In this document: positions 1 through 64,000 of the stretch, piece by piece
Layout: the number at the start of each line of letters is the position of its first letter
How positions within the stretch are numbered: position 1 is the first letter of the stretch
NCBI RefSeq assembly: GCF_014202415.1
Contig: NZ_JACHGR010000008.1
Location: 62,001-126,000 of the forward strand
Direction: 5' to 3'
Source: Tolumonas osonensis
Lineage (GTDB): Bacteria > Pseudomonadota > Gammaproteobacteria > Enterobacterales > Aeromonadaceae
DNA: 64,000 bases
The notes under the pieces: generated by a model
Seen by the model: the letters and a program-made list of their open reading frames with translations, nothing else
Told to the model about the DNA's origin: nothing
Database searches by the model: none
Translations under genes and position numbers: made by a program

Positions 1-2
1 TC

Positions 3-398
3 AAGCACCAGTTGCTGTCGATCGCGCTGAACGGCATGACCAAATACAAGACCCGCATCCTGCCACAACTGCTGACCTATCAGGATCGCAAAGGCTGCCT
101 GCCGGTTCGCCTGACCTTTGCGCTGGCGGCGCTGCTGGCGTTCTACCACGGTAAACGCGGTGACGAGAGCTATCCGCTGCAGGATGATGCGCACTGGCTG
201 GAGCACTTCTCGGCACTGTGGACCGCCGTGGATGACGGCCGCATCACGATGGCGGAACTGGTGAAACAGACCCTGAGTCTGGAAAGTCACTGGGGCGAAG
301 ATCTCACCCGGGTTAAAGGCCTGGTGGAAGCGGTCTGTGCCCATCTGACCCGGATCCACACCCAGGGCATGCGTACTGCACTGACTATTTGCTGTTGA
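3..398 (+). CDS. uxaB: Tagaturonate reductase (altronate oxidoreductase), C-terminal part
   Basis: Partial gene cut by the left edge; about 131 C-terminal residues remain, reading in frame from base 3. UxaB is a cytoplasmic NADH-dependent enzyme that reduces D-tagaturonate to D-altronate in galacturonate catabolism. The visible part carries the helical C-terminal segment of the mannitol dehydrogenase-like family, including the stretch around [19 protein letters not shown] that is typical of UxaB. It ends with TGA only 9 nt before uxaA, so the two are very probably co-transcribed. The name rests on the family segment plus the uxaA neighbour; the cofactor domain lies outside the window. Confidence 0.88.
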
Positions 399-407
399 GG
401 TCTCACC

Positions 408-1895
408 ATGCAGGAAGTAATAAAGATACACGCCACCGACAATGTGGCCGTGGCACTGGCTGACCTGACCGAAGGTCAGCAGATTGACATAGAGAATACC
501 CTGATCACGCTGCGTGGCCCAATCAGCCGGGGTCATAAGCTGGCACTGCGCGATCTGCCAGCAGGCAGTCCGATCATCAAGTACGGTCTGCCGATTGGTC
601 ACGCGAAAGAAGATATCGCCCAGGGCATGCACGTGCATAACCACAATATCGCCACCAACCTGAGCGATCTGGACAGCTATCAGTATCAGCCGGATTTTGT
701 CGAGGTGCCGCAGCAACCGGCCGATCGTGACGTCATGCTCTATCGCCGCAAGCATGGTCAGGTCGGCATCCGCAACGAGTTATGGATCTTACCGACCGTG
801 GGCTGCGTCAATGCCATGGCGAAACAGATGCTCAAGCAGATCGAACAGGACTGTGATTTGTCCACGATTGATGGTATCCACCTGTTCAGTCATCAGTATG
901 GCTGTTCCCAGCTGGGTCAGGATCACCAGAATACCCGTACCATTTTGCAGAATATGGTCCGACACCCCAACGCCGGCGGAGTGCTGGTGGTTGGCCTGGG
1001 CTGTGAGAACAACCAAATCGCCGCGTTTAAAGAGACCCTAGGCGAATTTGATGCCGAACGGGTACGCTTCATGGTCTGCCAGCAGCATGACGATGAAGTC
1101 GGCACCGGCGTGGCGCATCTGAAAGAGCTGCTGGCGGTGATGCAAGACGACCAGCGCACCCCCGGCAAGCTGAGCGAACTGAAGTTCGGACTGGAATGCG
1201 GCGGTTCGGATGGTTTTTCCGGCATTACCGCCAATCCGCTGCTGGGCCAGTTCTCCGATTATGTCATCGCCCATGGTGGTACCAGCGTACTGACCGAGGT
1301 TCCGGAGATGTTCGGCGCGGAACGTATTCTGATGTCACGCTGCCGCGATGAAGACACCTTCGGTAAAACCGTGGCCATGGTGAACGATTTCAAACAGTAT
1401 TTCATCGATCACAACCAGCCGATTTATGAGAATCCGTCACCGGGCAACAAGGCGGGCGGGATCTCCACACTGGAGGAAAAATCGCTGGGCTGCACCCAGA
1501 AAGCCGGTCAGAGTCAGGTCATCGATGTGCTGAAATATGGTGAACGGTTAACCCGGCCGGGTCTGAACCTGTTGAACGCACCAGGCAATGACGCGGTAGC
1601 TACCAGCGCACTGGCCGCCGCCGGATGCCATATGGTATTGTTCAGTACCGGGCGCGGGACGCCCTACGGCGGATTCGTTCCGACAGTCAAACTGGCGACC
1701 AACAGCGATCTGGCCCGACGCAAACCACACTGGATTGATTTCAATGCCGGTCAGTTGCTGGAAGGTCACACCATGAGCCAACTGCTCAATCAGTTTATTG
1801 ACCTGATTGCCGATGTCGCCAATGGCAAAGCCACCTGTAATGAACAGAACGATTTCCGGGAACTGGCTATATTCAAAAGCGGCGTGACTCTTTGA
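408..1895 (+). CDS. uxaA: Altronate dehydratase
   Basis: Converts D-altronate to 2-keto-3-deoxygluconate (KDG) in the cytoplasm; an iron-dependent dehydratase. The 495-residue length equals that of E. coli UxaA. The N-terminal ~95 residues look like the SAF-like domain (GHKLALRDL, then HVHNHN), followed by the large UxaA/GarD catalytic region with conserved cysteines (GCSQLG, LGCENN, ECGGSDGFSG). The ATG follows a GAGG ribosome site at 398-401. It sits directly after uxaB and its stop overlaps the next start by one base. Its product feeds kdgK and eda, which lie about 20 kb away in this window. Confidence 0.95.
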   Translation: MQEVIKIHATDNVAVALADLTEGQQIDIENTLITLRGPISRGHKLALRDLPAGSPIIKYGLPIGHAKEDIAQGMHVHNHNIATNLSDLDSYQYQPDFVEVPQQPADRDVMLYRRKHGQVGIRNELWILPTVGCVNAMAKQMLKQIEQDCDLSTIDGIHLFSHQYGCSQLGQDHQNTRTILQNMVRHPNAGGVLVVGLGCENNQIAAFKETLGEFDAERVRFMVCQQHDDEVGTGVAHLKELLAVMQDDQRTPGKLSELKFGLECGGSDGFSGITANPLLGQFSDYVIAHGGTSVLTEVPEMFGAERILMSRCRDEDTFGKTVAMVNDFKQYFIDHNQPIYENPSPGNKAGGISTLEEKSLGCTQKAGQSQVIDVLKYGERLTRPGLNLLNAPGNDAVATSALAAAGCHMVLFSTGRGTPYGGFVPTVKLATNSDLARRKPHWIDFNAGQLLEGHTMSQLLNQFIDLIADVANGKATCNEQNDFRELAIFKSGVTL

Positions 1896-2440
1896 TGACA
1901 TTCCTGCACCACATAGCGGAACTCTTTGCAGCAAACCCACTGGCACAGTCAGTGGGTTTAATTGCATTTGCGGTCGGCATTTCGGCTTTTATTCAGAAAA
2001 ACGATCAGCGGTTGCGTACCCTGCTGACGCTGTATTGTGTGGTGATCGGTTGCCACTTCTTTCTGCTCAGCGCGCCGACGGCTGCCTATGCCGCCTGGCT
2101 GAGCGGATTACGCAGTTTTGTCTCCACCCGCACCCGCCATGTGGCGGTGATGGCATTCTTTCTGCTGATCGTCTGGGTGCTGGGCATACCGAATATCACG
2201 CAGCCGATCCAGTGGCTGACCATCATCGGTACCACGCTGGGCACCTGGGCGCTCTACCGCGAACAGGGTATCCGCATGCGCCTGCTGATGCTGATGGGAA
2301 CGGTCTGCTGGGTTACGCATAACTTCGTGATTGGCTCGATTGGCGGCGCCATGATCGAAGGCAGCTTCCTGTTTGTGAACAGCCATACGATCTTCCGGTT
2401 GTGGCAGCAGCGCGCGGCACCGCTCTCCGGGGAAAGTTAA
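1895..2440 (+). CDS. ygjV: YgjV-type inner membrane protein
   Basis: A 181-residue protein with about five or six hydrophobic segments and few charged residues outside the loops, so an integral inner membrane protein. It resembles the YgjV family (bacterial inner membrane protein family PF10688), whose function is unknown. In E. coli, ygjV also lies beside uxaA, which supports the assignment. The ATG at 1895 shares its A with the uxaA stop codon, so translation is probably coupled; a TTG at 1892 is in frame but less likely. The location suggests a link to uronate metabolism, but nothing in the sequence shows a transport role. Confidence 0.72.
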   Translation: MTFLHHIAELFAANPLAQSVGLIAFAVGISAFIQKNDQRLRTLLTLYCVVIGCHFFLLSAPTAAYAAWLSGLRSFVSTRTRHVAVMAFFLLIVWVLGIPNITQPIQWLTIIGTTLGTWALYREQGIRMRLLMLMGTVCWVTHNFVIGSIGGAMIEGSFLFVNSHTIFRLWQQRAAPLSGES

Positions 2441-2584
2441 ACCGCGCCGTATGATGCAACGCGGCTGACAGCGCCACGGCTGTCGTTTTAGATCCGCTTC
2501 GCAGAACATAAACCGGTTATCACGGATAATGTTTTGCTAATCGGCAAACATTCAGCCGCAGAACGAGAGCACGGAAATCACATC

Positions 2585-3043
2585 ATGAATACGCCAAAGA
2601 TATTAGTCAGCGCCTGCCTGTTAGGTTGTCCGGCACGCTATGATGGTCAGAGTAAACCGGTGAATCATCCGCTACTGCAACGCTGGCATGCCAATGGCTG
2701 GCTGGTACCGTACTGTCCGGAGCAGGCCGGCGGACTGCCGACACCGCGTCCGGCCGCCGAAATCCAGCAGGATGGGCGCGTCATGACCGGCGAAGGCAAG
2801 GATGTCACCAGCGCATTTCTGAAAGGGGCCGAACAGGCACTGGCCCTGTGCCAGCAGCAGAAAATCAAATATGCCCTGCTGAAAGAGAGCAGCCCGTCCT
2901 GCGGCAGCCACGACATTTATGACGGCCAGTTCCGCGGCCGGAAGATTCAGGGAGAAGGCATCACCGCCCATCTGCTGAAAGCACACGGTATCCGCATCTT
3001 CTCCGAGCAGCAGATTGACGAGCTGTTTACGACCCTGAGTTAA
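2585..3043 (+). CDS. DUF523 family protein
   Basis: A 152-residue soluble protein beginning with the family signature VSACLLGCPARYDG, followed by YCPEQAGGLPTPRPAAEI and ALLKESSPSCGS. These cysteine-containing motifs define DUF523, a small family of unknown biochemical function found alone or joined to DUF1722. The start at 2585 is preferred because the signature begins seven residues later; an earlier in-frame start at 2534 would add an unconserved tail. It has its own 140-bp upstream gap and no operon partner. The conserved cysteines suggest metal binding, which is inference. Confidence 0.8.
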   Translation: MNTPKILVSACLLGCPARYDGQSKPVNHPLLQRWHANGWLVPYCPEQAGGLPTPRPAAEIQQDGRVMTGEGKDVTSAFLKGAEQALALCQQQKIKYALLKESSPSCGSHDIYDGQFRGRKIQGEGITAHLLKAHGIRIFSEQQIDELFTTLS

Positions 3044-3091
3044 ACCGGGTCACGCCCTGCCCCGCACTCCACTGTGCCGGGGCCGGATGTT

Positions 3092-4189
3092 CTATTCTGC
3101 GCCGATCGCGTCGATAATATCGATCAGCTCCGTGTCGTACTGACGCCACCACGGCAACCAGTATGGCGGCGCCGATAACTGTACCGGTGCGCCGATCTGC
3201 GGCATCAGCAGCGGCACCTGCTGCGCGTGGGCCAGCGCGGTGATCCGCTCGAACGGCTCGAACCAGTCATGCAACGCCAGATCAAACGTACCGTTATGGA
3301 TCGGCAGCATATACTGCCCTTTCAAATCCAGATGAGCCCGCAGCGATTGCTCCGGCAGCATGTGCACATCCGGCCAGCTATGATCATAGGCGCCGGTTTC
3401 AATACAGGTGACATCAAACGGGCCGTAAGCCTCGCCAATCTGCTTAAAGCCATCGAAATAGCCGGTATCGCCGCTGAAAAACAGGCTGAATTCCGGTGAT
3501 CGGATCACCCAGGAACACCACAGCGAGCGGTCGGTATCCAGCAAACCGCGTCCGGAGAAGTGGCGCGCCGGGGTGGCGACCAGTTGCGTGTTGCCGATCT
3601 GTACCGACTGCCACCAGTCCAATTCGGTAATGGCGCTCGCCGCAACGCCCCATTGCCGCAATTTTTTGCCGACGCCAAGCGGCACATAAAACTGCTCACA
3701 GCGGGAACGCAGCGTGCGGATACTCATCTTGTCCAGATGGTCATAGTGGTTATGCGAAATGATGATGCCTTTCAGCGCCGGCAGTTGTTCCGGCGAGAGC
3801 GGCGGGGCGTGAAAGCGCTTCGGACCAGCCCACTGGAGTGGTGACGCCCGTTTGGAAAACACCGGATCGGTCAGCCAGAACTCGCTGCCGAGTTTTAGCA
3901 ATAATGTGGAGTGTCCCAGCCGGTATAGCGTATCCGCCGGCGCAGCCAGCAATTGCAATGTGGTGAGCGAATGGACCGGCAACGGTCTGACCGGCGCCGG
4001 CACCGCCGGACGGGCAAACAGGTAACGCCCCAGCAGACGGAGCAATCCGGTCGCGGTCATGGGTTGCGGCAGATGATGATTACGAAAGCGTTTTTGATGA
4101 AAAATACTGCCGGACGACGTCACACGCTGACGGAGCCCATTATTGATTTCTTCCGGCAATTCCGCTGCCACATCTGATGAATGCGCCAT
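3092..4189 (-). CDS. MBL-fold metal-dependent hydrolase, NAPE-PLD-like
   Basis: A 365-residue metallo-beta-lactamase-fold protein with the zinc motif HNHYDHLD at about residues 146-153, a second metal region GDTGYFDGF, and the family-typical opening RLGHSTLLL and WLTDPVFSKRASP. These features match the N-acyl-phosphatidylethanolamine phospholipase D-like / UlaG-like hydrolases; the bacterial substrate is not deducible. The start was set at 4189 because AGGAGG lies just upstream; an ATG 14 codons earlier has no such site. It is convergent with the DUF523 gene and transcribed away from the tRNA. Residues 10-60 are poorly conserved. Confidence 0.8.
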   Translation of the reverse strand: MAHSSDVAAELPEEINNGLRQRVTSSGSIFHQKRFRNHHLPQPMTATGLLRLLGRYLFARPAVPAPVRPLPVHSLTTLQLLAAPADTLYRLGHSTLLLKLGSEFWLTDPVFSKRASPLQWAGPKRFHAPPLSPEQLPALKGIIISHNHYDHLDKMSIRTLRSRCEQFYVPLGVGKKLRQWGVAASAITELDWWQSVQIGNTQLVATPARHFSGRGLLDTDRSLWCSWVIRSPEFSLFFSGDTGYFDGFKQIGEAYGPFDVTCIETGAYDHSWPDVHMLPEQSLRAHLDLKGQYMLPIHNGTFDLALHDWFEPFERITALAHAQQVPLLMPQIGAPVQLSAPPYWLPWWRQYDTELIDIIDAIGAE

Positions 4190-4334
4190 GACATCCTCCT
4201 GATCCCGATCCGCTGCTGAGGCTGTATTCACAGACTAAAGGCGGTTTATGACAGTATGACGACGTTTTTGTGCCAGCCGGATGAAGAAAAATGTGCGCTT
4301 CCGCTCAAGGATTAAGCAATCAACTCATTGATGC

Positions 4335-4363
4335 TTTACGAAAAATAAATAACCCCGTATGAT
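4335..4363 (+). promoter_or_regulatory. Sigma-70 type promoter of the tRNA-Ser gene
   Basis: TTTACG at 4335-4340 and TATGAT at 4358-4363 are separated by exactly 17 bp and end 13 bp before the mature tRNA 5' end. This is the expected spacing for a stable-RNA promoter. Confidence 0.65.
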
Positions 4364-4376
4364 ACGCGCCAAGAAC

Positions 4377-4467
4377 GGAGAGATGGCAGAGTGGTTAAAT
4401 GCACCGGTCTTGAAAACCGGCAAGGGTTTGTAGCCCTTCTAGGGTTCGAATCCCTATCTCTCCGCCA
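4377..4467 (+). tRNA. serT: tRNA-Ser (anticodon UGA)
   Basis: A 91-nt class II tRNA. The acceptor arm GGAGAGA (4377-4383) pairs with TCTCTCC (4457-4463), followed by discriminator G and an encoded CCA. The anticodon stem CCGGT/ACCGG holds the loop CTTGAAA, so the anticodon is TGA at 4411-4413. The T-arm shows GGTTCGAATCC and there is a long variable arm (AAGGGTTTGTAGCCCTT), as serine tRNAs require. Serine tRNA genes are common integration sites. The accessory-looking genes just downstream fit that, although no integrase or partial tRNA repeat is visible. Confidence 0.97.
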
Positions 4468-4479
4468 GATACTACGGAA

Positions 4480-4507
4480 AAGCCCGCTGAATAAGCGGGC
4501 TTTTTTG
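4480..4507 (+). terminator. Rho-independent terminator after tRNA-Ser
   Basis: AAGCCCGCT at 4480-4488 and AGCGGGCTT at 4494-4502 form a 9-bp stem with a 5-nt loop, followed by a T-rich run. It lies 12 nt beyond the tRNA CCA end. Confidence 0.9.
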
Positions 4508-4548
4508 TTTTTGCGTTTTCCCGGCCTCTGGTTCTGTCGGGGGAAATA

Positions 4549-4815
4549 CTAATCACCAATCAGCACATTCCCTGAACCGCTGATAATGACGCCGCCATGT
4601 GACGTTGCAGCACCAAGCAAAGCAGCCGGTTTCCCGTTGATAAATACAGTCGAACTTCCTGTTACTATTGTGGCGCCACAACTTGTTGCATCACCCACTC
4701 TTGCTGCGGGTAACCCATTAATGAATACATCACCAGAACCGGATGATATGGTATTTACGGAGTGCCCTTTCTGCGGGCAAGCATGAGAATCACTGACTCT
4801 GGCGGCTAATGGCAT
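4549..4815 (-). CDS. PAAR-domain protein (orphan spike tip)
   Basis: An 88-residue protein made entirely of a PAAR domain: it opens MPLAARVSDSHACPQKGH and repeats short GS-rich beta segments (VFINGLPAARVGD, VFINGKPAALLG). PAAR proteins form the zinc-stabilised conical tip on VgrG trimers of type VI secretion systems and carry or recruit effectors. The His and Cys residues expected for zinc are present (H11, C13, C47, H72). No VgrG, Hcp or effector lies beside it, so it is an orphan gene. GAGGA precedes the ATG. Its position just past the tRNA suggests an accessory insertion. Confidence 0.88.
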   Translation of the reverse strand: MPLAARVSDSHACPQKGHSVNTISSGSGDVFINGLPAARVGDATSCGATIVTGSSTVFINGKPAALLGAATSHGGVIISGSGNVLIGD

Positions 4816-5213
4816 CGGTTGTCCTCAATGAATGAATTGACTTATTTTAGCCTCCATTGAGGCCGCTCATTAACCGTAGATATTACAGGTTAAACAGCAC
4901 CGGCTAACGTACTGGAAATTACAGTAATAAACCGTGCGATAATGGGTGTGGAACCAATGAGGCTAGTATTAAGCTTGGGGGGAAGTTACAACGAAGCCAA
5001 TATGCAACTGCCTCACTGCAGATCGGGCCATTTCAGAACAAGATCTGATGATGAGCAGAATAGGAGCTTTATTCTGCTCACAAAATGATGCAAATAGCAG
5101 ATGAATTCGACTCAAGAGTGATTTTTATGAGCTTCCGCTCGCTTTTTTCAGCGTCATGTAACAACTCTGCTATCGAGATAGAAGAAAAGCATATTGAGGC
5201 ACAGCCTGACTAG
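4816..5213. other. Gene-free 398-bp gap between the PAAR and NERD genes
   Basis: No convincing coding frame. It is visibly richer in A and T than the surrounding core genes. It holds one perfect 11-bp hairpin, TGAGCAGAATA (5052-5062) with TATTCTGCTCA (5070-5080), not followed by a T-run on either strand. A short GAGC-TTCC-GCTC hairpin with T-run lies near 5129-5148. Likely non-coding, possibly a decayed insertion scar. Confidence 0.5.
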
Positions 5214-6113
5214 CTAGTCTCTCTTAATATCTCTAACCCTCTGCTCAACCTGATAGGCAATAGCGTTGATTTGCCCTAGCTCCAGAGCCCCGGCAAAAAA
5301 TTTAGGGAACACTTTCGGTAAGGCCGAGGCATTCAGAATATACGGATCAATAGCACGCTGTTTCAGTTCCACGAACCATCCCGGCAATACCAGAATGCCT
5401 GCAACAGGAATATCCATACCTGTTGCGCTTTGAAGCCACTTTCTGACTGACAGAACGTTTCGCCTAACCTGCTCGATTGGTTCTTTTTCCGTGTGAGTCG
5501 GAAAGATAAGCGAGTCATTCTCAACAACCACTTTGAATTGTTTGGAACCCTCAATGATATGCTTTGAGCGGCCTTTGGTCTCAACAACAAAAACACCGTT
5601 AGGACCAACAACCAAGTGGTCGATATTGTAGTTTTCGAACGGAATATCATGATACAGCCGGTAGGGATGATTGACGGGGCGAATCAAATTCTCTAATTCC
5701 TGGCCAACGGCCATTTCACAGGAATAGCCCAGCCTGTTTTGCTCTAATGATTTCACTAACTTCAATATATTCCGGATTTTAAATACAAAAGTAATGAAGC
5801 CAATGGTTCCTGTGATTATCCATGCAGTGAGAGATAATTTGATGTTAAAAAAGTACGCCTGAATTAATAGGAGTAAAGGCAACATCAATCCAATCATTAA
5901 GATTTCTGTAATTTGGCCAAATAACTCAAGTTTCAAGTCATGGATACTTTCCTGAAGCGTGTACCCATAAGGTCGTAACAAATTGGCAGTGAGAGGGCTA
6001 ACCCGGTTTTTACGCTGTTGTTTTTTAATAAAAGAGATAATTCCGATAGCTACAGCCACAGGAAAAAACGAAAGTGTTAACGCTATCAACATCGCATACA
6101 GGCTATCAAACAT
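5214..6113 (-). CDS. Membrane-anchored NERD-domain protein
   Basis: A 299-residue protein with three hydrophobic segments (about 8-28, 70-90 and 95-115) followed by a NERD (nuclease-related) domain. The core of that domain is IDHLVVGPNGVFVVETKGR, with D165, E178 and K180 in the arrangement of the PD-(D/E)xK-like active site. NERD proteins are predicted to act on DNA; this one would place the domain on the cytoplasmic face of the inner membrane. It is 49 nt downstream of the methyltransferase-HNH gene on the same strand and probably co-transcribed. The gene is AT-richer than the core genes, which suggests transfer. Confidence 0.8.
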   Translation of the reverse strand: MFDSLYAMLIALTLSFFPVAVAIGIISFIKKQQRKNRVSPLTANLLRPYGYTLQESIHDLKLELFGQITEILMIGLMLPLLLLIQAYFFNIKLSLTAWIITGTIGFITFVFKIRNILKLVKSLEQNRLGYSCEMAVGQELENLIRPVNHPYRLYHDIPFENYNIDHLVVGPNGVFVVETKGRSKHIIEGSKQFKVVVENDSLIFPTHTEKEPIEQVRRNVLSVRKWLQSATGMDIPVAGILVLPGWFVELKQRAIDPYILNASALPKVFPKFFAGALELGQINAIAYQVEQRVRDIKRD

Positions 6114-6162
6114 AAAATATTTTCCCTAAGTCCCTTTACCCCGGTAATGGCGATGAAGCAAA

Positions 6163-7944
6163 TCACCCCCAATCTTCCAGCTGCTGAAAATCCTTGATCC
6201 GATCCCGCTGCAGTGACATGGCTTCAAACACATCCTCGTAGTTCTCATGATACGGCTGAATGCTGGGCAGTGCGAAGGCGGCCTGGGTGAAAAACTCGGC
6301 TTTATGGTCATCCCATGCCTGTTGCCACCAGTGCAGGATCAGTTCCTTCGAGTTGGAGAGCCTTATCCGACTCGGCAGTCGGTCGGATTTCTGCGCATTG
6401 ATGATGGTTCTGGCCGGCAGCAGGTTCCATAAATCATTGTTTGGCCAGCGGGCGAACGGAAAAGCGTGGTCGATCGCGTAATCCTTTGTCCGCAGCGCTT
6501 TCCCGCTCCAGCAACAGCTCACCGGTTCTTGCGCCAGCAGGCTATTGACCCGGTTTCTGACTCTTGTCGTCGTTCTTTCCGGATCGTCCCACGTTAAGGC
6601 GTTCAGGTAATCGAGTTTTGAGTATTGCCGTTCCCTGTTTTTCCCATACCCCGCCATCAGCGCTGCCCATTCGTTGATCAGCGCCGGTTCGATCCAGACA
6701 CTGTACCGGGTCAGCGCATCCCAGATATGTTTGGGCACATAGAAGTTGCCGAATGATTTCAGAAAATCGAAATCCAGGATCAATCCGTCCGTGGCGGGTT
6801 GGCGCGGAGCAATATCCACGTTGAAAACCGCATCTGATGACGCTCCCGGCAAAGTGGTGTATCTCGCTGGCATTTCCCGGATGCTACGGGCGGTATCCAC
6901 ATGAAAAACCGGCTCATACGTTCCCGGCAAGGTGGTGTATTTTGCCGGCATCTCCTTGATGGTGCGGGCGATATCTTTCAGTGTCTGACTGACGGCGGAG
7001 GCGATCGCTGCTTGCGGGTAATGGGCGCCGATGTAGAAATCATTATTGGCGAACGAGGTCAGTTGTGACCAGCCCGCGGATTTAATGAAGCCAAGCCCTT
7101 TGGTGTTACTGCTGCTCTGCTGCATGTCGTACTGATCAACCAGCGGCTTATACAGTTTCAGCCAGTACAGGGCGACCAGACCCAGCGGCAGGCAAACCTG
7201 CTGCTCGGTTTGTTCCATGACCGCACCGGGATGTCCGTCGGCTATTCGCAGGAGCGTTCTTAATAACGCCAGCTTGTAGGTGGAGGATTTGCTGTCATTC
7301 ACCACGATATTGCGGATGAGCGGGAAGGCGCCGGTGCCATCGTCCGGCAGTGTCAGCAGAACGGTTTCCCAACTGACGTCACTCCGGCCAAGCTGGTCAG
7401 CCTGCCGGTTTTGGGTCAGCAACTGGCAGGTCAGGCCAAACTGACTGGCATACTGCGCCAGTTCGGACGCGGAGACCGGATGCATTGTTCGTTCATCCCG
7501 GCATTCACCATGCCGCAATGAAATGACCATTTTTCCGTTGGGTTTGAGCAGGGAGCTTAATTTGCGAAAGGTGCGTTCCCGGCTGGATGGCGCGATATGC
7601 ATCCAGACAGCACTGAGCAGAATCAGGTCAAATTTCACCTGCAATGCGAACACCTGATTCAATTCCGGCAGCGCGTCGCACAGCCAGTGAATGTTGTGGT
7701 TTTCCGGGTTGGCCTTCGCGGCTTCCAGTAATGTCTCTGCGGGCTCCACCGCGACAACACTCAATCCCTTTGCCGACAAGTACCGGGCATCACGGCCGGA
7801 ACCGGCGCCGACATCCAGCGCCATGCCCTGCGCAGGGATATGGCTCAGCCAGTCTTTATGCACCGACTCGAAATGCACCTGGTCATATTGGGCAATCAGC
7901 GAATGGGCATTGTCCGTGTAAAACTGAATGTTTTTATCGTTCAC
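6163..7944 (-). CDS. SAM-dependent methyltransferase fused to an HNH endonuclease domain
   Basis: A 593-residue two-enzyme fusion. Residues about 1-200 are a class I methyltransferase: DVGAGSG at 44-50 (motif I), an acidic turn VEP at 66-68, and FDLILLSAVWMHI at 105-117 (motif IV region). Residues about 218-320 form a helical middle region starting STYKLALLRTLLRIAD, a pattern I associate with HNH-type restriction proteins. A short duplicated linker follows (324-377). Residues about 475-530 are an HNH domain: CCWSG, IDHAFPFARW with H493, N503/N507 and INAQKSDRLP. The methyltransferase resembles small-molecule (TehB/UbiG-like) rather than DNA methyltransferases and lacks an obvious DPPY or PC motif. 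Target and role are unknown. It is followed by the NERD gene. Confidence 0.78.
   Translation of the reverse strand: MNDKNIQFYTDNAHSLIAQYDQVHFESVHKDWLSHIPAQGMALDVGAGSGRDARYLSAKGLSVVAVEPAETLLEAAKANPENHNIHWLCDALPELNQVFALQVKFDLILLSAVWMHIAPSSRERTFRKLSSLLKPNGKMVISLRHGECRDERTMHPVSASELAQYASQFGLTCQLLTQNRQADQLGRSDVSWETVLLTLPDDGTGAFPLIRNIVVNDSKSSTYKLALLRTLLRIADGHPGAVMEQTEQQVCLPLGLVALYWLKLYKPLVDQYDMQQSSSNTKGLGFIKSAGWSQLTSFANNDFYIGAHYPQAAIASAVSQTLKDIARTIKEMPAKYTTLPGTYEPVFHVDTARSIREMPARYTTLPGASSDAVFNVDIAPRQPATDGLILDFDFLKSFGNFYVPKHIWDALTRYSVWIEPALINEWAALMAGYGKNRERQYSKLDYLNALTWDDPERTTTRVRNRVNSLLAQEPVSCCWSGKALRTKDYAIDHAFPFARWPNNDLWNLLPARTIINAQKSDRLPSRIRLSNSKELILHWWQQAWDDHKAEFFTQAAFALPSIQPYHENYEDVFEAMSLQRDRIKDFQQLEDWG
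6814..6975 (-). repeat. In-frame tandem duplication in the methyltransferase-HNH linker
   Basis: Two adjacent units of 26 and 28 codons (6898-6975 and 6814-6897) encode residues 324-349 and 350-377. Both contain the near-identical core EMPA(K/R)YTTLPG followed by VF(H/N)VD. The unit lies between the helical middle region and the HNH half. DNA identity is high but not complete, so the copy is not brand-new. Confidence 0.85.
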
Positions 7945-8081
7945 CCTCGTTCCCTGAAAGCATGAGACAAAGACAGACTCGTTATTTTCCCATCATACAC
8001 CTGCTGTGTTATTGCAGAAGAGGATTTCCACTCGTCATCTATGCTTAACTCATACCTCAGGCCAGTGAGAAGGCAGACGTT

Positions 8082-9227
8082 ATGGACAATCCTACTTTCG
8101 ACTATAAGGCTCGCTGGAGCCGTGCGGCAGCCTTGATGGAACGGGACGGCGTCGATGCGCTGTTTCTGATGAAACCCGCCAACCTCGCCTATTTTACCGG
8201 TGATGGCCGGCCGTGTGCGCTGGCGCTGCTCACGCGGACACAGCGTTGCGTCGTGGCCGTGCCGGCGTGTGATGTCGCGAGTGTTCAGCGTGCCTCGGCG
8301 GCAACCGAGATTCGAGCCTTTCAAAGCGAGGCCGAGATGTTTCACGGTTTTCGCGATGTGCTGCAGGAGCTCGGTCTCACGCAGGCAACCATCGCAATTG
8401 AGAAGAACTTCTTCGACGCGGCACTCTATGACGTCTTTGTCGCCCATATTCTGCCGCAGGCCAAGGTCGTCCCGGCAACGCCTATTATCTCCCAGCTACG
8501 CATGATTAAGGATCCGGAGGAAATCGCGTGTCTGAAGGCGGCCGCACGGGTCGCGGATGCCGGTATGAGTGCGGCGGCGCGTGCGCTGCGACCCGGTGTC
8601 AGCGAGGCCGAGATTGCCGGTGAAGCGGAACTGGCGATGCGCAAGGCCGGGGCTGAGGGCTGGGCGTCAGTGACCTATGTAGCGTCAGGCTGGCGCTCCG
8701 CCATGGCCCATGGACCGGCCACGGCGAAGATCATCGCCGCCGGGGAAGTGGTTCAGGTGCATCTTGCGCCCATGGTGCAAGGTTACGCGGCGGATCTGTG
8801 CCGAACCTTTCTCATCGAACCGGTGCCGGTGGATGCGGCGAGCGCGCTGCATGCCTATATTGACGCGCAGGAACGGGGCATTGCCGCCGCCATATCCGGT
8901 GCGGTATTGCTGGGCATTGACGGCGCGATGGCCACGTCACTGGAACAGGCCGGATATGCCGGCAAATTCCTGCGGCCGGTGTTCCACGGGGTCGGCATCG
9001 AACACGAAGAAGCGCCCATTCCTGGCGGTCATGCCGTGATCCATGGCGAGCAGAAGGTCGAACATGTGATGGTGGGCATGGTCCTCGGTATTGGTAACTG
9101 CGGCATCTATCGCGAGACCTTCGGGGTACGGGCGGAAGACACGATCTGGGTCAGCGAAAGCGGGCCAGTGGCGCTCACCCGCTTTCCCAAATACCTGACT
9201 GTGCCTGGTAGCGTTGAAGCGAGGTGA
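8082..9227 (+). CDS. Creatinase-like M24 family protein with altered metal site
   Basis: A 381-residue protein with the two-domain creatinase/prolidase layout: an N-terminal creatinase-type domain (about 10-145) and a C-terminal pita-bread M24 domain (about 150-375). Of the five metal ligands of M24 peptidases, D238 (GYAADLCRT), H302 (FHGVG) and E352 (RAEDTIWV) are present. The first Asp position is H227 (VQVHLAP) and the EPG glutamate position is N339 (GIGNCGIY). Creatinases also lack the metal set, so an amidinohydrolase-like or other non-peptidase role is likelier than Xaa-Pro cleavage. A cupin gene follows after 4 nt. Confidence 0.7.
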   Translation: MDNPTFDYKARWSRAAALMERDGVDALFLMKPANLAYFTGDGRPCALALLTRTQRCVVAVPACDVASVQRASAATEIRAFQSEAEMFHGFRDVLQELGLTQATIAIEKNFFDAALYDVFVAHILPQAKVVPATPIISQLRMIKDPEEIACLKAAARVADAGMSAAARALRPGVSEAEIAGEAELAMRKAGAEGWASVTYVASGWRSAMAHGPATAKIIAAGEVVQVHLAPMVQGYAADLCRTFLIEPVPVDAASALHAYIDAQERGIAAAISGAVLLGIDGAMATSLEQAGYAGKFLRPVFHGVGIEHEEAPIPGGHAVIHGEQKVEHVMVGMVLGIGNCGIYRETFGVRAEDTIWVSESGPVALTRFPKYLTVPGSVEAR

Positions 9228-9231
9228 CAAC

Positions 9232-9543
9232 ATGCAGGTGCGGAATCTGTTTGTTGATGCGTTGCCTCCGGCCATGGAAGAGCGTTTTGAGCAGTTGCTG
9301 GCTGATAAGAATCTCGTCATCGAACGGATTATCAGCCCGGTCACCTATACGCCGCACGCGTACCGGCAGATCCAGGATGAATGGGTGGTACTGCTGCAGG
9401 GGCACGCCGTGCTGAATGTGGCAGGGGAAACGGTGGAGCTTGGCGCCGGCGATTATCTGTTTTTGCCGGCCGGCCTGCCGCATACGGTGCAGCAGGTGTC
9501 AGCCGGCGCGCTCTGGCTGGCGGTTCATCTGTGGCCGGAATAA
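9232..9543 (+). CDS. Small cupin-domain protein
   Basis: A 103-residue single cupin barrel. The family pattern is clear: QDEWVVLLQGHAVLNVAG, then GAGDYLFLPAGLPHTVQQV, the second cupin motif with its metal-type histidine. The short length and DEWVVLLQG stretch match a common group of stand-alone cupins of unknown substrate. ATG at 9232 follows GAGG at 9220-9223. It begins 4 nt after the M24 gene and is probably translated with it, so the two may act on the same small molecule. An in-frame TTG at 9214 is less likely. Confidence 0.82.
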   Translation: MQVRNLFVDALPPAMEERFEQLLADKNLVIERIISPVTYTPHAYRQIQDEWVVLLQGHAVLNVAGETVELGAGDYLFLPAGLPHTVQQVSAGALWLAVHLWPE

Positions 9544-9552
9544 CGCCGCCGG

Positions 9553-10029
9553 TCAGCCATAATTCTTGTGCTTGAAGCGGATCCAGCCGTCCGGTTGTTT
9601 TTGTTCCGGATCATGATGCGTCTGACGCAGCACCCCGCCCTGTTCGTTCCAGAAATAACGGCCGCGGATCAGCAGCTCACTGCCGGTTTTCAGCCCTTCG
9701 ACGCGCGGCGCGATCTGCAGGTTGTGCTCGATCAGCAGCGGCTTGCGGTTGGTCAGGCGCACCACAAAGCGCTGATAGCTGACGACGTCCCGCTGTTCGT
9801 CCGGCAGGATTTCGGTGACCCAGCCCACCACCACCAGCAACTGGTCCTGCGCCTTATTCTGCAGTGCCCGCTCCAGAATAGCCTGCGCGGTCGGCCGGCT
9901 GGCGGAGGTCATGGCATCCACCTCCACCTCTTTGGCCATCAGCCAGTGTTCCCGGATATGTGGCCATTCCATCACGCCGAATGTCGCCAGCCCCAGCACG
10001 GCCACCAGTAAATAATGTCCTTTTTTCAC
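9553..10029 (-). CDS. DUF3465 family protein, last gene of the iron cluster
   Basis: A 158-residue protein with an N-terminal membrane anchor or uncleaved signal (KKGHYLLVAVLGLATFGVM) and a periplasmic domain. The C-terminal half carries the DUF3465 pattern: LLIRGRYFWNEQGGVLRQTHHDP and DGWIRFKHKNY. The fold is probably OB-like; function is unknown. It begins 20 nt beyond the TlpA-like gene on the same strand, so it looks like the eighth member of the FTR1/P19 operon. In Campylobacter the corresponding cluster ends with a second thioredoxin-like protein instead. Confidence 0.72.
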   Translation of the reverse strand: MKKGHYLLVAVLGLATFGVMEWPHIREHWLMAKEVEVDAMTSASRPTAQAILERALQNKAQDQLLVVVGWVTEILPDEQRDVVSYQRFVVRLTNRKPLLIEHNLQIAPRVEGLKTGSELLIRGRYFWNEQGGVLRQTHHDPEQKQPDGWIRFKHKNYG

Positions 10030-10049
10030 GAAACAACAGACCTCTCGCT

Positions 10050-10535
10050 TTACGGAATAAGTTGTTGGAATTGTCGATCCAGTTCGGCCGGTTTCTGCAA
10101 ACCGAGCGATTGCGCCAGCAGACGGCCTTCGCGATCCAGCAGATAGGCCGACGGGGTGCCCTGCAGCTGATAGCGCTCACTGCTGATGTTGAGCTGATCG
10201 CGCAGTTGCGGGTAGGTCAGCCCCATCTGTTTTTGTACCGCGCGGATCCGTTCTGCACTGGCATCGGTATTGATGCCGACGACCACCAGATCCCGCGGAT
10301 AACGCCGAGACAGCGCCTGCAGATGCGGCATTTCCGCAAAGCAGCCGCCACAGCTGTCAGACCAGAACACCAGATACACGTATTTCCCCTGCCACGCTTT
10401 CAGGCTGGCAGGCTGATCTTCCAGCGTCAGGGCAGCCAGTTCCGGCGCCGGGGCACCGGTTTTCAGCTGCGCTTCTTCCTGACATCCGGCCAGCAACGCG
10501 GCCAGCAACAGTACCCTAGACAGCAACCATGTCAT
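10050..10535 (-). CDS. TlpA-like thioredoxin-fold lipoprotein
   Basis: A 161-residue lipoprotein: signal sequence MTWLLSRVLLLAALLAGC, with the lipobox LAGC placing the mature Cys at residue 18. A thioredoxin/TlpA fold follows, with FWSDSCGGCFAEMP (active-site CGGC) and GTPSAYLLDREGR (the cis-Pro region). Likely a periplasmic, membrane-tethered thiol reductant. Thioredoxin-like proteins occupy this position in the Campylobacter P19 cluster, where they are thought to support P19-dependent iron import. It overlaps the end of the ABC ATPase gene by 20 nt. Confidence 0.82.
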   Translation of the reverse strand: MTWLLSRVLLLAALLAGCQEEAQLKTGAPAPELAALTLEDQPASLKAWQGKYVYLVFWSDSCGGCFAEMPHLQALSRRYPRDLVVVGINTDASAERIRAVQKQMGLTYPQLRDQLNISSERYQLQGTPSAYLLDREGRLLAQSLGLQKPAELDRQFQQLIP

Positions 10536-11193
10536 CGGTCGTATTCTCCACCAGTTTGCCGTGCTGCAGCCGGATCACCCGGTCTGCCACTTTTCCCAGT
10601 TCCGGGTTATGCGTCACCATCACGATGGTGCGCCCTTCCGCATGCAGCTGGCGCAGCAAAGCCAGTACCAGCTGTTCGTTCTGCTCATCCAGATTACCGG
10701 TAGGTTCATCGGCGAAGAGGATTTCCGGGGAATTGACCAGCGCCCGGGCAATGCAGACACGCTGCTGTTCGCCGCCGGACAGCTGACTCGGCAGATGGTC
10801 GAAGCGGTGGGCCAGCCCGACCTGGGTCAGCACCTGCTGCGCCGCGGCCAGATCCACCACACTGTGATAATGCTGCGCCAGCATCACGTTCTCCAGCGCA
10901 CTGAGATACGGGATCAGATGGAATTGCTGGAACACCAGCCCCATCTTGTCGGCGCGAAACAGCCGACGCTGGTCTTCATCAAACGCGCTGACATCTTCGT
11001 TATCCAGCAGCAGTTGGCCGCTGCTCAGGGTATCCATGCAGGTGAGGATGTTCATCAGCGTGGTTTTACCCGAGCCGGAGGCGCCCATGATGGCGACGAA
11101 TTCGCCCTGCCGGATGCGGATATCGATCTTGTCGAGGGCCGCCACATTGCCGAAATGCCGGGACAGTTGCCTGGTTTCAATCACTAAATTCAC
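10516..11193 (-). CDS. ABC transporter ATP-binding protein (MacB/LolD type)
   Basis: A 225-residue ATPase with Walker A GASGSGKTT, Q-loop region VFQQFHL, signature LSGGEQQR and Walker B ILFADEPTG. The length and sequence match the LolD/MacB/FtsE group, which powers FtsX-type permeases rather than classical import channels. It sits between two FtsX-like permease genes and a TlpA-like gene, so it is the energy subunit of the P19-linked ABC complex. Gaps are minimal (1 nt to the upstream permease), indicating one transcript. Confidence 0.88.
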   Translation of the reverse strand: MNLVIETRQLSRHFGNVAALDKIDIRIRQGEFVAIMGASGSGKTTLMNILTCMDTLSSGQLLLDNEDVSAFDEDQRRLFRADKMGLVFQQFHLIPYLSALENVMLAQHYHSVVDLAAAQQVLTQVGLAHRFDHLPSQLSGGEQQRVCIARALVNSPEILFADEPTGNLDEQNEQLVLALLRQLHAEGRTIVMVTHNPELGKVADRVIRLQHGKLVENTTDDMVAV

Positions 11194-11194
11194 A

Positions 11195-12334
11195 TTATTC
11201 TCCTTTCAGGATACGCGCCGGTTCCAGCGCCAGCGCCCGCCGCACCGGCACCACCGCCGCAAAGCCGGCCACCGACAGACTCAGCAGGAAGGTGAGCGGA
11301 ATCACCGGCCAGCGCATGCTGATGGACGCCGAAAACACGGTCTGGCCCAGTACCTGTGCCAGCAGCCAGCCAGCCAGCAGCCCGGCCACGGCGGCGATAC
11401 TGGTGACCAGCAAAGTTTCGGTAACGATCTGAACGACAATCGCCTTGCGGGAGGCACCGAGCGCTTTCTGCAGGGCAAACTCCCGGCTCCGCTCGCCGAT
11501 CAGCGCCATCAGCGTGGTGTTGACGCAGAGGGTCGACAGCAACAGGATCACCACCGACACCATGCCCATCAGCCCCTGGATCTTGAACAGCACCGCGCCT
11601 TCGTTGGCCGAGACCTTGCGGATCGGGCGCACCTCCAGATCCGGATAGGCCGCTGTCATCCGGGCCGCCAGTTGTTCCACCTGACCATTACGGTTATCCA
11701 GACTCATCAGCCCGTGGCTGATCTCGCCCGGCCGGTTGAGCCACTGCTGCGCCAGTGACAGATTGACAATCAGGTAGTAGTCGGTGGCATCACCCGCTTC
11801 GACAATGCCTTTGATGGTCAGGGTATGCCGCCGCCCGTCCTGAATCAGGGTGATGGTATCGCCGGGTTTGAGCTCCAGCCGTTCGGCCAGTTTCTTACCC
11901 ATCATGGCGTTGCGCTCGTCAAAACCGACACTGACCCGCTCGCCACTGATCTGCCAGTAGGGCGACAGGGCTGCCAGCGCCTCGAAATTGCTGCCCATCA
12001 GCACCACGGTTTCCTGCTCAGTGCGGGCCATGCCATACAGAAAACCGCCCATCGCCTGTACGGCTGTAGCCGGCGGCAGCGAGGCAGCCTGCAGCCAGGT
12101 CTGCTCGGCAACTGCATGTCCCTGTTTCGGCCCGACATACAGATTGGCGCCGAAAGTACGCAGTTCACGGCTCATCTTGGCGTCAATATCGAGATACAGC
12201 GCCGCCATGGCACAGATAATCATCGCGCCGACCAGCAGCGCCATAAACATCACCAGCATCCGGGACCGCCGTACCCACAGCGCACGGCGGATCAGCACCC
12301 AGAACAGGGAAGAGAGGGAGGAATTAGCGGCCAT
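11195..12334 (-). CDS. FtsX-type ABC permease (second of two)
   Basis: A 379-residue MacB-like permease: an N-terminal transmembrane helix (about 20-45), a periplasmic MacB_PCD-like domain to about residue 250, and a C-terminal FtsX domain with three helices ending VPVRRALALEPARILKGE. The ERSREFALQKALGAS motif is the coupling-helix region that contacts the ATPase. It overlaps the end of the other permease gene by 11 nt. With that permease and the ATPase it would form a mechanotransmission-type complex for the iron system, as in the Campylobacter P19 locus. Confidence 0.82.
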   Translation of the reverse strand: MAANSSLSSLFWVLIRRALWVRRSRMLVMFMALLVGAMIICAMAALYLDIDAKMSRELRTFGANLYVGPKQGHAVAEQTWLQAASLPPATAVQAMGGFLYGMARTEQETVVLMGSNFEALAALSPYWQISGERVSVGFDERNAMMGKKLAERLELKPGDTITLIQDGRRHTLTIKGIVEAGDATDYYLIVNLSLAQQWLNRPGEISHGLMSLDNRNGQVEQLAARMTAAYPDLEVRPIRKVSANEGAVLFKIQGLMGMVSVVILLLSTLCVNTTLMALIGERSREFALQKALGASRKAIVVQIVTETLLVTSIAAVAGLLAGWLLAQVLGQTVFSASISMRWPVIPLTFLLSLSVAGFAAVVPVRRALALEPARILKGE

Positions 12335-13601
12335 ACAGTACCTCCACCGGATACAGCCGGGCTATCTGCCGGGCCGGGAACCAGGTACCGATCAGCGCGA
12401 TGAGCACCGACAGCAGCACCACCACCGGCACCACCAGCCAGGCAAAACTGAGGGGATTACCAAACAGCGTCATGCCGATCAGCCAGGCACAGCCCCAGCC
12501 GGCGACACAGCCGGCCAGGCCGCCGATCAGGCCACTCAGCGCCGCTTCGGCGTAGAACAGCAGACCGATCTGCCAGAGTTCGGCGCCGAGCGCCTTCATC
12601 AGACCGATTTCCCGGGCCCGCTCCAGCAGATTACTGGTCATCAGCGAGGCAATGCCCATCGCTGACGCTACCAGTGCCACCAGCGTCACCACCGCCAGCA
12701 GCAGCTGAATCTTTTCAATCACTACCCCTTCCGAGGCTGCGACCTGCCAGATCGGCCGTACGGCACTGCCGGAAATCGCGTCTTCCAGCTGATGCGCAAT
12801 GGAAGAGACATAGGCGGTGCAGTACCACAGATCATATTCCTGCGCCGTCAACGCATCGAGATCCTGCCGGGCCTTGCGGGAAAGCGCGTTCTCCGGCACC
12901 GTCAGCGCGGAAACCCGGACGCGCTGGATCTTGCCGGGCAGATCCAGTAACTGCTGGGCATAGCGCAGTGGCATCAGCAGGCGCTGATCCTCGGCGCCAC
13001 CGCTGCGCAGGATCCCGCTGATGGTGAAGGTCAGACGCTGTGATCCGGCCTGCAAGGTGATCGGCTGATCCACCTGCAGCCCGAGCTGATCCGCCAGAGC
13101 CTGTCCGGCCAGCACTTGCGGCTGGGTATCGTCCGGCCAGGCCCCGCTCACCTGCCAGTACGGGCTCAGGATCTTCTGTCCGGTGCGGTAATCCTCTTCA
13201 TCCGGCACCACAATCGCGTGATCGAAGAAGGTGCCTTCAATCTCGATCTCGTGCTGACCGAAACGGACCAGCCCGTTCAGCTCCGGCGCAAAGCCGACGA
13301 TATTGTTGCGCCAGAAAATATCCTTGATATTGGGCAGCTCTTTCTCGTCCAGAAAGTCCTGTCCGGCCAGCGGATTATGCCCGGCGTCGCCGAACAGCTC
13401 CGGCAGCACGCTCTGACTGGCCGGTTCCACCAGAATATTAGCACCATAGGTTTTCAGCTCGCGCGCCATCTTGTCGCCGATATCGATGGAGACCGCCAGC
13501 AGCGCCGACACCAGGGTAGCGGCCAGAAAGATGGTAAACACTGCCAGCAGGCGACGCCGGTGCTGACGGCGCCACGATTGCAGGATCAGACGCAATAACA
13601 T
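12324..13601 (-). CDS. FtsX-type ABC permease (first of two)
   Basis: A 425-residue permease of the same family as its downstream neighbour. It has an N-terminal helix (about 15-40), a larger periplasmic domain, and a C-terminal FtsX domain with the coupling motif ERAREIGLMKALGAE and the ending FPARQIARLYPVEVLYGR. Two related permeases in a row suggest a heterodimeric membrane unit. The start overlaps the stop of the DUF2318 gene by one base, so translation is coupled. Family membership is clear; what is moved or mechanically coupled is not shown by sequence. Confidence 0.82.
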   Translation of the reverse strand: MLLRLILQSWRRQHRRRLLAVFTIFLAATLVSALLAVSIDIGDKMARELKTYGANILVEPASQSVLPELFGDAGHNPLAGQDFLDEKELPNIKDIFWRNNIVGFAPELNGLVRFGQHEIEIEGTFFDHAIVVPDEEDYRTGQKILSPYWQVSGAWPDDTQPQVLAGQALADQLGLQVDQPITLQAGSQRLTFTISGILRSGGAEDQRLLMPLRYAQQLLDLPGKIQRVRVSALTVPENALSRKARQDLDALTAQEYDLWYCTAYVSSIAHQLEDAISGSAVRPIWQVAASEGVVIEKIQLLLAVVTLVALVASAMGIASLMTSNLLERAREIGLMKALGAELWQIGLLFYAEAALSGLIGGLAGCVAGWGCAWLIGMTLFGNPLSFAWLVVPVVVLLSVLIALIGTWFPARQIARLYPVEVLYGR

Positions 13602-14836
13602 CAGTGATGCTCCTGTTGTTCCACGGCGGCGCTAAAGTAGGCCGTGCCGTTTTCCAGCTCCTGCCGGCTGATCAGCAGTTCCTGTTTTTCGCCGTCACCG
13701 GCCAGTTGCCATGCTTCCAGCGGCACCGGATTACAGCCACCGGGCTTGCCGATCGACGGAATAAAGATATGCACGCCGCAGGCAACGCAGATGATCTGGT
13801 TACCTTCCTGGATGTAGCCCTGATCGCCACAGAGCAGACAGGCATCAAAGGCGACGCCGAATTTCAGCTGTTGCGGATAGCGGTTGATCACGATGAAACG
13901 CACCACCTTGCCGTCAGGGGCGACCCACGCAAAGCGGTGCAGATTGCCGTCGCGTATCGCAGAGACCGGAATATGCACCTTGCCATCGGCGGCGATATGC
14001 ACTTCGGTGGCAGCCGACAGCTGCGGCGGCCGCGAGGCCACCAGATGCCAGTACAGTCCCGGCTGCAGCGTCAGCACTACCAGCAGGAGATGGGCCAGAT
14101 GCCAGCGCCGGGCCAGCAGATACTGCGCACTGGCCTTGCGCTGCGGATTGCCGGCCTCCGCCGTCTGCAACGCAGCTTTCAGCGGACGCAGCCACTGCCA
14201 CAGCCCGACAGCGCCCAGCGCAGCCAGACCGGTTAGCGCGGCAAAGGGTAGCAGCGTCTGCAGACTGGTGACTCGGGCGATGTAACTGAGCAGCACGGTC
14301 TGCAGCGGCAGCACACCCAGCTTGATCAGGCTGAGCAGCAGCTCACCGGATAACGGCAGGGCGTAAAGGAGGAACAGCAGCCACAGCAGCGCTCGGCGCC
14401 ATTGCGGCAACTGATTGATCAGACGGGCCGAACTCAGCGCCAGCAGCGCCGTCATCAGGACGCCGGCCAGCACCGCGCCGGCATTCAGCAGCAGCGCCGA
14501 GTTGATCACCGCCGTGGCGGTAAAGTTCTGAATATTCGGATCGCGGATGAACAGCAGCCCGCTCATCAACGCGAAGGCAAAAGTAAAGCCGGTCCGGCCC
14601 CAACGGCCGGCCGGCAGTACCAGCAGAAACAGGAGTGGCAGCAGCAGACGGTAGCCGTGCAGTGCCAGTAACGGCAGTTGTCCGCCCGGATACAACTGCC
14701 CGACGAGCCCGCCCGCCAGCAGCCCGACGACCATCGCCGGGATCTGTCCCTGCCGGCTGGCCGGCGGTGGAGCCAGCGCCAGCCAGAGCGCCGGCAGCAG
14801 ACCGGCCAGTAATACGGCAAAAAAGAAATAACTCAT
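13601..14836 (-). CDS. DUF2318 membrane protein with cysteine-rich metal site
   Basis: A 411-residue protein with eight or more hydrophobic helices over residues 1-290, then a soluble C-terminal DUF2318 domain. That domain contains FDACLLCGDQGY and IICVACGVHIFIPSIGKPGGCNP, i.e. two CxxC pairs plus a later Cys, suited to an Fe-S cluster or another metal. It corresponds in position and family to the membrane protein between p19 and the permeases in Campylobacter. A role in electron transfer for ferric or ferrous handling is plausible but is inference. It follows p19 by 45 nt. Confidence 0.82.
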   Translation of the reverse strand: MSYFFFAVLLAGLLPALWLALAPPPASRQGQIPAMVVGLLAGGLVGQLYPGGQLPLLALHGYRLLLPLLFLLVLPAGRWGRTGFTFAFALMSGLLFIRDPNIQNFTATAVINSALLLNAGAVLAGVLMTALLALSSARLINQLPQWRRALLWLLFLLYALPLSGELLLSLIKLGVLPLQTVLLSYIARVTSLQTLLPFAALTGLAALGAVGLWQWLRPLKAALQTAEAGNPQRKASAQYLLARRWHLAHLLLVVLTLQPGLYWHLVASRPPQLSAATEVHIAADGKVHIPVSAIRDGNLHRFAWVAPDGKVVRFIVINRYPQQLKFGVAFDACLLCGDQGYIQEGNQIICVACGVHIFIPSIGKPGGCNPVPLEAWQLAGDGEKQELLISRQELENGTAYFSAAVEQQEHH

Positions 14837-14881
14837 GATATCTCAGATAATTACGTCAGACTGCTGCCAGCCGATTACGAC

Positions 14882-15403
14882 TTATAAGCCGGTGTATTTG
14901 AAGGTGTAGCTGACATCAAACGGTTTCCACCAGCGGCCAACGCCGGTTTCCTTGTCGGTATGACGGTGCATGCCTGCCTTTGCCGGCGGATCGATGCGGT
15001 AGGTCACCTTGTAGTTACCAACGCCCATCATCTTGATATTGGCGCCGTAATGCGGACCGTCACCGGCGACCATCGGCATGAAGGTACCCTGCTGGGATTT
15101 GCCGGTATCGGTGTTGGTCAGGGTGTAATTGATGGTCAGGTAAGGGATCCACTCCCCGGCACCAAAGCCATTCTTGTTGCCTTCGACCGCGTGAATATCG
15201 GCTTCCAGATGAACATCCGACTGCGCGGCCGGCAAGCCCATGCCCCGCGGTTCCATGTCGATCGGCTGCAGGTAAACCGCGGCGATCTCCATTTCATTGA
15301 TGATGATCGGTTCCCCGGCCGGGTATTCCTGGAAGGCCAGGGCCGCCGGTGCCGCCATCAGACCCGAGAGCAGCGTTGCAGTACAGAATGGGTTGAACTT
15401 CAT
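14882..15403 (-). CDS. fetP: Periplasmic P19-type iron-binding protein
   Basis: A 173-residue exported protein with a clear signal peptide (MKFNPFCTATLLSGLMAAPAALA, cleavage near 24). The mature part matches the P19/Tpd family: MEPRGMGLPA, SDVHLEADIHA and HYGANIKMMG. It has the conserved Met and His residues that bind copper and iron in P19 of Campylobacter jejuni and FetP of E. coli. It is thought to hand iron to the FTR1 permease encoded 2 nt upstream. Tight spacing shows they are one transcript. The symbol fetP follows E. coli usage. Confidence 0.88.
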   Translation of the reverse strand: MKFNPFCTATLLSGLMAAPAALAFQEYPAGEPIIINEMEIAAVYLQPIDMEPRGMGLPAAQSDVHLEADIHAVEGNKNGFGAGEWIPYLTINYTLTNTDTGKSQQGTFMPMVAGDGPHYGANIKMMGVGNYKVTYRIDPPAKAGMHRHTDKETGVGRWWKPFDVSYTFKYTGL

Positions 15404-15405
15404 GG

Positions 15406-17325
15406 TTATCTTTCCTTAGTGAGAGTGGAATTGCCTTGTTGTTTGATGCGCCACAGCGCGAACAGCGCCGCCAGCACTAATATCAACTGTGGAATCAGGG
15501 TTTCGGCATAGGGATAAATGCCCAGCCAGGAAACCTGCGGAATGAACGCGAACAGGGTCGGCTGGAAAATCTTGCCTTCGATCAGCTCTAGCACCCCTTT
15601 GCCGGCGAAGACAAACGCCATCAGATACATGAAACTGCCGGTAAACAGGAAGAAGGGTTTCAGCGGCAGTTTCACCACGCTGTAACGCATCAGGAAAAAG
15701 ATAATCGTCAGCGCCACGGCGCCCACGCCCATGCCGGCGAACACCAGACCGGCCGTTGCCGGCGTTTTCGCCTCGGCCAGCAGTGCATAGTAAAAGAGCA
15801 CGGTCTCCGCCCCTTCACGGTATACCGCCAGGAAGCTGGTAAACCACAGCCCCCACAGCGAACCACGGGACAGCGACAGATTCAGTTTGCCTTCCAGATA
15901 GGCTTTCCAGCGATGCGCCTCCACCTTGGCCAGCAGCCAGTAACTCATGCCGAACAGGATGACGACGGCAATCAGCATGGTGACCCCTTCCAGGATCTCC
16001 CGGCTGGCACCGGAGCCGGTAAACAGCCACTGGAACAGCACCGCCGTGACCAGGCTGGCGGCCAGCGCGATCCAGACCGACTGGCGGATCAGCGGCAACT
16101 TGTCCTGATGACCGTTTTTGATCAGATAGGCGACAATCGCGGCCACAATCAGCAAGGCTTCCAGCCCTTCGCGCAACAGGATCAGCAGACTGGAAATGAA
16201 CAGCCCCCAGCCGGTGCCGCTATCCTGCTGCAGACGTTCCACCGCGGTCTGCAGATCCTGTGCCAGCCCCAGCTGCTGCTGTTGCAGCGCCGCCAGCGGA
16301 CTGCCGGATTTCATCAGACTGACCATGCGGGTGAAGTAGCCTTCCAGCTGCGCCTTGAAGTTGCTGTCCGCCGCACCGATCCGGTTTTCCATCCCACTGG
16401 CTTCAAACAGATCAAAATAGCTGTCCTGCACACTCAGCATCGCACCTTGGGCGTCACCCTGCTGATACTGGCCGATGGCAGCGGTAATAGCCTGATTGAT
16501 CTGTTCCCTGACGGCGGCCCAGTCCTGATTCTGGTTCTCTGCCGTCGCCTCCGACTGTGTGCCGGCCGACGGTTCCTGCGGCTGCACGGCATCGGCCGGC
16601 ACCGGCAGTGACGCCAGCTGGTCACTTAGATCCTGCAGCAGCACCGTCACCTGATAGCTGATGTCGTTCAGCTTGTCCGGCTGGCGCGTCAACGCGATCA
16701 GATTGCTGAATTGCGCATTGATATCAGCAGCAGCTTTCGCCGACACCTGCAGACGCAACTGCGTTTCCAGTTCATTATTTTTGAAACCGTCGTACTGGGC
16801 TTTCTGCACCAGCTGACTGGCCTCGGTATAGCGTTGCTGCTGATATGCCGTGATGGCCTGCGCCAGCAGATCTTCCGTCAGCCGGAACTGCTGCGGCCAG
16901 TAGCCATCGCTCGTCTGGGCCAGCGTATCGTGAGTACTTTCCGCCGTGAGCTGATGACCGCCTTCCAGCACCGGCAGCACACTGTCCAGATCCTGTTTCA
17001 GTTCCGCAATCGCCGCCGTCACCGCATCCTGCGGTTGCTGCGCCGTCATCTGCTGGCGGATGGCACCGAACTTCGCTTCCATCTGATAGCTGCGTTTTGC
17101 AGAGAGATTGATGCGGATCGGCCCTTCCAGATTTTCGAATACCTCGAAGTAGGCCAGCTGGACACTCTGCCGCGCCGCCTGCACCTCGCCCTGCCGGTAC
17201 TGCTGTTCTGCCTGCGTCAGACGCTGCTGAATCTCGTGTACCCATGCCTGATAGTCCGGCGTGGCACTGACGGCAGCGCTGCACCAGAGATAAAAAACAA
17301 CAAAACTGAAGATGATTTTTTTCAT
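15406..17325 (-). CDS. fetM: FTR1-family iron permease with periplasmic N-terminal extension
   Basis: A 639-residue FTR1 permease. Residues 1-22 are a signal peptide, about 25-370 a helical periplasmic domain with two similar halves (LAYFEVFENLEG... and DSYFDLFEASGME...), and about 375-630 the FTR1 membrane domain. The latter carries the iron motifs REGLE at 385-389 and REGAE at 503-507. It imports iron together with P19. The start at 17325 is chosen because the signal peptide begins there; the frame remains open 57 codons further upstream. No good ribosome site precedes 17325. First gene of the eight-gene operon, behind Fur-like sites. Confidence 0.88.
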   Translation of the reverse strand: MKKIIFSFVVFYLWCSAAVSATPDYQAWVHEIQQRLTQAEQQYRQGEVQAARQSVQLAYFEVFENLEGPIRINLSAKRSYQMEAKFGAIRQQMTAQQPQDAVTAAIAELKQDLDSVLPVLEGGHQLTAESTHDTLAQTSDGYWPQQFRLTEDLLAQAITAYQQQRYTEASQLVQKAQYDGFKNNELETQLRLQVSAKAAADINAQFSNLIALTRQPDKLNDISYQVTVLLQDLSDQLASLPVPADAVQPQEPSAGTQSEATAENQNQDWAAVREQINQAITAAIGQYQQGDAQGAMLSVQDSYFDLFEASGMENRIGAADSNFKAQLEGYFTRMVSLMKSGSPLAALQQQQLGLAQDLQTAVERLQQDSGTGWGLFISSLLILLREGLEALLIVAAIVAYLIKNGHQDKLPLIRQSVWIALAASLVTAVLFQWLFTGSGASREILEGVTMLIAVVILFGMSYWLLAKVEAHRWKAYLEGKLNLSLSRGSLWGLWFTSFLAVYREGAETVLFYYALLAEAKTPATAGLVFAGMGVGAVALTIIFFLMRYSVVKLPLKPFFLFTGSFMYLMAFVFAGKGVLELIEGKIFQPTLFAFIPQVSWLGIYPYAETLIPQLILVLAALFALWRIKQQGNSTLTKER

Positions 17326-17359
17326 GATAATGCGAATTACTATCAATATTATTCTCAAT
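17326..17359 (-). promoter_or_regulatory. Overlapping Fur-box-like sites upstream of the FTR1 gene
   Basis: Read on the minus strand, the sequence contains TGAGAATAATATTGA and, overlapping it, TGATAGTAATTCGCATTATC. Each is a partial match to the Fur consensus TGATAATNATTATCA. The array abuts the chosen start codon. Iron repression fits the operon content. Confidence 0.6.
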
Positions 17360-17613
17360 AATATCGTCAGACCGCCGCAAATCACAACGAATAATTTTAA
17401 AATGACCGCAAAAAATGACCGCAGACAGCGTCGGAGGAAGGAATAAACGAACACGAACGAAGCCGGATTAACCCTGAAATAAGCAAGGATTAACATTCCG
17501 GCGATGAGGCGCTTGCCCCGCTCCGGGGCGGACGTTAGGCTTGCCTGACTGCACGTGCTGAGCAGGATTTCAGTGCGCTATGTCAGGAAATAAAAAATGT
17601 CAGGAGAGACAAA

Positions 17614-17835
17614 ATGAAACGCTACTTACCCCGTCTGATGTTCATCGCCACGGCCATGGTTTACTGGCCATCAATGGCTCTGGCTGCCGATGCTGATCCG
17701 GTGCCGCTGGACTGCGATCCATCCTCAGATTGCCAACCTATCGACCCTTGTGCAATGGCGCCGGAAAGATGTCAGGAACCGACTATTCCGACCACCCCAC
17801 CGCCACCATTGCCTGATTCATCCGAAGATCAATAA
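17614..17835 (+). CDS. Small exported Pro/Cys-rich peptide, unknown
   Basis: A 73-residue open frame with an AGGAGA ribosome site 7 nt before the ATG and a convincing signal peptide (MKRYLPRLMFIATAMVYWPSMALA). The mature part would be about 49 residues, acidic, with four cysteines in the CDPSSDCQPIDPC...C pattern and a proline run near the end (TTPPPPLPDSSEDQ). I recognise no family. It is divergent from the iron operon, with about 290 bp between the starts. The ribosome site plus signal peptide make it likely real; a cell-envelope or metal-binding role is only a guess. Confidence 0.62.
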   Translation: MKRYLPRLMFIATAMVYWPSMALAADADPVPLDCDPSSDCQPIDPCAMAPERCQEPTIPTTPPPPLPDSSEDQ

Positions 17836-17874
17836 TCTCTGGCCGTCAGCACGATGCGGCCCGGATCCAGGAAT

Positions 17875-17899
17875 AAAAAAGCCGGTCTGAGGACCGGCT
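17875..17899 (-). terminator. Terminator of the yhcH-kdgT transcript
   Basis: On the minus strand GCCGGTC and GACCGGC (17881-17898) form a 7-bp stem with a 4-nt loop followed by a run of six U (17875-17880). It lies 35 nt beyond the kdgT stop. Confidence 0.85.
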
Positions 17900-17933
17900 G
17901 AACATGACGCACACATCTTGGGGTGAACGGAAA

Positions 17934-18932
17934 TCAGTGCATCTCGGCTGTTAGCTTCCCTTTGCCGGCGGCATTGGTTTGTACCGGATTGCCCATCCGT
18001 TTGGCATACATCGCAGTCAGGATCGGCACCAGAATCGAGGTCACGATAACGCAGGTAGCAACCAGAGCCGTAGCCGCCGGTGCAATCTTGGCAAACGCCG
18101 GATTCATCTGCGCGATAATGACCGGATTCGCCACCGCCGCACCCGCGGTAGAGGACGCCGCCAGACCCGCCGTACCGTTACCGCCACCGATTAAGCGGTC
18201 AGCAATAATCAGCGGAATCCCGGTGACCACAATCACCAGCAGACCCATCACAATACCTAACAGACCGGTATCCAGAATCACGCCCAGATTGATGGTGTTG
18301 CCCAGCGCGAAGCCGAAGAACGGGATCAGAGTCTGGGTGGCACGGCTGAAGAATTCACGCAGGTCGTGATCCAGGTTACCCAGCGCAAAACCCACCAGGA
18401 ATGGCAGCACCGCGCCGACAAAATGATGGGGCTGGAAAGAAGCCAGACCGGCGGAACCCAGGATCACCATGGTCATCAGCGGGCCGGATTCAACCGACAT
18501 CAGCACGAACGCGCCGGACTCTTCTTTTGAACCATACTGGTTCATCAGGCTGGCATACAGACCGCCATTGGTCATGTCCATCGCCGAAACCAGCGCCAGT
18601 GTGGACAGGCCGGCCAGCATACCCACTTCAATGCCGTATTCCGGCAGTAATTGCGCCGCGATCAGCGCCACCACCCAGGCCACCGCGATTTTGGTCACCA
18701 CCAGAGTGCCGGATTTACGCAGGACCGTACCGGTGGCCCGTAAATCAATGGACGCGCCGATACAGAAGAACCATACGGACAGAATGGGCAGCGTGCCGGT
18801 GATGATGCCTTTAGTGAATGACCCGAAATATTCGGCCGTACCTGGCGCCGCAGTGTGCAGAATCGCACCCAGCAGCAGTGGAACTAACATCAATCCGCCA
18901 GGAACGCGGTCTATCGTTGCTTTGATCTTCAT
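17934..18932 (-). CDS. kdgT: 2-keto-3-deoxygluconate permease
   Basis: A 332-residue inner-membrane carrier with about ten hydrophobic segments, matching KdgT in length and sequence ([50 protein letters not shown]). It imports KDG by proton symport, feeding KdgK. It lies downstream of the yhcH-type gene on the same strand, and no KdgR box is visible in the 176-bp gap between them. It is therefore probably transcribed from the KdgR-controlled promoter upstream of that gene. The downstream hairpin ends the transcript. Confidence 0.94.
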
Positions 18933-19108
18933 ATCTGAAATTCTCCGTCGGATGCTGCCAGAGCAGACATCACGTTGCAGTCAGCACCGGCACAAGACGT
19001 GTCGGTACCGCGGAAATTCTCACGATCAACGGCAGGTTATTCGCGAAAACCACCAGCTTCGCCGGCATGGACACAGGCCCAATTCAGCCACGTATTAACT
19101 AAAAATGT

Positions 19109-19591
<483 letters not shown>

Positions 19592-19666
19592 TTACACACT
19601 CCTGTTCTCAGTGAATGTGCGCACTTTACCGGTGTCAAAGAATTTATGAAATGATGTAGCTCACAA

Positions 19667-19685
19667 AATGAAACGCTGTTTTGTT
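19667..19685 (-). promoter_or_regulatory. KdgR operator upstream of the yhcH-type gene and kdgT
   Basis: AATGAAAC-GCT-GTTTTGTT is a near-palindrome matching the KdgR consensus (TGAAAC...GTTTYATT). It lies 75 bp before the yhcH-type start. On the minus strand a TTTGACACCG sequence follows, the same string as in the kdgK promoter. Confidence 0.82.
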
Positions 19686-19811
19686 TTTATTAATAACCGT
19701 ACGGCATTGGCGATAGACAAATGACAACGCCACCGGCAAAAACGGATTCAATCAGCGAAATGAAGGGGAGGACGCGGCCTGCCGGACAGCGGCAGGCGCA
19801 GGGAACACGGC

Positions 19812-20621
19812 TCAGGCTGCCGGGAACGGATAGCGGGGCAGGCCCAGTTGCAGCGAGATATTGGCTGCCGCCTGATGCAGAATCGAGACGTAATGCATCA
19901 GCTGATTATCATCAAAACGGATGGTCGGGAACGAGATACTCAGGCCCGCGATCACGTGGCCGAAACGGTCATACACCGGCACGGCGACACAACGCAGCCC
20001 CTCTTCCTGCTCTTCCCGATCCTCGCTGAACCCATGTTCGCGCACCTGTGCCAGTTCGGCCAGCAGCGCATCGACATTCGCCAGCGTATGCGGGGTTTTC
20101 ACTTCAAATGTCACCGGCTCCAGGATTTCACGCACTTCACGCTCATCCTGCCAGGCCAGCAGCACCTTGCCGATCGCGGTGCTGTACAGCGGGTTACGGC
20201 GGCCCACACGCGAGTACATGCGCAGGTTGTACTGCGAATCAATCTTGTGCAGATAGACAATGCTTTCGTCTTCCATGGCACCCAGATGGATGGTTTCCCG
20301 GGTCTCTTTGGAGAGGATCCGCATCTGCTGATCCGCAATCCGGATCAAATCGACATGCTGCAGCGCCTTCGCCCCGAGGTCGAACAGTTTCAGGGTCAGT
20401 GAGTACTTGTCGTTTTCCCCTTCCTGGCGGACATAGCCCAGCGATTTCATGGTCTGCAGAAAACGGTAGACCGTACTCTTCGACATCATGACGCGCTGCG
20501 ACAGCTCGGTGACCCCGATTTCATGTTCATCGCCCAGCGCCTGCAAAATACCGAATACCTTGAGTACCGACGACACAGAATCCTGTTGTTTGGAAAAATC
20601 GTTCACTGCCACCTCTGCCAT
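19812..20621 (-). CDS. kdgR: IclR-family repressor of KDG/pectin catabolism
   Basis: A 269-residue regulator very similar to E. coli KdgR. It has an N-terminal winged helix (about 10-70: SVSSVLKVFGILQAL, ELSQRVMMSKSTVYRFLQTMK) and a C-terminal IclR effector domain (KIDSQYNLRMYSRVGRRNP, STAIGKVLLAW, EEQEEGLRCVAVPVYDRFG). KdgR binds KDG, which releases it from its operators. The start at 20621 matches the E. coli N-terminus; the frame extends 18 codons upstream without similarity. It is divergent from kdgK across a perfect KdgR box and likely controls all three boxes seen here. Confidence 0.95.
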   Translation of the reverse strand: MAEVAVNDFSKQQDSVSSVLKVFGILQALGDEHEIGVTELSQRVMMSKSTVYRFLQTMKSLGYVRQEGENDKYSLTLKLFDLGAKALQHVDLIRIADQQMRILSKETRETIHLGAMEDESIVYLHKIDSQYNLRMYSRVGRRNPLYSTAIGKVLLAWQDEREVREILEPVTFEVKTPHTLANVDALLAELAQVREHGFSEDREEQEEGLRCVAVPVYDRFGHVIAGLSISFPTIRFDDNQLMHYVSILHQAAANISLQLGLPRYPFPAA

Positions 20622-20767
20622 GAATAATAAAAACTGCTGCCGCCACATCTTATGCAAAGCCGGATGCTGGCGCAAATCAGCAACTGGGGAACGGAGCCTG
20701 ATTTTTCATCATTGTTCACAATTCCTGCAACTGCATGTTACAAAATTTTTGAACCATACCCCACAAA

Positions 20768-20796
20768 AATAAAACCATGTTTTATTTTGTTTGACA
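20768..20796 (+). promoter_or_regulatory. Perfect KdgR operator and -35 element upstream of kdgK
   Basis: AATAAAAC-CAT-GTTTTATT (20768-20786) is a perfect palindrome of KdgR type. TTGACA, a consensus -35, follows at 20791-20796; a weak -10 (around 20813-20820) ends the promoter. Placed between kdgR and kdgK, the site can control both directions. Confidence 0.85.
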
Positions 20797-20853
20797 CCGC
20801 AGTTTGATTAGCTAAGCTAAGTATGTTTTTTAAACACAACGTGAGAGATACCC

Positions 20854-21792
20854 ATGGATACTCTGAACATCGCCATCATTGGTGAATGTATGGTGGAATT
20901 ACAACGTCAGGATAATGATATCCGGCAGGGGTTTGGTGGCGACACCCTCAATACTGCAGTCTATCTGGCCCGTCAGCTGCCGGCCGGCGCTGGCAAAGTG
21001 CATTATGTCACCGCACTGGGGACCGATAACTTCAGTCAGAGCATGATCGATGCCTGGCAGCAGGAAGGCGTGGATACCTCGCTGGTACAGCGTATGGGCA
21101 ACAAAATGCCGGGGCTGTATTTCATTGATACCGACAGCCACGGCGAACGCAGTTTTTCTTACTGGCGCAGCGACGCAGCCGCCAAATACTGGCTTGAAAC
21201 CGAGCAAACTGATGCTGTCCTGGCACAGCTGATGAAGATGGATGTGATTTACCTGAGCGGCATCAGTTTGGCGATTTTGAGCCCGGCCAGCCGTCAGCGC
21301 CTGTTCGATTTTCTGGCGACCTTCCGCGCCCAGGACAACCGTCGTGTGGTGTTTGACAACAACTACCGCCCTCGCCTGTGGCAGAGCCGGGAAGAGACCC
21401 AGCAGTGCTACCAGCAGATGCTGGCTCTGACCGACATCGCCTTCCTGACCCTGGATGATGAAGATGCCCTGTGGGGTGAACGTCCGCTGGCCGAGGTCAT
21501 CGACCGGACCCAGTCGCTGGGTGTCAGTGAAATCGTCATCAAACGCGGTTCGCAGCCTTGTGTGATTGTCAGCAAGAACGGCGTACAGGAAGAAGTCGCC
21601 GCGCAGAAGATCAGCAATGTGGTGGACACCACCGCGGCCGGTGACTCTTTCGGCGCTGGTTATCTGGCCCGTCGTCTGCAACAAGGCAGCACCACCGAAT
21701 CAGCCATGCAGGGCCACCGTCTGGCTGGCACCGTGATCCAGTACCGCGGCGCCATTATCCCTGCTGACGTTATGCCGTCATCATCCCTTTAA
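20854..21792 (+). CDS. kdgK: 2-dehydro-3-deoxygluconokinase
   Basis: A 312-residue PfkB-family sugar kinase. It phosphorylates KDG to KDPG with ATP. Visible signatures: GFGGDTLNTAVYLARQ (substrate-binding region, first PfkB signature) and DTTAAGDSFGAGYLA (second signature, with the catalytic Asp in AGD). Length equals that of enteric KdgK. The GAGAGA ribosome site precedes the ATG. It is followed 17 nt later by eda, so the two steps KDG to KDPG to pyruvate plus glyceraldehyde 3-phosphate are one operon under KdgR. Confidence 0.96.
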   Translation: MDTLNIAIIGECMVELQRQDNDIRQGFGGDTLNTAVYLARQLPAGAGKVHYVTALGTDNFSQSMIDAWQQEGVDTSLVQRMGNKMPGLYFIDTDSHGERSFSYWRSDAAAKYWLETEQTDAVLAQLMKMDVIYLSGISLAILSPASRQRLFDFLATFRAQDNRRVVFDNNYRPRLWQSREETQQCYQQMLALTDIAFLTLDDEDALWGERPLAEVIDRTQSLGVSEIVIKRGSQPCVIVSKNGVQEEVAAQKISNVVDTTAAGDSFGAGYLARRLQQGSTTESAMQGHRLAGTVIQYRGAIIPADVMPSSSL

Positions 21793-21809
21793 TTTTCTCA
21801 GGAGAAGTC

Positions 21810-22433
21810 ATGTCTACATTAGTTGAACGTCTGCAAGCACTGAAAATCATTCCGGTTATTGCCATTAAGAATGCGGACGATGCAGTTGAACTGGGCCGTG
21901 TCCTGGTTGAAAACGGCATGCCAAGCGCCGAAATTACCTTCCGTACCCCGGCTGCAGCCGAAGCCATCCGCCGCATGCGTGCCGCCTTCCCGGAGATGCT
22001 GATCGGTGCCGGTACCGTGCTGACCACCGCACAGGTGGATGAAGCCATCAATGCAGGTGTGGATTTCATCGTCAGCCCAGGCTTTAACCCGACCACCGTG
22101 CGTTACTGCCAGCAACGCGGCGTGGCGATTGTGCCGGGCGTGAACAACCCGAGCCTGGTGGAACAGGCGATGGAAATGGGTCTGAGCATGCTGAAATTCT
22201 TCCCGGCGGAACCGTCCGGCGGCGTGAACATGCTGAAAGCCATGTCTGCGGTCTATCCGGTGAAATTCATGCCGACCGGCGGTGTGACTCCGGAAAACGT
22301 GAAAACCTATCTGGGTCTGAAAACCGTGGTCGCCTGTGGCGGCACCTGGATGGTTCCGGCTGATCTGATTGATAACAAAGAGTGGGACAAAATCGGTCAG
22401 CTGGCCAAGGAAGCGATGGCGGCCCTGGCATAA
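21810..22433 (+). CDS. eda: KDPG/KHG aldolase
   Basis: A 207-residue class I aldolase that splits 2-keto-3-deoxy-6-phosphogluconate into pyruvate and glyceraldehyde 3-phosphate. The active-site elements are clear: AEITFRTPAA with the catalytic Glu, GAGTVLTTAQ, and LKFFPAEPSGG with the Schiff-base Lys. AGGAGA precedes the ATG. Coupled to kdgK; a strong terminator follows. No edd or zwf lies nearby, so this copy serves uronate rather than gluconate flow. Confidence 0.96.
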   Translation: MSTLVERLQALKIIPVIAIKNADDAVELGRVLVENGMPSAEITFRTPAAAEAIRRMRAAFPEMLIGAGTVLTTAQVDEAINAGVDFIVSPGFNPTTVRYCQQRGVAIVPGVNNPSLVEQAMEMGLSMLKFFPAEPSGGVNMLKAMSAVYPVKFMPTGGVTPENVKTYLGLKTVVACGGTWMVPADLIDNKEWDKIGQLAKEAMAALA

Positions 22434-22459
22434 CCGACCCCGCTTTTTCGTCAGTCATC

Positions 22460-22497
22460 ACGGCCATCCCGTTCCCGCGGGGTGGCCGTTTGTTTTT
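22460..22497 (+). terminator. Terminator of the kdgK-eda operon
   Basis: ACGGCCA(TCCC) and (GGGG)TGGCCGT form a long GC-rich stem, followed by TTGTTTTTG. It begins 27 nt after the eda stop. Confidence 0.85.
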
Positions 22498-22556
22498 GTC
22501 TTTCCGATGGTGCTCCGGTGACGCTTTTTACGCAGCCTGCGTCATCTCACAATTTT

Positions 22557-22608
22557 AATGAAACGCTGTTTTATTTTTATTGATTGATCGTTTTGATCTA
22601 TCTATTAT
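22557..22608 (+). promoter_or_regulatory. KdgR operator and kduI promoter
   Basis: AATGAAAC-GCT-GTTTTATT (22557-22575) matches KdgR sites. TTGATT (22580-22585) and TATTAT (22603-22608), 17 bp apart, form a credible sigma-70 promoter directly beside it, so bound KdgR would block the -35 region. The predicted transcript start is near 22615, leaving a leader of about 110 nt before kduI. Confidence 0.78.
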
Positions 22609-22636
22609 CTCTTCATGCCGTACGCAGCGGCACTCT

Positions 22637-22690
22637 GAGAGGCTATCTCACCAGGACGGGCAGTGACTCCAGCCTGATAGATAGTCTCTT
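22637..22690 (+). other. Structured 5' leader hairpin of kduI
   Basis: GAGAGGCTATCT (22637-22648) pairs over all 12 positions (two G-U pairs) with AGATAGTCTCTT (22679-22690). Inside the 30-nt loop CAGG and CCTG can pair again. The hairpin lies in the predicted transcript 34 nt before the kduI start and is not followed by a T-run. No known riboswitch is recognised. Confidence 0.55.
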
Positions 22691-22724
22691 CATTCAGGGT
22701 CATACCTATTGAAGAGGTCTCATT

Positions 22725-23561
22725 ATGCAAGTGCGTCACAATATCCATCCGGACCACGCCAAACAATTCGATACCGCCGGGTTACGCAAGGAATTCCTGA
22801 TTGAGAAGCTGTTTCTCGCGGACGATATCAGCCTGACCTACAGCCACATCGACCGCATCATCGTCGGTGGCGTAATGCCGGTGGCACAGACCGTGGTGTT
22901 AAGCCCGGAACTGGGCAAGCAGGTGGGCGTGTCTTACCTGCTGGAGCGCCGTGAACTGGGTCTGATCAACGTCGGCGGAGCGGGTGTGGTCACCGTTGCC
23001 GGTCAGGCTTACGCAATCGGCAATCAGGAAGCGCTGTACATCGGCATGGGCAATCCGGACGTGAGTTTTGCCAGCGTGGACGCCGCGCAGCCGGCCAAGT
23101 TTTACCTGAACTGCGCCCCGGCGCATACCACTTATCCGACCCGCAAGGTGACCCAGGCCGAAGCCAAACCGGTGACGCTGGGCGACAACGCGACCGGTAA
23201 CCGCCGCACCATCAACAAATATCTGGTGCCGGACGTGCTGCCAACCTGCCAGCTGGTGATGGGCCTGACCCGCCTGGAAGAAGGCAACATGTGGAATTCC
23301 ATGCCGTGCCATACCCATGAGCGCCGCATGGAGGTCTATTTCTACTTCGATATGACCGAAAACGACACCGTGTTCCATTTCATGGGTGAACCGCAGGAAA
23401 CCCGTCATCTGCTGGTGCATAACGAGCAGGCCGTATTGTCACCAAGCTGGTCGATCCACTGTGGCGTCGGCACCCGTCGCTATACCTTCATCTGGGGTAT
23501 GGTCGGTGAAAACCAGGTGTTTGATGACATGGACCATATCGCGATCCGCGATTTGCGCTAA
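22725..23561 (+). CDS. kduI: 5-keto-4-deoxyuronate isomerase
   Basis: A 278-residue cupin-type zinc isomerase that converts 5-keto-4-deoxyuronate (from unsaturated galacturonate released from pectin) to 2,5-diketo-3-deoxygluconate. The length equals that of E. coli KduI. Zinc ligands are visible in [17 protein letters not shown] and near the C-terminus (WSIHCGVGT). The start has GAGG 8 nt upstream. kduD follows after 125 bp with its own ribosome site; the two perform consecutive steps. Confidence 0.96.
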
Positions 23562-23686
23562 CCCTAATTCCCGGTCGCCCGGACTGACGCTGTGGCCACC
23601 AAAACTGTTTTTTCCGTATTGCCGGCCGACGCCTTAGCCAACGCCAACCATAACGGGCAGTACGGACTGTTAAGTGGAGAAACATC

Positions 23687-24448
23687 ATGATCCTGAATGC
23701 ATTCGATCTGAGTGGCAAAGTGGCCATCGTCACCGGTTGTGACACCGGTTTAGGTCAGGGTATGGCGGTGGGTCTGGCGCAGGCCGGCTGTGATATCGTC
23801 GGTATCAACATCGTCGAACCGGTGGATACCATTGCCAAAGTCGAAGCGCTGGGACGCAAGTTCCTCAGCCTGAAAGCGGATGTCAGCAAGATTGACGAAC
23901 TGCCGCAGTTGATCGATCAGGCGGTCACCACCTTTGGTCACGTCGATATTCTGGTGAATAACGCCGGCATCATCCGCCGTGAAGACGCGATCAAGTTCAG
24001 CGAAAAGGACTGGGACGATGTCATGAACATCAACGTGAAGAGCGTGTTCTTCATGTCGCAGACCGTGGCGAAACAGTTCATTGCGCAGGGTACCGGCGGC
24101 AAGATCATCAACATCGCCTCCATGCTCTCCTATCAGGGCGGTATCCGCGTGCCTTCCTATACCGCCTCCAAAAGCGGCGTGATGGGCATCACCCGGCTGA
24201 TGGCCAACGAATGGGCGAAAGAAGGCATCAATGTCAACGCGATTGCTCCGGGCTACATGGCGACCAACAACACCGCGCCCCTGCGTGCCGATGAGAAGCG
24301 CAGCAACGAGATCCTGGAGCGTATTCCGGCCAGCCGCTGGGGCACCCCGGAAGATCTGATGGGCCCGATCGTGTTCCTCGCCTCCCCTGCGTCGGATTAC
24401 ATCAACGGCTATACCATCGCCGTCGATGGTGGCTGGTTGGCCCGTTAA
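23687..24448 (+). CDS. kduD: 2-keto-3-deoxygluconate dehydrogenase (KduD)
   Basis: A 253-residue classical short-chain dehydrogenase that reduces 2,5-diketo-3-deoxygluconate to KDG. Features: the nucleotide motif TGCDTGLGQG near residues 17-26, NNAG, the catalytic serine region INIASMLSYQGG, and YTASKSG supplying Tyr and Lys. The N-terminus MILNAFDLSGKVAIVTG and the ending DYINGYTIAVDGGWLAR are typical of KduD. TGGAGA precedes the ATG. It is co-directional with kduI and upstream of a long inverted repeat. Confidence 0.94.
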   Translation: MILNAFDLSGKVAIVTGCDTGLGQGMAVGLAQAGCDIVGINIVEPVDTIAKVEALGRKFLSLKADVSKIDELPQLIDQAVTTFGHVDILVNNAGIIRREDAIKFSEKDWDDVMNINVKSVFFMSQTVAKQFIAQGTGGKIINIASMLSYQGGIRVPSYTASKSGVMGITRLMANEWAKEGINVNAIAPGYMATNNTAPLRADEKRSNEILERIPASRWGTPEDLMGPIVFLASPASDYINGYTIAVDGGWLAR

Positions 24449-24458
24449 GGCAAAAGTG

Positions 24459-24533
24459 TCTTACCGGTAACAGAAAAGCAGACGGATCTTGCCGTACCCA
24501 ACTTTCGGTCTTGCTTCTCTGTTACCGGTATTA
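24459..24533 (+). promoter_or_regulatory. Paired TTACCGGTAA palindromes (LacI/GntR-type operators) in a 19-bp inverted repeat
   Basis: Arms 24462-24480 and 24512-24530 are complementary over 19 positions with one mismatch (a possible G-U pair in RNA). Each arm contains TTACCGGTA, itself palindromic. GTTACCGGTAAC is the core of operators bound by E. coli GntR and IdnR. The two palindromes are centred 61 bp apart, just before the mviM-type gene. Confidence 0.6.
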
Positions 24534-24570
24534 CTACCATGCTGTTTTCGGATCATCACAGGGAGACAGC

Positions 24571-25479
24571 ATGCGCAAGTTACGGGTAGGTATAGTCGGC
24601 TTAGGTGGTATCGCGCAGAAGGTCTATCTGCCGATCTTATCCCAGGCGAAACACTGGGAACTGGTGGGCGCCTACACGCCGAATCAGCAAAAAAACTGCC
24701 TGCTCTGTCAGCAATACCGCATCGTCTCGTTCTATTCGCTGGATGAACTGGCCGCCAACTGCGATGTCGCCTTCGTGCACAGCGCCACCGCCGCGCATTA
24801 CGAAATTGCTGACCACCTGCTGCGCAAAGGGCTGCACGTCTATATCGACAAACCACTGGCCGAGACCCTCGATCAGGCCGAAGCACTGGTGGAACTGGCC
24901 AACCAGCAACAGCGCACGCTGATGGTCGGATTCAACCGCCGCTTTGCGCCGTTCTATCAGACCATCAAGACCCAGATGCCCTGCGCCTCATCCGTCCGTT
25001 TTGAAAAACACCGCATCCACGGCATCGGCAATTCGCTGCGCTTCACCATGTTCGATGACTATCTTCATCTGCTGGATACTGTGCTCTGGCTGTGTGATGG
25101 CGATCTGTCACTGCTGGCCAGTCAGGTCAATGCCACCGTACTGGATGAGCTGGTGTTCGCCGGCCATGTCTTCCGCCATGACAACAAACTGATCACCACC
25201 GCCATGCACCGCGACGCCGGTACTCAGGCCGAAACGCTGGAGGTGATCACCCACGGCGCGGTCATGCGCGTGCGCGATCTGAACCGGCTGGAAGAGGAAC
25301 GGGATGGCAAGATCCATGTCACCACCGCCGGCAGCTGGCAGACCATTCTGGAACTGCGCGGCTTTGTACCGATGGTGGAACACTATCTGGAATGCGTCGC
25401 CAATCAGACGACACCACTGGTGACCGGTGAACAGGCGCTGATGGCGCAGCGCTGGCTGGAAAAGTTATTGGCGGAATAA
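24571..25479 (+). CDS. mviM: Gfo/Idh/MocA oxidoreductase, MviM/YceM type
   Basis: A 303-residue NAD(P)-dependent oxidoreductase closely resembling E. coli YceM (MviM). It has the Rossmann opening RKLRVGIVGLGGIAQKVYLP, HSATAAHYEI, the conserved IDKPLAE with its lysine, GFNRRFAP, and a C-terminal alpha/beta domain. The substrate of the family is unknown; sugars or sugar acids are likely. The start at 24571 aligns with YceM and has GGGAGA upstream. The paired LacI-type palindromes just before it, and its place at the end of the KDG genes, suggest sugar-acid control. Confidence 0.85.
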   Translation: MRKLRVGIVGLGGIAQKVYLPILSQAKHWELVGAYTPNQQKNCLLCQQYRIVSFYSLDELAANCDVAFVHSATAAHYEIADHLLRKGLHVYIDKPLAETLDQAEALVELANQQQRTLMVGFNRRFAPFYQTIKTQMPCASSVRFEKHRIHGIGNSLRFTMFDDYLHLLDTVLWLCDGDLSLLASQVNATVLDELVFAGHVFRHDNKLITTAMHRDAGTQAETLEVITHGAVMRVRDLNRLEEERDGKIHVTTAGSWQTILELRGFVPMVEHYLECVANQTTPLVTGEQALMAQRWLEKLLAE

Positions 25480-25492
25480 AAGAAAACGAAGG

Positions 25493-25518
25493 AAAAAAAT
25501 GAGCGCCTAGCGCTCATT
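25493..25518 (-). terminator. Terminator of the acyltransferase gene
   Basis: ATGAGCG (25499-25505) and CGCTCAT (25511-25517) form a 7-bp stem; on the minus strand it is followed by a run of T. The stem overlaps the acyltransferase stop codon, and it can also serve the convergent mviM-type gene. Confidence 0.75.
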
Positions 25519-26391
25519 TAACAACTGATCTTTTTTCTCCCAGACACCGCTCAGCCACTGCTGGAAACCGCGCTTGAACGGTTTGTCTTTCATGTAATCG
25601 CCGCGCTGCACCTCGGTCACCGGGATCTCTTCAATCCAGACCTGAATGCGGGTCAGACGGCCGGTCAGCATGTCATGGAACGGGCGCGCCTCGTTATCCG
25701 GATAGGCCAGCGTCACGTTGACAATCTTCTCGAACTGTTCACCCAGCACATTGATCGCCATCGCCAGACCGGCCGGTTTCGGCGTCAGCAGGTGCTGATA
25801 CGGCGATTTGGTCTCTTCGCGTTTTGCCGGGGTAAAGCGGCTGCCTTCGACGAAGTTGATCACCGTGGTCGGAATGGTGCGGAACTTGGCACAGGCTTCG
25901 CGTGCGGTGGTGACATCCTTGCCGCGCAACGCCGGATTTTTCAGCAGCTGCTGGCGGGTATAGCGGCGCATGAACGGCATATCCAGCCCCCAGCAGGCCA
26001 GTCCGACAAACGGCACATACAGCAGGTCCTGTTTCAGGAAAAACTTCGGCACCGGCAGACGGTTACGGAAAATATCACCGATCAGCACGATATCCGCCCA
26101 GCTCTGATGATTACAGATCACCATATGCCAGCCGTGACGGTTCAGGTTGGTGGAATCATGTACTTCCCACTCCACCCGGTTCACCAGCCGCAGCATCAGC
26201 GCATTGCCGCACAGCCAGCCATACATCACATAGTTACAGCCGCGGGTCAACACATGCCGGATCGCCGCGACCGGCACCAGCAATTTCAGCAGGGCCATAA
26301 CGCCAATCAGCAAAGAAACCAGCGCAGTATTCAGGATCACCATGGAAACACTGAACACCATCAGGATAAATCCGGGAAGGAACGACAGCAT
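25507..26391 (-). CDS. YihG-type acyltransferase (PlsC fold)
   Basis: A 294-residue membrane-associated acyltransferase with two N-terminal hydrophobic helices (about 1-55). The glycerolipid acyltransferase motifs are present: NHQSWAD (HX4D), FFLKQDLLYVPFVG, and NFVEGSRFTP (EGSR-type). The length and the PFMRRYTRQQL stretch match the YihG/YihU-adjacent family of E. coli, predicted to acylate lysophospholipid. Alone on its strand, convergent with mviM. The exact acyl acceptor cannot be read from sequence. Confidence 0.82.
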   Translation of the reverse strand: MLSFLPGFILMVFSVSMVILNTALVSLLIGVMALLKLLVPVAAIRHVLTRGCNYVMYGWLCGNALMLRLVNRVEWEVHDSTNLNRHGWHMVICNHQSWADIVLIGDIFRNRLPVPKFFLKQDLLYVPFVGLACWGLDMPFMRRYTRQQLLKNPALRGKDVTTAREACAKFRTIPTTVINFVEGSRFTPAKREETKSPYQHLLTPKPAGLAMAINVLGEQFEKIVNVTLAYPDNEARPFHDMLTGRLTRIQVWIEEIPVTEVQRGDYMKDKPFKRGFQQWLSGVWEKKDQLLNER

Positions 26392-26646
26392 AATGAGTAA
26401 AAATCAGTCCGCAGGGTTAAAGTCTTCCGGCCGCAAGGCCGTTCAAAAGCGCGCATTATCGCTGCAAGATCGCAGCAGGTGAAGTCAGAAATCGACTTTT
26501 TGATGATTTCCCTCTGTGGCCATCCCTATCCTCAACCGTTCTTTTTTACCTGATCATCTCCGTTTGAACCGATTACGTGCAAATACCACTGCATCTGCGC
26601 ATAATGAATATTCGTCTTGATCGCTCAGAGATAAGGAGAACGCATT

Positions 26647-28479
26647 ATGTTCGCATTATATCTGGCATCCGTGGTGGGCTTCGCGGTTTTAGCCCAATGG
26701 TTAGCCTGGAGTTTGCGGGTTCCCGCTATTTTACTATTGCTGATCACGGGTTTATCTCTCGGTGCCTGGCCGGCAGCACCATCGCCGGATTTGTTGCTAG
26801 GTGATTTACTGTTTCCCATTATTTCTCTGTCTGTGGCGGTTATTCTGTTTGAAGGGGCACTGACGCTGAAACTGAAGGACCTGAAAGGGATCGGACATGT
26901 AGTTCGTAATCTTTGTTCCATCGGCGTTTTAGCCACATTTTCGGTAATAGCACTGGCCAGTTATCTGATCATGGATCTGGACTGGCGGGTGGCCACCTTA
27001 CTGGGAGCCGTCCTGACGGTAACGGGACCTACAGTGATCGCCCCCATGCTCAGCATCATCCGTCCGAAAAAAGAAATTGACCGGATACTGCGTTGGGAGG
27101 GAATTGTGATTGACCCTATCGGCGCCCTGTTTGCAGTACTGGTATTCGAAGGCGTGACGTTGAGCCAGCACAGTGATCTCCTCAGCCATACCCTGCTTGC
27201 TTTAGGTAAGACCTTACTGGTGGGCTGTTCACTGGGCGTTGCCATGGGGTGGTTCACCACCCACCTGATCCGTCGGAAATGGCTACCACATGAACTGCAT
27301 AAATTTGGTGTACTGGCGATCGTATTGCTGACCATGACCCTTTCCAACCATCTGAGCGAAGAGTCCGGTCTGCTGGCAGTCACCATTCTTGGAATCTGGA
27401 TGGCCAATCAGGACGATCTGGAAATCGATGCGATTCTGGAGTTCAAAGAAGACTTATCGATGATCCTGATCTCCGCCCTGTTTATCCTGCTGGCGGCCCG
27501 GCTCAATCTCGGCGATCTCTGGCAATTGGGTCCGATGGTGTTATTACTGATGATTGTGGTGCAGTTTATTGCGCGTCCATTCTGTATCTTTCTCTCAACC
27601 ATCCGCTCCGGTTTATCATTCAAGGAAAAACTGCTGCTGAGCTGGATCGCCCCGCGTGGGATTGTTGCTGCCGCAGTCAGTTCGGTGTTTGCTCTCAGCC
27701 TGGAAGAAAACCGGGTCACTGATGCGGACAAGCTGGTACCACTGGTTTTTTCTGTCATCATTTCAACCGTCGTCCTGCAAAGCCTGACCAGCAGCTGGAT
27801 TACCCGGCAATTAGAACTACGGCGCCCCAATCCCGAAACCATTCTGATCATAGGTGCAAATACGCTGGCAAGAGCCATTGGCAAGGCTCTGAATGAACTG
27901 AAAATACCAGTTTATCTGTCTGATCCGGCCTGGGAGAACTATAAGCTGGCGCGTGTTGCCGGATTGCCCTGTTATTACGGCAGCCCGCACTCAGAACAGG
28001 CTGAACGGTATATCCCCCAGCATGAAATCAGATATGTCCTGGCGTTATCTCCCAACCGGCAGTTGAATGCCTTAGGTATTCAGCACTTTGCTCATCTTTA
28101 TGGAGAGGAACAGGTCTATTCACTGCCACCCAGTGACATGGAACAGAAGAAGAACCGCGACAGTGCCACATTCCGTTCGCGGCAGGTGCTGTTTGGTAAA
28201 GAGGTGACCTATTCTCGCCTGCGCAACATTATCGAGAATGGGGGAAAAGTAAAAGCCACCCGACTGGCAGAAGCCTTTTCATGGCAAGATTTTCTGCAAA
28301 CCAATCATGATGCCATTCCGTTATTTGTGCTGAGTGACAAAGGGCTGGAATGTATCATCACAGCGGATAATCCGGTTCAGCCAACAGCAGGACAGACTGT
28401 GTTGTCGCTCTCACCGGCGAAAGAAGCTGTGCGTAATGAGAATAATATTGGCCAGACCAGAGGAGATTCTACATCATGA
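26647..28479 (+). CDS. CPA1-type cation:proton antiporter with C-terminal nucleotide-binding domain
   Basis: A 610-residue protein: about 12 membrane segments over residues 1-395 (Na+/H+ exchanger domain) with ILFEGALTLKLKDL, TVTGPTVIAPM and the paired acidic site EGIVIDPIGA, then a TrkA-N-like Rossmann domain (TILIIGANTLARAIGKALNEL) and a final soluble region. It probably exchanges sodium or potassium for protons under nucleotide control. AAGGAG precedes the ATG. Its stop overlaps the moxR start by 4 nt, which ties ion transport to the MoxR-DUF58-TgpA genes. Confidence 0.87.
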   Translation: MFALYLASVVGFAVLAQWLAWSLRVPAILLLLITGLSLGAWPAAPSPDLLLGDLLFPIISLSVAVILFEGALTLKLKDLKGIGHVVRNLCSIGVLATFSVIALASYLIMDLDWRVATLLGAVLTVTGPTVIAPMLSIIRPKKEIDRILRWEGIVIDPIGALFAVLVFEGVTLSQHSDLLSHTLLALGKTLLVGCSLGVAMGWFTTHLIRRKWLPHELHKFGVLAIVLLTMTLSNHLSEESGLLAVTILGIWMANQDDLEIDAILEFKEDLSMILISALFILLAARLNLGDLWQLGPMVLLLMIVVQFIARPFCIFLSTIRSGLSFKEKLLLSWIAPRGIVAAAVSSVFALSLEENRVTDADKLVPLVFSVIISTVVLQSLTSSWITRQLELRRPNPETILIIGANTLARAIGKALNELKIPVYLSDPAWENYKLARVAGLPCYYGSPHSEQAERYIPQHEIRYVLALSPNRQLNALGIQHFAHLYGEEQVYSLPPSDMEQKKNRDSATFRSRQVLFGKEVTYSRLRNIIENGGKVKATRLAEAFSWQDFLQTNHDAIPLFVLSDKGLECIITADNPVQPTAGQTVLSLSPAKEAVRNENNIGQTRGDSTS

Positions 28480-29381
28480 CCATGCAGATGGACCGGATCC
28501 TTGAGACCCTGAACCGGGTGATTCTGGGAAAAGAAGCGGAGATCCGGCTGGCGGTGTGCTGTCTGCTGGCGAAGGGGCATCTGCTGATCGAGGATCTGCC
28601 CGGCATGGGGAAAACCACGCTGGCGCAGGCGCTGGCCACCGTGATGGGGCTGGACTATCAGCGGGTGCAGTTTACCTCCGATATGCTGCCGGCAGATCTG
28701 CTGGGCGTCACGGTGTTTGAACAGCAGAAAGAATTTGTCTTCCATCCCGGCCCGGTGTTTACCCAGGTGCTGCTGGCGGACGAGATCAACCGCGGCAGTC
28801 CGCGCACGCAAAGTGCCCTGCTGGAAGCCATGGCTGAACGCCAGGTCAGTATCGACCGGGAAACCCGCGCATTGCCGGTGCCGTTCTTCGTCATTGCCAC
28901 GCAGAATCCGCAGGATCAGGCCGGTACCTATCCGTTACCGGAATCGCAGCTCGACCGGTTTCTGATGCGGATCGAACTGGGTTATCCCGATCAGGCCACC
29001 GAAAAACAGATGCTGCTGCAATCCACGGTAGCGCCGGTGACACCATTGCTGGACAGTCAGCAGTTGCAGTTGATGCAGTATCAGGTGGCCCAGGTGAACG
29101 TGGCCGATGCCGCGCTGGATTATCTGCTGCGGCTGGTGCATGAGAGCCGTTATGGCGGTGTCGCCCCGCATGCCCTGTCGCCGCGCGCCAGTCAGGCCCT
29201 GCTCAGTGCCGCCCGCGCCTGGGCCTGGATGGCCGGCCGCAATTACCTGCTGCCGGATGATATCCAGGCGGTCTTTGCCCCAGTGGCCGAACACCGGTTA
29301 CGTAATGCCAGCGGCAGCATGATGGGCAACCGCAACAGCTTCAGCCGCGCCCTGCTGGAACGGGTGGATCCGGTACAATGA
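28476..29381 (+). CDS. MoxR-family AAA+ ATPase
   Basis: A 301-residue AAA+ ATPase with Walker A DLPGMGKTT, Walker B LLADEINR, the MoxR-typical SPRTQSALLEAMAERQVS and sensor region FVIATQNP. MoxR ATPases act as chaperones that assemble or activate partner complexes, typically with DUF58 and transglutaminase-like proteins encoded next to them, exactly as here. The start overlaps the antiporter stop and the end overlaps the DUF58 start (both 4 nt), so translation is coupled. Confidence 0.92.
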   Translation: MTMQMDRILETLNRVILGKEAEIRLAVCCLLAKGHLLIEDLPGMGKTTLAQALATVMGLDYQRVQFTSDMLPADLLGVTVFEQQKEFVFHPGPVFTQVLLADEINRGSPRTQSALLEAMAERQVSIDRETRALPVPFFVIATQNPQDQAGTYPLPESQLDRFLMRIELGYPDQATEKQMLLQSTVAPVTPLLDSQQLQLMQYQVAQVNVADAALDYLLRLVHESRYGGVAPHALSPRASQALLSAARAWAWMAGRNYLLPDDIQAVFAPVAEHRLRNASGSMMGNRNSFSRALLERVDPVQ

Positions 29382-30355
29382 GCCTGTGGCAGCGATACCG
29401 GCGACACTGGCAACAGTACCGGGCCGACTGGCTGGATAAACGGATCCCGCCGGCCAGTCAGCTGCGTCTTGACCGGCATAACCTGTTTATCTTTCCCAGC
29501 CGCACCGGCTGGATTTATCTGGCGCTATGTGTGGCCATCTTTCTGCTCGGCTCCAACTATGAAAATAACCTGGTGCTGGCGCTGGCTTACCTGCTGTTCA
29601 GCCTGTTTGTGGTTTCCATCCCTTACTGTCACGCCAACCTGAGCGGCCTGCATCTGGAGGCCGTGACCCCGCAGGCTGTCTGCGCCGGCGAGCCGCTTCG
29701 CTTTCAGCTCCGACTGCACAGTGGCGCGCAGACCCGCCATGATCTGCAACTCACCGCCACCGGTGCCGTAGGGGAACATCTGCCGGCACTGACCGATCGC
29801 GACCAGCTCGGCGTCAGCTTTATCACCGGCCAGCGGGGCTGGTTACGTCCCGGCCGGCTGCGCCTGTCCAGCCAGTGGCCACTGGGGTTACTGGAGTGCT
29901 GGACCTTGCTGGATCTGCAGCAAATCGGACTGGTTTATCCGCAGCCGATGCTATGTGATATCCAGCTGCAGGCCGATGACCACGCCGGCGCCGGGACAAC
30001 CAACGCCACCGCTGCGCGGCAGCACGGCGGCATGGACGAAATGCAGGGGCTCCGCCCCTACCGCCCGGGCGAGTCACTGAATCAGATCGCCTGGAAACAG
30101 GTCGCCCGTGGCCGGGGACTGGTCAGCAAGGAGTTTATGACGCCGGTTCCGGCCGAATGCTGGCTGGAGCTGCAGAAAACCCCGGGCGTGACGCTGGAGG
30201 AGCGGCTTTCCCGGCTCTGCTATCAGGTGCAGCAGCTGGCACAACAGCAGGTACAGTACGGCCTGCTGCTCGGTCCCCGCCGGATTGCACCGGGCAGCGG
30301 GGAAGCGCATCAAACCGCCTGTCTGACGGCACTGGCCTTGTATGAAAACAGCTGA
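29378..30355 (+). CDS. DUF58 domain protein
   Basis: A 325-residue protein with two adjacent membrane helices near residues 40-85, then a beta-rich stretch and the DUF58 signature GMDEMQGLRPYRPGESLNQIAWKQ (residues about 210-235). DUF58 proteins have a von Willebrand-like fold and are paired with MoxR ATPases; function is unknown, probably envelope-related. The 14-nt overlap with the next gene and 4-nt overlap with moxR mark a tight operon. Confidence 0.88.
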   Translation: MSLWQRYRRHWQQYRADWLDKRIPPASQLRLDRHNLFIFPSRTGWIYLALCVAIFLLGSNYENNLVLALAYLLFSLFVVSIPYCHANLSGLHLEAVTPQAVCAGEPLRFQLRLHSGAQTRHDLQLTATGAVGEHLPALTDRDQLGVSFITGQRGWLRPGRLRLSSQWPLGLLECWTLLDLQQIGLVYPQPMLCDIQLQADDHAGAGTTNATAARQHGGMDEMQGLRPYRPGESLNQIAWKQVARGRGLVSKEFMTPVPAECWLELQKTPGVTLEERLSRLCYQVQQLAQQQVQYGLLLGPRRIAPGSGEAHQTACLTALALYENS

Positions 30356-32342
30356 ACATCTTTTTCTCATTCCGGGGCGGCAAACCCTGAACTGGCTCAG
30401 TTTCAGTTATTTGCTGACCGTGCTGCCGCTGTACAGCGAACTGCATCCTGCCATTTACGGCTGCGCCCTGTTCATCGTCGGCTGGCGTTATGCCATTGCG
30501 CATGAGCGGCTGAAACCACCGGCGCCGCTGTTCAAGAATCTGCTGGCGCTGGCCGGCATCGCCTTTATCGCCTATTACTGGCGCAGCAACGGCCTGTTAC
30601 CCGCCATGTTCAACCTGCTGGTGTTGGGCTGTACCCTGAAGTTTCTCGAATTCAGCAGCCGGCGACATCTCAGTCTGCATGTGTTATCGCTCTATTTCCT
30701 GATCGCGCTAGCCTTTATCTATCATCAGGGGGTTGGTATCACCCTGTATCTACTGCTGGTGATCGGGATCAACAGCATCGCGCTGCTGTCGGTGTATCAG
30801 GGCAATGGTTACCGGGCGCAATGGCAGCTGGGCGTCCGGCTGTTGCTGCAGAGCCTGCCGCTGATGGCGCTGCTGTTCCTGCTGGTGCCGCACGCCGGGC
30901 CGCTTTGGCGGCTGCCGGATATCAAGAGTGCCACCACCGGTCTGAATGACGAAGTAACGCCCGGCGATATCGCGCAGCTCTCCCGCTCCAGCGCGCTCGC
31001 CTTTCGCGCCAGTTTTGACGGCGCAGTGCCCCCGCCGCCGGCGCGTTACTGGCGGGCACTGGTGCATGAAGAGTTTGATGGCAAAACGTGGCGGGTGCAT
31101 CCCGCACTGCAGCAGTGGCAGCAACAGCAGGCCCATCCGTTCACCGCGTCCGCTCCGCTGAAAAACCGGATCCGCTGGACCGGACCGGCCACCCGCTACC
31201 GGATTATCGCCGAACCCACCCAGCAGCACTGGCTGTACAGTCTGGATTTCTCCCGGCCGGAAACTGAAGACGTCTGGCTGACACCGGCCATGACGCTGTA
31301 TGCCGCGCAGCCATTACAGCAAAAACGGCAGGTGCCGCTGACCTATTTTCCACAAACCGCGCCGCAAACCGCGTTAACGGAGCAGCAGCGACACATCAAC
31401 CTGCAACTGCCGGCAGATCTCAACCCGCAGACCCATCTGCTGGCAACCGAGCTGCGCCTGCAATACCGCGACGACCGGGCCTTTGCCCAGGCGGCGATGC
31501 GCTATTTTGCCGGCAACGGCTTCCGTTACACGCTGGAGCCACCGGTGCTGTCGGGCAGCAATCAGATCGACGACTTCCTGTTTGGCAGTCGCCGCGGGTT
31601 CTGCGCGCATTTTGCCAGCAGCTTTACGTTCCTGCTGCGGGCAGCCGGTATTCCGGCGCGCATGGTGACCGGTTATCTGGGCGGGGAATATCACGAACAG
31701 GGCAACTATCTGAGTCTGTATCAGTTCGATGCCCATGCCTGGAGCGAGGTCTGGCTGGAGGGTCGCTGGCAGCGGTTCGACCCGACGCTGATGGTGGCGC
31801 CGGATCGCGCCAGCCGCAGTATTGATGACCTGTTACCGGCGGAAGAAACCCGCCTGCGCGATCCGTTCCGTCTGGCCAGTTACCGTCATCTGCTGTTGCT
31901 GGCCGAACTGCATGCGTTTCTGGCCGATATGGATTACCGCTGGACTTCCTGGGTGCTGAACTACAACAACCAGTCGCAGCAGAAACTGCTGCAGGATTTG
32001 TTCGGCAGCACGCTGTGGGGACGGCTGCTGGCCATGAGCGGTGGTTTGATTATGATGATCGGGCTGGCGCTCGGCATCAGCTGGCTGGGCAAAACACGCC
32101 AGCGGCGCGATCCGCTAGTGCACGCTTACCAGCAGGCCTGCCGCCAGCTGGAAAAACAGGGCATCCGCCGTGAACCGGGGGAAACGCCGCTGACGTTCGC
32201 GCAGCGCCTGCGGCAAGGCGCGCATCCGGCCAGTGCCATCCTGCAGCAAATCACGGAAATCTATCTGGCGGCCCGCTATGCCGGGGCGGACCAGGCGGCG
32301 GCTTGCCGCCAGATCCGGAAGTTGTGCCGCAAGCTGAGGTGA
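30342..32342 (+). CDS. tgpA: TgpA-like membrane transglutaminase
   Basis: A 666-residue protein with six or so N-terminal membrane helices (1-190; DUF3488), a large periplasmic transglutaminase-like domain, a further helix near 560-585 and a C-terminal DUF4129-like tail. The catalytic triad is visible as Cys421 (RRGFCAHFA), His465 (FDAHAW) and Asp480 (RFDPT). The best-known relative is TgpA of Pseudomonas aeruginosa, an essential periplasmic transglutaminase. It follows DUF58 with overlap and closes the operon, ending at the convergent DUF486 gene. Confidence 0.88.
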   Translation: MKTAEHLFLIPGRQTLNWLSFSYLLTVLPLYSELHPAIYGCALFIVGWRYAIAHERLKPPAPLFKNLLALAGIAFIAYYWRSNGLLPAMFNLLVLGCTLKFLEFSSRRHLSLHVLSLYFLIALAFIYHQGVGITLYLLLVIGINSIALLSVYQGNGYRAQWQLGVRLLLQSLPLMALLFLLVPHAGPLWRLPDIKSATTGLNDEVTPGDIAQLSRSSALAFRASFDGAVPPPPARYWRALVHEEFDGKTWRVHPALQQWQQQQAHPFTASAPLKNRIRWTGPATRYRIIAEPTQQHWLYSLDFSRPETEDVWLTPAMTLYAAQPLQQKRQVPLTYFPQTAPQTALTEQQRHINLQLPADLNPQTHLLATELRLQYRDDRAFAQAAMRYFAGNGFRYTLEPPVLSGSNQIDDFLFGSRRGFCAHFASSFTFLLRAAGIPARMVTGYLGGEYHEQGNYLSLYQFDAHAWSEVWLEGRWQRFDPTLMVAPDRASRSIDDLLPAEETRLRDPFRLASYRHLLLLAELHAFLADMDYRWTSWVLNYNNQSQQKLLQDLFGSTLWGRLLAMSGGLIMMIGLALGISWLGKTRQRRDPLVHAYQQACRQLEKQGIRREPGETPLTFAQRLRQGAHPASAILQQITEIYLAARYAGADQAAACRQIRKLCRKLR

Positions 32343-32702
32343 TCAGATGGCGGCCATGATTTTTTCACGGAAGATGAAGAACACCGCCCCCAGCATGCAC
32401 AGTGCCGCCCAGAGGTAGTCCAGCTTGATCTCTTCTTTCAGGTAAAACACCGAGAACGGCACGAAAATGCCCAGCGCGATCACTTCCTGCATGATCTTGA
32501 GCTGGCCGACACTCAGCGCGGTATGGCCGATGCGGTTCGCCGGCACCTGCAGCATGTATTCAAACAGCGCAATGCCCCAGCTCACGATGGCCGCGATGAT
32601 CCACGGCTTGCTGCTCATGTCTTTCAGATGACCATACCAGGCGAAGGTCATAAATACGTTACTGCACATCAGTAACAGCATACTGGTTAAAACGGGATTC
32701 AC
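32343..32702 (-). CDS. DUF486 / DMT-type small membrane protein
   Basis: A 119-residue protein with four hydrophobic helices and the DUF486 pattern (TFAWYGHLKD, WGIALFEYMLQVPANRIG, EEIKLDYLWA). Members belong to the drug/metabolite transporter clan and probably work as dimers; substrates are unknown. Its stop abuts the tgpA stop (convergent, no gap). The upstream region is shared divergently with the alkaline phosphatase genes. Confidence 0.86.
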   Translation of the reverse strand: MNPVLTSMLLLMCSNVFMTFAWYGHLKDMSSKPWIIAAIVSWGIALFEYMLQVPANRIGHTALSVGQLKIMQEVIALGIFVPFSVFYLKEEIKLDYLWAALCMLGAVFFIFREKIMAAI

Positions 32703-32807
32703 GTCACACTCCGGTAGTTACAACGCCGCGGTTATAACGCCATTGCGCGGAAAAAGAAAGTGGCGAAAGAATAATCCTTTTCCAGCCATCACCAACTCAT
32801 CACAAAT

Positions 32808-32825
32808 CTGAAACCAAACCGTCAT
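32808..32825 (+). promoter_or_regulatory. Weak Pho-box-like site upstream of the first alkaline phosphatase
   Basis: CTGAAAC-CAAA-CCGTCAT has the 7-4-7 layout of a Pho box, with the second half 6/7 and the first half 4/7 to CTGTCAT. It lies about 50 bp before the start codon. The match is weak and is reported because the genes are phosphatases. Confidence 0.3.
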
Positions 32826-32873
32826 CCGTCTTAATTAACGTTTTATTTACATCTATATAATGGAGTCTCCACC

Positions 32874-34298
32874 ATGAAGCGAATGACTTACCTGGCCGTC
32901 ATGCTGACCGCCGGTTATTTCATGACTGGTTGCAACAGCGACAACGACAACACCACCAGCAGCGAAATCACCCAGCCAAAACACGTTCTGTTCTTTCTCG
33001 GTGATGGCATGGGGCTGACCACTCTGACCGCCTCCCGTATTTATTCTGTCGGCGAAGATGGCACCACCACGATTGATACCCTGCCGGAAACCGCCTTCAT
33101 CAAAACCTATTCCAACGACTCACAGGTCACTGACTCGGCGCCTTCCATGGCCGCCTATATGACCGGGGTGAAAAGCAACAACGGTGTCATTTCCATGGAT
33201 GCGGAAGCCACGCCGGAAGACGATTGCAGCAACAGCAAAGGCAGTGCCGTCACCACCCTGCTGGAACTGGCCAAAGCCAAAAGCTGGGGCACCGGTGTCG
33301 TCACCAGCACCCGCGTCACCCATGCCACGCCAGCTGCTACCTACGCGCATATCTGTAACCGCGATCTGGAAAATGACATTGCGGTACAACTGGTACCGGG
33401 TGGTGCCGGCTTCAACAGCAAACTGGCTGACGGCCTGGATGTTGTTCTGGGTGGCGGACGTAAACAGTTCTTCTCTGCCGCGAATCTGAGTGGCGGACGC
33501 AGTGACGGACGCGACCTGATCACGGAACTGAAAGCCAAGGGCTACACCTATGCCGGCACCAAAGCCGACATGACTGCGGCGGATAACAGCAAGAAGCTGA
33601 TTGGCCTGTTTAACAACAGCCACCTTTCCTACGATCTGGATCGTCAGCAGGACAGCAGCTCTGTCGAGCCATCGCTGACCGAGATGACCGAAAAAGCCAT
33701 CGATGTGCTCAGCCACAACAAAAAAGGCTTCTTCCTGATGGTGGAAGGTGGCCGCATCGACCACGCACTGCATGACACCAATGCCAAACGCGCCCTGCAG
33801 GATACTGTCGCCTTTGATCAGGCGATTGCAGCCGCGATCACCAAGATGAAAACCATCGATCCGGAACTGAAAAACACGCTGATTGTGGTCACCGCCGATC
33901 ATGACCACACCCTGGTACTGAACGGTTACGCACAGCGTACCGGCAAAACCACCGATGGCCAGCCAGGTGTACTGGGGCTGGTGAAAAACTACTCGGGTGA
34001 GACGGCAGGCGAAGCCAGTGTCGATGCCGATGGCATGCCGTACTCCATCATTGGTTTCGGCAATGGCTCCAACCGGGTGAACGGTGCCCGCAATACCGTT
34101 GAAGCACTGACCGATGACACCGTTTCCGCCGACGATTACCGTCAGGAAGTGGTGGTCGAAGTCGGAAAACCGGGTAGCGAAACGCATGGCGGCACCGATG
34201 TCTTCCTCGGCGCAATGGGCATGGGTGCGGAGGATTTCCACGGTGTGATTGAAAACACCGCCGTGTTCGGCAAAGTGAAAACCATCGCGGGTCTGTAA
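32874..34298 (+). CDS. Alkaline phosphatase, lipoprotein form
   Basis: A 474-residue alkaline phosphatase. The N-terminus MKRMTYLAVMLTAGYFMTGC ends in a lipobox-like MTGC, so it is probably a lipoprotein. Active-site features: FFLGDGMGLTT (metal Asp), TDSAPSMAAYMTGVK with nucleophile Ser88, MVEGGRIDHALH, TADHDHT and GSETHGGTDV. It removes phosphate from monoesters in the periplasm. GGAG lies 8 nt before the ATG. A second, closely similar phosphatase gene follows after 21 nt, evidently a tandem duplication. Confidence 0.93.
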   Translation: MKRMTYLAVMLTAGYFMTGCNSDNDNTTSSEITQPKHVLFFLGDGMGLTTLTASRIYSVGEDGTTTIDTLPETAFIKTYSNDSQVTDSAPSMAAYMTGVKSNNGVISMDAEATPEDDCSNSKGSAVTTLLELAKAKSWGTGVVTSTRVTHATPAATYAHICNRDLENDIAVQLVPGGAGFNSKLADGLDVVLGGGRKQFFSAANLSGGRSDGRDLITELKAKGYTYAGTKADMTAADNSKKLIGLFNNSHLSYDLDRQQDSSSVEPSLTEMTEKAIDVLSHNKKGFFLMVEGGRIDHALHDTNAKRALQDTVAFDQAIAAAITKMKTIDPELKNTLIVVTADHDHTLVLNGYAQRTGKTTDGQPGVLGLVKNYSGETAGEASVDADGMPYSIIGFGNGSNRVNGARNTVEALTDDTVSADDYRQEVVVEVGKPGSETHGGTDVFLGAMGMGAEDFHGVIENTAVFGKVKTIAGL

Positions 34299-34319
34299 TT
34301 GGATATTCTGGAGAACATC

Positions 34320-35690
34320 ATGTTAAAACCCTTATTACTGAGCAGCGTGGTTGCCTCTGCCTTATATGCACCGCTGTCATTCGCCGCGCCGGCCAAGAAT
34401 GTCATTTTCTTCCTGGGTGACGGCATGGGCCCGACCACACTGACCGCGGCCCGCATCTACAAATACGGTGAAGCCGGCAATCTGCAGATGCAGGCGCTGC
34501 CGCGTACCGCCCGGATCAAGACCTATTCCAATGACGCCCAGACCACCGACTCTGCACCGTCCATGGCGGCATATATGACCGGCGTGAAGATGAACAACGA
34601 AGTCATCTCCATGAGCGCCGACACCATCGCCGTGGCACCGGGCAAGGACAGTAACGGCAACAAGACCGTGAATAACTGCACCGCGGATAACGGCACCGCC
34701 GCCACCACCCTGCTGGAGCTGGCCAAGGCACAGGGCAAAGGCACCGGCTCGGTGACCACCACCGAACTGACCCACGCCACCCCGGCGGCCACCTTCGCCC
34801 ACATCTGCCACCGCGATACGCAGTATGACATCGCCGCGCAGGCCGTTCCCGGCGGTGCCGGTTTTAACAGTGCACTCGGTGACGGCGTGGATGTGCTGAT
34901 GGGTGGCGGCGCCAACCACTGGACGCCGTATTCCGCCACCAACACCAAGGGCCGCACCGATGGCCGCGATCTGACCGCGGAACTGCAGACGCACGGTTAT
35001 CGCTATGTCACGGATAAAACCGCTCTGCAGAGCGTAGATAGCAGCACCACCAAATTGCTGGGCCTGTTCAGCAAAACCTCGCATCTGGCGTATGAGCTGG
35101 ATCGCGTCGCAGACAGCAGCAATCAACAGCCATCTCTGGCGGAGATGACCGCGAAAGCGATCGATATCCTGTCGAAAAATGACAAGGGTTATTTCCTGAT
35201 GGTGGAAGGCGGTCGTATCGATCATGCGCTGCATGGCACCAATGCCAAACGCGCACTGGAAGATGCTGTAGCACTGGATGAGGCAGTCAAAACCGCGCTG
35301 GCGAAAGTCGATCTGACGGATACATTGATCGTGGTCACCGCCGACCATGACCACACCATGACCATGAATGGTTACTCTGCGAAAGGGAACCCGATCCTGG
35401 GTCTGGTGGCGGATAAAGACGGCAATCCGGCGACCGATGTCGATGGTCGTCCGTATACCACGCTGGTGTTCGGTAACGGCAGCAACCGCCCGGCAACCCG
35501 TCCTGATCTGACCAGCGAACAGGTGCAGGCGGATGATTATCTGCAGGAAGCGGGCATCCGTCTCTCTTCCGAAACCCACGGTGGTGGCGACGTGATGCTG
35601 TTTGCCGATGGCGCCGGTGCCAACAGCTTCAAAGGCACGATGGAAAACACTGCGGTCTTCTCACTGGTCAAAGCAGCCGCAGGTTATTAA
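34320..35690 (+). CDS. Alkaline phosphatase, secreted form
   Basis: A 456-residue paralogue of the preceding gene with a cleavable signal peptide (MLKPLLLSSVVASALYAPLSFA). Its motifs are FFLGDGMGPTT, TDSAPSMAAYMTGVK with nucleophile Ser78, MVEGGRIDHALH, TADHDHT and SETHGGGDV. The start at 34320 is preferred because GGAGA precedes it and the signal peptide begins there; a TTG 7 codons earlier is unlikely. The two copies are clearly related along their length but have diverged, one lipid-anchored and one soluble by prediction. Confidence 0.93.
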   Translation: MLKPLLLSSVVASALYAPLSFAAPAKNVIFFLGDGMGPTTLTAARIYKYGEAGNLQMQALPRTARIKTYSNDAQTTDSAPSMAAYMTGVKMNNEVISMSADTIAVAPGKDSNGNKTVNNCTADNGTAATTLLELAKAQGKGTGSVTTTELTHATPAATFAHICHRDTQYDIAAQAVPGGAGFNSALGDGVDVLMGGGANHWTPYSATNTKGRTDGRDLTAELQTHGYRYVTDKTALQSVDSSTTKLLGLFSKTSHLAYELDRVADSSNQQPSLAEMTAKAIDILSKNDKGYFLMVEGGRIDHALHGTNAKRALEDAVALDEAVKTALAKVDLTDTLIVVTADHDHTMTMNGYSAKGNPILGLVADKDGNPATDVDGRPYTTLVFGNGSNRPATRPDLTSEQVQADDYLQEAGIRLSSETHGGGDVMLFADGAGANSFKGTMENTAVFSLVKAAAGY

Positions 35691-35769
35691 TCCGCGGTAA
35701 CAGAATAACGCAGGGGCAGGACAGTACCGGACACGGTGTTGTCCCTCGCCCCCTGAGCAAGGAAACATT

Positions 35770-36456
35770 ATGCGTCACATCTTTATTCTTCTGGGGTTAA
35801 TGAGCGCCCCCATGCTGAGCAATGCCAGTGAATTGCCACCGGTAGATGCCGTCATCCACTACACCACCACCGAAACCACGGAAGAAGGTGTGGTCAAAAC
35901 GCTGAGCTATCAGGACCGCTGGATCCGTGATGGCCAGACTATCTGGAGTGAGCGGCTGATCCCGGCCGGCGTGCGCGCCGAAGCAGAACACAACGAGCAC
36001 AATGAAATGCAGGCGCCGCATGATCATTTCAACTATCAGACCTCGGCCCAATGGCTGACCCGGAACGCCGATGGCTCGCTGACGCTGAACTATGTCGACC
36101 CGGTGCACAAGGCGATTGTCTATTACCCGCCAGGCGAATACGGACAGGCCAGTTTTGTACCGGACTGGACCCTGCATGCCCATATCTTTAAACCGGCTGC
36201 GCTGCAGAAGATGACCCGGCTGAACAAGCCCGCTCCCGCCGGTGCGACCTGGTATCAGCAGGAAACCAAGGACACCGAACTGACGCTGTTGTGGTCAGAC
36301 ACGCTGCAGATCCCGCTGTCGCTGGAGAAGAAAGCCAAAAACGGCTTCCACCAGTACCGGATGCAGATTGAACCCGTCCAACAAGCGGCAGCCTCCCGCC
36401 CCTGGCTGGCCCTGGCCAAATATGAGAAAAAAGAGGTCAGTGATTTCCTGGACTGA
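35770..36456 (+). CDS. Exported protein of unknown function following the phosphatases
   Basis: A 228-residue protein with a signal peptide (MRHIFILLGLMSAPMLSNASE). The mature part is rich in Tyr, Trp and His, including AEHNEHNEMQAPHDHFNYQ, a candidate metal-binding stretch. I recognise no family. CAAGGA lies 8 nt before the ATG. It is 79 bp downstream of the second alkaline phosphatase on the same strand and may share its transcript, which suggests a periplasmic role in phosphate or ester metabolism; that is inference. Confidence 0.65.
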   Translation: MRHIFILLGLMSAPMLSNASELPPVDAVIHYTTTETTEEGVVKTLSYQDRWIRDGQTIWSERLIPAGVRAEAEHNEHNEMQAPHDHFNYQTSAQWLTRNADGSLTLNYVDPVHKAIVYYPPGEYGQASFVPDWTLHAHIFKPAALQKMTRLNKPAPAGATWYQQETKDTELTLLWSDTLQIPLSLEKKAKNGFHQYRMQIEPVQQAAASRPWLALAKYEKKEVSDFLD

Positions 36457-36483
36457 GTACCAGAAAAACGCCTAACCCGATAA

Positions 36484-36984
36484 ACAGCATGCCCCCAGCC
36501 GCCGCTGACCGAACAGATCCAGATCCTGGAACATGCCTTAAAGGTAAAACTGTTTGAATGCTCCCGGCGCGGGGCACAGTTAACGCCGATTGGTAAAGCC
36601 ATCCTGCCCGAAGCGCATAAGCTGCGGGACTATCTGGAACGGCTGGAAATCAAAGATGAGCATGAAATAAAAGTACGCCCGCTCAACCCGACCTATTTCG
36701 ATATTCTGATGGCCAATTGCCATGACAGCGGCTTCACGCCGCGCATCTTGCACGAAGCCAGAAGCGTGGCTTCTCAGGTCGGTTTGGTGGGCTGTAATCA
36801 GGGCATCGCGCTGGTGCCGCTGGCACTGCAGAAAATGGCGCCGGAAAACGTCGTGATCCGGCCACTCAAAGGAAATATCAATGTCACCACCATCTCTGTC
36901 GCCTGGAATAGCCACAGAAACCACCCTGCCGTGGCGTCGGTGATCCAATGGATAGAGGCTCATCATCTGCCTGCGCCGGGTTAA
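36484..36984 (+). pseudogene. Remnant of a LysR-family regulator
   Basis: One open frame without a usable start encodes two separated pieces of a LysR regulator. PPLTEQIQILEHALKVKLFE through LTPIGKAILPEAHKL is the second half of the helix-turn-helix. From about 36670, ILHEARSVASQVGLVGCNQGIALVP onward is the end of the effector domain. The first ~30 residues and roughly 120 central residues are missing, and a stop codon (36481) lies immediately upstream. Both pieces share one frame, so an in-frame internal deletion plus loss of the 5' end explains it. The remaining ORF from 36709 is probably not expressed. Confidence 0.8.
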
Positions 36985-36987
36985 TGT

Positions 36988-38508
36988 TCAGATCTGCTGA
37001 TTGCGCAGCCGCTGGAACAGCCGATCCATCGCCCGGTAGCCCAATGCCTCGATCAGATGCTGCCGCTGGATTTGTGGCTCGCCGGCAATGTCGGCAATGG
37101 TGCGCGAGACTTTCAGCAGCTTGTGCCACGCCCGCAGCGACAGCCCCAGCTTGTGGATCGCGTTTTCCAGAAACTGCGCATCCTCGCTCAGCAGTACACA
37201 GTCGCGCTCGATCTCACGGCTTTGCAGCAGCGCATTGAGTTTGCCGCTGCGCGCCAGTTGCCGTTCCCGGGTTTGGATCACCCGCGTCCGGATCTGCGCA
37301 CTGCTTTCGCCCCGTTCGGCTTTCTGGCTCAGGCTGCCTTTCGGCAACAGCGGGATCTCGACGGTTAAATCAAACCGATCCAGAAACGGCCCGGAGAGTT
37401 TACCGAGATAACGCAGCACCTGTTCCGGACTGGCCCGCTGCTGATCATCCAAATGCCCGCACGGGCTCGGGTTCATTGCCGCAATCAGTTGAAATCGCGA
37501 CGGAAACTCCATCTGCCGGGCGGCCCGGGAAATGGTGATCATCCCGGTCTCCAGCGGTTCACGCAGCGAATCCAGCGTTCGGCGTTCAAATTCGGTGAGT
37601 TCGTCGAGAAACAGAATGCCATTATGGGCCAGCGAGATTTCGCCGGGACGCGGTTTACTGCCGCCACCCACCAGCGCCACGGAAGAGGCACTGTGATGCG
37701 GCGCCCGGTACGGCCGCAGTTTCCAGTTCATCCGGCCAGGATTCAGCCCGCCAATGGAGTGCAGCGCGGCGGTTTGCTGCGCCTCCTCATCGTTCATTTC
37801 CGGCAGGATGCCGGGCAGACGGCTGGCCAGCATGCTCTTGCCGGTCCCCGGCGGTCCCATGAACAGCAGATGATGTTGCCCGCTGGCGGCAATTTCCAGG
37901 GCGCGTTTACCGGTCTGCTGACCAATCACATCCTGCAAATCGGCCAGCGGCGTCAGATCCGGTTCGTCCGCGACACGCTCAGCAAACACCAGCCCCTGCT
38001 GCCCGGCCAGCCAGCCGCAGACTTCCAGCAGGGAAGCACACAGATAGGCACGATATTGACTGATCAGGCTGGCCTCGGCGCCATTCGCCTGCGGCACCAC
38101 CAGCGTGCGCCCGGCCCGTCCGGCTGCCAGTACCGCCGGCAACACCCCCAGTACCGGGCGGACATCGCCGGTCAATGCCAGCTCACCTAAGAACTCGTAT
38201 TCCGCCAGTAACGAATCCGGGATCTGTGCCGAGGCAGCGAGAATACCCAGCGCAATCGCCAGATCGAACCGCCCGCCCTCCTTCGGCAGATCGGCCGGCG
38301 CCAGGTTGACGGTGATGCGTTTGGCCGGAAATTCAAAATTGCCATTGATCAGCGCACTGCGCACCCGATCGCGGGACTCTTTTACCGAGGCTTCCGGCAA
38401 GCCGACGATATTAAACGCCGGCAAACCATTACTGAGATGAACTTCGACAGAGACCAGCGGGGCATCAATCCCCAGACTGGCCCGGCTGTAAACAACGGCA
38501 AGTGACAT
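36988..38508 (-). CDS. comM: YifB/ComM-type Mg-chelatase-like AAA ATPase
   Basis: A 506-residue protein with an N-terminal Lon-protease-like domain (AVVYSRASLGIDAPLVSVEVHL, NIVGLPEASVKESRDRVRSAL) and an AAA+ domain with Walker A MGPPGTGKS and Walker B GILFLDELTEF. The C-terminal Mg_chelatase_C part has RAWHKLLKVSRTIADIAG. ComM is a branch-migration helicase that aids natural transformation by expanding heteroduplex DNA. The start at 38508 has CTGGAG upstream and aligns with family members; the frame runs 13 codons further. A LysR remnant lies just past its stop. Confidence 0.93.
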   Translation of the reverse strand: MSLAVVYSRASLGIDAPLVSVEVHLSNGLPAFNIVGLPEASVKESRDRVRSALINGNFEFPAKRITVNLAPADLPKEGGRFDLAIALGILAASAQIPDSLLAEYEFLGELALTGDVRPVLGVLPAVLAAGRAGRTLVVPQANGAEASLISQYRAYLCASLLEVCGWLAGQQGLVFAERVADEPDLTPLADLQDVIGQQTGKRALEIAASGQHHLLFMGPPGTGKSMLASRLPGILPEMNDEEAQQTAALHSIGGLNPGRMNWKLRPYRAPHHSASSVALVGGGSKPRPGEISLAHNGILFLDELTEFERRTLDSLREPLETGMITISRAARQMEFPSRFQLIAAMNPSPCGHLDDQQRASPEQVLRYLGKLSGPFLDRFDLTVEIPLLPKGSLSQKAERGESSAQIRTRVIQTRERQLARSGKLNALLQSREIERDCVLLSEDAQFLENAIHKLGLSLRAWHKLLKVSRTIADIAGEPQIQRQHLIEALGYRAMDRLFQRLRNQQI

Positions 38509-38543
38509 GCAAAACTCCAGATGAAATTTTGCACTGACACTAC

Positions 38544-38585
38544 CCAACGGCTGCCACGAAAAACAGCCGTCAGAAGTGGCGGGAA
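38544..38585. repeat. Left copy of a 42-bp direct repeat with internal hairpin
   Basis: Differs by one base from the copy at 40791-40832. Each copy contains the inverted repeat ACGGCTG...CAGCCGT. The two copies bracket an AT-richer segment with two genes, 2.2 kb long. Confidence 0.9.
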
Positions 38586-38674
38586 TAGCGCGGGTCAGAC
38601 CAGAATGACCTGACGTCTTATTACATCACTTTTCTATGACTTAAATCTGGAACAGCAACCAATCAAGAAATGAC

Positions 38675-38709
38675 CCAATATCATCGAATATTGGCCATCA
38701 GGCCAATAT
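38675..38709 (+). promoter_or_regulatory. Cluster of CCAATAT half-sites upstream of the MBL gene
   Basis: CCAATAT (38675), inverted ATATTGG (38688) and CCAATAT (38703). The last two form a perfect 9-bp inverted repeat ATATTGGCC-ATCA-GGCCAATAT. The array ends 64 bp before the MBL start, as expected of an operator; the GlxA-type regulator two genes along is a candidate binder. Confidence 0.5.
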
Positions 38710-38773
38710 CTGGTTCAATGCCACGTCTCCATAATAACTTACCTCATCGATAGGAAATAAACTGGAGACAAAG

Positions 38774-39670
38774 ATGCAACTCAGAAAAATGGCCTATGTA
38801 TTTATGGCATTAACAACCAATCTAACCGCAGCAAACTCATTTGCCGCAGAATCAGTTAAACCGATGACTGATAAAAATTATTCAGTTGTGCAACTACAAG
38901 AAATTCGCAATGCGACAGTGAAAATTACTTATGCCGATACGACCTTTTTAATTGATCCCATGCTTTCCAAGAAAGGAACGTATCCCGGATTTGAAAACAC
39001 TTATCGTAGTGAATTAAGAAATCCGTTAGTTGATCTGCCAATGTCAGAAGACGATGTTCTTAAAGGTGTTGATGCGGTGATTGTTACACATACGCACTTA
39101 GATCATTGGGACGATGCGGCGCAGAAACTAATTCCTAAAAATATGCCCTTATTTGCTCAGAATCAGTCTGATGCCGATATCATTCGTAAGCAGGGATTTA
39201 AGGATGTTCGCATCCTTGGTACTCATACTGAATTTAGTGGTGTTACCCTCAGTAAGATTGGTGGTCAGCATGGCACAAATAAAATGTACGCTGAGCCGAT
39301 GGTTGCTAAAAGGCTAGGTGAAGCTATGGGTGTTGTCTTTAAGGCTCCTCACCATAAAACTTTATATCTGGCTGGTGATACCATTTGGCGTCCTGAAGTA
39401 GATCAAGCGCTGAATCAATTTAAGCCTGAAATTATAGTTCTAAATGCTGGATACGCACGACTAACAGGATTTGATGACTCTATCATCATGGGAAAAGCTG
39501 ATGTCCTGAAAGCATCAAAACTGATGCCGAACTCAAAAATTGTTGCTGTTCATATGGATGCAATCAACCACATGAGCCTAACACGCAAAGAACTGAAGCA
39601 ATTCGTTCATGCTAATAACATCGACAATCATGTCGATATCCCTAAAGATGGTGAAAGCCTGAAGTTTTAA
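38774..39670 (+). CDS. Exported MBL-fold hydrolase in the repeat-flanked insert
   Basis: A 298-residue metallo-beta-lactamase-fold protein with a signal peptide (about 1-25, ...AANSFAAES). The zinc motif THTHLDHWDD spans residues 105-114, with further ligands in GGQHGTN, LAGDTIW and VHMDAINH. It belongs to the broad UlaG-like group; the substrate is unknown. The gene is visibly richer in A and T than its surroundings and uses different codons, a sign of transfer. It is followed by a terminator and then the GlxA-type regulator, a pairing that suggests the regulator controls it. Confidence 0.8.
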   Translation: MQLRKMAYVFMALTTNLTAANSFAAESVKPMTDKNYSVVQLQEIRNATVKITYADTTFLIDPMLSKKGTYPGFENTYRSELRNPLVDLPMSEDDVLKGVDAVIVTHTHLDHWDDAAQKLIPKNMPLFAQNQSDADIIRKQGFKDVRILGTHTEFSGVTLSKIGGQHGTNKMYAEPMVAKRLGEAMGVVFKAPHHKTLYLAGDTIWRPEVDQALNQFKPEIIVLNAGYARLTGFDDSIIMGKADVLKASKLMPNSKIVAVHMDAINHMSLTRKELKQFVHANNIDNHVDIPKDGESLKF

Positions 39671-39673
39671 CCT

Positions 39674-39699
39674 AAAAGCCACCTTCGCGGTGGCTTTTG
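39674..39699 (+). terminator. Terminator after the MBL gene
   Basis: AAAAGCCACC (39674-39683) and GGTGGCTTTT (39689-39698) form a 10-bp stem around a 5-nt loop, ending in T residues. It begins 4 nt past the stop codon. Confidence 0.88.
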
Positions 39700-39766
39700 A
39701 CTGTGATAAGTTTTCTATAATTGTTCAAACCGTAGCTATAGTGCCAACAGTGATTGGATAAATTGA

Positions 39767-40729
39767 ATGTCAGCAATTCGCGTCGTCATTTTAGCCTTTG
39801 AAGGGGTAAGCCTCTTTCAGCTTTCCATTCCTGCAATGGCTTTTGGTGTTGTCTATAAACCAGCAGATTTCCCAATCTATGATGTTCAATATTGCTCACA
39901 ATATCCGGGGCTGCTCTGTAGTGATCAAGGAATTGTCATTGAAGTTAACCATGGGCTTAATGCCATGGATGATGCTGATGTGATTATTATTCCTGCTTGG
40001 CCTGATCCCAATATTACAGCCCCAAAAGAGATTATCGATGCATTAAAAAAAGCGCATACAAAAGGGATATTAATTGTTGGGTTATGCCTTGGCGCATTTG
40101 TACTCGGAGACGCCGGATTACTTGATGGCCGAGAAGCAACAACGCATTGGATGGCACGTGATATTTTTGCGCAACGTTTTCCTTTGTCTCATTTTCGCCC
40201 AGATGTACTTTATGTCGACGATGGGAACATCATTACATCTGCCGGAACTGTCGCGGCAATAGATTGTTGTTTACATTTGGTCAGGCAACGACACGGAGCT
40301 GCAGTGTCGAACCGCATAGCCAGATTATTGGTCACACCTCCACACCGGAGTGGTGGGCAAGTGCAGTACATCGAACATCCGATCCCACAGATACCAACCG
40401 GAGATCGTCTCGTCAACGTCTTAGAATGGGCTCGGCAACATTTATCTGAGAATTTATCACTAGACTCGTTAGCAGAAGTGGCAAATATGAGTCGCAGAAC
40501 ATTTACTAGACGCTTTAAGGAAACGACCGGAATAACCGTGACACAGTGGCTGAATGCTGAGCGAGTTATGAGAGCGCAGACATTGCTAGAAACAACGGGA
40601 ATGTCGATAGAAAAAATCGCATATGAGGTGGGGTTTGGGACACCTCTGTCATTTCGTCAGCAATTTAATCATCAGCTAGGAATGCCGCCGTCTGAATATC
40701 GGCGTACCTTTTCTCAACAAGTTTTGTAA
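39767..40729 (+). CDS. GlxA-family AraC-type transcriptional regulator
   Basis: A 320-residue regulator with an N-terminal DJ-1/PfpI-like amidase fold (residues 1-190; the elbow VGLCLGAF places Cys107 at the usual nucleophile position). The C-terminal AraC domain (about 215-315) has two helix-turn-helix motifs (LDSLAEVANMSRRTFTRRFK and IEKIAYEVGFGTPLSFRQQF). GlxA proteins sense small metabolites and often control neighbouring genes. It shares the AT-rich composition of the MBL gene and lies inside the same pair of direct repeats. Confidence 0.87.
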   Translation: MSAIRVVILAFEGVSLFQLSIPAMAFGVVYKPADFPIYDVQYCSQYPGLLCSDQGIVIEVNHGLNAMDDADVIIIPAWPDPNITAPKEIIDALKKAHTKGILIVGLCLGAFVLGDAGLLDGREATTHWMARDIFAQRFPLSHFRPDVLYVDDGNIITSAGTVAAIDCCLHLVRQRHGAAVSNRIARLLVTPPHRSGGQVQYIEHPIPQIPTGDRLVNVLEWARQHLSENLSLDSLAEVANMSRRTFTRRFKETTGITVTQWLNAERVMRAQTLLETTGMSIEKIAYEVGFGTPLSFRQQFNHQLGMPPSEYRRTFSQQVL

Positions 40730-40754
40730 ATCGATAAAACCTGTATGACAAAAA

Positions 40755-40777
40755 CACCGTGATGCGGCGCACGGTAC
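40755..40777. repeat. Short comM/yifB-like fragment beside the right repeat
   Basis: These 23 bases match 37689-37711 inside the comM gene with two mismatches, in the same orientation. They sit 13 bp before the right copy of the 42-bp repeat, which itself copies sequence found 35 bp upstream of the comM start. Confidence 0.6.
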
Positions 40778-40790
40778 CAGCTTGGAGGAA

Positions 40791-40832
40791 CCAACGGCTG
40801 CCATGAAAAACAGCCGTCAGAAGTGGCGGGAA
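40791..40832. repeat. Right copy of the 42-bp direct repeat
   Basis: 41 of 42 bases equal to 38544-38585. It follows the GlxA-type gene and precedes the permease terminator. The same ACGGCTG/CAGCCGT hairpin is present. Confidence 0.9.
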
Positions 40833-40839
40833 ACATGGC

Positions 40840-40865
40840 AAACCCCGGCTTTCATACCGGGGTTT
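40840..40865 (-). terminator. Hairpin downstream of the GntP-family permease gene
   Basis: AAACCCCGG (40840-40848) and CCGGGGTTT (40857-40865) form a perfect 9-bp stem with an 8-nt loop. The U-tract is short on either strand. Its position 44 nt after the permease stop supports a terminator for that strand. Confidence 0.65.
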
Positions 40866-40908
40866 AGTGTCAACGCTCAGCTACAGTCCGAGATCGCAGC
40901 AGATTCCA

Positions 40909-42258
40909 TCAGATAAAGACATTCAATGTCAGTATCGACAGTAAGCCCATGATCGACATGACGGTCGACATCAGGGACCAAGAGAGGAAAGTTTCTTTGG
41001 TGGTCAGGCCGAAAAATTCTTTGATCATCCAGAAACTGGCATCGTTGACGTGAGAGAAGATACAAGAGCCAGCACCGGTTGCTAGTGTCACTAACGCTAA
41101 ATTGGTTCCCGTATGAGTTGCCAGCATTGGAATGACCAAACCGGCGGTTGAGATTGCAGCAACCGTGGCGGAGCCCAGACAGATACGCAGTAATGCTGCA
41201 ACACTCCAAGCCATCACGAGTGGATTGATATCAACACCCGCAAACATCTGGGCAATATAATCACCCACGCCAGAGTTGATCAGTACTTGCTTGAATGCAC
41301 CACCACCACCGATGATGAGCAGCAAACCTGCGATACCGGCAATTGCACTACCACAAGAATCCATCAGCTGTTTTACGTCTTTTTCGAGTTTGATACCCAT
41401 GGTGTATAACGCAAACAGGAAGGAGACCAGCATGGCAATTGTTGCATTCCCCAGGAATTTGATGACAACCAGCAGAAAGCTGTTCTCCACAGCCTGATCC
41501 AGATGCATCATTTGAATCATAGTGGCAATCGCCATCAAACCAACAGGCAGCATTGCCGTCAGGAAACTGATACCAAAACCTGGCATTTCTTCATCAGTGA
41601 ACGATTTCTGAGTGCCTAATGATGAAATACTGCCTGCTTTGGTGAATGCATCCGGAATCATCTTTTTACAAACTTTATTCAGGATTGGACCACTGATCAG
41701 GAAGGTTGGAATACCAGTCAGCAGACCATAGATCAGCACTTTACCGATATCCGCACCATACTCACCGGCAATCACTGTTGGGCCAGGATGTGGAGGTAAG
41801 AACCCGTGCGCTACAATCAAGCCGGATGTCATCGGAACGCACATATACATCGGAGAGATTTTTGCTTCTTTAGAAATTGCAAAGATGATCGGAATTAACA
41901 AAATCAAACCGACTTCGAAGAACAGCGCGATCCCAACGATGAAAGAAGAAAACACAACCGCCCACTCCAGTCGTTTTTCTCCGAAAAAGTCTAATAAGGT
42001 TAATGCAATGCGTTGTGCTGCACCCGCGTCGGCTAATAAGCGACCAAGCATTACCCCAAAACCAAAGATAAGTGCGATATGACCAAGTGTTCCGCCTAAC
42101 CCTGACTCAATCGTTTTCACTATTTTTTCGGATTCCATTCCGGTTGCAAGTGCGACCCCAATAGAAACCAGGATTAAGCTGATAAACGTATTTAGTTTTA
42201 CTTTTATGGTTAGAAATAAAAGTAATGCGATGCCTATGGCAACGATGACTAATGGCAT
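40909..42258 (-). CDS. GntP-family sugar-acid permease
   Basis: A 449-residue carrier with about 12 membrane segments and the GntP/GntT pattern: [44 protein letters not shown] and [24 protein letters not shown]. The family imports gluconate and related aldonates by proton symport. It is the last gene of a minus-strand group with the YjhG dehydratase and YjhH aldolase, so D-xylonate or a similar pentonate is the likely substrate. Specificity within the family cannot be fixed from sequence alone. Confidence 0.85.
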
Positions 42259-42301
42259 ATGTACCTCTCAGATATATTTATAAATGTGTTGTGTGTTTTT
42301 T

Positions 42302-42324
42302 CAGGGTCTCGCGAAAAGACCCTG
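42302..42324. other. Hairpin between the permease and dehydratase genes
   Basis: CAGGGTCT (42302-42309) and AGACCCTG (42317-42324) form a perfect 8-bp stem. On the transcribed minus strand it is followed by A, not U residues, so it is not a normal terminator; it may be a processing or mRNA-stability element. Confidence 0.55.
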
Positions 42325-42336
42325 GGATTTTTAAAA

Positions 42337-44304
42337 TCATTTATTACCTGGAATATGAGATAGAAAATGCCTGCTGATCGCTTCTACGTCATAAATGCAT
42401 CCACGCCATGTTCCTCCACTGGCTGCTTGTAATAGCGCCCATAAACGGGTGTCTTCGGGTAAATCTGGATCAGGCGCTAACTCAGGGTGAGATGTGCGAC
42501 TCTGTAATTCTTTCGCGCCATCTTCAGGGGTTAAAAGATGGTTTTCGTCAGAGCCAAGGAAGTTGACCGAGCCCTCTAATTTCACGCAATCGACGACTAT
42601 TTCGACGATGTCACCATCGCGTAATTTGCCGATTGGGCCGTCGGCCAATGCCTCCGGACCGACGTGACCAATACAGGCGCCGGTTGATACACCAGAAAAA
42701 CGGGCATCGGTGATCAGGGAGACATGTTTGCCGTAAGACAAATGCTTCAGAGCACTGGTCACCTGATAAGTTTCTTCCATCCCGGTACCGGAAGGACCGG
42801 TGCCAATGATGACCAGAATATCGCCGGCTTTGACTTTCTCATGTTTGATGTCAAAAACAGCTGCTTTTTCAGAGGTGAAGACTTTAATCTTACCCTGATG
42901 ACGATAGACACCATCTGCACCAATCACGCTTGGATCAATCGCGGTAGATTTAATCACCGAACCTTCAGGGGCAATATTTCCGACCGGGAACGTAATGGTG
43001 GACGTCAGCCCTTTATCTCGCGCGAGAGACTGGCTCATGATGACGGAGTCCGGATCGATATGGTCACGTTCACGCAAAATCGACCTGAACTTCTGACGTC
43101 GTTCCGATTTCTCCCACCAGTCGAGATTTTCTTTGACCGTCTGGCCGGTCACGGTCAATGCATCTTCATGCAACAGACCGAGTTTACGCAGATGCAACAT
43201 CACTTCCGGAACGCCACCTGCCATAAAGGCACGAACCGTTGGGTGGTTAATCGGGCCGTTCGGGATCACGCTGACCAAGCGTGGTACTTCTTTATTGATT
43301 CGGGTCCAGTCATCCACGGTTGGGATCCGGCATCCGGCCTGATGCGCAATGGCTGGAATATGCAACAGCAGATTCGTTGAGCCACCAAAGGCGGCATGCA
43401 CAATCATCGCATTCTCAATCGCTTTATTGGTGAGAATATCTTTGGTGGTGATGCCCTTAGATTGCAATAGCAGCGCCGCTTTCGCAGAAGCTTTGGCTAT
43501 ATCTACCCATACGGCTTCACCAGAAGGTGCCAATGCGGAGTGAGGTAATGCCAGGCCCAAACCTTCGGCAACAACCTGCGAGGTACCAGCTGTGCCCAGA
43601 AACTGGCAGCCGCCACCGGATGAAGCACAAGCAGAACAGCCTAAACGGCAGGCATCATTCAAAGAGAGTTCGCCATTGGCAAAGCGAGTGCCGATGGTTT
43701 GGACTTTCCCGTTATCTTCACCATCGATAGCCGGGAGTGTTGAACCGCCAGGGATCAGGACGGTGGATTTATTATGCTGTGAGGCCAACGCCATCATGGT
43801 TGCTGGCAGCCCTTTATCGCAACTGGCAACACCAATCACTGCTTTGCAGGTTGGCAGAGAACGGATCAGTCGACGCATGACCATGGCCGCATCATTGCGG
43901 TATGGCAGTGAATCAAACATCCCGGTAGTGCCTTGCGTGCGGCCATCACATGGATCAGACACATAAACGGCATAAGGCACGCCTTGCTGACCAGTAATTT
44001 CATCCGCTGCCGCCTTCAATTGAATGTCCAGCTCGTAGTGGCCCTGATGCAGCGCTAACGCTGTTGGTTTCCCGTCCGGATTGCGCATTCCACCCAATGT
44101 GCTGAGCAACAGAACTTCCGTACCAAGCAGCTTCTCTGGCTGCCATCCCATTCCGGCATTCATCGTCATGCCGAAAATATCGCCACTCGGCAGATTCATC
44201 AGCATGTCTGGGGTCAGTGGTAAAGCGCCGTCCGGACCAGCGGCCTGAGTTTTTACCTGATAAATAGATTCATCAGAGGGATTATAAAGATTATCCAAAT
44301 TCAT
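42337..44304 (-). CDS. yjhG: YjhG-type D-xylonate dehydratase
   Basis: A 655-residue member of the IlvD/Edd family, the same length as E. coli YjhG and strongly similar to it (MTMNAGMGWQPEKLL, GHYELDIQLKAAADEI, SDPCDGRTQGTTGMFDS). Fe-S cluster cysteines appear in SDPCDGR, ASCDKGLP and CSACASSGGGCQFLG. It dehydrates D-xylonate to 2-keto-3-deoxyxylonate. It lies 15 nt before the aldolase gene's end and upstream of the permease, forming a pathway unit with both. The first ~15 residues are the least conserved. Confidence 0.93.
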   Translation of the reverse strand: MNLDNLYNPSDESIYQVKTQAAGPDGALPLTPDMLMNLPSGDIFGMTMNAGMGWQPEKLLGTEVLLLSTLGGMRNPDGKPTALALHQGHYELDIQLKAAADEITGQQGVPYAVYVSDPCDGRTQGTTGMFDSLPYRNDAAMVMRRLIRSLPTCKAVIGVASCDKGLPATMMALASQHNKSTVLIPGGSTLPAIDGEDNGKVQTIGTRFANGELSLNDACRLGCSACASSGGGCQFLGTAGTSQVVAEGLGLALPHSALAPSGEAVWVDIAKASAKAALLLQSKGITTKDILTNKAIENAMIVHAAFGGSTNLLLHIPAIAHQAGCRIPTVDDWTRINKEVPRLVSVIPNGPINHPTVRAFMAGGVPEVMLHLRKLGLLHEDALTVTGQTVKENLDWWEKSERRQKFRSILRERDHIDPDSVIMSQSLARDKGLTSTITFPVGNIAPEGSVIKSTAIDPSVIGADGVYRHQGKIKVFTSEKAAVFDIKHEKVKAGDILVIIGTGPSGTGMEETYQVTSALKHLSYGKHVSLITDARFSGVSTGACIGHVGPEALADGPIGKLRDGDIVEIVVDCVKLEGSVNFLGSDENHLLTPEDGAKELQSRTSHPELAPDPDLPEDTRLWALLQAASGGTWRGCIYDVEAISRHFLSHIPGNK

Positions 44305-44319
44305 CGATGACTCTCCGCT

Positions 44320-45228
44320 TTATTTCAGAATGCCGTGAGATAATAAAAATTGTTTCAATTTTGACTTCATTTCATCCGTCGGTTGCTGGGTTGGAGGAAG
44401 ACAATAGGTATTAATTGGCAGACCTTTGAGTTTCATGGCCTCTTTGATTAAGGCAATAAATGGCGTATCCAAACCATAAACGCTCGGCATTTGAATCAGT
44501 TTTTTATGCATTTCAGCCGCTGTTTTTAAATCACCCTGTTGAAATGCCTGATAAATACCTACTGATAATTCAGGTGCGAAATTAATGCTTGCAGTAATAG
44601 AACCATCACCACCTAGCAGTAAAGTACTCAATAAATGATCGTCATAACCGCAGAGCACTGAAAAATCCGGCCTCACTTCTTTTACGATATTAATCATATT
44701 TCTGATATGAGTGACACTGTCGATTGTGTCTTTAATACCAACAATGTTGTTGTGTTTGAGTGCCAGATTTTTTACGAACTCTGGGGTTAGATCCTGACCA
44801 GTTAGTAACGGGAAGTTATATAGCAAGACTGGAAGATCAGTCGCAGAGGCAATGCTCTGGAAATAATGTAGCAGATTTTTTTCTGTAACCTTCCAATAGA
44901 AAGGATTAATCACAACAACAGCATCTGCACCTGATTTTTCGGCATGCTTTGTTAACTCAACAGCTTCTCTTGTATTTGTAGAGCCAACACCAATTAATAC
45001 CGGAACACGATGGGCAGTCACCTCAATGGCCGCTTCGGCTAATTTCATTCGCTCAACATGATTCATTTGCGAGAATTCGCCACCACTTCCCAAATAGAAC
45101 AACCCGTTAACACCTGAGGTTATCAGATAGTCTGCAATTGCTTTAGTCGCTGTATAATCTATATTCCCTGTATTATCAAAAGCGGATGAAACAGGGGGAA
45201 TCACACCAGAAAATTTTTTAATACTCAT
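44320..45228 (-). CDS. yjhH: YjhH/YagE-type 2-keto-3-deoxy-pentonate aldolase
   Basis: A 302-residue class I aldolase of the dihydrodipicolinate synthase family, close to E. coli YjhH. Signatures: KKFSGVIPPVSSAFD, FYLGSGGEFSQM, PVLLYNFPLLTGQDLTPE with the catalytic Tyr, and NIVGIKDTIDS with the Schiff-base Lys. It cleaves 2-keto-3-deoxyxylonate to pyruvate and glycolaldehyde. ATG at 45228 is preferred; a TTG overlapping the regulator's stop would add six residues. It lies between the IclR-type gene and yjhG on one strand. Confidence 0.9.
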   Translation of the reverse strand: MSIKKFSGVIPPVSSAFDNTGNIDYTATKAIADYLITSGVNGLFYLGSGGEFSQMNHVERMKLAEAAIEVTAHRVPVLIGVGSTNTREAVELTKHAEKSGADAVVVINPFYWKVTEKNLLHYFQSIASATDLPVLLYNFPLLTGQDLTPEFVKNLALKHNNIVGIKDTIDSVTHIRNMINIVKEVRPDFSVLCGYDDHLLSTLLLGGDGSITASINFAPELSVGIYQAFQQGDLKTAAEMHKKLIQMPSVYGLDTPFIALIKEAMKLKGLPINTYCLPPTQQPTDEMKSKLKQFLLSHGILK

Positions 45229-45242
45229 ACTAATCTGCCTTT

Positions 45243-46013
45243 TCAAATAAACGGCTTACGATAGCCAAGACCATAAGATATTGTTTTTGCACTATTCAGC
45301 AAGCAATCAAGATATTTCGCCCGATGTTTTACAGAGAAGGTTTCTGTGGTTCCGGAAATGGAAATCGCATAACTAACTCTGCCGTAGATATCAAACACAG
45401 GCGCACCTAAACAAATCACACCATCTTTAGATTCTTCATTATCAATTGCCCATCCTTGCATCTTTGTTTTTAAAAGCTCGGATTTAAAGGTTGGAATGTC
45501 TGTAATTGTTTTATCCGTGTATCTATTCATGTATATATTATTGACATAATGATCTATTTCATCATCCCTCATCCATGCCAATAATGCTTTTCCTAGAGCT
45601 GTTGCATGTAATGTTAATTTCTTTCCTATCCAACTTTCCTGGGTTGGCACAGATGATGGGCATTCAATTTTGTCCAGATATATAGCGTGGTGATTTTCAA
45701 TAACGCCCAGATGACAAATCAGTCCGGCCTGAATTGAAAGCTCTTGCATTGGCCTTCTTGTTATTTCAAATAAATTCTTTTTATGAAATGATTGACAACC
45801 CAATTCGTATATCTTTAATCCAAGGACATATTTATTTCGGTCATTTTTAACAAGCAAACCACAATCAATCATTATCTCCAGGAGAACTAAAGCACTGCTT
45901 TTTGGTAATTCTATTTTTGCAACAATTTCACTGAATGTTGCAGAACCAACACGTCCAATATAAGTCAGTATTTTGTCTGCCCGAATCAGCGAGGTGCCAC
46001 CTTTAGTTCCCAT
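45243..46013 (-). CDS. IclR-family regulator of the xylonate-type locus
   Basis: A 256-residue IclR regulator: an N-terminal winged helix (about 10-70; SATFSEIVAKIELPKSSALVLLE) and an effector domain with HLGVIENHHAIYLDKIE, LHATALGKALLAW and DGVICLGAPVFDIYGRVSYA. E. coli pairs similar regulators (YagI/XynR, YjhI) with its xylonate genes. Strongly AT-rich, unlike the core genes. CAGGAG precedes the ATG. It is divergent from the alcohol dehydrogenase and upstream of yjhH, and probably controls both directions. Confidence 0.86.
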   Translation of the reverse strand: MGTKGGTSLIRADKILTYIGRVGSATFSEIVAKIELPKSSALVLLEIMIDCGLLVKNDRNKYVLGLKIYELGCQSFHKKNLFEITRRPMQELSIQAGLICHLGVIENHHAIYLDKIECPSSVPTQESWIGKKLTLHATALGKALLAWMRDDEIDHYVNNIYMNRYTDKTITDIPTFKSELLKTKMQGWAIDNEESKDGVICLGAPVFDIYGRVSYAISISGTTETFSVKHRAKYLDCLLNSAKTISYGLGYRKPFI

Positions 46014-46311
46014 TCATTCAACTCCTGTTAATTAACCAGAGTAGATGCTTCTATTTAAATCTACTCAGTAAAAATAAAAAATACTTTGTACAGCATGCTG
46101 AACCAAAATGTTGAGATACCATCCACAAAGTGATTCTTTTGAATTTTCATTTGTTAGTATGAATAAAAGAAAACAGCCATGAATAGCCAGTTAATGTAAT
46201 CGCTTTTTTCGCTGATTTTTGTTTTTATGTATTTTTGTGATCTGCTTCAAATAAATGCGAGATTTGTATTTCTTGTTCAAAAGTTAATTTTTTATTTTTA
46301 AGGAGAAACAT
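46014..46311. other. AT-rich divergent control region (IclR gene / alcohol dehydrogenase)
   Basis: About 300 bp with no coding frame, strongly AT-rich, between two divergent starts. It must hold both promoters and probably the IclR operator. I could not pick a single convincing palindrome; AAAAATAAAAAATA and TTTTTATTTTTAAGG tracts near each start are only suggestive. Confidence 0.5.
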
Positions 46312-47430
46312 ATGAACAATATCCCGAAAACCTCTCATGCTGCAGTATTAAAACAGCCACGAGAAATCAAAGTCGAATCTTTCAATATTCCTGAGATTGG
46401 CCCGGATGAGATGCTGGTGCGAGTCGAAGGATGTGGGATTTGTGGTACAGACGTTCATGAATATAACCGGGATCCATTTAACCTGGCACCAGTGGTATTG
46501 GGGCACGAAGGTACCGGGCGAATCGTCAAACTTGGCTCGAATATCAAGGCCGACTCTTCCGGCGTAGCCGTAAAAGAAGGGGATGCGATCGTTACCAGCG
46601 TTTTACTCTGTGGGCATTGCGAACCCTGCCGCACGCAACCGGCGAGAAATAATCTGTGTGAAAATCTGGGTCTTTACGGGCTGATGCCTGACGATGATAA
46701 GTATCGCCTGAATGGCTGGTTTTCCGAATATATCGTGATCCGACCAAACAGTTCATTCTTCGTTGTGAATGACATGAATCTAGAACAACGCCTGCTGATT
46801 GAACCGGCAGCAGTTGTAGTTCATTCGCTGGAAAGAGCGAAATCGACCGGTCTCTTAAAGTTCAACAGTAAAGTCCTTGTTCAGGGATGTGGCCCGATTG
46901 GTCTGTTACAGATTGCGGTGTTGCGAACCATGGGCATTGAAAACATTATTGCCTTAGACAGTAACGTCAAGCGTCTGGAATTTGCAAAATCAATGGGCGC
47001 GAATACCACGATGAATGTTGCTGATTATCCAAAACTGGATGATCTCGTGGCAGCGATTAAAGACATGACTGCTGGTGTAGGGGTTGATTTTGCGTTCCAG
47101 TGCACTGGTGTGCCACAAGCGGCTGCCAACGTCTGGAAATTTATCAAACGGGGTGGTGGGTTATGTGAAGTGGGCTTTTTCATCAACAACGGTGAATGCA
47201 GTATTAATCCTCATTTCGATATTTGTAATAAAGAGATTGTTGTGACTGGTTCATGGGCTTACAGCCTGCAGGATTATCCGGTCACGATGGATTTTATCCG
47301 TCGTGCAATCGGTATTGGTTTGCCTCTGGAAACTCTGGTGACACACCAGTTTCCGTTGGATCAGCTGGATGAAGCAATGCAGGTGAATATCCGGCAGGAA
47401 GGGATCAAAATTGCTTATGTTGCCAACTAG
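46312..47430 (+). CDS. Zinc-dependent alcohol/polyol dehydrogenase
   Basis: A 372-residue medium-chain dehydrogenase. The catalytic-zinc motif CGICGTDVHE and the GHEGTGRI histidine-glutamate are present, as is the structural-zinc cysteine set LLCGHCEPC...C. The nucleotide motif is GCGPIGLLQ. Divergent from the IclR regulator of the xylonate-type genes, it probably belongs to that pathway, either oxidising an entering sugar or polyol or reducing the glycolaldehyde made by the aldolase. Substrate is inference. AAGGAG lies just before the ATG and a strong terminator follows. Confidence 0.85.
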   Translation: MNNIPKTSHAAVLKQPREIKVESFNIPEIGPDEMLVRVEGCGICGTDVHEYNRDPFNLAPVVLGHEGTGRIVKLGSNIKADSSGVAVKEGDAIVTSVLLCGHCEPCRTQPARNNLCENLGLYGLMPDDDKYRLNGWFSEYIVIRPNSSFFVVNDMNLEQRLLIEPAAVVVHSLERAKSTGLLKFNSKVLVQGCGPIGLLQIAVLRTMGIENIIALDSNVKRLEFAKSMGANTTMNVADYPKLDDLVAAIKDMTAGVGVDFAFQCTGVPQAAANVWKFIKRGGGLCEVGFFINNGECSINPHFDICNKEIVVTGSWAYSLQDYPVTMDFIRRAIGIGLPLETLVTHQFPLDQLDEAMQVNIRQEGIKIAYVAN

Positions 47431-47473
47431 GCAACTAACCGGCTTCCTTTTAGCTTCCAGATGTAACGATAAG

Positions 47474-47499
47474 ACCCGGCGAGAAAAGCCGGGTTTTTT
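47474..47499 (+). terminator. Terminator of the alcohol dehydrogenase gene
   Basis: ACCCGGC (47474-47480) and GCCGGGT (47488-47494) with a 7-nt loop, followed by TTTTTT. It lies 43 nt past the stop codon. Confidence 0.9.
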
Positions 47500-47611
47500 A
47501 AGGGGAACCGGAATACAGTTACGCTCCCGGTATCGCATCACATTTTATCCTCTTGATTTCCAGCGCAGCTGCACAGAAGATGGACGGGTTAAATCAGTAA
47601 CGAGGTCAGTT

Positions 47612-48064
47612 ATGCTTGCTCTATTACGTTCGCTGTTCCGGGAAATGATGCCGGGCCATAACGGTATGGATACCGCAGACAATGCCGCGATTCAGCTGGC
47701 GACGGCTTCCTTGCTGTGTGAGGTATCCCGGGCGGATAATCATCTCGATGCCAGGGAAGAAAAAGCCAAAATTCATCTGCTGACTCACCTGCTGGATATT
47801 GATGATACGGCCGCGCAGGCCCTGCTGAACCAGGCCCGGCACAAAAGCGAAAACGCGGTCTCGCTATTTGATTTCACCAACAAATTACGGGCATTGGAGC
47901 AGGCGGAGCGCTTTGAACTGATCAAGGCGATGTGGCAGGTCGCCTACGCCGATGGCCATCTGGACCCGCAGGAAGAGGCGGTGATCCGTCAGGTGGCGGA
48001 TCTGATTTATCTGGATCACCCGGAGTTCATCCGCGCCAAGCTGACGGTATTGCAGACGACTTAA
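47612..48064 (+). CDS. TerB-like (tellurite resistance B fold) protein
   Basis: A 150-residue all-helical protein of the TerB group. Two acidic repeats show the expected metal-binding layout: ADNHLDAREEKAKI and ADGHLDPQEEAVIRQ. The role of stand-alone TerB proteins is unknown. The start at 47612 follows a GAGG; the frame extends 67 codons upstream across the preceding terminator and into the dehydrogenase end, so the long form is rejected. Its stop overlaps the convergent regulator gene by 4 nt. Confidence 0.82.
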   Translation: MLALLRSLFREMMPGHNGMDTADNAAIQLATASLLCEVSRADNHLDAREEKAKIHLLTHLLDIDDTAAQALLNQARHKSENAVSLFDFTNKLRALEQAERFELIKAMWQVAYADGHLDPQEEAVIRQVADLIYLDHPEFIRAKLTVLQTT

Positions 48065-49011
48065 TCGCCGCTCAGCAGGTAATTCGCGGTATCCTCGTCG
48101 GTCACCAGACCGGCCAGCCAGCCTCCCTGCAACACGGCCTTGATCGCCTGATGTTTTTCCCGGCCACCGGCAAACGCGATGATATTCCGCTGCGTATGCG
48201 GTTGCAGCAGCATGCTGGTCAGACGCTCATTGAGCTCGCACTCAATCCGGGATCCATCTTCGGCAATGAAATGTCCCAGCACTTCCGCAATCACATGTTC
48301 CCGTTTCAGTAGCTGTAATTGCTCGTCGGAGATAAACCCGTCCTGACGTAACGGGCACACCTCATTCACCTGGCCGATACCGATAAAGGCGACGTCGGCC
48401 TGTTCGGCCCGCTCAATCACAGCCTGATAGATACGGTGACTGCGCCACAGCACACCGTCTTCCCGGCTGTCCGCAAACATCGGCGCCGGCAAGATGAAAT
48501 ATTTCCCCTGGGTTTTTTCCGCCATCCGCAGCGGCACATCGTAGCGGGTACATGAGCCATCCGAGGCTATGGCACCAATCAGCGAGACACAGGTATGCTG
48601 CGGCCGTTCCATGTCCGGCAAGGCATCGATGGCCGCCCGCAAGAGCCGTCCCGACCCTACCGCCACCGTCAGCGCCGTTTCCGAACGCAGATAATGCAGC
48701 ATCGTCTCGGCACCGGACACCGCGATCAGACGGCCAATCGACACCTCGTCCAGCCCGGCCGAAGGCACAACATGACACTCGCGCAGACCAAAGCGTTTTT
48801 GCAGCGCCGTGGCCAGATCCATGCAATCCGCGATCGGGTGCGAAATGCTGACACCAACGATCTGCTGCTCCGAAGCCAGCGCTACCAGGCGCTGCGCGGC
48901 CTGGCGTGACACCCCCAGAATATCCGCGATCTCGTTTTGTGTCTTGCCGGCCACGTAATACAGCCAGGCCGCCCGGGCCGCCTGATCCAGCTTGCGATCA
49001 TGTTTGCTCAT
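48061..49011 (-). CDS. SorC-family regulator of arabinitol catabolism
   Basis: A 316-residue SorC/DeoR-like regulator: an N-terminal helix-turn-helix (about 15-50; YYVAGKTQNEIADILGVSRQAAQRLV) and a large sugar-phosphate-binding domain (AVGSGRLLRAAIDAL, VSLIGAIASDGS, AFIGIGQVNE, AFAGGREKHQAI). It is divergent from the dalD operon, the arrangement of Klebsiella dalR, and presumably responds to arabinitol or xylulose. The last 4 nt overlap the end of the TerB-like gene. Confidence 0.85.
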   Translation of the reverse strand: MSKHDRKLDQAARAAWLYYVAGKTQNEIADILGVSRQAAQRLVALASEQQIVGVSISHPIADCMDLATALQKRFGLRECHVVPSAGLDEVSIGRLIAVSGAETMLHYLRSETALTVAVGSGRLLRAAIDALPDMERPQHTCVSLIGAIASDGSCTRYDVPLRMAEKTQGKYFILPAPMFADSREDGVLWRSHRIYQAVIERAEQADVAFIGIGQVNEVCPLRQDGFISDEQLQLLKREHVIAEVLGHFIAEDGSRIECELNERLTSMLLQPHTQRNIIAFAGGREKHQAIKAVLQGGWLAGLVTDEDTANYLLSGD

Positions 49012-49083
49012 CGTCTTCCCCGCCCTCGTTCTTTTGACCGGATTTTACCCCGAAGCAGAGCGGGAATTCAGTTTATTTCAAAA

Positions 49084-49178
49084 AATGTGATCAAAAGACC
49101 AGTTAATGGGCAAATATTCAAATAATCTACACTCAATTCGAGCAAAAGCCCTCGATAAGAGCAAATAATCAAAATCAC
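49084..49178. promoter_or_regulatory. Likely SorC-type operator region of the arabinitol operon
   Basis: A GCAAATATTCAAA sequence (49110-49122) is repeated as GCAAATAATCAAA (49161-49173), 51 bp apart, about five helical turns. GTGATCAAAA at 49087 and AAAATCAC at 49171 form an outer inverted pair. The layout fits looping by an oligomeric SorC protein. Confidence 0.4.
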
Positions 49179-49196
49179 AACAGCAAGGAGTTCAAC

Positions 49197-50600
49197 ATGG
49201 ATAACCAACAACAACGTGTATGGATGCATATCGGTGCCGGCTCTTTCCATCGTGCCCATCAGGCCTGGTATCTGCACCGTCTGCTGATGCAGGGTGATAC
49301 CCGCTGGTCCATCGCGCTGGGCAATATCCGCAATGATGCCAATGCACTGCTGACCGCATTAGAAAAACAGAACGGTGAATACATTCTGGAAACCGTGTCA
49401 CCGGCCGGTGAGCGGAAATACGAGCGCGTCACTTCCATCAAGAAAGTGCTGCCATGGGATGAACAGCTGTCTGCGCTGGTCGCTCAGGGCGCCGCGACGG
49501 AAACCGGCGTAATCAGCTTTACCGTGACCGAAGGTGGTTACTATCTGGATACCGAACACAAACTGGATCCGAAAAATCCGGATATCCAGGCCGATCTGCT
49601 GGGTGAAGCCCGCACCATTTACGGCACCCTGGATCGCATTCTGCGCCAGCGTATCAAGCAGAAATCCGGTCCGGTGACTCTGCTGAACTGCGATAACCTG
49701 CGCCACAACGGCGAACGCTTCCGCAACGGTTTCCTGGCCTTCCTGGCACTGAAAGGCGACATGGCGATGCTGGATTGGGTGAAAAATTTCACCTCCTCGC
49801 CAAACACCATGGTGGACCGTATCACGCCGCGTCCGACCGCCGACATTGCGCCGCGCGTTGAGGAAAAAACCGGCTTCAAGGATCTGGCGCCGCTGATGGG
49901 CGAATCCTTCATTCAGTGGGTGATCGAAGATGATTTCATTGCCGGCCGTCCGGCGCTGGAAGAGGTCGGCGTGGAAATGGTGAAATCCGTGCTGCCGTGG
50001 GAAGAAGCCAAAATCCGTATTCTGAATGCCAGCCACAGCTGCATCGCCTGGGCCGGCACCCTGATCGGTCTGAGCTACATTCATGAAAGTACCCAGACCC
50101 AATCCATCTGTGAAATGGCCTGGGAATATGTCACGCAGGATGTCATCCCGTCGCTGACCCCAAGTCCGCTGGATCTGGACGCCTATCGCGACGTGGTGCT
50201 CGACCGTTTCCGCAACCCCTACATCCTGGACACCAACCAGCGTGTAGCCGCTGACGGCTTATCCAAGATCCCGGGCATGATCGCGCCGACCCTGATCGAA
50301 TGCTACAACCGCGGCCAGATCCCACGTGCTACTGCAGTATTGCCGGCACTGTTCTTCCTGTTCATGGAACGCTGGCATGAAGGCGACCTGCCTTACACCT
50401 ATCAGGACGGCATTCTGGATGCGAACGCAATGCATGCCCGCTTCAGCGCCGCCGATCCGCTGGCCGAATTTGCCCGGGATGAAGCCCTGTTTGGTCCGCT
50501 GGCCGGCAAGCCGAATTTCGAGCAATTACTGCGTGATACCGTGCAGAGCCTGCGCACCTGGATCACGCTGCAAACCAATGAAACTGTTGTCAGTCAGTAA
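49197..50600 (+). CDS. dalD: D-arabinitol 4-dehydrogenase
   Basis: A 467-residue polyol-specific long-chain dehydrogenase. It opens [21 protein letters not shown], which includes the nucleotide motif GAGSFHR, and carries the [12 protein letters not shown] and DRITPR segments of the mannitol dehydrogenase family, with the catalytic Lys in [11 protein letters not shown]. The overall match is to Klebsiella DalD, which oxidises D-arabinitol to D-xylulose with NAD+. GCAAGGAG precedes the ATG. Xylulokinase follows 12 nt later, consistent with the pathway. Confidence 0.88.
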
Positions 50601-50612
50601 GGAAGAAACGTC

Positions 50613-52079
50613 ATGTATCTGGGTCTTGATGCAGGAACATCCGAAATTAAAGGCGTGGTGATTGACGAGAAGGGGAACCTGCTGGCAAGTGCAGGTGAAC
50701 CCCTCACCGTTCAGCGCCCACATCCACACTGGTCGGAACAGGATCCGGCACAGTGGTGGCAGGCCACGCAACAGGTGATCTCCCGTCTGCGGCAGAAAAC
50801 CGGTGAACGCTGGCCACTGATTAAAGCCATCGGCTTATCCGGACAGATGCACGGTGCCGTGCTGTTAAGCCGGGATGGCAAGGTACTGCGCCCGGCCATT
50901 CTCTGGAATGATACCCGCAGCGCCGAAGAGTGCCGTCTGCTCACCGAACAGGCCAGAATGCTGCACGACATCGCCGGGAATCTGGCCATGCCCGGCTTCA
51001 CCGCACCGAAACTGCTCTGGGTTGCCCGCAATGAGCCGGAAATCTTCGCTCAGGTCGATACCGTCCTGCTGCCGAAAGATTATCTGCGCTGGATGATAAG
51101 CGGCGAGAAGATCAGTGACATGTCCGATGCCGCCGGCACCTTATGGCTGGATGTGGCAAAACGCGACTGGTCTGACGATCTGCTGGCGGCCTGTGGCCTG
51201 ACCCGCGACAACATGCCGCGGCTGGCCGAAGGCAGTGAACCCGCTGGAACACTGAAAGCGGAAATTGCCCGTGAATGGGGTCTGAAAGATAACGTCGTGA
51301 TTGCTGGCGGTGGTGGTGACAATGCCGCCAGTGCCGTGGGTATCGGCGCCGTCAACTCAGGGGACGCCTTTGTCTCTCTGGGTACCTCCGGGGTGTTGTT
51401 TGCGGTGAATGATCGCTACCGTCCCAACCCGAAATCGGCGGTACACGCCTTCTGTCACGCCCTGCCGCAGCGCTGGCATCAGATGAGCGTGATGCTGACC
51501 GCCGCCAGTGCCCTGCGCTGGTTATGTCAGCTCCTCAATACCAACGAGACGACCCTGCTGGCGGAAGTGGCCACGCTCAGCCAGTCCGAACAGCAGCAGT
51601 CACCGCTGTTCCTGCCTTACCTGTCCGGTGAGAGAACGCCGCACAATGATCCGCAGGCCTGCGGGGTGTTTCATGGTCTGACACATGCCACCAACCGTGC
51701 CATGCTGGGTTATGCCGTACTCGAGGGCGTGACCTTCGGTATTGCCGATGGTCTGGCCGTGCTGGAAGAGGCCGGTACCACACTGGAAGAGTGTTCACTG
51801 ATCGGTGGCGGCTCGCGCAGTCCGTGGTGGGCGCAGCTGATTGCCGACACGCTGAATCTGCCCATCGTGACCCACATCGGCGGGGAAGCCGGTGGCGCCC
51901 TGGGTGCCGCCCGCCTCGGCTGGCTGGCGACCGGTGGCCCTGAAGCCGAGGTCTGTAAAAAACCCGACATTCTGCATCGTTACATCCCCGATGCTGTCCG
52001 TCATCAGCAACTGATGCCTCGTCTGAAACATTTCCGTCTGTTGTATCAGCAGCAGGTTGCAGCGAGAACACAGTTGTAG
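50613..52079 (+). CDS. xylB: Xylulokinase
   Basis: A 488-residue FGGY-family kinase that phosphorylates D-xylulose to xylulose 5-phosphate. Visible motifs: GLDAGTSEIKGV (phosphate-1), SGQMHGAVLL, WNDTRSAEE (substrate-binding), SDAAGTLWLDV and GGGGDNAASAVGIG, and the C-terminal IGGGSRSPWWAQL. Aligned with DalD upstream and the transporter downstream, it is the arabinitol-operon kinase (dalK in Klebsiella); whether it also serves xylose cannot be seen. No xylA lies in the window. Confidence 0.93.
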   Translation: MYLGLDAGTSEIKGVVIDEKGNLLASAGEPLTVQRPHPHWSEQDPAQWWQATQQVISRLRQKTGERWPLIKAIGLSGQMHGAVLLSRDGKVLRPAILWNDTRSAEECRLLTEQARMLHDIAGNLAMPGFTAPKLLWVARNEPEIFAQVDTVLLPKDYLRWMISGEKISDMSDAAGTLWLDVAKRDWSDDLLAACGLTRDNMPRLAEGSEPAGTLKAEIAREWGLKDNVVIAGGGGDNAASAVGIGAVNSGDAFVSLGTSGVLFAVNDRYRPNPKSAVHAFCHALPQRWHQMSVMLTAASALRWLCQLLNTNETTLLAEVATLSQSEQQQSPLFLPYLSGERTPHNDPQACGVFHGLTHATNRAMLGYAVLEGVTFGIADGLAVLEEAGTTLEECSLIGGGSRSPWWAQLIADTLNLPIVTHIGGEAGGALGAARLGWLATGGPEAEVCKKPDILHRYIPDAVRHQQLMPRLKHFRLLYQQQVAARTQL

Positions 52080-52094
52080 GCAACAACCGTAGTC

Positions 52095-52116
52095 CCCGCC
52101 CGGGAAGGGCGGGTTT
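52095..52116 (+). terminator. Weak terminator or attenuating hairpin after xylB
   Basis: CCCGCCC (52095-52101) and GGGCGGG (52107-52113) form a GC-rich stem followed by only TTTA. It may reduce but not stop reading into the transporter gene. Confidence 0.55.
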
Positions 52117-52173
52117 ACAGCAGTTTATCCAACACACTTACATCTGACGCCATGGCGTGAGAGGAGCTTTGCT

Positions 52174-53466
52174 ATGCAATCACAAAGTAGTCATTGGTTT
52201 GGTCTGCCCAAAATGCTGTTCTGGGGCTATATCGCCATCGCCATCTTTATGAGTGGTGATGGTTTTGAAATGGCGTTCTTATCGAAACATATTACCGATC
52301 TCGGATTTACGCCGGCACAGTCTGCCCTGGTATTCACCGTGTACGGCTTTGCCGCCGCGCTGGCCGCCTGGAGCTCAGGGGTCGTCGCGGAAATCATTAC
52401 CCCGCAGAAAGCGATGAAAATCGGTTTTGTCATGTGGGTCATCATGCACGCGCTGTTCATGACGCTGGGTCTGGGATTAAAAAGCTATCCCTTGATGCTG
52501 CTGTTCTACGGTATCCGTGGTCTGGCCTATCCGCTGTTTATCTACTCTTTCGTCATGCTGATCGTGCAGACCGTACCGAAACAGCAGGTATCTTCTGCCA
52601 TGGGCTGGTTCTGGGCGATGTACTCCATCGGCATCGGTTGTGTCGGTAGCTATCTGCCCAGCTTCACGATCCCGGCGATAGGCGAACGCGGTACCCTGTG
52701 GTTTGCGATTGCCTGGGTCATGATGGGCGGTCTGATTGCCATGTTCTGCCTGCGTCATGTCGGCGGAGAAAGTGAAAAAGCCAACCTCTCGACCAAAGAG
52801 AAGATCACCGAACTGACCCGGGCCGTGACCATTCTGTACACCAACAAGAATATTTTCCTGGCCTGCCTGATCCGCATCATCAACACCATCTCCCTGTTCG
52901 GTTTCGCGGTGATCATGCCGATGCTGTTCGTGGGCCGTCTGGGCTTCACGATGCCGGAATGGCTGCAGATCTGGGCCATCTTCTTCTTCGTCACCATCTT
53001 TACCAACATAATGTGGGGCGTGCTGGGCGAGTATATCGGCTGGATGCGTCAGGTGCGCTGGTTCGGCTGTATCGGCTGTGCCATCGCCAGTCTGATGTTC
53101 TACTACCTGCCGGTGACCTATGGTCATAACTTCTGGGTTGCCGCTATTCCGGCCGTCGTGTTCGGCATCACCGTCGCCGCCTTCGTACCGATGACCGCCG
53201 TGTTCCCGGCACTGGAACCACACCACAAAGGCGCCGCGATCTCCATCTATAACCTTTCTGCCGGTCTGAGTAACTTCGTGGCCCCGGCCATTGCCTCTGT
53301 GGCGCTGCCGTTCGTGGATATTGAAGGTGTCGTCTGGATTTACACCGGTCTGTATCTGTTCGCTGCCGTCCTGACGGTGATCATCAAGGTCGACCAGCCG
53401 GCACGGGAATCGCTGACGCAGCCAAAACAGAATGCCGCATACGAGGATGCATTAGATCCACTTTAA
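52174..53466 (+). CDS. dalT: MFS pentitol transporter (DalT/RbtT type)
   Basis: A 430-residue major facilitator protein with 12 predicted helices. It is closely similar to the Klebsiella ribitol and arabinitol transporters: [47 protein letters not shown] and [12 protein letters not shown] regions. It should import D-arabinitol by proton symport. GAGGAG lies 8 nt before the ATG. It follows xylB by 94 bp that contain a weak hairpin, so the operon probably continues through it. Substrate is taken from its neighbours. Confidence 0.88.
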
Positions 53467-53537
53467 GTTGTCACGGCGCCATGCCGCCATGCATGGCGCC
53501 GGTAAAAATTTGTCTTAATCTATCCCAAGGAGTCGTT

Positions 53538-54491
53538 GTGAGCAGTTTATTACAACAGTTGCGTGCCGTTACCACCGTCGTCGCCGATACCGGCGAATTA
53601 CCCGCCATCAAAACCTATTCCCCGGAAGATGCCACCACCAACCCGTCACTGATCCTCAAAGCCGTTTCCAGCCCGGAATACGCGCCGCTGCTGGAACAGG
53701 TGGTGGCGCAAGCCCGTCAGCTTTCTGCTGATTTGGCTGTGCAGGTTGAAGAAGCCGCCGACCGTCTGATTGTCGCCATCGGCTGTGAAGTGCTGAAGCA
53801 CGTACCGGGCCGCATCTCCACCGAAGTCGATGCGCGTCTGTCCTTTGATACCGCCGCCACCATTGAAAAAGCCCGCAAGCTGATTGGCCTGTACGAGTAT
53901 CAGGGCATTCCGCGCAGTCGCGTGCTGATCAAGATCGCCTCCACCTGGGAGGGCATTCGCGCCGCCGAGCAGCTGGAGAAAGAAGGCATCAACTGTAACC
54001 TGACTTTATTGTTCAGTTTCGCTCAGGCCCGCGCCTGTGCCGAAGCGGGTGCCTTCCTGATTTCACCGTTCGTCGGTCGTATCCTCGACTGGTACAAAGC
54101 CAAAACCGGCGAAACCTACACTGCGGAGAATGACCCAGGTGTGTTATCCGTGAAAGCGATTTACCAGTATTACAAACAGCACGGCTATTCCACCGTGGTG
54201 ATGGGTGCGAGCTTCCGCAATCTCGGCGAAGTGCTGGCACTGGCCGGTTGCGACCGTCTGACTATCAGCCCGAACCTGCTGCAGGAATTGGGAGAAACCG
54301 CGGGTGAGCTGGTATGTCAGCTGGCCGATGACGGGCTGCGTCTGCCACGTCCGGCCGCAATGACGGAAGCGGAGTTCCGCTGGCAGCACAATGAAGATGC
54401 CATGGCGACCGAGAAACTGGCGGAAGGCATCCGGAACTTTGCGATTGATCAGGTGAAGCTGGAGCAGTTGCTGGCAACGCGGTTGGCATAA
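53538..54491 (+). CDS. talB: Transaldolase
   Basis: A 317-residue class I transaldolase, the exact length of E. coli TalB and similar to it from the first residues ([19 protein letters not shown]). The Schiff-base Lys lies in [13 protein letters not shown], and [12 protein letters not shown] is the family signature. It interconverts sedoheptulose 7-phosphate and glyceraldehyde 3-phosphate with erythrose 4-phosphate and fructose 6-phosphate. The start is a GTG at 53538 preceded by AAGGAG; an upstream ATG in the same frame is unsupported. It follows the pentitol transporter, channelling xylulose 5-phosphate. Confidence 0.93.
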
Positions 54492-54557
54492 TTTAGCTTT
54501 ACCACGCTAGGCCGTCACTAATTCGGGGCGGACGATAAGGACATTGATGCTGACCCT

Positions 54558-54596
54558 CCGCGCCAGGGATGGCGCGGCGGAGCCCCCATGGATGGG
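54558..54596 (+). other. GGA-loop hairpins in the talB-tkt gap
   Basis: CCGCGCC (54558-54564) and GGCGCGG (54571-54577) form a 7-bp stem closing the hexaloop AGGGAT. CCC-ATGGAT-GGG (54585-54596) forms a weaker second hairpin. GGA in a six-base loop is the preferred RNA site of CsrA/RsmA. The 202-bp gap has no gene. Confidence 0.5.
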
Positions 54597-54693
54597 TTTA
54601 CGGCGTGTCAAGCAGCGATGCCCTTATTGGTCGCCTTACTCTCGACTTTCTTATTTCTAAAGCCTTTCTTTCATTTTTTACGGAGCCCCGCTC

Positions 54694-56694
54694 ATGAGTT
54701 TAACCCCTAAAACCCTCGCCAATGCCGTACGCATGCTCAGTGTCGATGCCGTGCAACAGGCCAATTCCGGCCACCCCGGTGCTCCGATGGGCATGGCAGA
54801 TATCGCCGAAGTATTGTGGCGTCATCATTTAAAACATAATCCGACTGACCCTAACTGGATCAACCGCGACCGCTTTGTACTCTCCAACGGCCATGGCTCA
54901 ATGTTGCTGTATTCACTGCTGCATCTGACCGGTTATGACCTGCCACTGTCTGAGTTAAAACAGTTCCGTCAGTTGCATTCCAAAACCCCGGGCCATCCGG
55001 AATACGGCTATGCCCCCGGCGTGGAAACGACCACTGGTCCGTTAGGACAAGGCATTGCCAATGCGGTCGGTATGGCGTTAGCCGAGAAAACTCTAGCAGC
55101 GCAGTTCAATAAACCGAACCACAACATCGTCGACCATTACACCTACACCTTTATGGGTGACGGCTGTCTGATGGAAGGGATTTCACATGAAGTCTGCTCG
55201 CTGGCCGGGACTCTGGGTCTTGGCAAACTGATTGCCTTCTGGGATGACAACGGCATCTCCATCGACGGGCATGTTGATGGCTGGTTTACCGACGACACCC
55301 CCGCCCGATTTCGCGCCTATGGCTGGCAGGTCATCGATTCCGTGGACGGTCATGACCCGCAGGCGATTGACCGGGCGATTCAAGAAGCGAAGGAAGACCA
55401 GCAGCGGCCGACGCTGATTTGCTGCAAAACCATCATCGGTTACGGCTCGCCGAACAAGTCCGGCAGCCATGACTGTCATGGCGCCCCGCTGGGCAAAGAC
55501 GAGGTCACCCAGGTACGGGAATTCCTAGACTGGCCACACGCGCCGTTTGAAATTCCGCAGGAGATCTATCAGGCGTGGGATGGCAAAACCAAAGGCCTGC
55601 AAGTTCAGAAGCAGTGGAACCAGCAGTTCGCGGCCTATCAGGAAGTGTTTCCGCAGGAAGCCGCAGAGCTGCTGCGTCGTAGCGGTGGCACTTTAACGGC
55701 GGATTGGTCAGACAAAGCCAATGCCTATATTGCTGACCTGCAGGCCAATCCGGCCAATATCGCTTCGCGTCAGGCCAGCCAGAAGGCCCTGAACGAATAC
55801 GCTAAAATCCTGCCGGAACTCTTGGGTGGCTCGGCCGATTTAGCGCCGTCCAACCTGACCCGTCACACCAGTGCCCTGGATGTCAGCGCCGAAGTGCCAC
55901 AGGGTAACTACCTGCACTACGGCGTGCGCGAGTTTGGTATGTCCGCCATCATGAACGGCATCACCCTGCACGGCGGCTTTATCCCCTACGGCGGCACCTT
56001 CCTGATGTTTATGGAATATGCCCGCAACGCAGTGCGTATGGCCGCCTTGATGAAACAGCGCTCGATTTTTGTCTATACCCATGACTCGATTGGTCTGGGG
56101 GAAGACGGTCCGACCCACCAGCCGGTGGAGCAACTGGCCAGCCTGCGTCTCACGCCAAACATGGAAACCTGGCGGCCGTGTGACCAGGTGGAATCGGCCG
56201 TGGTGTGGAAAGCCGCGATTGAACGTCAAAACGGCCCGAGTGCGCTGATATTCTCTCGCCAAAACCTGACCCAGCAGCCGCGCACCCCGCAGCAGCTGAA
56301 CGATATCGAACGCGGTGGCTACACCCTGCTGGACTGCGACGGCACGCCGGAGCTGATTATTCTGGCGACCGGCTCGGAAGTGGGTCTGGCAGTTAACGCG
56401 GCGAACACGTTGAATGCCGAAGGCAAGAAAGTCCGTGTCGTTTCCCTGCCCTGCACCGAGCGCTTTGACAAGCAACCGGCAGAGTACAAAGAACAGGTGC
56501 TGCCGAAGTCAGTTCGTGCCCGTCTGGCAATTGAGGCCAGCATCGCCGATTACTGGCAGCGCTATACCGGGCTGGATGGCACCGTTATCGGCATGACCAG
56601 CTTCGGTGAATCCGCGCCGGCGGAGCAGTTGTTCCAACTGTTTGGCTTCAGTGACGAGAATGTACTGGCTAAAGCGCGAAATCTATTGGTGTAG
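54694..56694 (+). CDS. tktA: Transketolase
   Basis: A 666-residue thiamine-diphosphate enzyme of the pentose phosphate pathway. Signatures: [30 protein letters not shown], the diphosphate-binding [13 protein letters not shown], and [14 protein letters not shown] in the pyrimidine-binding domain. It transfers two-carbon units between xylulose 5-phosphate and ribose 5-phosphate or erythrose 4-phosphate. Placed after talB and the arabinitol genes, it may be the main or an inducible copy; whether another transketolase exists outside the window is unknown. ACGGAG precedes the ATG. Confidence 0.94.
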
Positions 56695-56719
56695 CAGGTA
56701 AAGTCGCGTCATCTTTTAA

Positions 56720-56760
56720 TAGCCACATCATTAATCCCCGTTCTGATGTGGCTTTTTTTA
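56720..56760 (+). terminator. Terminator of transketolase
   Basis: AGCCACATCA (56721-56730) and TGATGTGGCT (56744-56753) form a perfect 10-bp stem followed by TTTTTTA. It also faces the convergent retropepsin-like gene. Confidence 0.92.
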
Positions 56761-56774
56761 CAGAGAAGAACCGG

Positions 56775-57302
56775 TCAGACACCCGGGCACTTCGGCTCCA
56801 CCGTAAACTGGCGGGTGACGTCGATCAGCCCCAGATGCTGGATAGTACGGCGGCCGATCAGCAGCGGATATTTCATATCCCCGCGGTCACGCAAGGTGAA
56901 CTGTTCTTCATAGACCTGATCACCGATGCAGATCTTCATCAGTACCACCGGACGATCATCCTTACCACCTGCGCCGCGCAGCGTCACTTCACGCACCACT
57001 TCCCGTTCAAACGTCTGGCGGGTGACCTTGTCGCTGTCATCCTGCGCTTCCACGTCAAAACGCACCCAGTCCTTGCCATTGCGGGTAAAGGACTCCAGCT
57101 TTTTGGCATCCAGGGAAGAAGTCAGCGCGCCGGTATCCATCTTGGCGTTCATCACCAGATTGCCCGGTAATATCATGGCTTTTTCCACCCAACCCAAAAC
57201 CCGGTCCGGGGCCGGAGCTGAGGGAACAAAATCACGCTCAGCGGCATTCACTACACTGCTCAGGATCATCGCTATCAACGCCCACTTCAGGTTATTACGC
57301 AT
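56775..57302 (-). CDS. Retropepsin-like aspartic protease-fold protein (DUF785/RimB type)
   Basis: A 175-residue exported protein with a signal peptide (MRNNLKWALIAMILSSVVNA). The mature part is a single retropepsin-like domain: KMDTGALTSSL supplies the DTG-type catalytic Asp, and YPLLIGRRTIQHLGLIDV resembles the ILLGR region. The family was formerly called ATP-dependent zinc protease (DUF785); cytoplasmic relatives accompany RimK-type ligases, but none lies here. The start at 57302 has GAGGAA upstream; the frame extends 17 codons earlier without merit. Convergent with transketolase. Confidence 0.82.
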   Translation of the reverse strand: MRNNLKWALIAMILSSVVNAAERDFVPSAPAPDRVLGWVEKAMILPGNLVMNAKMDTGALTSSLDAKKLESFTRNGKDWVRFDVEAQDDSDKVTRQTFEREVVREVTLRGAGGKDDRPVVLMKICIGDQVYEEQFTLRDRGDMKYPLLIGRRTIQHLGLIDVTRQFTVEPKCPGV

Positions 57303-57654
57303 CGGTTCCTCTGATATAACTACGTGTTGTACGATTACAGCGGTCAACACCACTTCAGTTATTAGACAATAAAAATAGCATGCCAGTCATAACAGCGCAG
57401 TCTCTTTTCATGATCAGTCAATTTCACCGGATAGCTAAAAAATCTCATGACAGAGCAGTAAAAAAGTGACATTAATTAGTGGAAAATGCTGAGCGACTAG
57501 TGATTTATTCGTCGGACAAACCAGGATTTGCCCCAAAATGCTCGATAATTAAGCACCGCTTTGGAAAAAAAGGCTTGTTATCGTGCAACGAAATATGCTA
57601 ATTCTGTGTCACTCGCGCATGATTTTGCGGCGCAAACTGGATTTTTTGAATTTT
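57303..57654. other. Promoter and leader region of the ilv operon
   Basis: About 350 bp with no gene. It contains the retropepsin gene's promoter on the minus strand and the ilv promoter on the plus strand. TTGTTA at 57575-57580 with TAATTC near 57599 (18-bp spacing) is one candidate ilv promoter, which would start the transcript just before the leader peptide. In-frame ATGs at 57595 and 57619 precede ilvL. Confidence 0.45.
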
Positions 57655-57747
57655 ATGAGCAAGATTCATTCTCTGATTAGCATTATTGTGATCCTGGTCG
57701 TGGTGGTGATTATTCCACCGCTCGGGGCGCGATTGGCTACTCGCTAA
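57655..57747 (+). CDS. ilvL: ilv operon leader peptide
   Basis: A 30-residue leader peptide, MSKIHSLISIIVILVVVVII followed by PPLGARLATR. Sixteen residues are Ile, Val or Leu, including the run IIVILVVVVII. The ending IIPP-G-A resembles E. coli IlvL (IIIPPCGAAL). Ribosome stalling at these codons when charged branched-chain tRNA is scarce prevents formation of the terminator hairpin downstream. No strong ribosome site precedes 57655, and two in-frame ATGs upstream (57595, 57619) leave the true start open. Confidence 0.85.
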   Translation: MSKIHSLISIIVILVVVVIIPPLGARLATR

Positions 57748-57799
57748 TTAGACAGAAAGTCACTCAAACCCCCGAGCACACCACTCGGGGGTTTTTTTT
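57721..57799 (+). terminator. Transcription attenuator of the ilvGMEDA operon
   Basis: Terminator: ACCCCCGAG (57768-57776) with CTCGGGGGT (57784-57792), 7-nt loop, followed by a run of eight T. Antiterminator: CTCGGGG at 57721-57727, inside the leader-peptide codons for Leu23-Gly24, is identical to the 3' arm and can pair with CCCCGAG (57770-57776) instead. Confidence 0.88.
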
Positions 57800-57835
57800 C
57801 AGCTATTTTTCGCAGTCAAACGAAAGGACATGGAA

Positions 57836-59485
57836 ATGAACGGGGCCCAGTACTTAGTCAAGGCATTACACCAGCAAGGTGTCACCCAGGTGTTCGGTTA
57901 TCCGGGTGGCGCGATCATGCCGGTGTACGACGCACTGTACGATGGGGGGATTCCTCACCTGTTATGTCGTCACGAACAAGGCGCGGCCATGGCCGCTATC
58001 GGTTATGCACGCTCTACCGGTAAGGTCGGTGTCTGCATCGCCACCTCCGGCCCGGGCGCCACCAACCTGATCACCGGTCTGGCGGATGCCCTGCTGGACT
58101 CGGTGCCGGTGGTGGCACTGACCGGTCAGGTCGCCTCGCCGCTGATCGGCACCGATGCTTTCCAGGAAGTGGATGTGCTGGGCCTGTCACTGGCCTGTAC
58201 CAAGCACTCGTTCATGGTGCAGTCCGTGGACGAACTGGGTCAGGTGGTGGCCGATGCCTTCCGTATTGCCCGCTCTGGCCGTCCGGGCCCGGTTCTGGTC
58301 GATATTCCAAAAGACATCCAGCTGGCGCAGGCGGATCTGGATACCCTGATTGAACTGGCGGAAGAACAGTACGCAGACGATGAACAGCAGGCGCTCGCCG
58401 CTGCCCGTTCGCTGCTGGCTGATGCGAAAAAACCGGTGCTGTATGTGGGAGGTGGTGTTATTGCCGCCGATGCCGTCGCCGAACTGCGTCAGTTCGCTGC
58501 CACCACGCAAATGCCATCCGTGACTACACTAAAAGGGATCGGCACACTGGATCCGGCCTGTCCTCACTTCCTCGGCATGCTGGGCATGCACGGTACCAAA
58601 GCGGCGAACCTGGTGGTGCAGGAAGCCGATCTGCTGGTAGTGGCTGGTGCACGTTTTGATGATCGGGTCACCGGCAAGCTGGCCGCGTTCGCTCCGCACG
58701 CCAAAATCATTCATCTGGATATTGATGCCGCCGAAGTCGGCAAACTGCGTACCGCCCATGTCGCCTTGCATAACGATCTGAAAACCGTTCTGCCACAACT
58801 GGCGCAAACGTTGAGCATTGATAGCTGGCGCGAACACTGTAGCGCAATGAAAAATGATTTCCCGTGGCGTTATGACCACCCGGGCGAGCGCATCTACGCG
58901 CCGCTGTTGCTGAAACAGCTGAGCGACGCCCTGCCACAGAACAGCGTGGTGTGCTGTGACGTTGGCCAGCACCAGATGTGGGTGGCGCAGCATATGCGAT
59001 TCAACAGCCCGCGCAATCACATCTCCAGCTCGGGTCTGGGCACGATGGGCTTTGGTCTGCCGGCCGCCGTGGGTGCGAAAATGGCACGTCCGGATGACGA
59101 AGTGGTCTTGGTCAGCGGTGACGGTTCCTTTATGATGAATGTGCAGGAACTGGGCACACTGCGCCGCGCCAAACTGCCGGTAAAAATGGTATTACTGGAT
59201 AACCAGCGTCTGGGCATGGTGCGTCAGTGGCAGGAGCTGTTTTTCGACGCCCGGTTCAGTGAAACTATCCTGTCAGATAACCCCGATTTCGTGCGTCTGG
59301 CCGCCGCGTTTGATATTGCCGGCGAGACCATTACACGCAAAGAAGAAGTACCGGCGGCGATCGCCCGCATGCTGCAAAGCGACGGAGCCTATCTGCTGCA
59401 TGTGTCGATTGCCGCAGAAGATAATGTCTGGCCTCTGGTTCCGCCAGGTGCCGCGAATCAGGATATGATGGAGAGCAAACCATGA
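57836..59485 (+). CDS. ilvG: Acetolactate synthase II large subunit
   Basis: A 549-residue thiamine-diphosphate and FAD enzyme that makes acetolactate or acetohydroxybutyrate, the first common step of valine, leucine and isoleucine synthesis. It is very similar to E. coli IlvG from [16 protein letters not shown] on, with [16 protein letters not shown] (catalytic Glu), [12 protein letters not shown] and [14 protein letters not shown] (TPP motif). Start 57836 is chosen over 57830 because AAAGGA is then spaced 7 nt. The frame is intact, unlike the disrupted ilvG of E. coli K-12. Overlaps ilvM by 4 nt. Confidence 0.95.
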
Positions 59486-59748
59486 AGCAACATCAGCTGA
59501 ATTTGATCACCGGTTCCCGCCCGGAAGTGCTGGAGCGTGTGCTGCGGGTGGTGCGTCACCGTGGTTTTGCTCTGCGTCAGTTAAATATGGAAGCGTTACC
59601 CGATAGCAGTTCCCTGCGTATTGCCGTGACCGTGGAAAGCGAACGCCCGATCCAGCTGTTGCAGAGCCAACTGAATAAACTGGTCGATGTGTTTCACGTG
59701 GAAGCACTGGATCAATCCGAACAATCTGCCTTACAGATCAGCGCATAA
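59482..59748 (+). CDS. ilvM: Acetolactate synthase II small subunit
   Basis: An 88-residue single ACT-domain subunit ([33 protein letters not shown]) that activates IlvG. The length equals that of E. coli IlvM (87). It starts inside the end of ilvG (4-nt overlap) and is followed by ilvE after 12 nt, so subunit amounts are linked by translation. IlvM-type subunits generally do not confer valine sensitivity. Confidence 0.93.
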
Positions 59749-59760
59749 GGAAATACGAGC

Positions 59761-60684
59761 ATGTCACAGACTACAAAATATATTTGGTTCAATGGTGAAA
59801 TGGTTGAATGGGATCGTGCACAGGTACACGTGATGACCCACGCTCTGCACTACGGTTCATCTGTGTTTGAAGGCATCCGCGCTTACGATACCCCGAACGG
59901 CACAGCGATTTTCCGCCTGGAAGAACACATCCAGCGTCTGTTTGATTCTGCCAAAATCTACTGGATGGAGATGCCGTTCGACAAAGCCGCCATTGAACAG
60001 GCCTGCTGTGACATCGTGACCAAAAACGGCATGAAGAGCGCTTATCTGCGTCCGCTGGCTTTCATCGGTAACGTGGGTCTGGGCGTATTGCCGAAGAGCG
60101 ACAAGGTAGAAGTGATGATCGGCGCACTGCCGTGGGGTGCTTATCTGGGTGACGAAGCCCTGGCCAATGGCGTGGACGTGATGGTCTCTTCATGGAGCCG
60201 TCTTGCACCAAACACCATTCCGACGGGCGCCAAAGCCGGTGGTAACTACCTGTCATCACAGCTGATCGCCCGCGAAGCCCGCCGTAACGGTTATGTGGAA
60301 GGTATCGCGCTGGATACCAACGGTTATATCTCTGAAGGTTCAGGCGAAAACCTGTTCATCATCAAAAACGGTGTGCTGTACACCTCACCGGCGACTTCCG
60401 GCATCCTGCCGGGTATCACCCGTGACACCATCATGACGCTGGCCCGTGAACTGGGTTACACCATCCGTGAAGAGTCACTGCAACGTGAAGCGCTGTATCT
60501 GGCGGACGAAATCTTCATGTGTGGTACCGCAGCTGAAATCACGCCGGTACGTTCTGTGGATCGCATGCAGATCGGTGAAGGCCGTCGTGGTCCAATCACC
60601 GAAGAGATCCAGAAAGTGTTCTTTGGCCTGTTCAACGGTGAGACCGAAGATAAATGGGGCTGGTTAACTCCGGTTGCCAAGTAA
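59761..60684 (+). CDS. ilvE: Branched-chain amino acid aminotransferase
   Basis: A 307-residue fold-type IV PLP enzyme that makes valine, leucine and isoleucine from their keto acids with glutamate. Typical stretches: YIWFNGEMVEWDRAQVHVMTHALHYGSSVFEGIRAY, GAKAGGNYLSSQLIAREA (catalytic Lys), and EGSGENLFIIKNGVLYTSPATSGILPGITRD (PLP phosphate site). The length is close to E. coli IlvE (309). AAGGAA precedes the ATG. A hairpin follows before ilvD. Confidence 0.96.
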   Translation: MSQTTKYIWFNGEMVEWDRAQVHVMTHALHYGSSVFEGIRAYDTPNGTAIFRLEEHIQRLFDSAKIYWMEMPFDKAAIEQACCDIVTKNGMKSAYLRPLAFIGNVGLGVLPKSDKVEVMIGALPWGAYLGDEALANGVDVMVSSWSRLAPNTIPTGAKAGGNYLSSQLIAREARRNGYVEGIALDTNGYISEGSGENLFIIKNGVLYTSPATSGILPGITRDTIMTLARELGYTIREESLQREALYLADEIFMCGTAAEITPVRSVDRMQIGEGRRGPITEEIQKVFFGLFNGETEDKWGWLTPVAK

Positions 60685-60692
60685 TTTTATGC

Positions 60693-60724
60693 AGAAGGCG
60701 CTCATTCAGGCGCCTTCTTGTTTT
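60693..60724 (+). terminator. Intra-operon hairpin between ilvE and ilvD
   Basis: AGAAGGCG (60693-60700) and CGCCTTCT (60711-60718) form an 8-bp stem followed by TGTTTT. It probably terminates part of the transcripts, lowering ilvDA relative to ilvGME. Confidence 0.6.
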
Positions 60725-60803
60725 GCAGAAAATCGTATACATGCAGAGAAGTTGCCCGTAAGGCCGATGAAGATGCCCGGCAGCTTCCATTGAGGAGACA
60801 GCA

Positions 60804-62654
60804 ATGCCTAAGTTACGTTCCGCAACGACCACCCAGGGTCGTAATATGGCCGGTGCCCGTGCACTGTGGCGCGCCACCGGTATGAAAGACGGCGATTTTG
60901 ATAAGCCAATCATCGCCGTGGTGAACTCGTTTACCCAGTTCGTGCCGGGTCACGTACATCTGAAAGATCTGGGCCAGCTGGTTGCGCGTGAAATCGAAGC
61001 GGCCGGTGGTGTGGCGAAAGAGTTCAACACCATTGCGGTGGACGACGGTATCGCCATGGGTCACGGCGGTATGCTGTACTCCCTGCCTTCCCGCGAACTG
61101 ATCGCCGATTCCGTGGAATACATGGTGAACGCCCACTGCGCCGATGCGATGGTCTGTATCTCCAACTGTGACAAAATCACCCCGGGTATGCTGATGGCCG
61201 CGATGCGCCTGAACATTCCGGTGATTTTCGTCTCCGGCGGTCCGATGGAAGCGGGTAAAACCAAACTGTCCGATCAAATCATCAAACTGGATCTGGTCGA
61301 TGCCATGATCATGGCAGCTGACCCGACGGTCAGCGATGAAGATACTGCCGCGGTGGAACGCAGCGCCTGCCCGACCTGCGGCTCCTGCTCCGGGATGTTC
61401 ACCGCCAACTCCATGAACTGTCTGACCGAAGCGCTGGGTCTGTCTCAGCCGGGTAACGGTTCACTGCTGGCGACCCATGCCGATCGTGAACAGCTGTTCA
61501 AAAGTGCCGGCCAGCGTATCGTTGAACTGGCGAAACGTTATTACGAACAAGATGATGCAACTGCATTGCCACGTTCCATCGCCACCCGTGATGCATTTGA
61601 AAATGCCATCGCGCTGGATATCGCCATGGGCGGTTCCACCAACACCGTATTACACCTGCTGGCCATTGCCCAGGAAGGTGATGTCGACTTCACCATGGCG
61701 GATATCGATCGCATGTCCCGCCGTGTACCACAGCTGTGTAAAGTCGCGCCGTCTACCCAGAAATACCATATGGAAGACGTGCACCGTGCCGGTGGTATCG
61801 TCGCGATTCTGGGTGAACTGAGCCGTGCCGGTCTGCTGCACACTGACGTGCGTAACGTGCTGGGTCTGTCGCTGGCAGAGCTGATCGAAAGATATGACAT
61901 CGCGCTGAACCCATCCGATGAAGTGAAGAAATTCTACAGCGCCGGCCCCGGTGGCATTCCGACCACCAAAGCATTCAGTCAGGATTGCCGCTGGCCATCG
62001 CTGGATGTGGATCGTAAAGAGGGCTGTATCCGTACCAAAGAAAATGCCTACAGTCAGGACGGTGGTCTGGCCGTGCTGGCCGGTAATCTGGCGGTGGACG
62101 GCTGTATCGTTAAAACCGCCGGTGTGGACGAATCCATCCTGAAATTTGAAGGCCCGGCAGTGGTATTCGAGAGCCAGGACGATGCGGTCGCGGGCATCCT
62201 CGGCGGCAAAGTGAAAGCCGGCGATGTAGTGATCGTACGTTACGAAGGTCCGAAAGGCGGCCCGGGCATGCAGGAAATGCTGTATCCGACCTCTTACCTG
62301 AAATCCATGGGTCTGGGCAAGGTCTGCGCGCTGATCACCGACGGTCGTTTCTCCGGTGGTTCTTCAGGTCTCTCCATCGGTCACGTCTCTCCGGAAGCGG
62401 CTGCCGGCGGTAACATCGGTCTGATTGCCGATGGCGATCTGATCAGCATCGACATCCCGTCCCGTACCATCGACATCAAGATCAGCGATGCCGAGCTGGC
62501 CACCCGTCGTGCCGCGATGGAAGCCAAAGGCAAAGCAGCCTGGAAACCGGTAAACCGTGACCGTTTTGTTTCCTTTGCCCTGCGTGCGTATGCCAATCTG
62601 GCCACCAGCGCGGATAAAGGTGCGGTGCGCGATCGCAGCAAACTGGGAGAATAA
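60804..62654 (+). CDS. ilvD: Dihydroxyacid dehydratase
   Basis: A 616-residue Fe-S dehydratase, the E. coli IlvD length. It converts dihydroxyisovalerate and dihydroxymethylvalerate to the keto acids. Cluster cysteines lie in [12 protein letters not shown] and [11 protein letters not shown]; the Mg-binding and catalytic regions [19 protein letters not shown] and GGSTNTVLH are clear. GAGGAG lies 9 nt before the ATG. It is the paralogue of YjhG in this window. ilvA starts 2 nt after its stop. Confidence 0.97.
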
Positions 62655-62656
62655 GC

Positions 62657-64000
62657 ATGAGCGACACACAACCGCAGGCCAGCGATTATCTTCGCAAAAT
62701 CCTGCTGTCGCCGGTATACGAGGTGGCGAAAGTCACCCCGTTACAGACGCTGAAAAAGATCTCCGATCGGCTCGGTAACCATGTGGCACTGAAGCGTGAA
62801 GACCTGCAGCCGGTGCACTCGTTCAAGCTGCGTGGTGCCTATAACAAGATCGCCGGTTTGACCGAAGAACAAAAGTCCAAAGGCATCATTGCCGCATCGG
62901 CCGGTAACCATGCGCAGGGCGTAGCGCTGTCCGGCGCCAAGCTGAAAATTCCGGCTACTATTGTCATGCCAACGACCACCCCGGACATCAAGATTGATGC
63001 GGTGCGCCGCATGGGTGGCAACGTGGTACTGTTCGGTAACAGCTTCGATGAAGCCTATGCGGAAAGCCGTCGTCTGGCGGCAGAACATGGCTACACGCTG
63101 ATCCCGCCGTATGATGACGTCGATGTCATTGCCGGTCAGGGCACCATCGGCCGTGAACTGCTGGAACAGGATACCCGTCTGACCCACGTGTTCGTGCAGG
63201 TCGGTGGTGGTGGTCTGGCGGCCGGTGTGGCGGTGTATATCAAGCAACTGCTGCCGAACATCAAGGTGATCGGCGTGGAAGCCGAAGGCTCTGCCTGCCT
63301 GAAAGCTGCGCTGGAAGCCGGTGAGCCGGTCAACCTGTCACGCGTCTCGCTGTTCGCCGATGGCGTCGCGGTAAAACGGGTCGGCGATGAAACGTTCCGT
63401 GTCTGCCGGGAATACCTCGACGAAGTCATCACCGTGACCAACGACGAGATCTGTGCCGCGCTGAAGGATATCTTCGATGACACCCGTGCCGTCGCCGAAC
63501 CGTCCGGCGCACTGTCACTGGCGGGGCTGAAGAAGTACGTCGAAACCACCCACACCCGTGGCGCCCGCATGGCCGCCATTCTGTCGGGGTCGAACGTCAA
63601 CTTCCACAGCCTGCGCTATGTGTCCGAACGCTGCGAGCTGGGTGAAAAACGCGAAGGCGTGCTGGCGGTAACCATTCCGGAACGCAAAGGCGCCTTCCTG
63701 GAGTTCTGCCATATCCTCGGCAAACGCATGGTCACCGAGTTCAACTACCGTTATTCCGAAGACAAGGAAGCGACCATTTTCGTTTCCGTGCGGCTGAGTA
63801 ACGGGACGGAAGAACTGTTGCAGGTGATGGCGGAGCTGCAGAAAGCCGGTTATGGCGTGATGAATATCACCGACAACAGTCTGGCGAAGAACCATGTGCG
63901 CTACATGGTCGGCGGCCGTCCGTGCAAACCGGTACAGGAGCGTCTGTTCAGCTTCGAGTTCCCGGAACAGCCGGGTGCCCTGCTGCGCTTCCTGGAAACG
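62657..64000 (+). CDS. ilvA: Biosynthetic threonine deaminase, 3' end missing
   Basis: 448 codons are present, open to the right edge; E. coli IlvA has 514, so about 65 residues are cut off. It deaminates threonine to 2-oxobutyrate for isoleucine. The PLP Lys57 lies in SFKLRGAY, GNHAQGVALS follows, and GGGGLAAG binds phosphate. The C-terminal ACT-like regulatory domains (LAVTIPERKGAFLEFCHILG, then SFEFPEQPGALLRFLE) mark the isoleucine-inhibited biosynthetic form. It follows ilvD by 2 nt. Confidence 0.95.
   Translation, partial: MSDTQPQASDYLRKILLSPVYEVAKVTPLQTLKKISDRLGNHVALKREDLQPVHSFKLRGAYNKIAGLTEEQKSKGIIAASAGNHAQGVALSGAKLKIPATIVMPTTTPDIKIDAVRRMGGNVVLFGNSFDEAYAESRRLAAEHGYTLIPPYDDVDVIAGQGTIGRELLEQDTRLTHVFVQVGGGGLAAGVAVYIKQLLPNIKVIGVEAEGSACLKAALEAGEPVNLSRVSLFADGVAVKRVGDETFRVCREYLDEVITVTNDEICAALKDIFDDTRAVAEPSGALSLAGLKKYVETTHTRGARMAAILSGSNVNFHSLRYVSERCELGEKREGVLAVTIPERKGAFLEFCHILGKRMVTEFNYRYSEDKEATIFVSVRLSNGTEELLQVMAELQKAGYGVMNITDNSLAKNHVRYMVGGRPCKPVQERLFSFEFPEQPGALLRFLET

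Follow-up and report, generated by a model that had tools for sequence, protein, structure and literature searches.

Introduction

Type IIG restriction enzymes combine a methyltransferase and a nuclease in a single polypeptide, and NPPY/DPPY and PC are the catalytic motifs of DNA methyltransferases. One study reports HNH and NERD nucleases around phosphorothioation-type loci with HKD-SF2 nucleases, and stand-alone NERD genes at the edges (PMC10853773). How does a methyltransferase–HNH fusion (MT-HNH) of Tolumonas osonensis compare with described systems? The protein is encoded in the window, by which we mean the whole stretch of 64,000 nucleotides analysed here (part of contig NZ_JACHGR010000008.1), and the original prediction paired it with a membrane NERD protein in a two-gene defence module.

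By sequence profile and by fold, the HNH core most resembles the HNH domain of Cas9 (HNH_4), but MT-HNH has no RuvC or guide-RNA parts and the fold match is weak (E 0.04 at best). Scanned with PADLOC, the methyltransferase (MT) part resembles mad2 of the MADS system (62 bits), a partial match confined to profile positions 293–418 of 492 and the sole MADS component recovered among MT-HNH and the neighbouring NERD and PAAR proteins; the latter two matched no PADLOC model. The HNH part gave weak matches to Cas9 (E 0.0035) and PtuB (E 0.035). A literature search aimed at the fusion found no paper describing such a protein, and its relatives are currently annotated as class I SAM-dependent methyltransferases or methyltransferase domain proteins.

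Results

The MT-HNH gene (6163..7944, minus strand, GTG start) was delineated by ORF call, domain matches and alignment, and encodes 593 residues. A class I SAM-methyltransferase domain occupies approximately residues 1–197 (7354..7944, minus strand), with a Methyltransf_25 match at residues 43–137 (E 1.5e-13), motif I LDVGAGSGRD, AVEP and the motif IV region LSAVWMHI. It is followed by a conserved helical middle domain (approximately residues 198–345; 6910..7353, minus strand), for which a PDB search at a threshold of E 0.001 gave nothing, and by the HNH region (residues 386–593; 6163..6789, minus strand), whose core D492-H493/N507/N516-K519 lies at 6388–6471 on the same strand. This core and a profile score above the cut-off (28.5 bits versus 22; E 1.5e-6, residues 483–524) place the protein in HNH_4, while Foldseek returned nothing for the nuclease half at a threshold of E 0.001. 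The linker carries a tandem duplication (6840..6975, minus strand; copies 6840–6897 and 6918–6975, spaced by 78 nt, or 26 codons) that is restricted to the window and T. auensis among 34 aligned family members.

That alignment combines 27 proteins of a 46-locus set with seven others, near-duplicates, fragments and MT-only loci having been removed. D492, H493, N507, N516 and K519 are identical in 34/34 proteins, so the predicted fusion with an intact H-N-N set is real and its homologues keep the catalytic-type residues. In the MT half, G46, G50, W114 and R122 are likewise invariant, and D44 and H116 are present in 33. Between the window and T. auensis, the one species pair compared, the gene is under purifying selection: dN/dS is 0.083 for the whole gene and 0.043 for the MT part, near the 0.063 of a flanking gene (408–1895).

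The fusion is a genuine family with patchy spread. Strong matches occur in at least 17 of 397 genomes sampled from the phylum (19 passed; G487 and G669, weak and partial, were excluded, and G646 is split) and in at least 6 of 370 from the class (8 passed; G354 and G385, weak, were excluded, and G270 is partial). Up to five candidates per genome were scored in either sample, and up to two in the PLD-helicase survey below, so all three counts are lower bounds. Among 61 relatives, own genome included, seven have a strong match, and of 62 plasmid records with a match, nine span 80% or more of the protein. The family is present in Gammaproteobacteria and Alphaproteobacteria, with further, scattered loci in Massilia, Smithella and Obscuribacterales. 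In viral contigs, searches with two short patterns each, which relatives may escape, matched 28 stretches for MT-HNH and 330 for the window-type NERD protein, none of which was confirmed.

Both halves of the protein are reused elsewhere. Stand-alone proteins of ~388 aa on plasmids of Hymenobacter, Tolypothrix, Nostoc, Leptolyngbya and Deinococcus, annotated as "HNH endonuclease domain-containing protein" or hypothetical, share the helical middle domain and the HNH core with the fusion (23–26% identity to residues 195–533) but lack a methyltransferase. A small gene precedes them in the three loci viewed; the one such gene scanned has a helix-turn-helix match slightly under the Pfam cut-off. Conversely, Orf3 of the E. 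coli prophage phi458 is 40% identical to residues 7–198 and has the VWMH motif, but is devoid of an HNH domain and paired with a membrane protein, Orf2, which has two predicted membrane helices; the two genes share a 4-nt overlap. Such methyltransferases are present in 29 of 5,426 E. coli genomes, and a relative of the phi458 pair forms a single chain in a Silicimonas MAG locus (L075). A word search of the phi458 paper (PMC9701743) gave no match. As MT relatives thus sit beside, or are fused to, a two-helix membrane protein, the MT domain is linked with effector-like proteins of a second kind.

In the window, MT-HNH is followed after 49 nt by the NERD gene, a PAAR gene and tRNA-Ser. The NERD gene (5214..6113, minus strand; domain at 5382–5729) encodes 299 aa, and its anticipated nature as a membrane-anchored nuclease-like protein was borne out by three membrane segments in a simple hydropathy scan and a NERD profile match (E 4.7e-19, residues 129–244; 69.4 bits versus a cut-off of 22.1). 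PD-(D/E)xK-type residues (E139, D165, E178-T-K180) are identical in 9/9 aligned homologues and, together with the profile, assign the protein to the NERD nuclease family; both nuclease domains hence keep catalytic-type residues. The PAAR gene (4549..4815, minus strand) encodes an 88-aa PAAR-repeat protein of the type VI secretion spike-tip type, which we consider a neighbour of MT-HNH rather than part of its unit. On the other side, a divergent gene (8082..9227, plus strand) encodes 381 aa and is Xaa-Pro-peptidase-like by inspection; of 11 same-genus genomes, two carry it, that of the window and T. auensis.

tRNA-Ser (TGA; 4377..4467, plus strand) forms the conserved left border of this variable stretch, and the metallo-beta-lactamase-fold gene of the left flank (3092..4231, minus strand) adjoins it in all seven same-genus regions compared. 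The tRNA lies where it was predicted, while the pair is not in direct contact with it, the PAAR gene intervening. Comparison across relatives revealed type I restriction genes at this site in one genome and two integrases in another. Entry via an element whose attachment repeat at the tRNA can still be recognised was considered and rejected: the last ≥15 bases of the tRNA gene have no second exact copy within the window. The AT-richness ascribed to the patch holds for the NERD gene (G+C 0.419), the spacer (0.427) and the PAAR gene (0.494), but not for MT-HNH (0.552, versus 0.568 in the left flank).

Is the fusion embedded among defence genes? Of the 110 nearest and 99 distant flanking genes picked, we scanned 107 and 94 (the latter >5.5 kb away) with PADLOC, having dropped three split or tandem MT copies of the loci and five control genes at locus ends. 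More families were matched in the distant control than near the fusion (229 versus 94), cytosine methylases accounted for 3/107 versus 2/94 genes, and among the 25 commonest families listed the tallies differ clearly only for PLD-helicase models (5/107 nearest genes versus at most 2 in 94). General enrichment is accordingly weak, and we reject a "defence island" around MT-HNH. The PLD-helicase, labelled type IV restriction ("mREase_IV") by PADLOC and comparable with the HKD-SF2 nucleases of phosphorothioation-type loci, is a recurrent neighbour in varying orientation rather than part of the protein. In a survey of gene flanks, it lies near 10 of 71 fusion or fragment loci, within 150 nt in five; some of these 71 are fragments or have short flanks (e.g. 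L030), and they are not independent events, since L039, L040, L041 and L050 are related species sharing much of one neighbourhood. They derive from 76 loci scoring >120 bits to the query after removal of five MT-only ones (L073, L074, L075, L103, L120); 16 named loci, either duplicates or short and MT-only, had been left out, and L064 was lost in gene calling. Of at least ten PLD-helicase genomes, five hold the fusion, as opposed to 17/397 overall (one-sided Fisher p 1.7e-5, uncorrected for kinship). In the window genome itself, no PLD-helicase was found at E 1e-100. Other plasmid neighbours of the fusion include McrC and His-Xaa-Ser genes.

Discussion

What might this protein do? Given its recognisable domains, its invariant catalytic-type residues, the purifying selection seen between the window and T. 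auensis, the patchy distribution, the variable site and the reuse of both halves, we tentatively favour, from sequence comparison, that MT-HNH is a self-contained, horizontally moving defence nuclease, with the MT domain acting as trigger or guard of the HNH domain. The C-terminal half would be a DNA nuclease, a Cas9-type HNH domain on a conserved helical platform, and the N-terminal half a SAM-dependent enzyme akin to small-molecule or RNA methyltransferases. The latter may bind SAM and a ligand that changes in infection. Candidates are a nucleotide, the precursor of a modified base and, where a phage destroys it, SAM itself; the state of this ligand would decide whether the HNH domain cuts DNA. 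The co-occurrence with the PLD-helicase, the small-molecule and tRNA fold matches of the MT domain, its pairing with a membrane protein elsewhere and G014, a single genome described below, fit this reading. The defence role, the direction of control, DNA as the target and the ligand are what we infer here.

A broader version, possible yet doubtful, casts VWMH-type methyltransferases as swappable immune sensors, with an HNH DNase on the same chain as one output and a two-helix membrane protein as the other. The sensor would read or make an infection-linked metabolite, or respond to the destruction of SAM by a phage; the membrane output would be the one seen in phi458-like prophages, joined into one chain at the Silicimonas locus.

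Alternatively, the same chain could be a toxin with an in-built antidote that acts outside phage defence: the MT domain would silence the HNH domain, and the gene would persist on mobile DNA through addiction or a role in stress. We consider this unlikely. The plasmid copies are in keeping with it, as is G014, the one genome among the 34 aligned proteins whose fused MT has a ruined SAM motif, and where an intact, separate MT gene overlaps the fusion. These observations are, however, compatible with defence as well, the window and T. auensis copies are constrained like a metabolic flanking gene, and broken copies exist (L048, L065, L066), implying that loss is tolerated.

Could MT-HNH instead be a restriction-modification enzyme, its MT domain marking host DNA and its HNH domain cutting unmarked DNA? 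The intact HNH residues and the single chain reminiscent of type IIG enzymes would fit. Yet, as had been noted of the sequence, the MT domain contains neither an NPPY/DPPY nor a PC motif (most of the family has SAVWMHI at the motif IV position), and the 50 fold matches listed for it are small-molecule or tRNA methyltransferases or enzymes of that fold, with no DNA methyltransferase among them. Nor did the PADLOC hits of MT-HNH include a type II or IIG methyltransferase or restriction-modification model, and by inspection no target-recognition domain was noticed. Judged on MT motifs and folds, restriction-modification appears quite unlikely.

The originally proposed module, in which MT-HNH and the membrane NERD nuclease act together, is similarly improbable. 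Its appeal stems from the pair itself: the two genes are co-directional with a gap of 49 nt in the window and ~79 nt in T. auensis, both are under purifying selection in this species pair (dN/dS 0.083 and, for NERD, 0.074), and T. auensis keeps them together despite ~4.7 kb of other sequence between its PAAR and NERD genes. The outcome named beforehand as refuting the module, a pair side by side only here, is nearly but not fully borne out: the window's NERD subfamily sits directly behind the fusion in these two species alone, but in two further genomes the neighbour belongs to another NERD subfamily, 36 nt downstream of the fusion in G014 and 464 nt upstream in G037. In L035 a convergent NERD gene lies 796 nt from the fusion, and in L111 the distance is 2.3 kb. 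Against a fixed partnership, only 6 of these 71 fusion or fragment loci have NERD in the examined flanks, three of them immediately downstream, which is less often than the PLD-helicase. In a separate set of 20 genomes (G057 of which also features in another locus survey, while G720 and G730 are apparently the genomes of L051 and L054), none has NERD within 8 kb, the nearest being ~8.9 kb away in G757. Because of these locus counts, we reject the two-gene module as a general rule. Moreover, four same-family genomes (G024, G027, G030, G036) carry the window's NERD subfamily without the fusion, and the two genes differ sharply in G+C (0.419 versus 0.552). We regard NERD as an accessory gene nearby that, at best, assists the fusion in a few lineages.

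That MT-HNH is a housekeeping DNA or RNA repair enzyme is very unlikely: the tRNA methyltransferases METTL6 and CmoM are among the MT fold matches, but a strong match in only 17/397 genomes (a lower bound), differing neighbourhoods among the neighbours listed, and plasmid copies speak against such a role. Finally, a type VI secretion toxin delivered with the PAAR spike is a weak and most improbable explanation, for although the PAAR gene lies 1.35 kb downstream, the window genome has two PAAR and three VgrG-type (Phage_base_V) loci, and Hcp-/VgrG-like genes occur, by inspection, near the fusion in L053, L059 and L068, these three are the only such cases among the clusters listed for 52 loci, where no partner gene recurs in more than eight, MT-HNH contains no PAAR or Rhs part or other marker domain, PAAR and NERD are ~4.7 kb apart in T. 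auensis, and so strongly conserved an MT domain would be unexpected in a toxin.

Returning to the self-contained nuclease that we favour, a protein now labelled as a methyltransferase would, if this reading is right, amount to a metabolically triggered nuclease defence encoded by one gene, and its MT half would offer, through SAM-site mutants and SAM-destroying phage enzymes, a clean handle on how a small-molecule enzyme may control a nuclease. Should the swappable sensor prove true as well, it would represent an immune signalling logic in which a methyltransferase takes the place of a cyclase.

The fusion protein

The gene at 6163-7944 (minus strand) encodes a class I methyltransferase (MT) and an HNH_4 domain within a single chain (Pfam), here called MT-HNH. 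Across 34 aligned relatives, conservation reaches from the MT domain through a middle domain (about residues 198-345) into the HNH region, and the residues for SAM binding and those of the HNH are both conserved: G46, G50, D90, W114 and R122 in the MT and D492, H493, N507, N516 and K519 in the HNH occur in 34/34, and D44, E67 and H116 in 33/34. The SAM motif is ruined in a single aligned member, that of genome G014; there, a separate and intact MT gene of 195 aa shares 4 bases with the start of the fusion. At this locus (L098, 8149-11158), the intact MT gene, the fusion with the ruined motif and a gene for a nuclease-like NERD domain follow one another so closely that they overlap or nearly touch. 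In the window, MT-HNH also carries a tandem duplication (6840-6975; unit of 78 nt, 26 codons) in a poorly modelled linker, shared among the 34 proteins with Tolumonas auensis alone.

AlphaFold models the full-length protein at a mean pLDDT of 86.0. The best 50 of 1,789 PDB fold matches all belong to SAM-methyltransferases or to enzymes sharing their fold; small-molecule enzymes (3h2b, toxoflavin MT, thiopurine MT, TehB) head the list, which also includes some tRNA MTs, and no DNA MT is among these 50. As the original prediction held from its motif, the MT is not of the DNA type, by motif and by fold, and its substrate is probably something other than DNA. For the nuclease half modelled alone (pLDDT 85.5), no PDB fold match reaches E 0.001; the best ones, all weaker than this, are Cas9 HNH domains, which also lead the sequence-profile search (E 0.0023 at best), and a solved relative of the middle domain was found in neither match list.

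Distribution of the fusion and of its halves

Forty-six loci were confirmed in the genome collection, some being fragments or MT-only, among them loci from Idiomarina, Alteromonas, Vibrio, Enterovibrio, Marinobacter, Massilia and a Candidatus Obscuribacterales MAG. Both halves matched in one open frame in 7 of 61 relatives, own genome included (G000, G002, G007, G009, G014, G037, G057), and the fusion is present in 4 of 11 genomes within the genus; G007 is taken to be T. auensis. Wider sampling gave strong matches in 6 of 370 genomes of the class and 17 of 397 of the phylum. Among plasmids, 62 records match, 9 of them covering at least 80%; among 50,697 phage records, one matches, in the MT part only. 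The gene is therefore real, widespread and patchy. One Idiomarina loihiensis copy (L048, 10004-14112) is split by two genes that by inspection look IS21-type.

The halves also occur apart. Plasmid proteins of ~388 aa from Hymenobacter, Tolypothrix and Deinococcus lack the MT and hold the middle domain and HNH core; a small gene precedes each HNH-only plasmid gene (L117, L118, L119, around 7.6-9.1 kb). The MT, in turn, occurs without HNH. In the E. coli prophage phi458 (L121, 2336-3519), not far from the integrase, the MT gene has a 4-base overlap with the gene of a membrane protein (two helices predicted) that matches neither a Pfam family above cut-off nor a PADLOC model; at 99% identity or higher, 29 of 5,426 E. 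coli genomes carry the pair. In L073, relatives of these two proteins lie side by side, and in L075 they are joined in one chain; such Rosetta-stone type links tie the MT to a partner of a second kind.

NERD and the tRNA-Ser site

A NERD gene (5214-6113, minus strand) follows MT-HNH in the window, and the two had been proposed as a two-gene module. A fixed module of this kind is not borne out: of the 71 loci with the fusion or a fragment of it, 6 have NERD in the fetched flanks, directly downstream in 3, and NERD lies within 8 kb of the fusion in none of a second set of 20 fusion genomes (nearest ~8.9 kb away in G757, with a PLD-helicase between). The window-type subfamily is directly downstream in the window and T. 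auensis alone; L035 has a distant member (30%) in convergent orientation, 796 nt from the fusion, and four same-family genomes carry the window type without the fusion. Another subfamily is 36 nt downstream in G014 and 464 nt upstream in G037, and L111 has a NERD-bearing gene at 2.3 kb. NERD does adjoin the fusion in several lineages, perhaps more often than chance would give. The domain itself is common (somewhere in 37 of 49 genomes examined). Very probably, it is not an obligatory partner and MT-HNH is independent of it. In G052, NERD, MT, PLD-helicase and a second, opposed MT occupy 5.4 kb without an HNH fusion (L103, 8510-13844).

The window is part of contig 8 of a 3.29-Mb assembly. MT-HNH, NERD and a PAAR gene (4549-4815, minus strand) all read towards tRNA-Ser (TGA; 4377-4467, plus strand). 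On its other side, the metallo-beta-lactamase-fold gene (3092-4231, minus strand) has a close orthologue (at least 77%) in 8 of 11 same-genus genomes, window counted, and adjoins this tRNA in all 7 relatives' regions fetched, 2 of which stop just beyond it. The stretch from PAAR to 8082-9227 is common to the window and T. auensis and absent past the tRNA in all four other relatives with long sequence: G003 has type I restriction genes there (L106, 887-8361; the first ~1.2 kb from the tRNA), G009 two tyrosine integrases, and, partly by inspection, G005 a LacI-type regulator with sugar genes and G002 other genes. The site is therefore variable. G002 and G009 carry the fusion elsewhere; there, the fetched flanks contain tRNA-Val genes. 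In T. auensis, an HTH and M78-peptidase (IrrE-like) gene and a 160-aa gene lie between PAAR and NERD in a toxin-antitoxin-like arrangement (L093, 7694-9224). A second low-G+C patch (38774-48064, about 0.35-0.53) holds genes that by inspection resemble sugar-acid catabolism, an IclR-type regulator and a transporter.

Between the window and T. auensis, dS is 0.535 for MT-HNH, 0.758 for NERD and 0.770 for a flank gene (UxaA-like, 408-1895), with dN/dS of 0.083, 0.074 and 0.063, respectively. Because the copies diverge about like the flank gene, MT-HNH and NERD are not newly arrived; a later exchange of some kind is another possible reason for the lower dS of MT-HNH. G+C is 0.419 in NERD versus 0.552 in MT-HNH (third-position, 0.457 versus 0.673).

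Possible defence setting and proposed role

The PLD-helicase, called type IV restriction (mREase_IV) by PADLOC and carrying ResIII, Helicase_C, PLDc_2 and DUF3427 (Pfam) in its L053 copy, lies within about 5 kb of the fusion at 10 of the 71 loci, 5 of which have it within 150 nt. It occurs in 10 of 397 phylum genomes (apparently the draw used for MT-HNH), 5 of which have strong MT-HNH matches (one-sided Fisher p 1.7e-5, uncorrected for relatedness); in three of these (G574, G647, G757), helicase and fusion are no more than about 5 kb apart. Its order and orientation vary. Taken together, these observations support a defence setting but not a fixed operon. Against such a setting, no other defence model among the PADLOC families listed shows enrichment beside the fusion, and distant control genes match more PADLOC families in all than fusion-adjacent genes.

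No description of the fusion was found in the literature searched. The nearest published setting found is that of DNA phosphorothioation genes, around which HNH, NERD and HKD-SF2 nucleases are described and stand-alone nucleases such as NERD proposed as suicide effectors (PMC10853773).

The HNH would cut DNA, and the MT, via SAM and a ligand or product, would set when it does so; we lean slightly towards such control of the nuclease. That MT-HNH serves defence of some kind is rather likely; its likeliest role is single-gene defence against phages or plasmids. The statement as a whole, a single-gene defence nuclease whose HNH is controlled by a non-DNA-type MT, we put forward tentatively.
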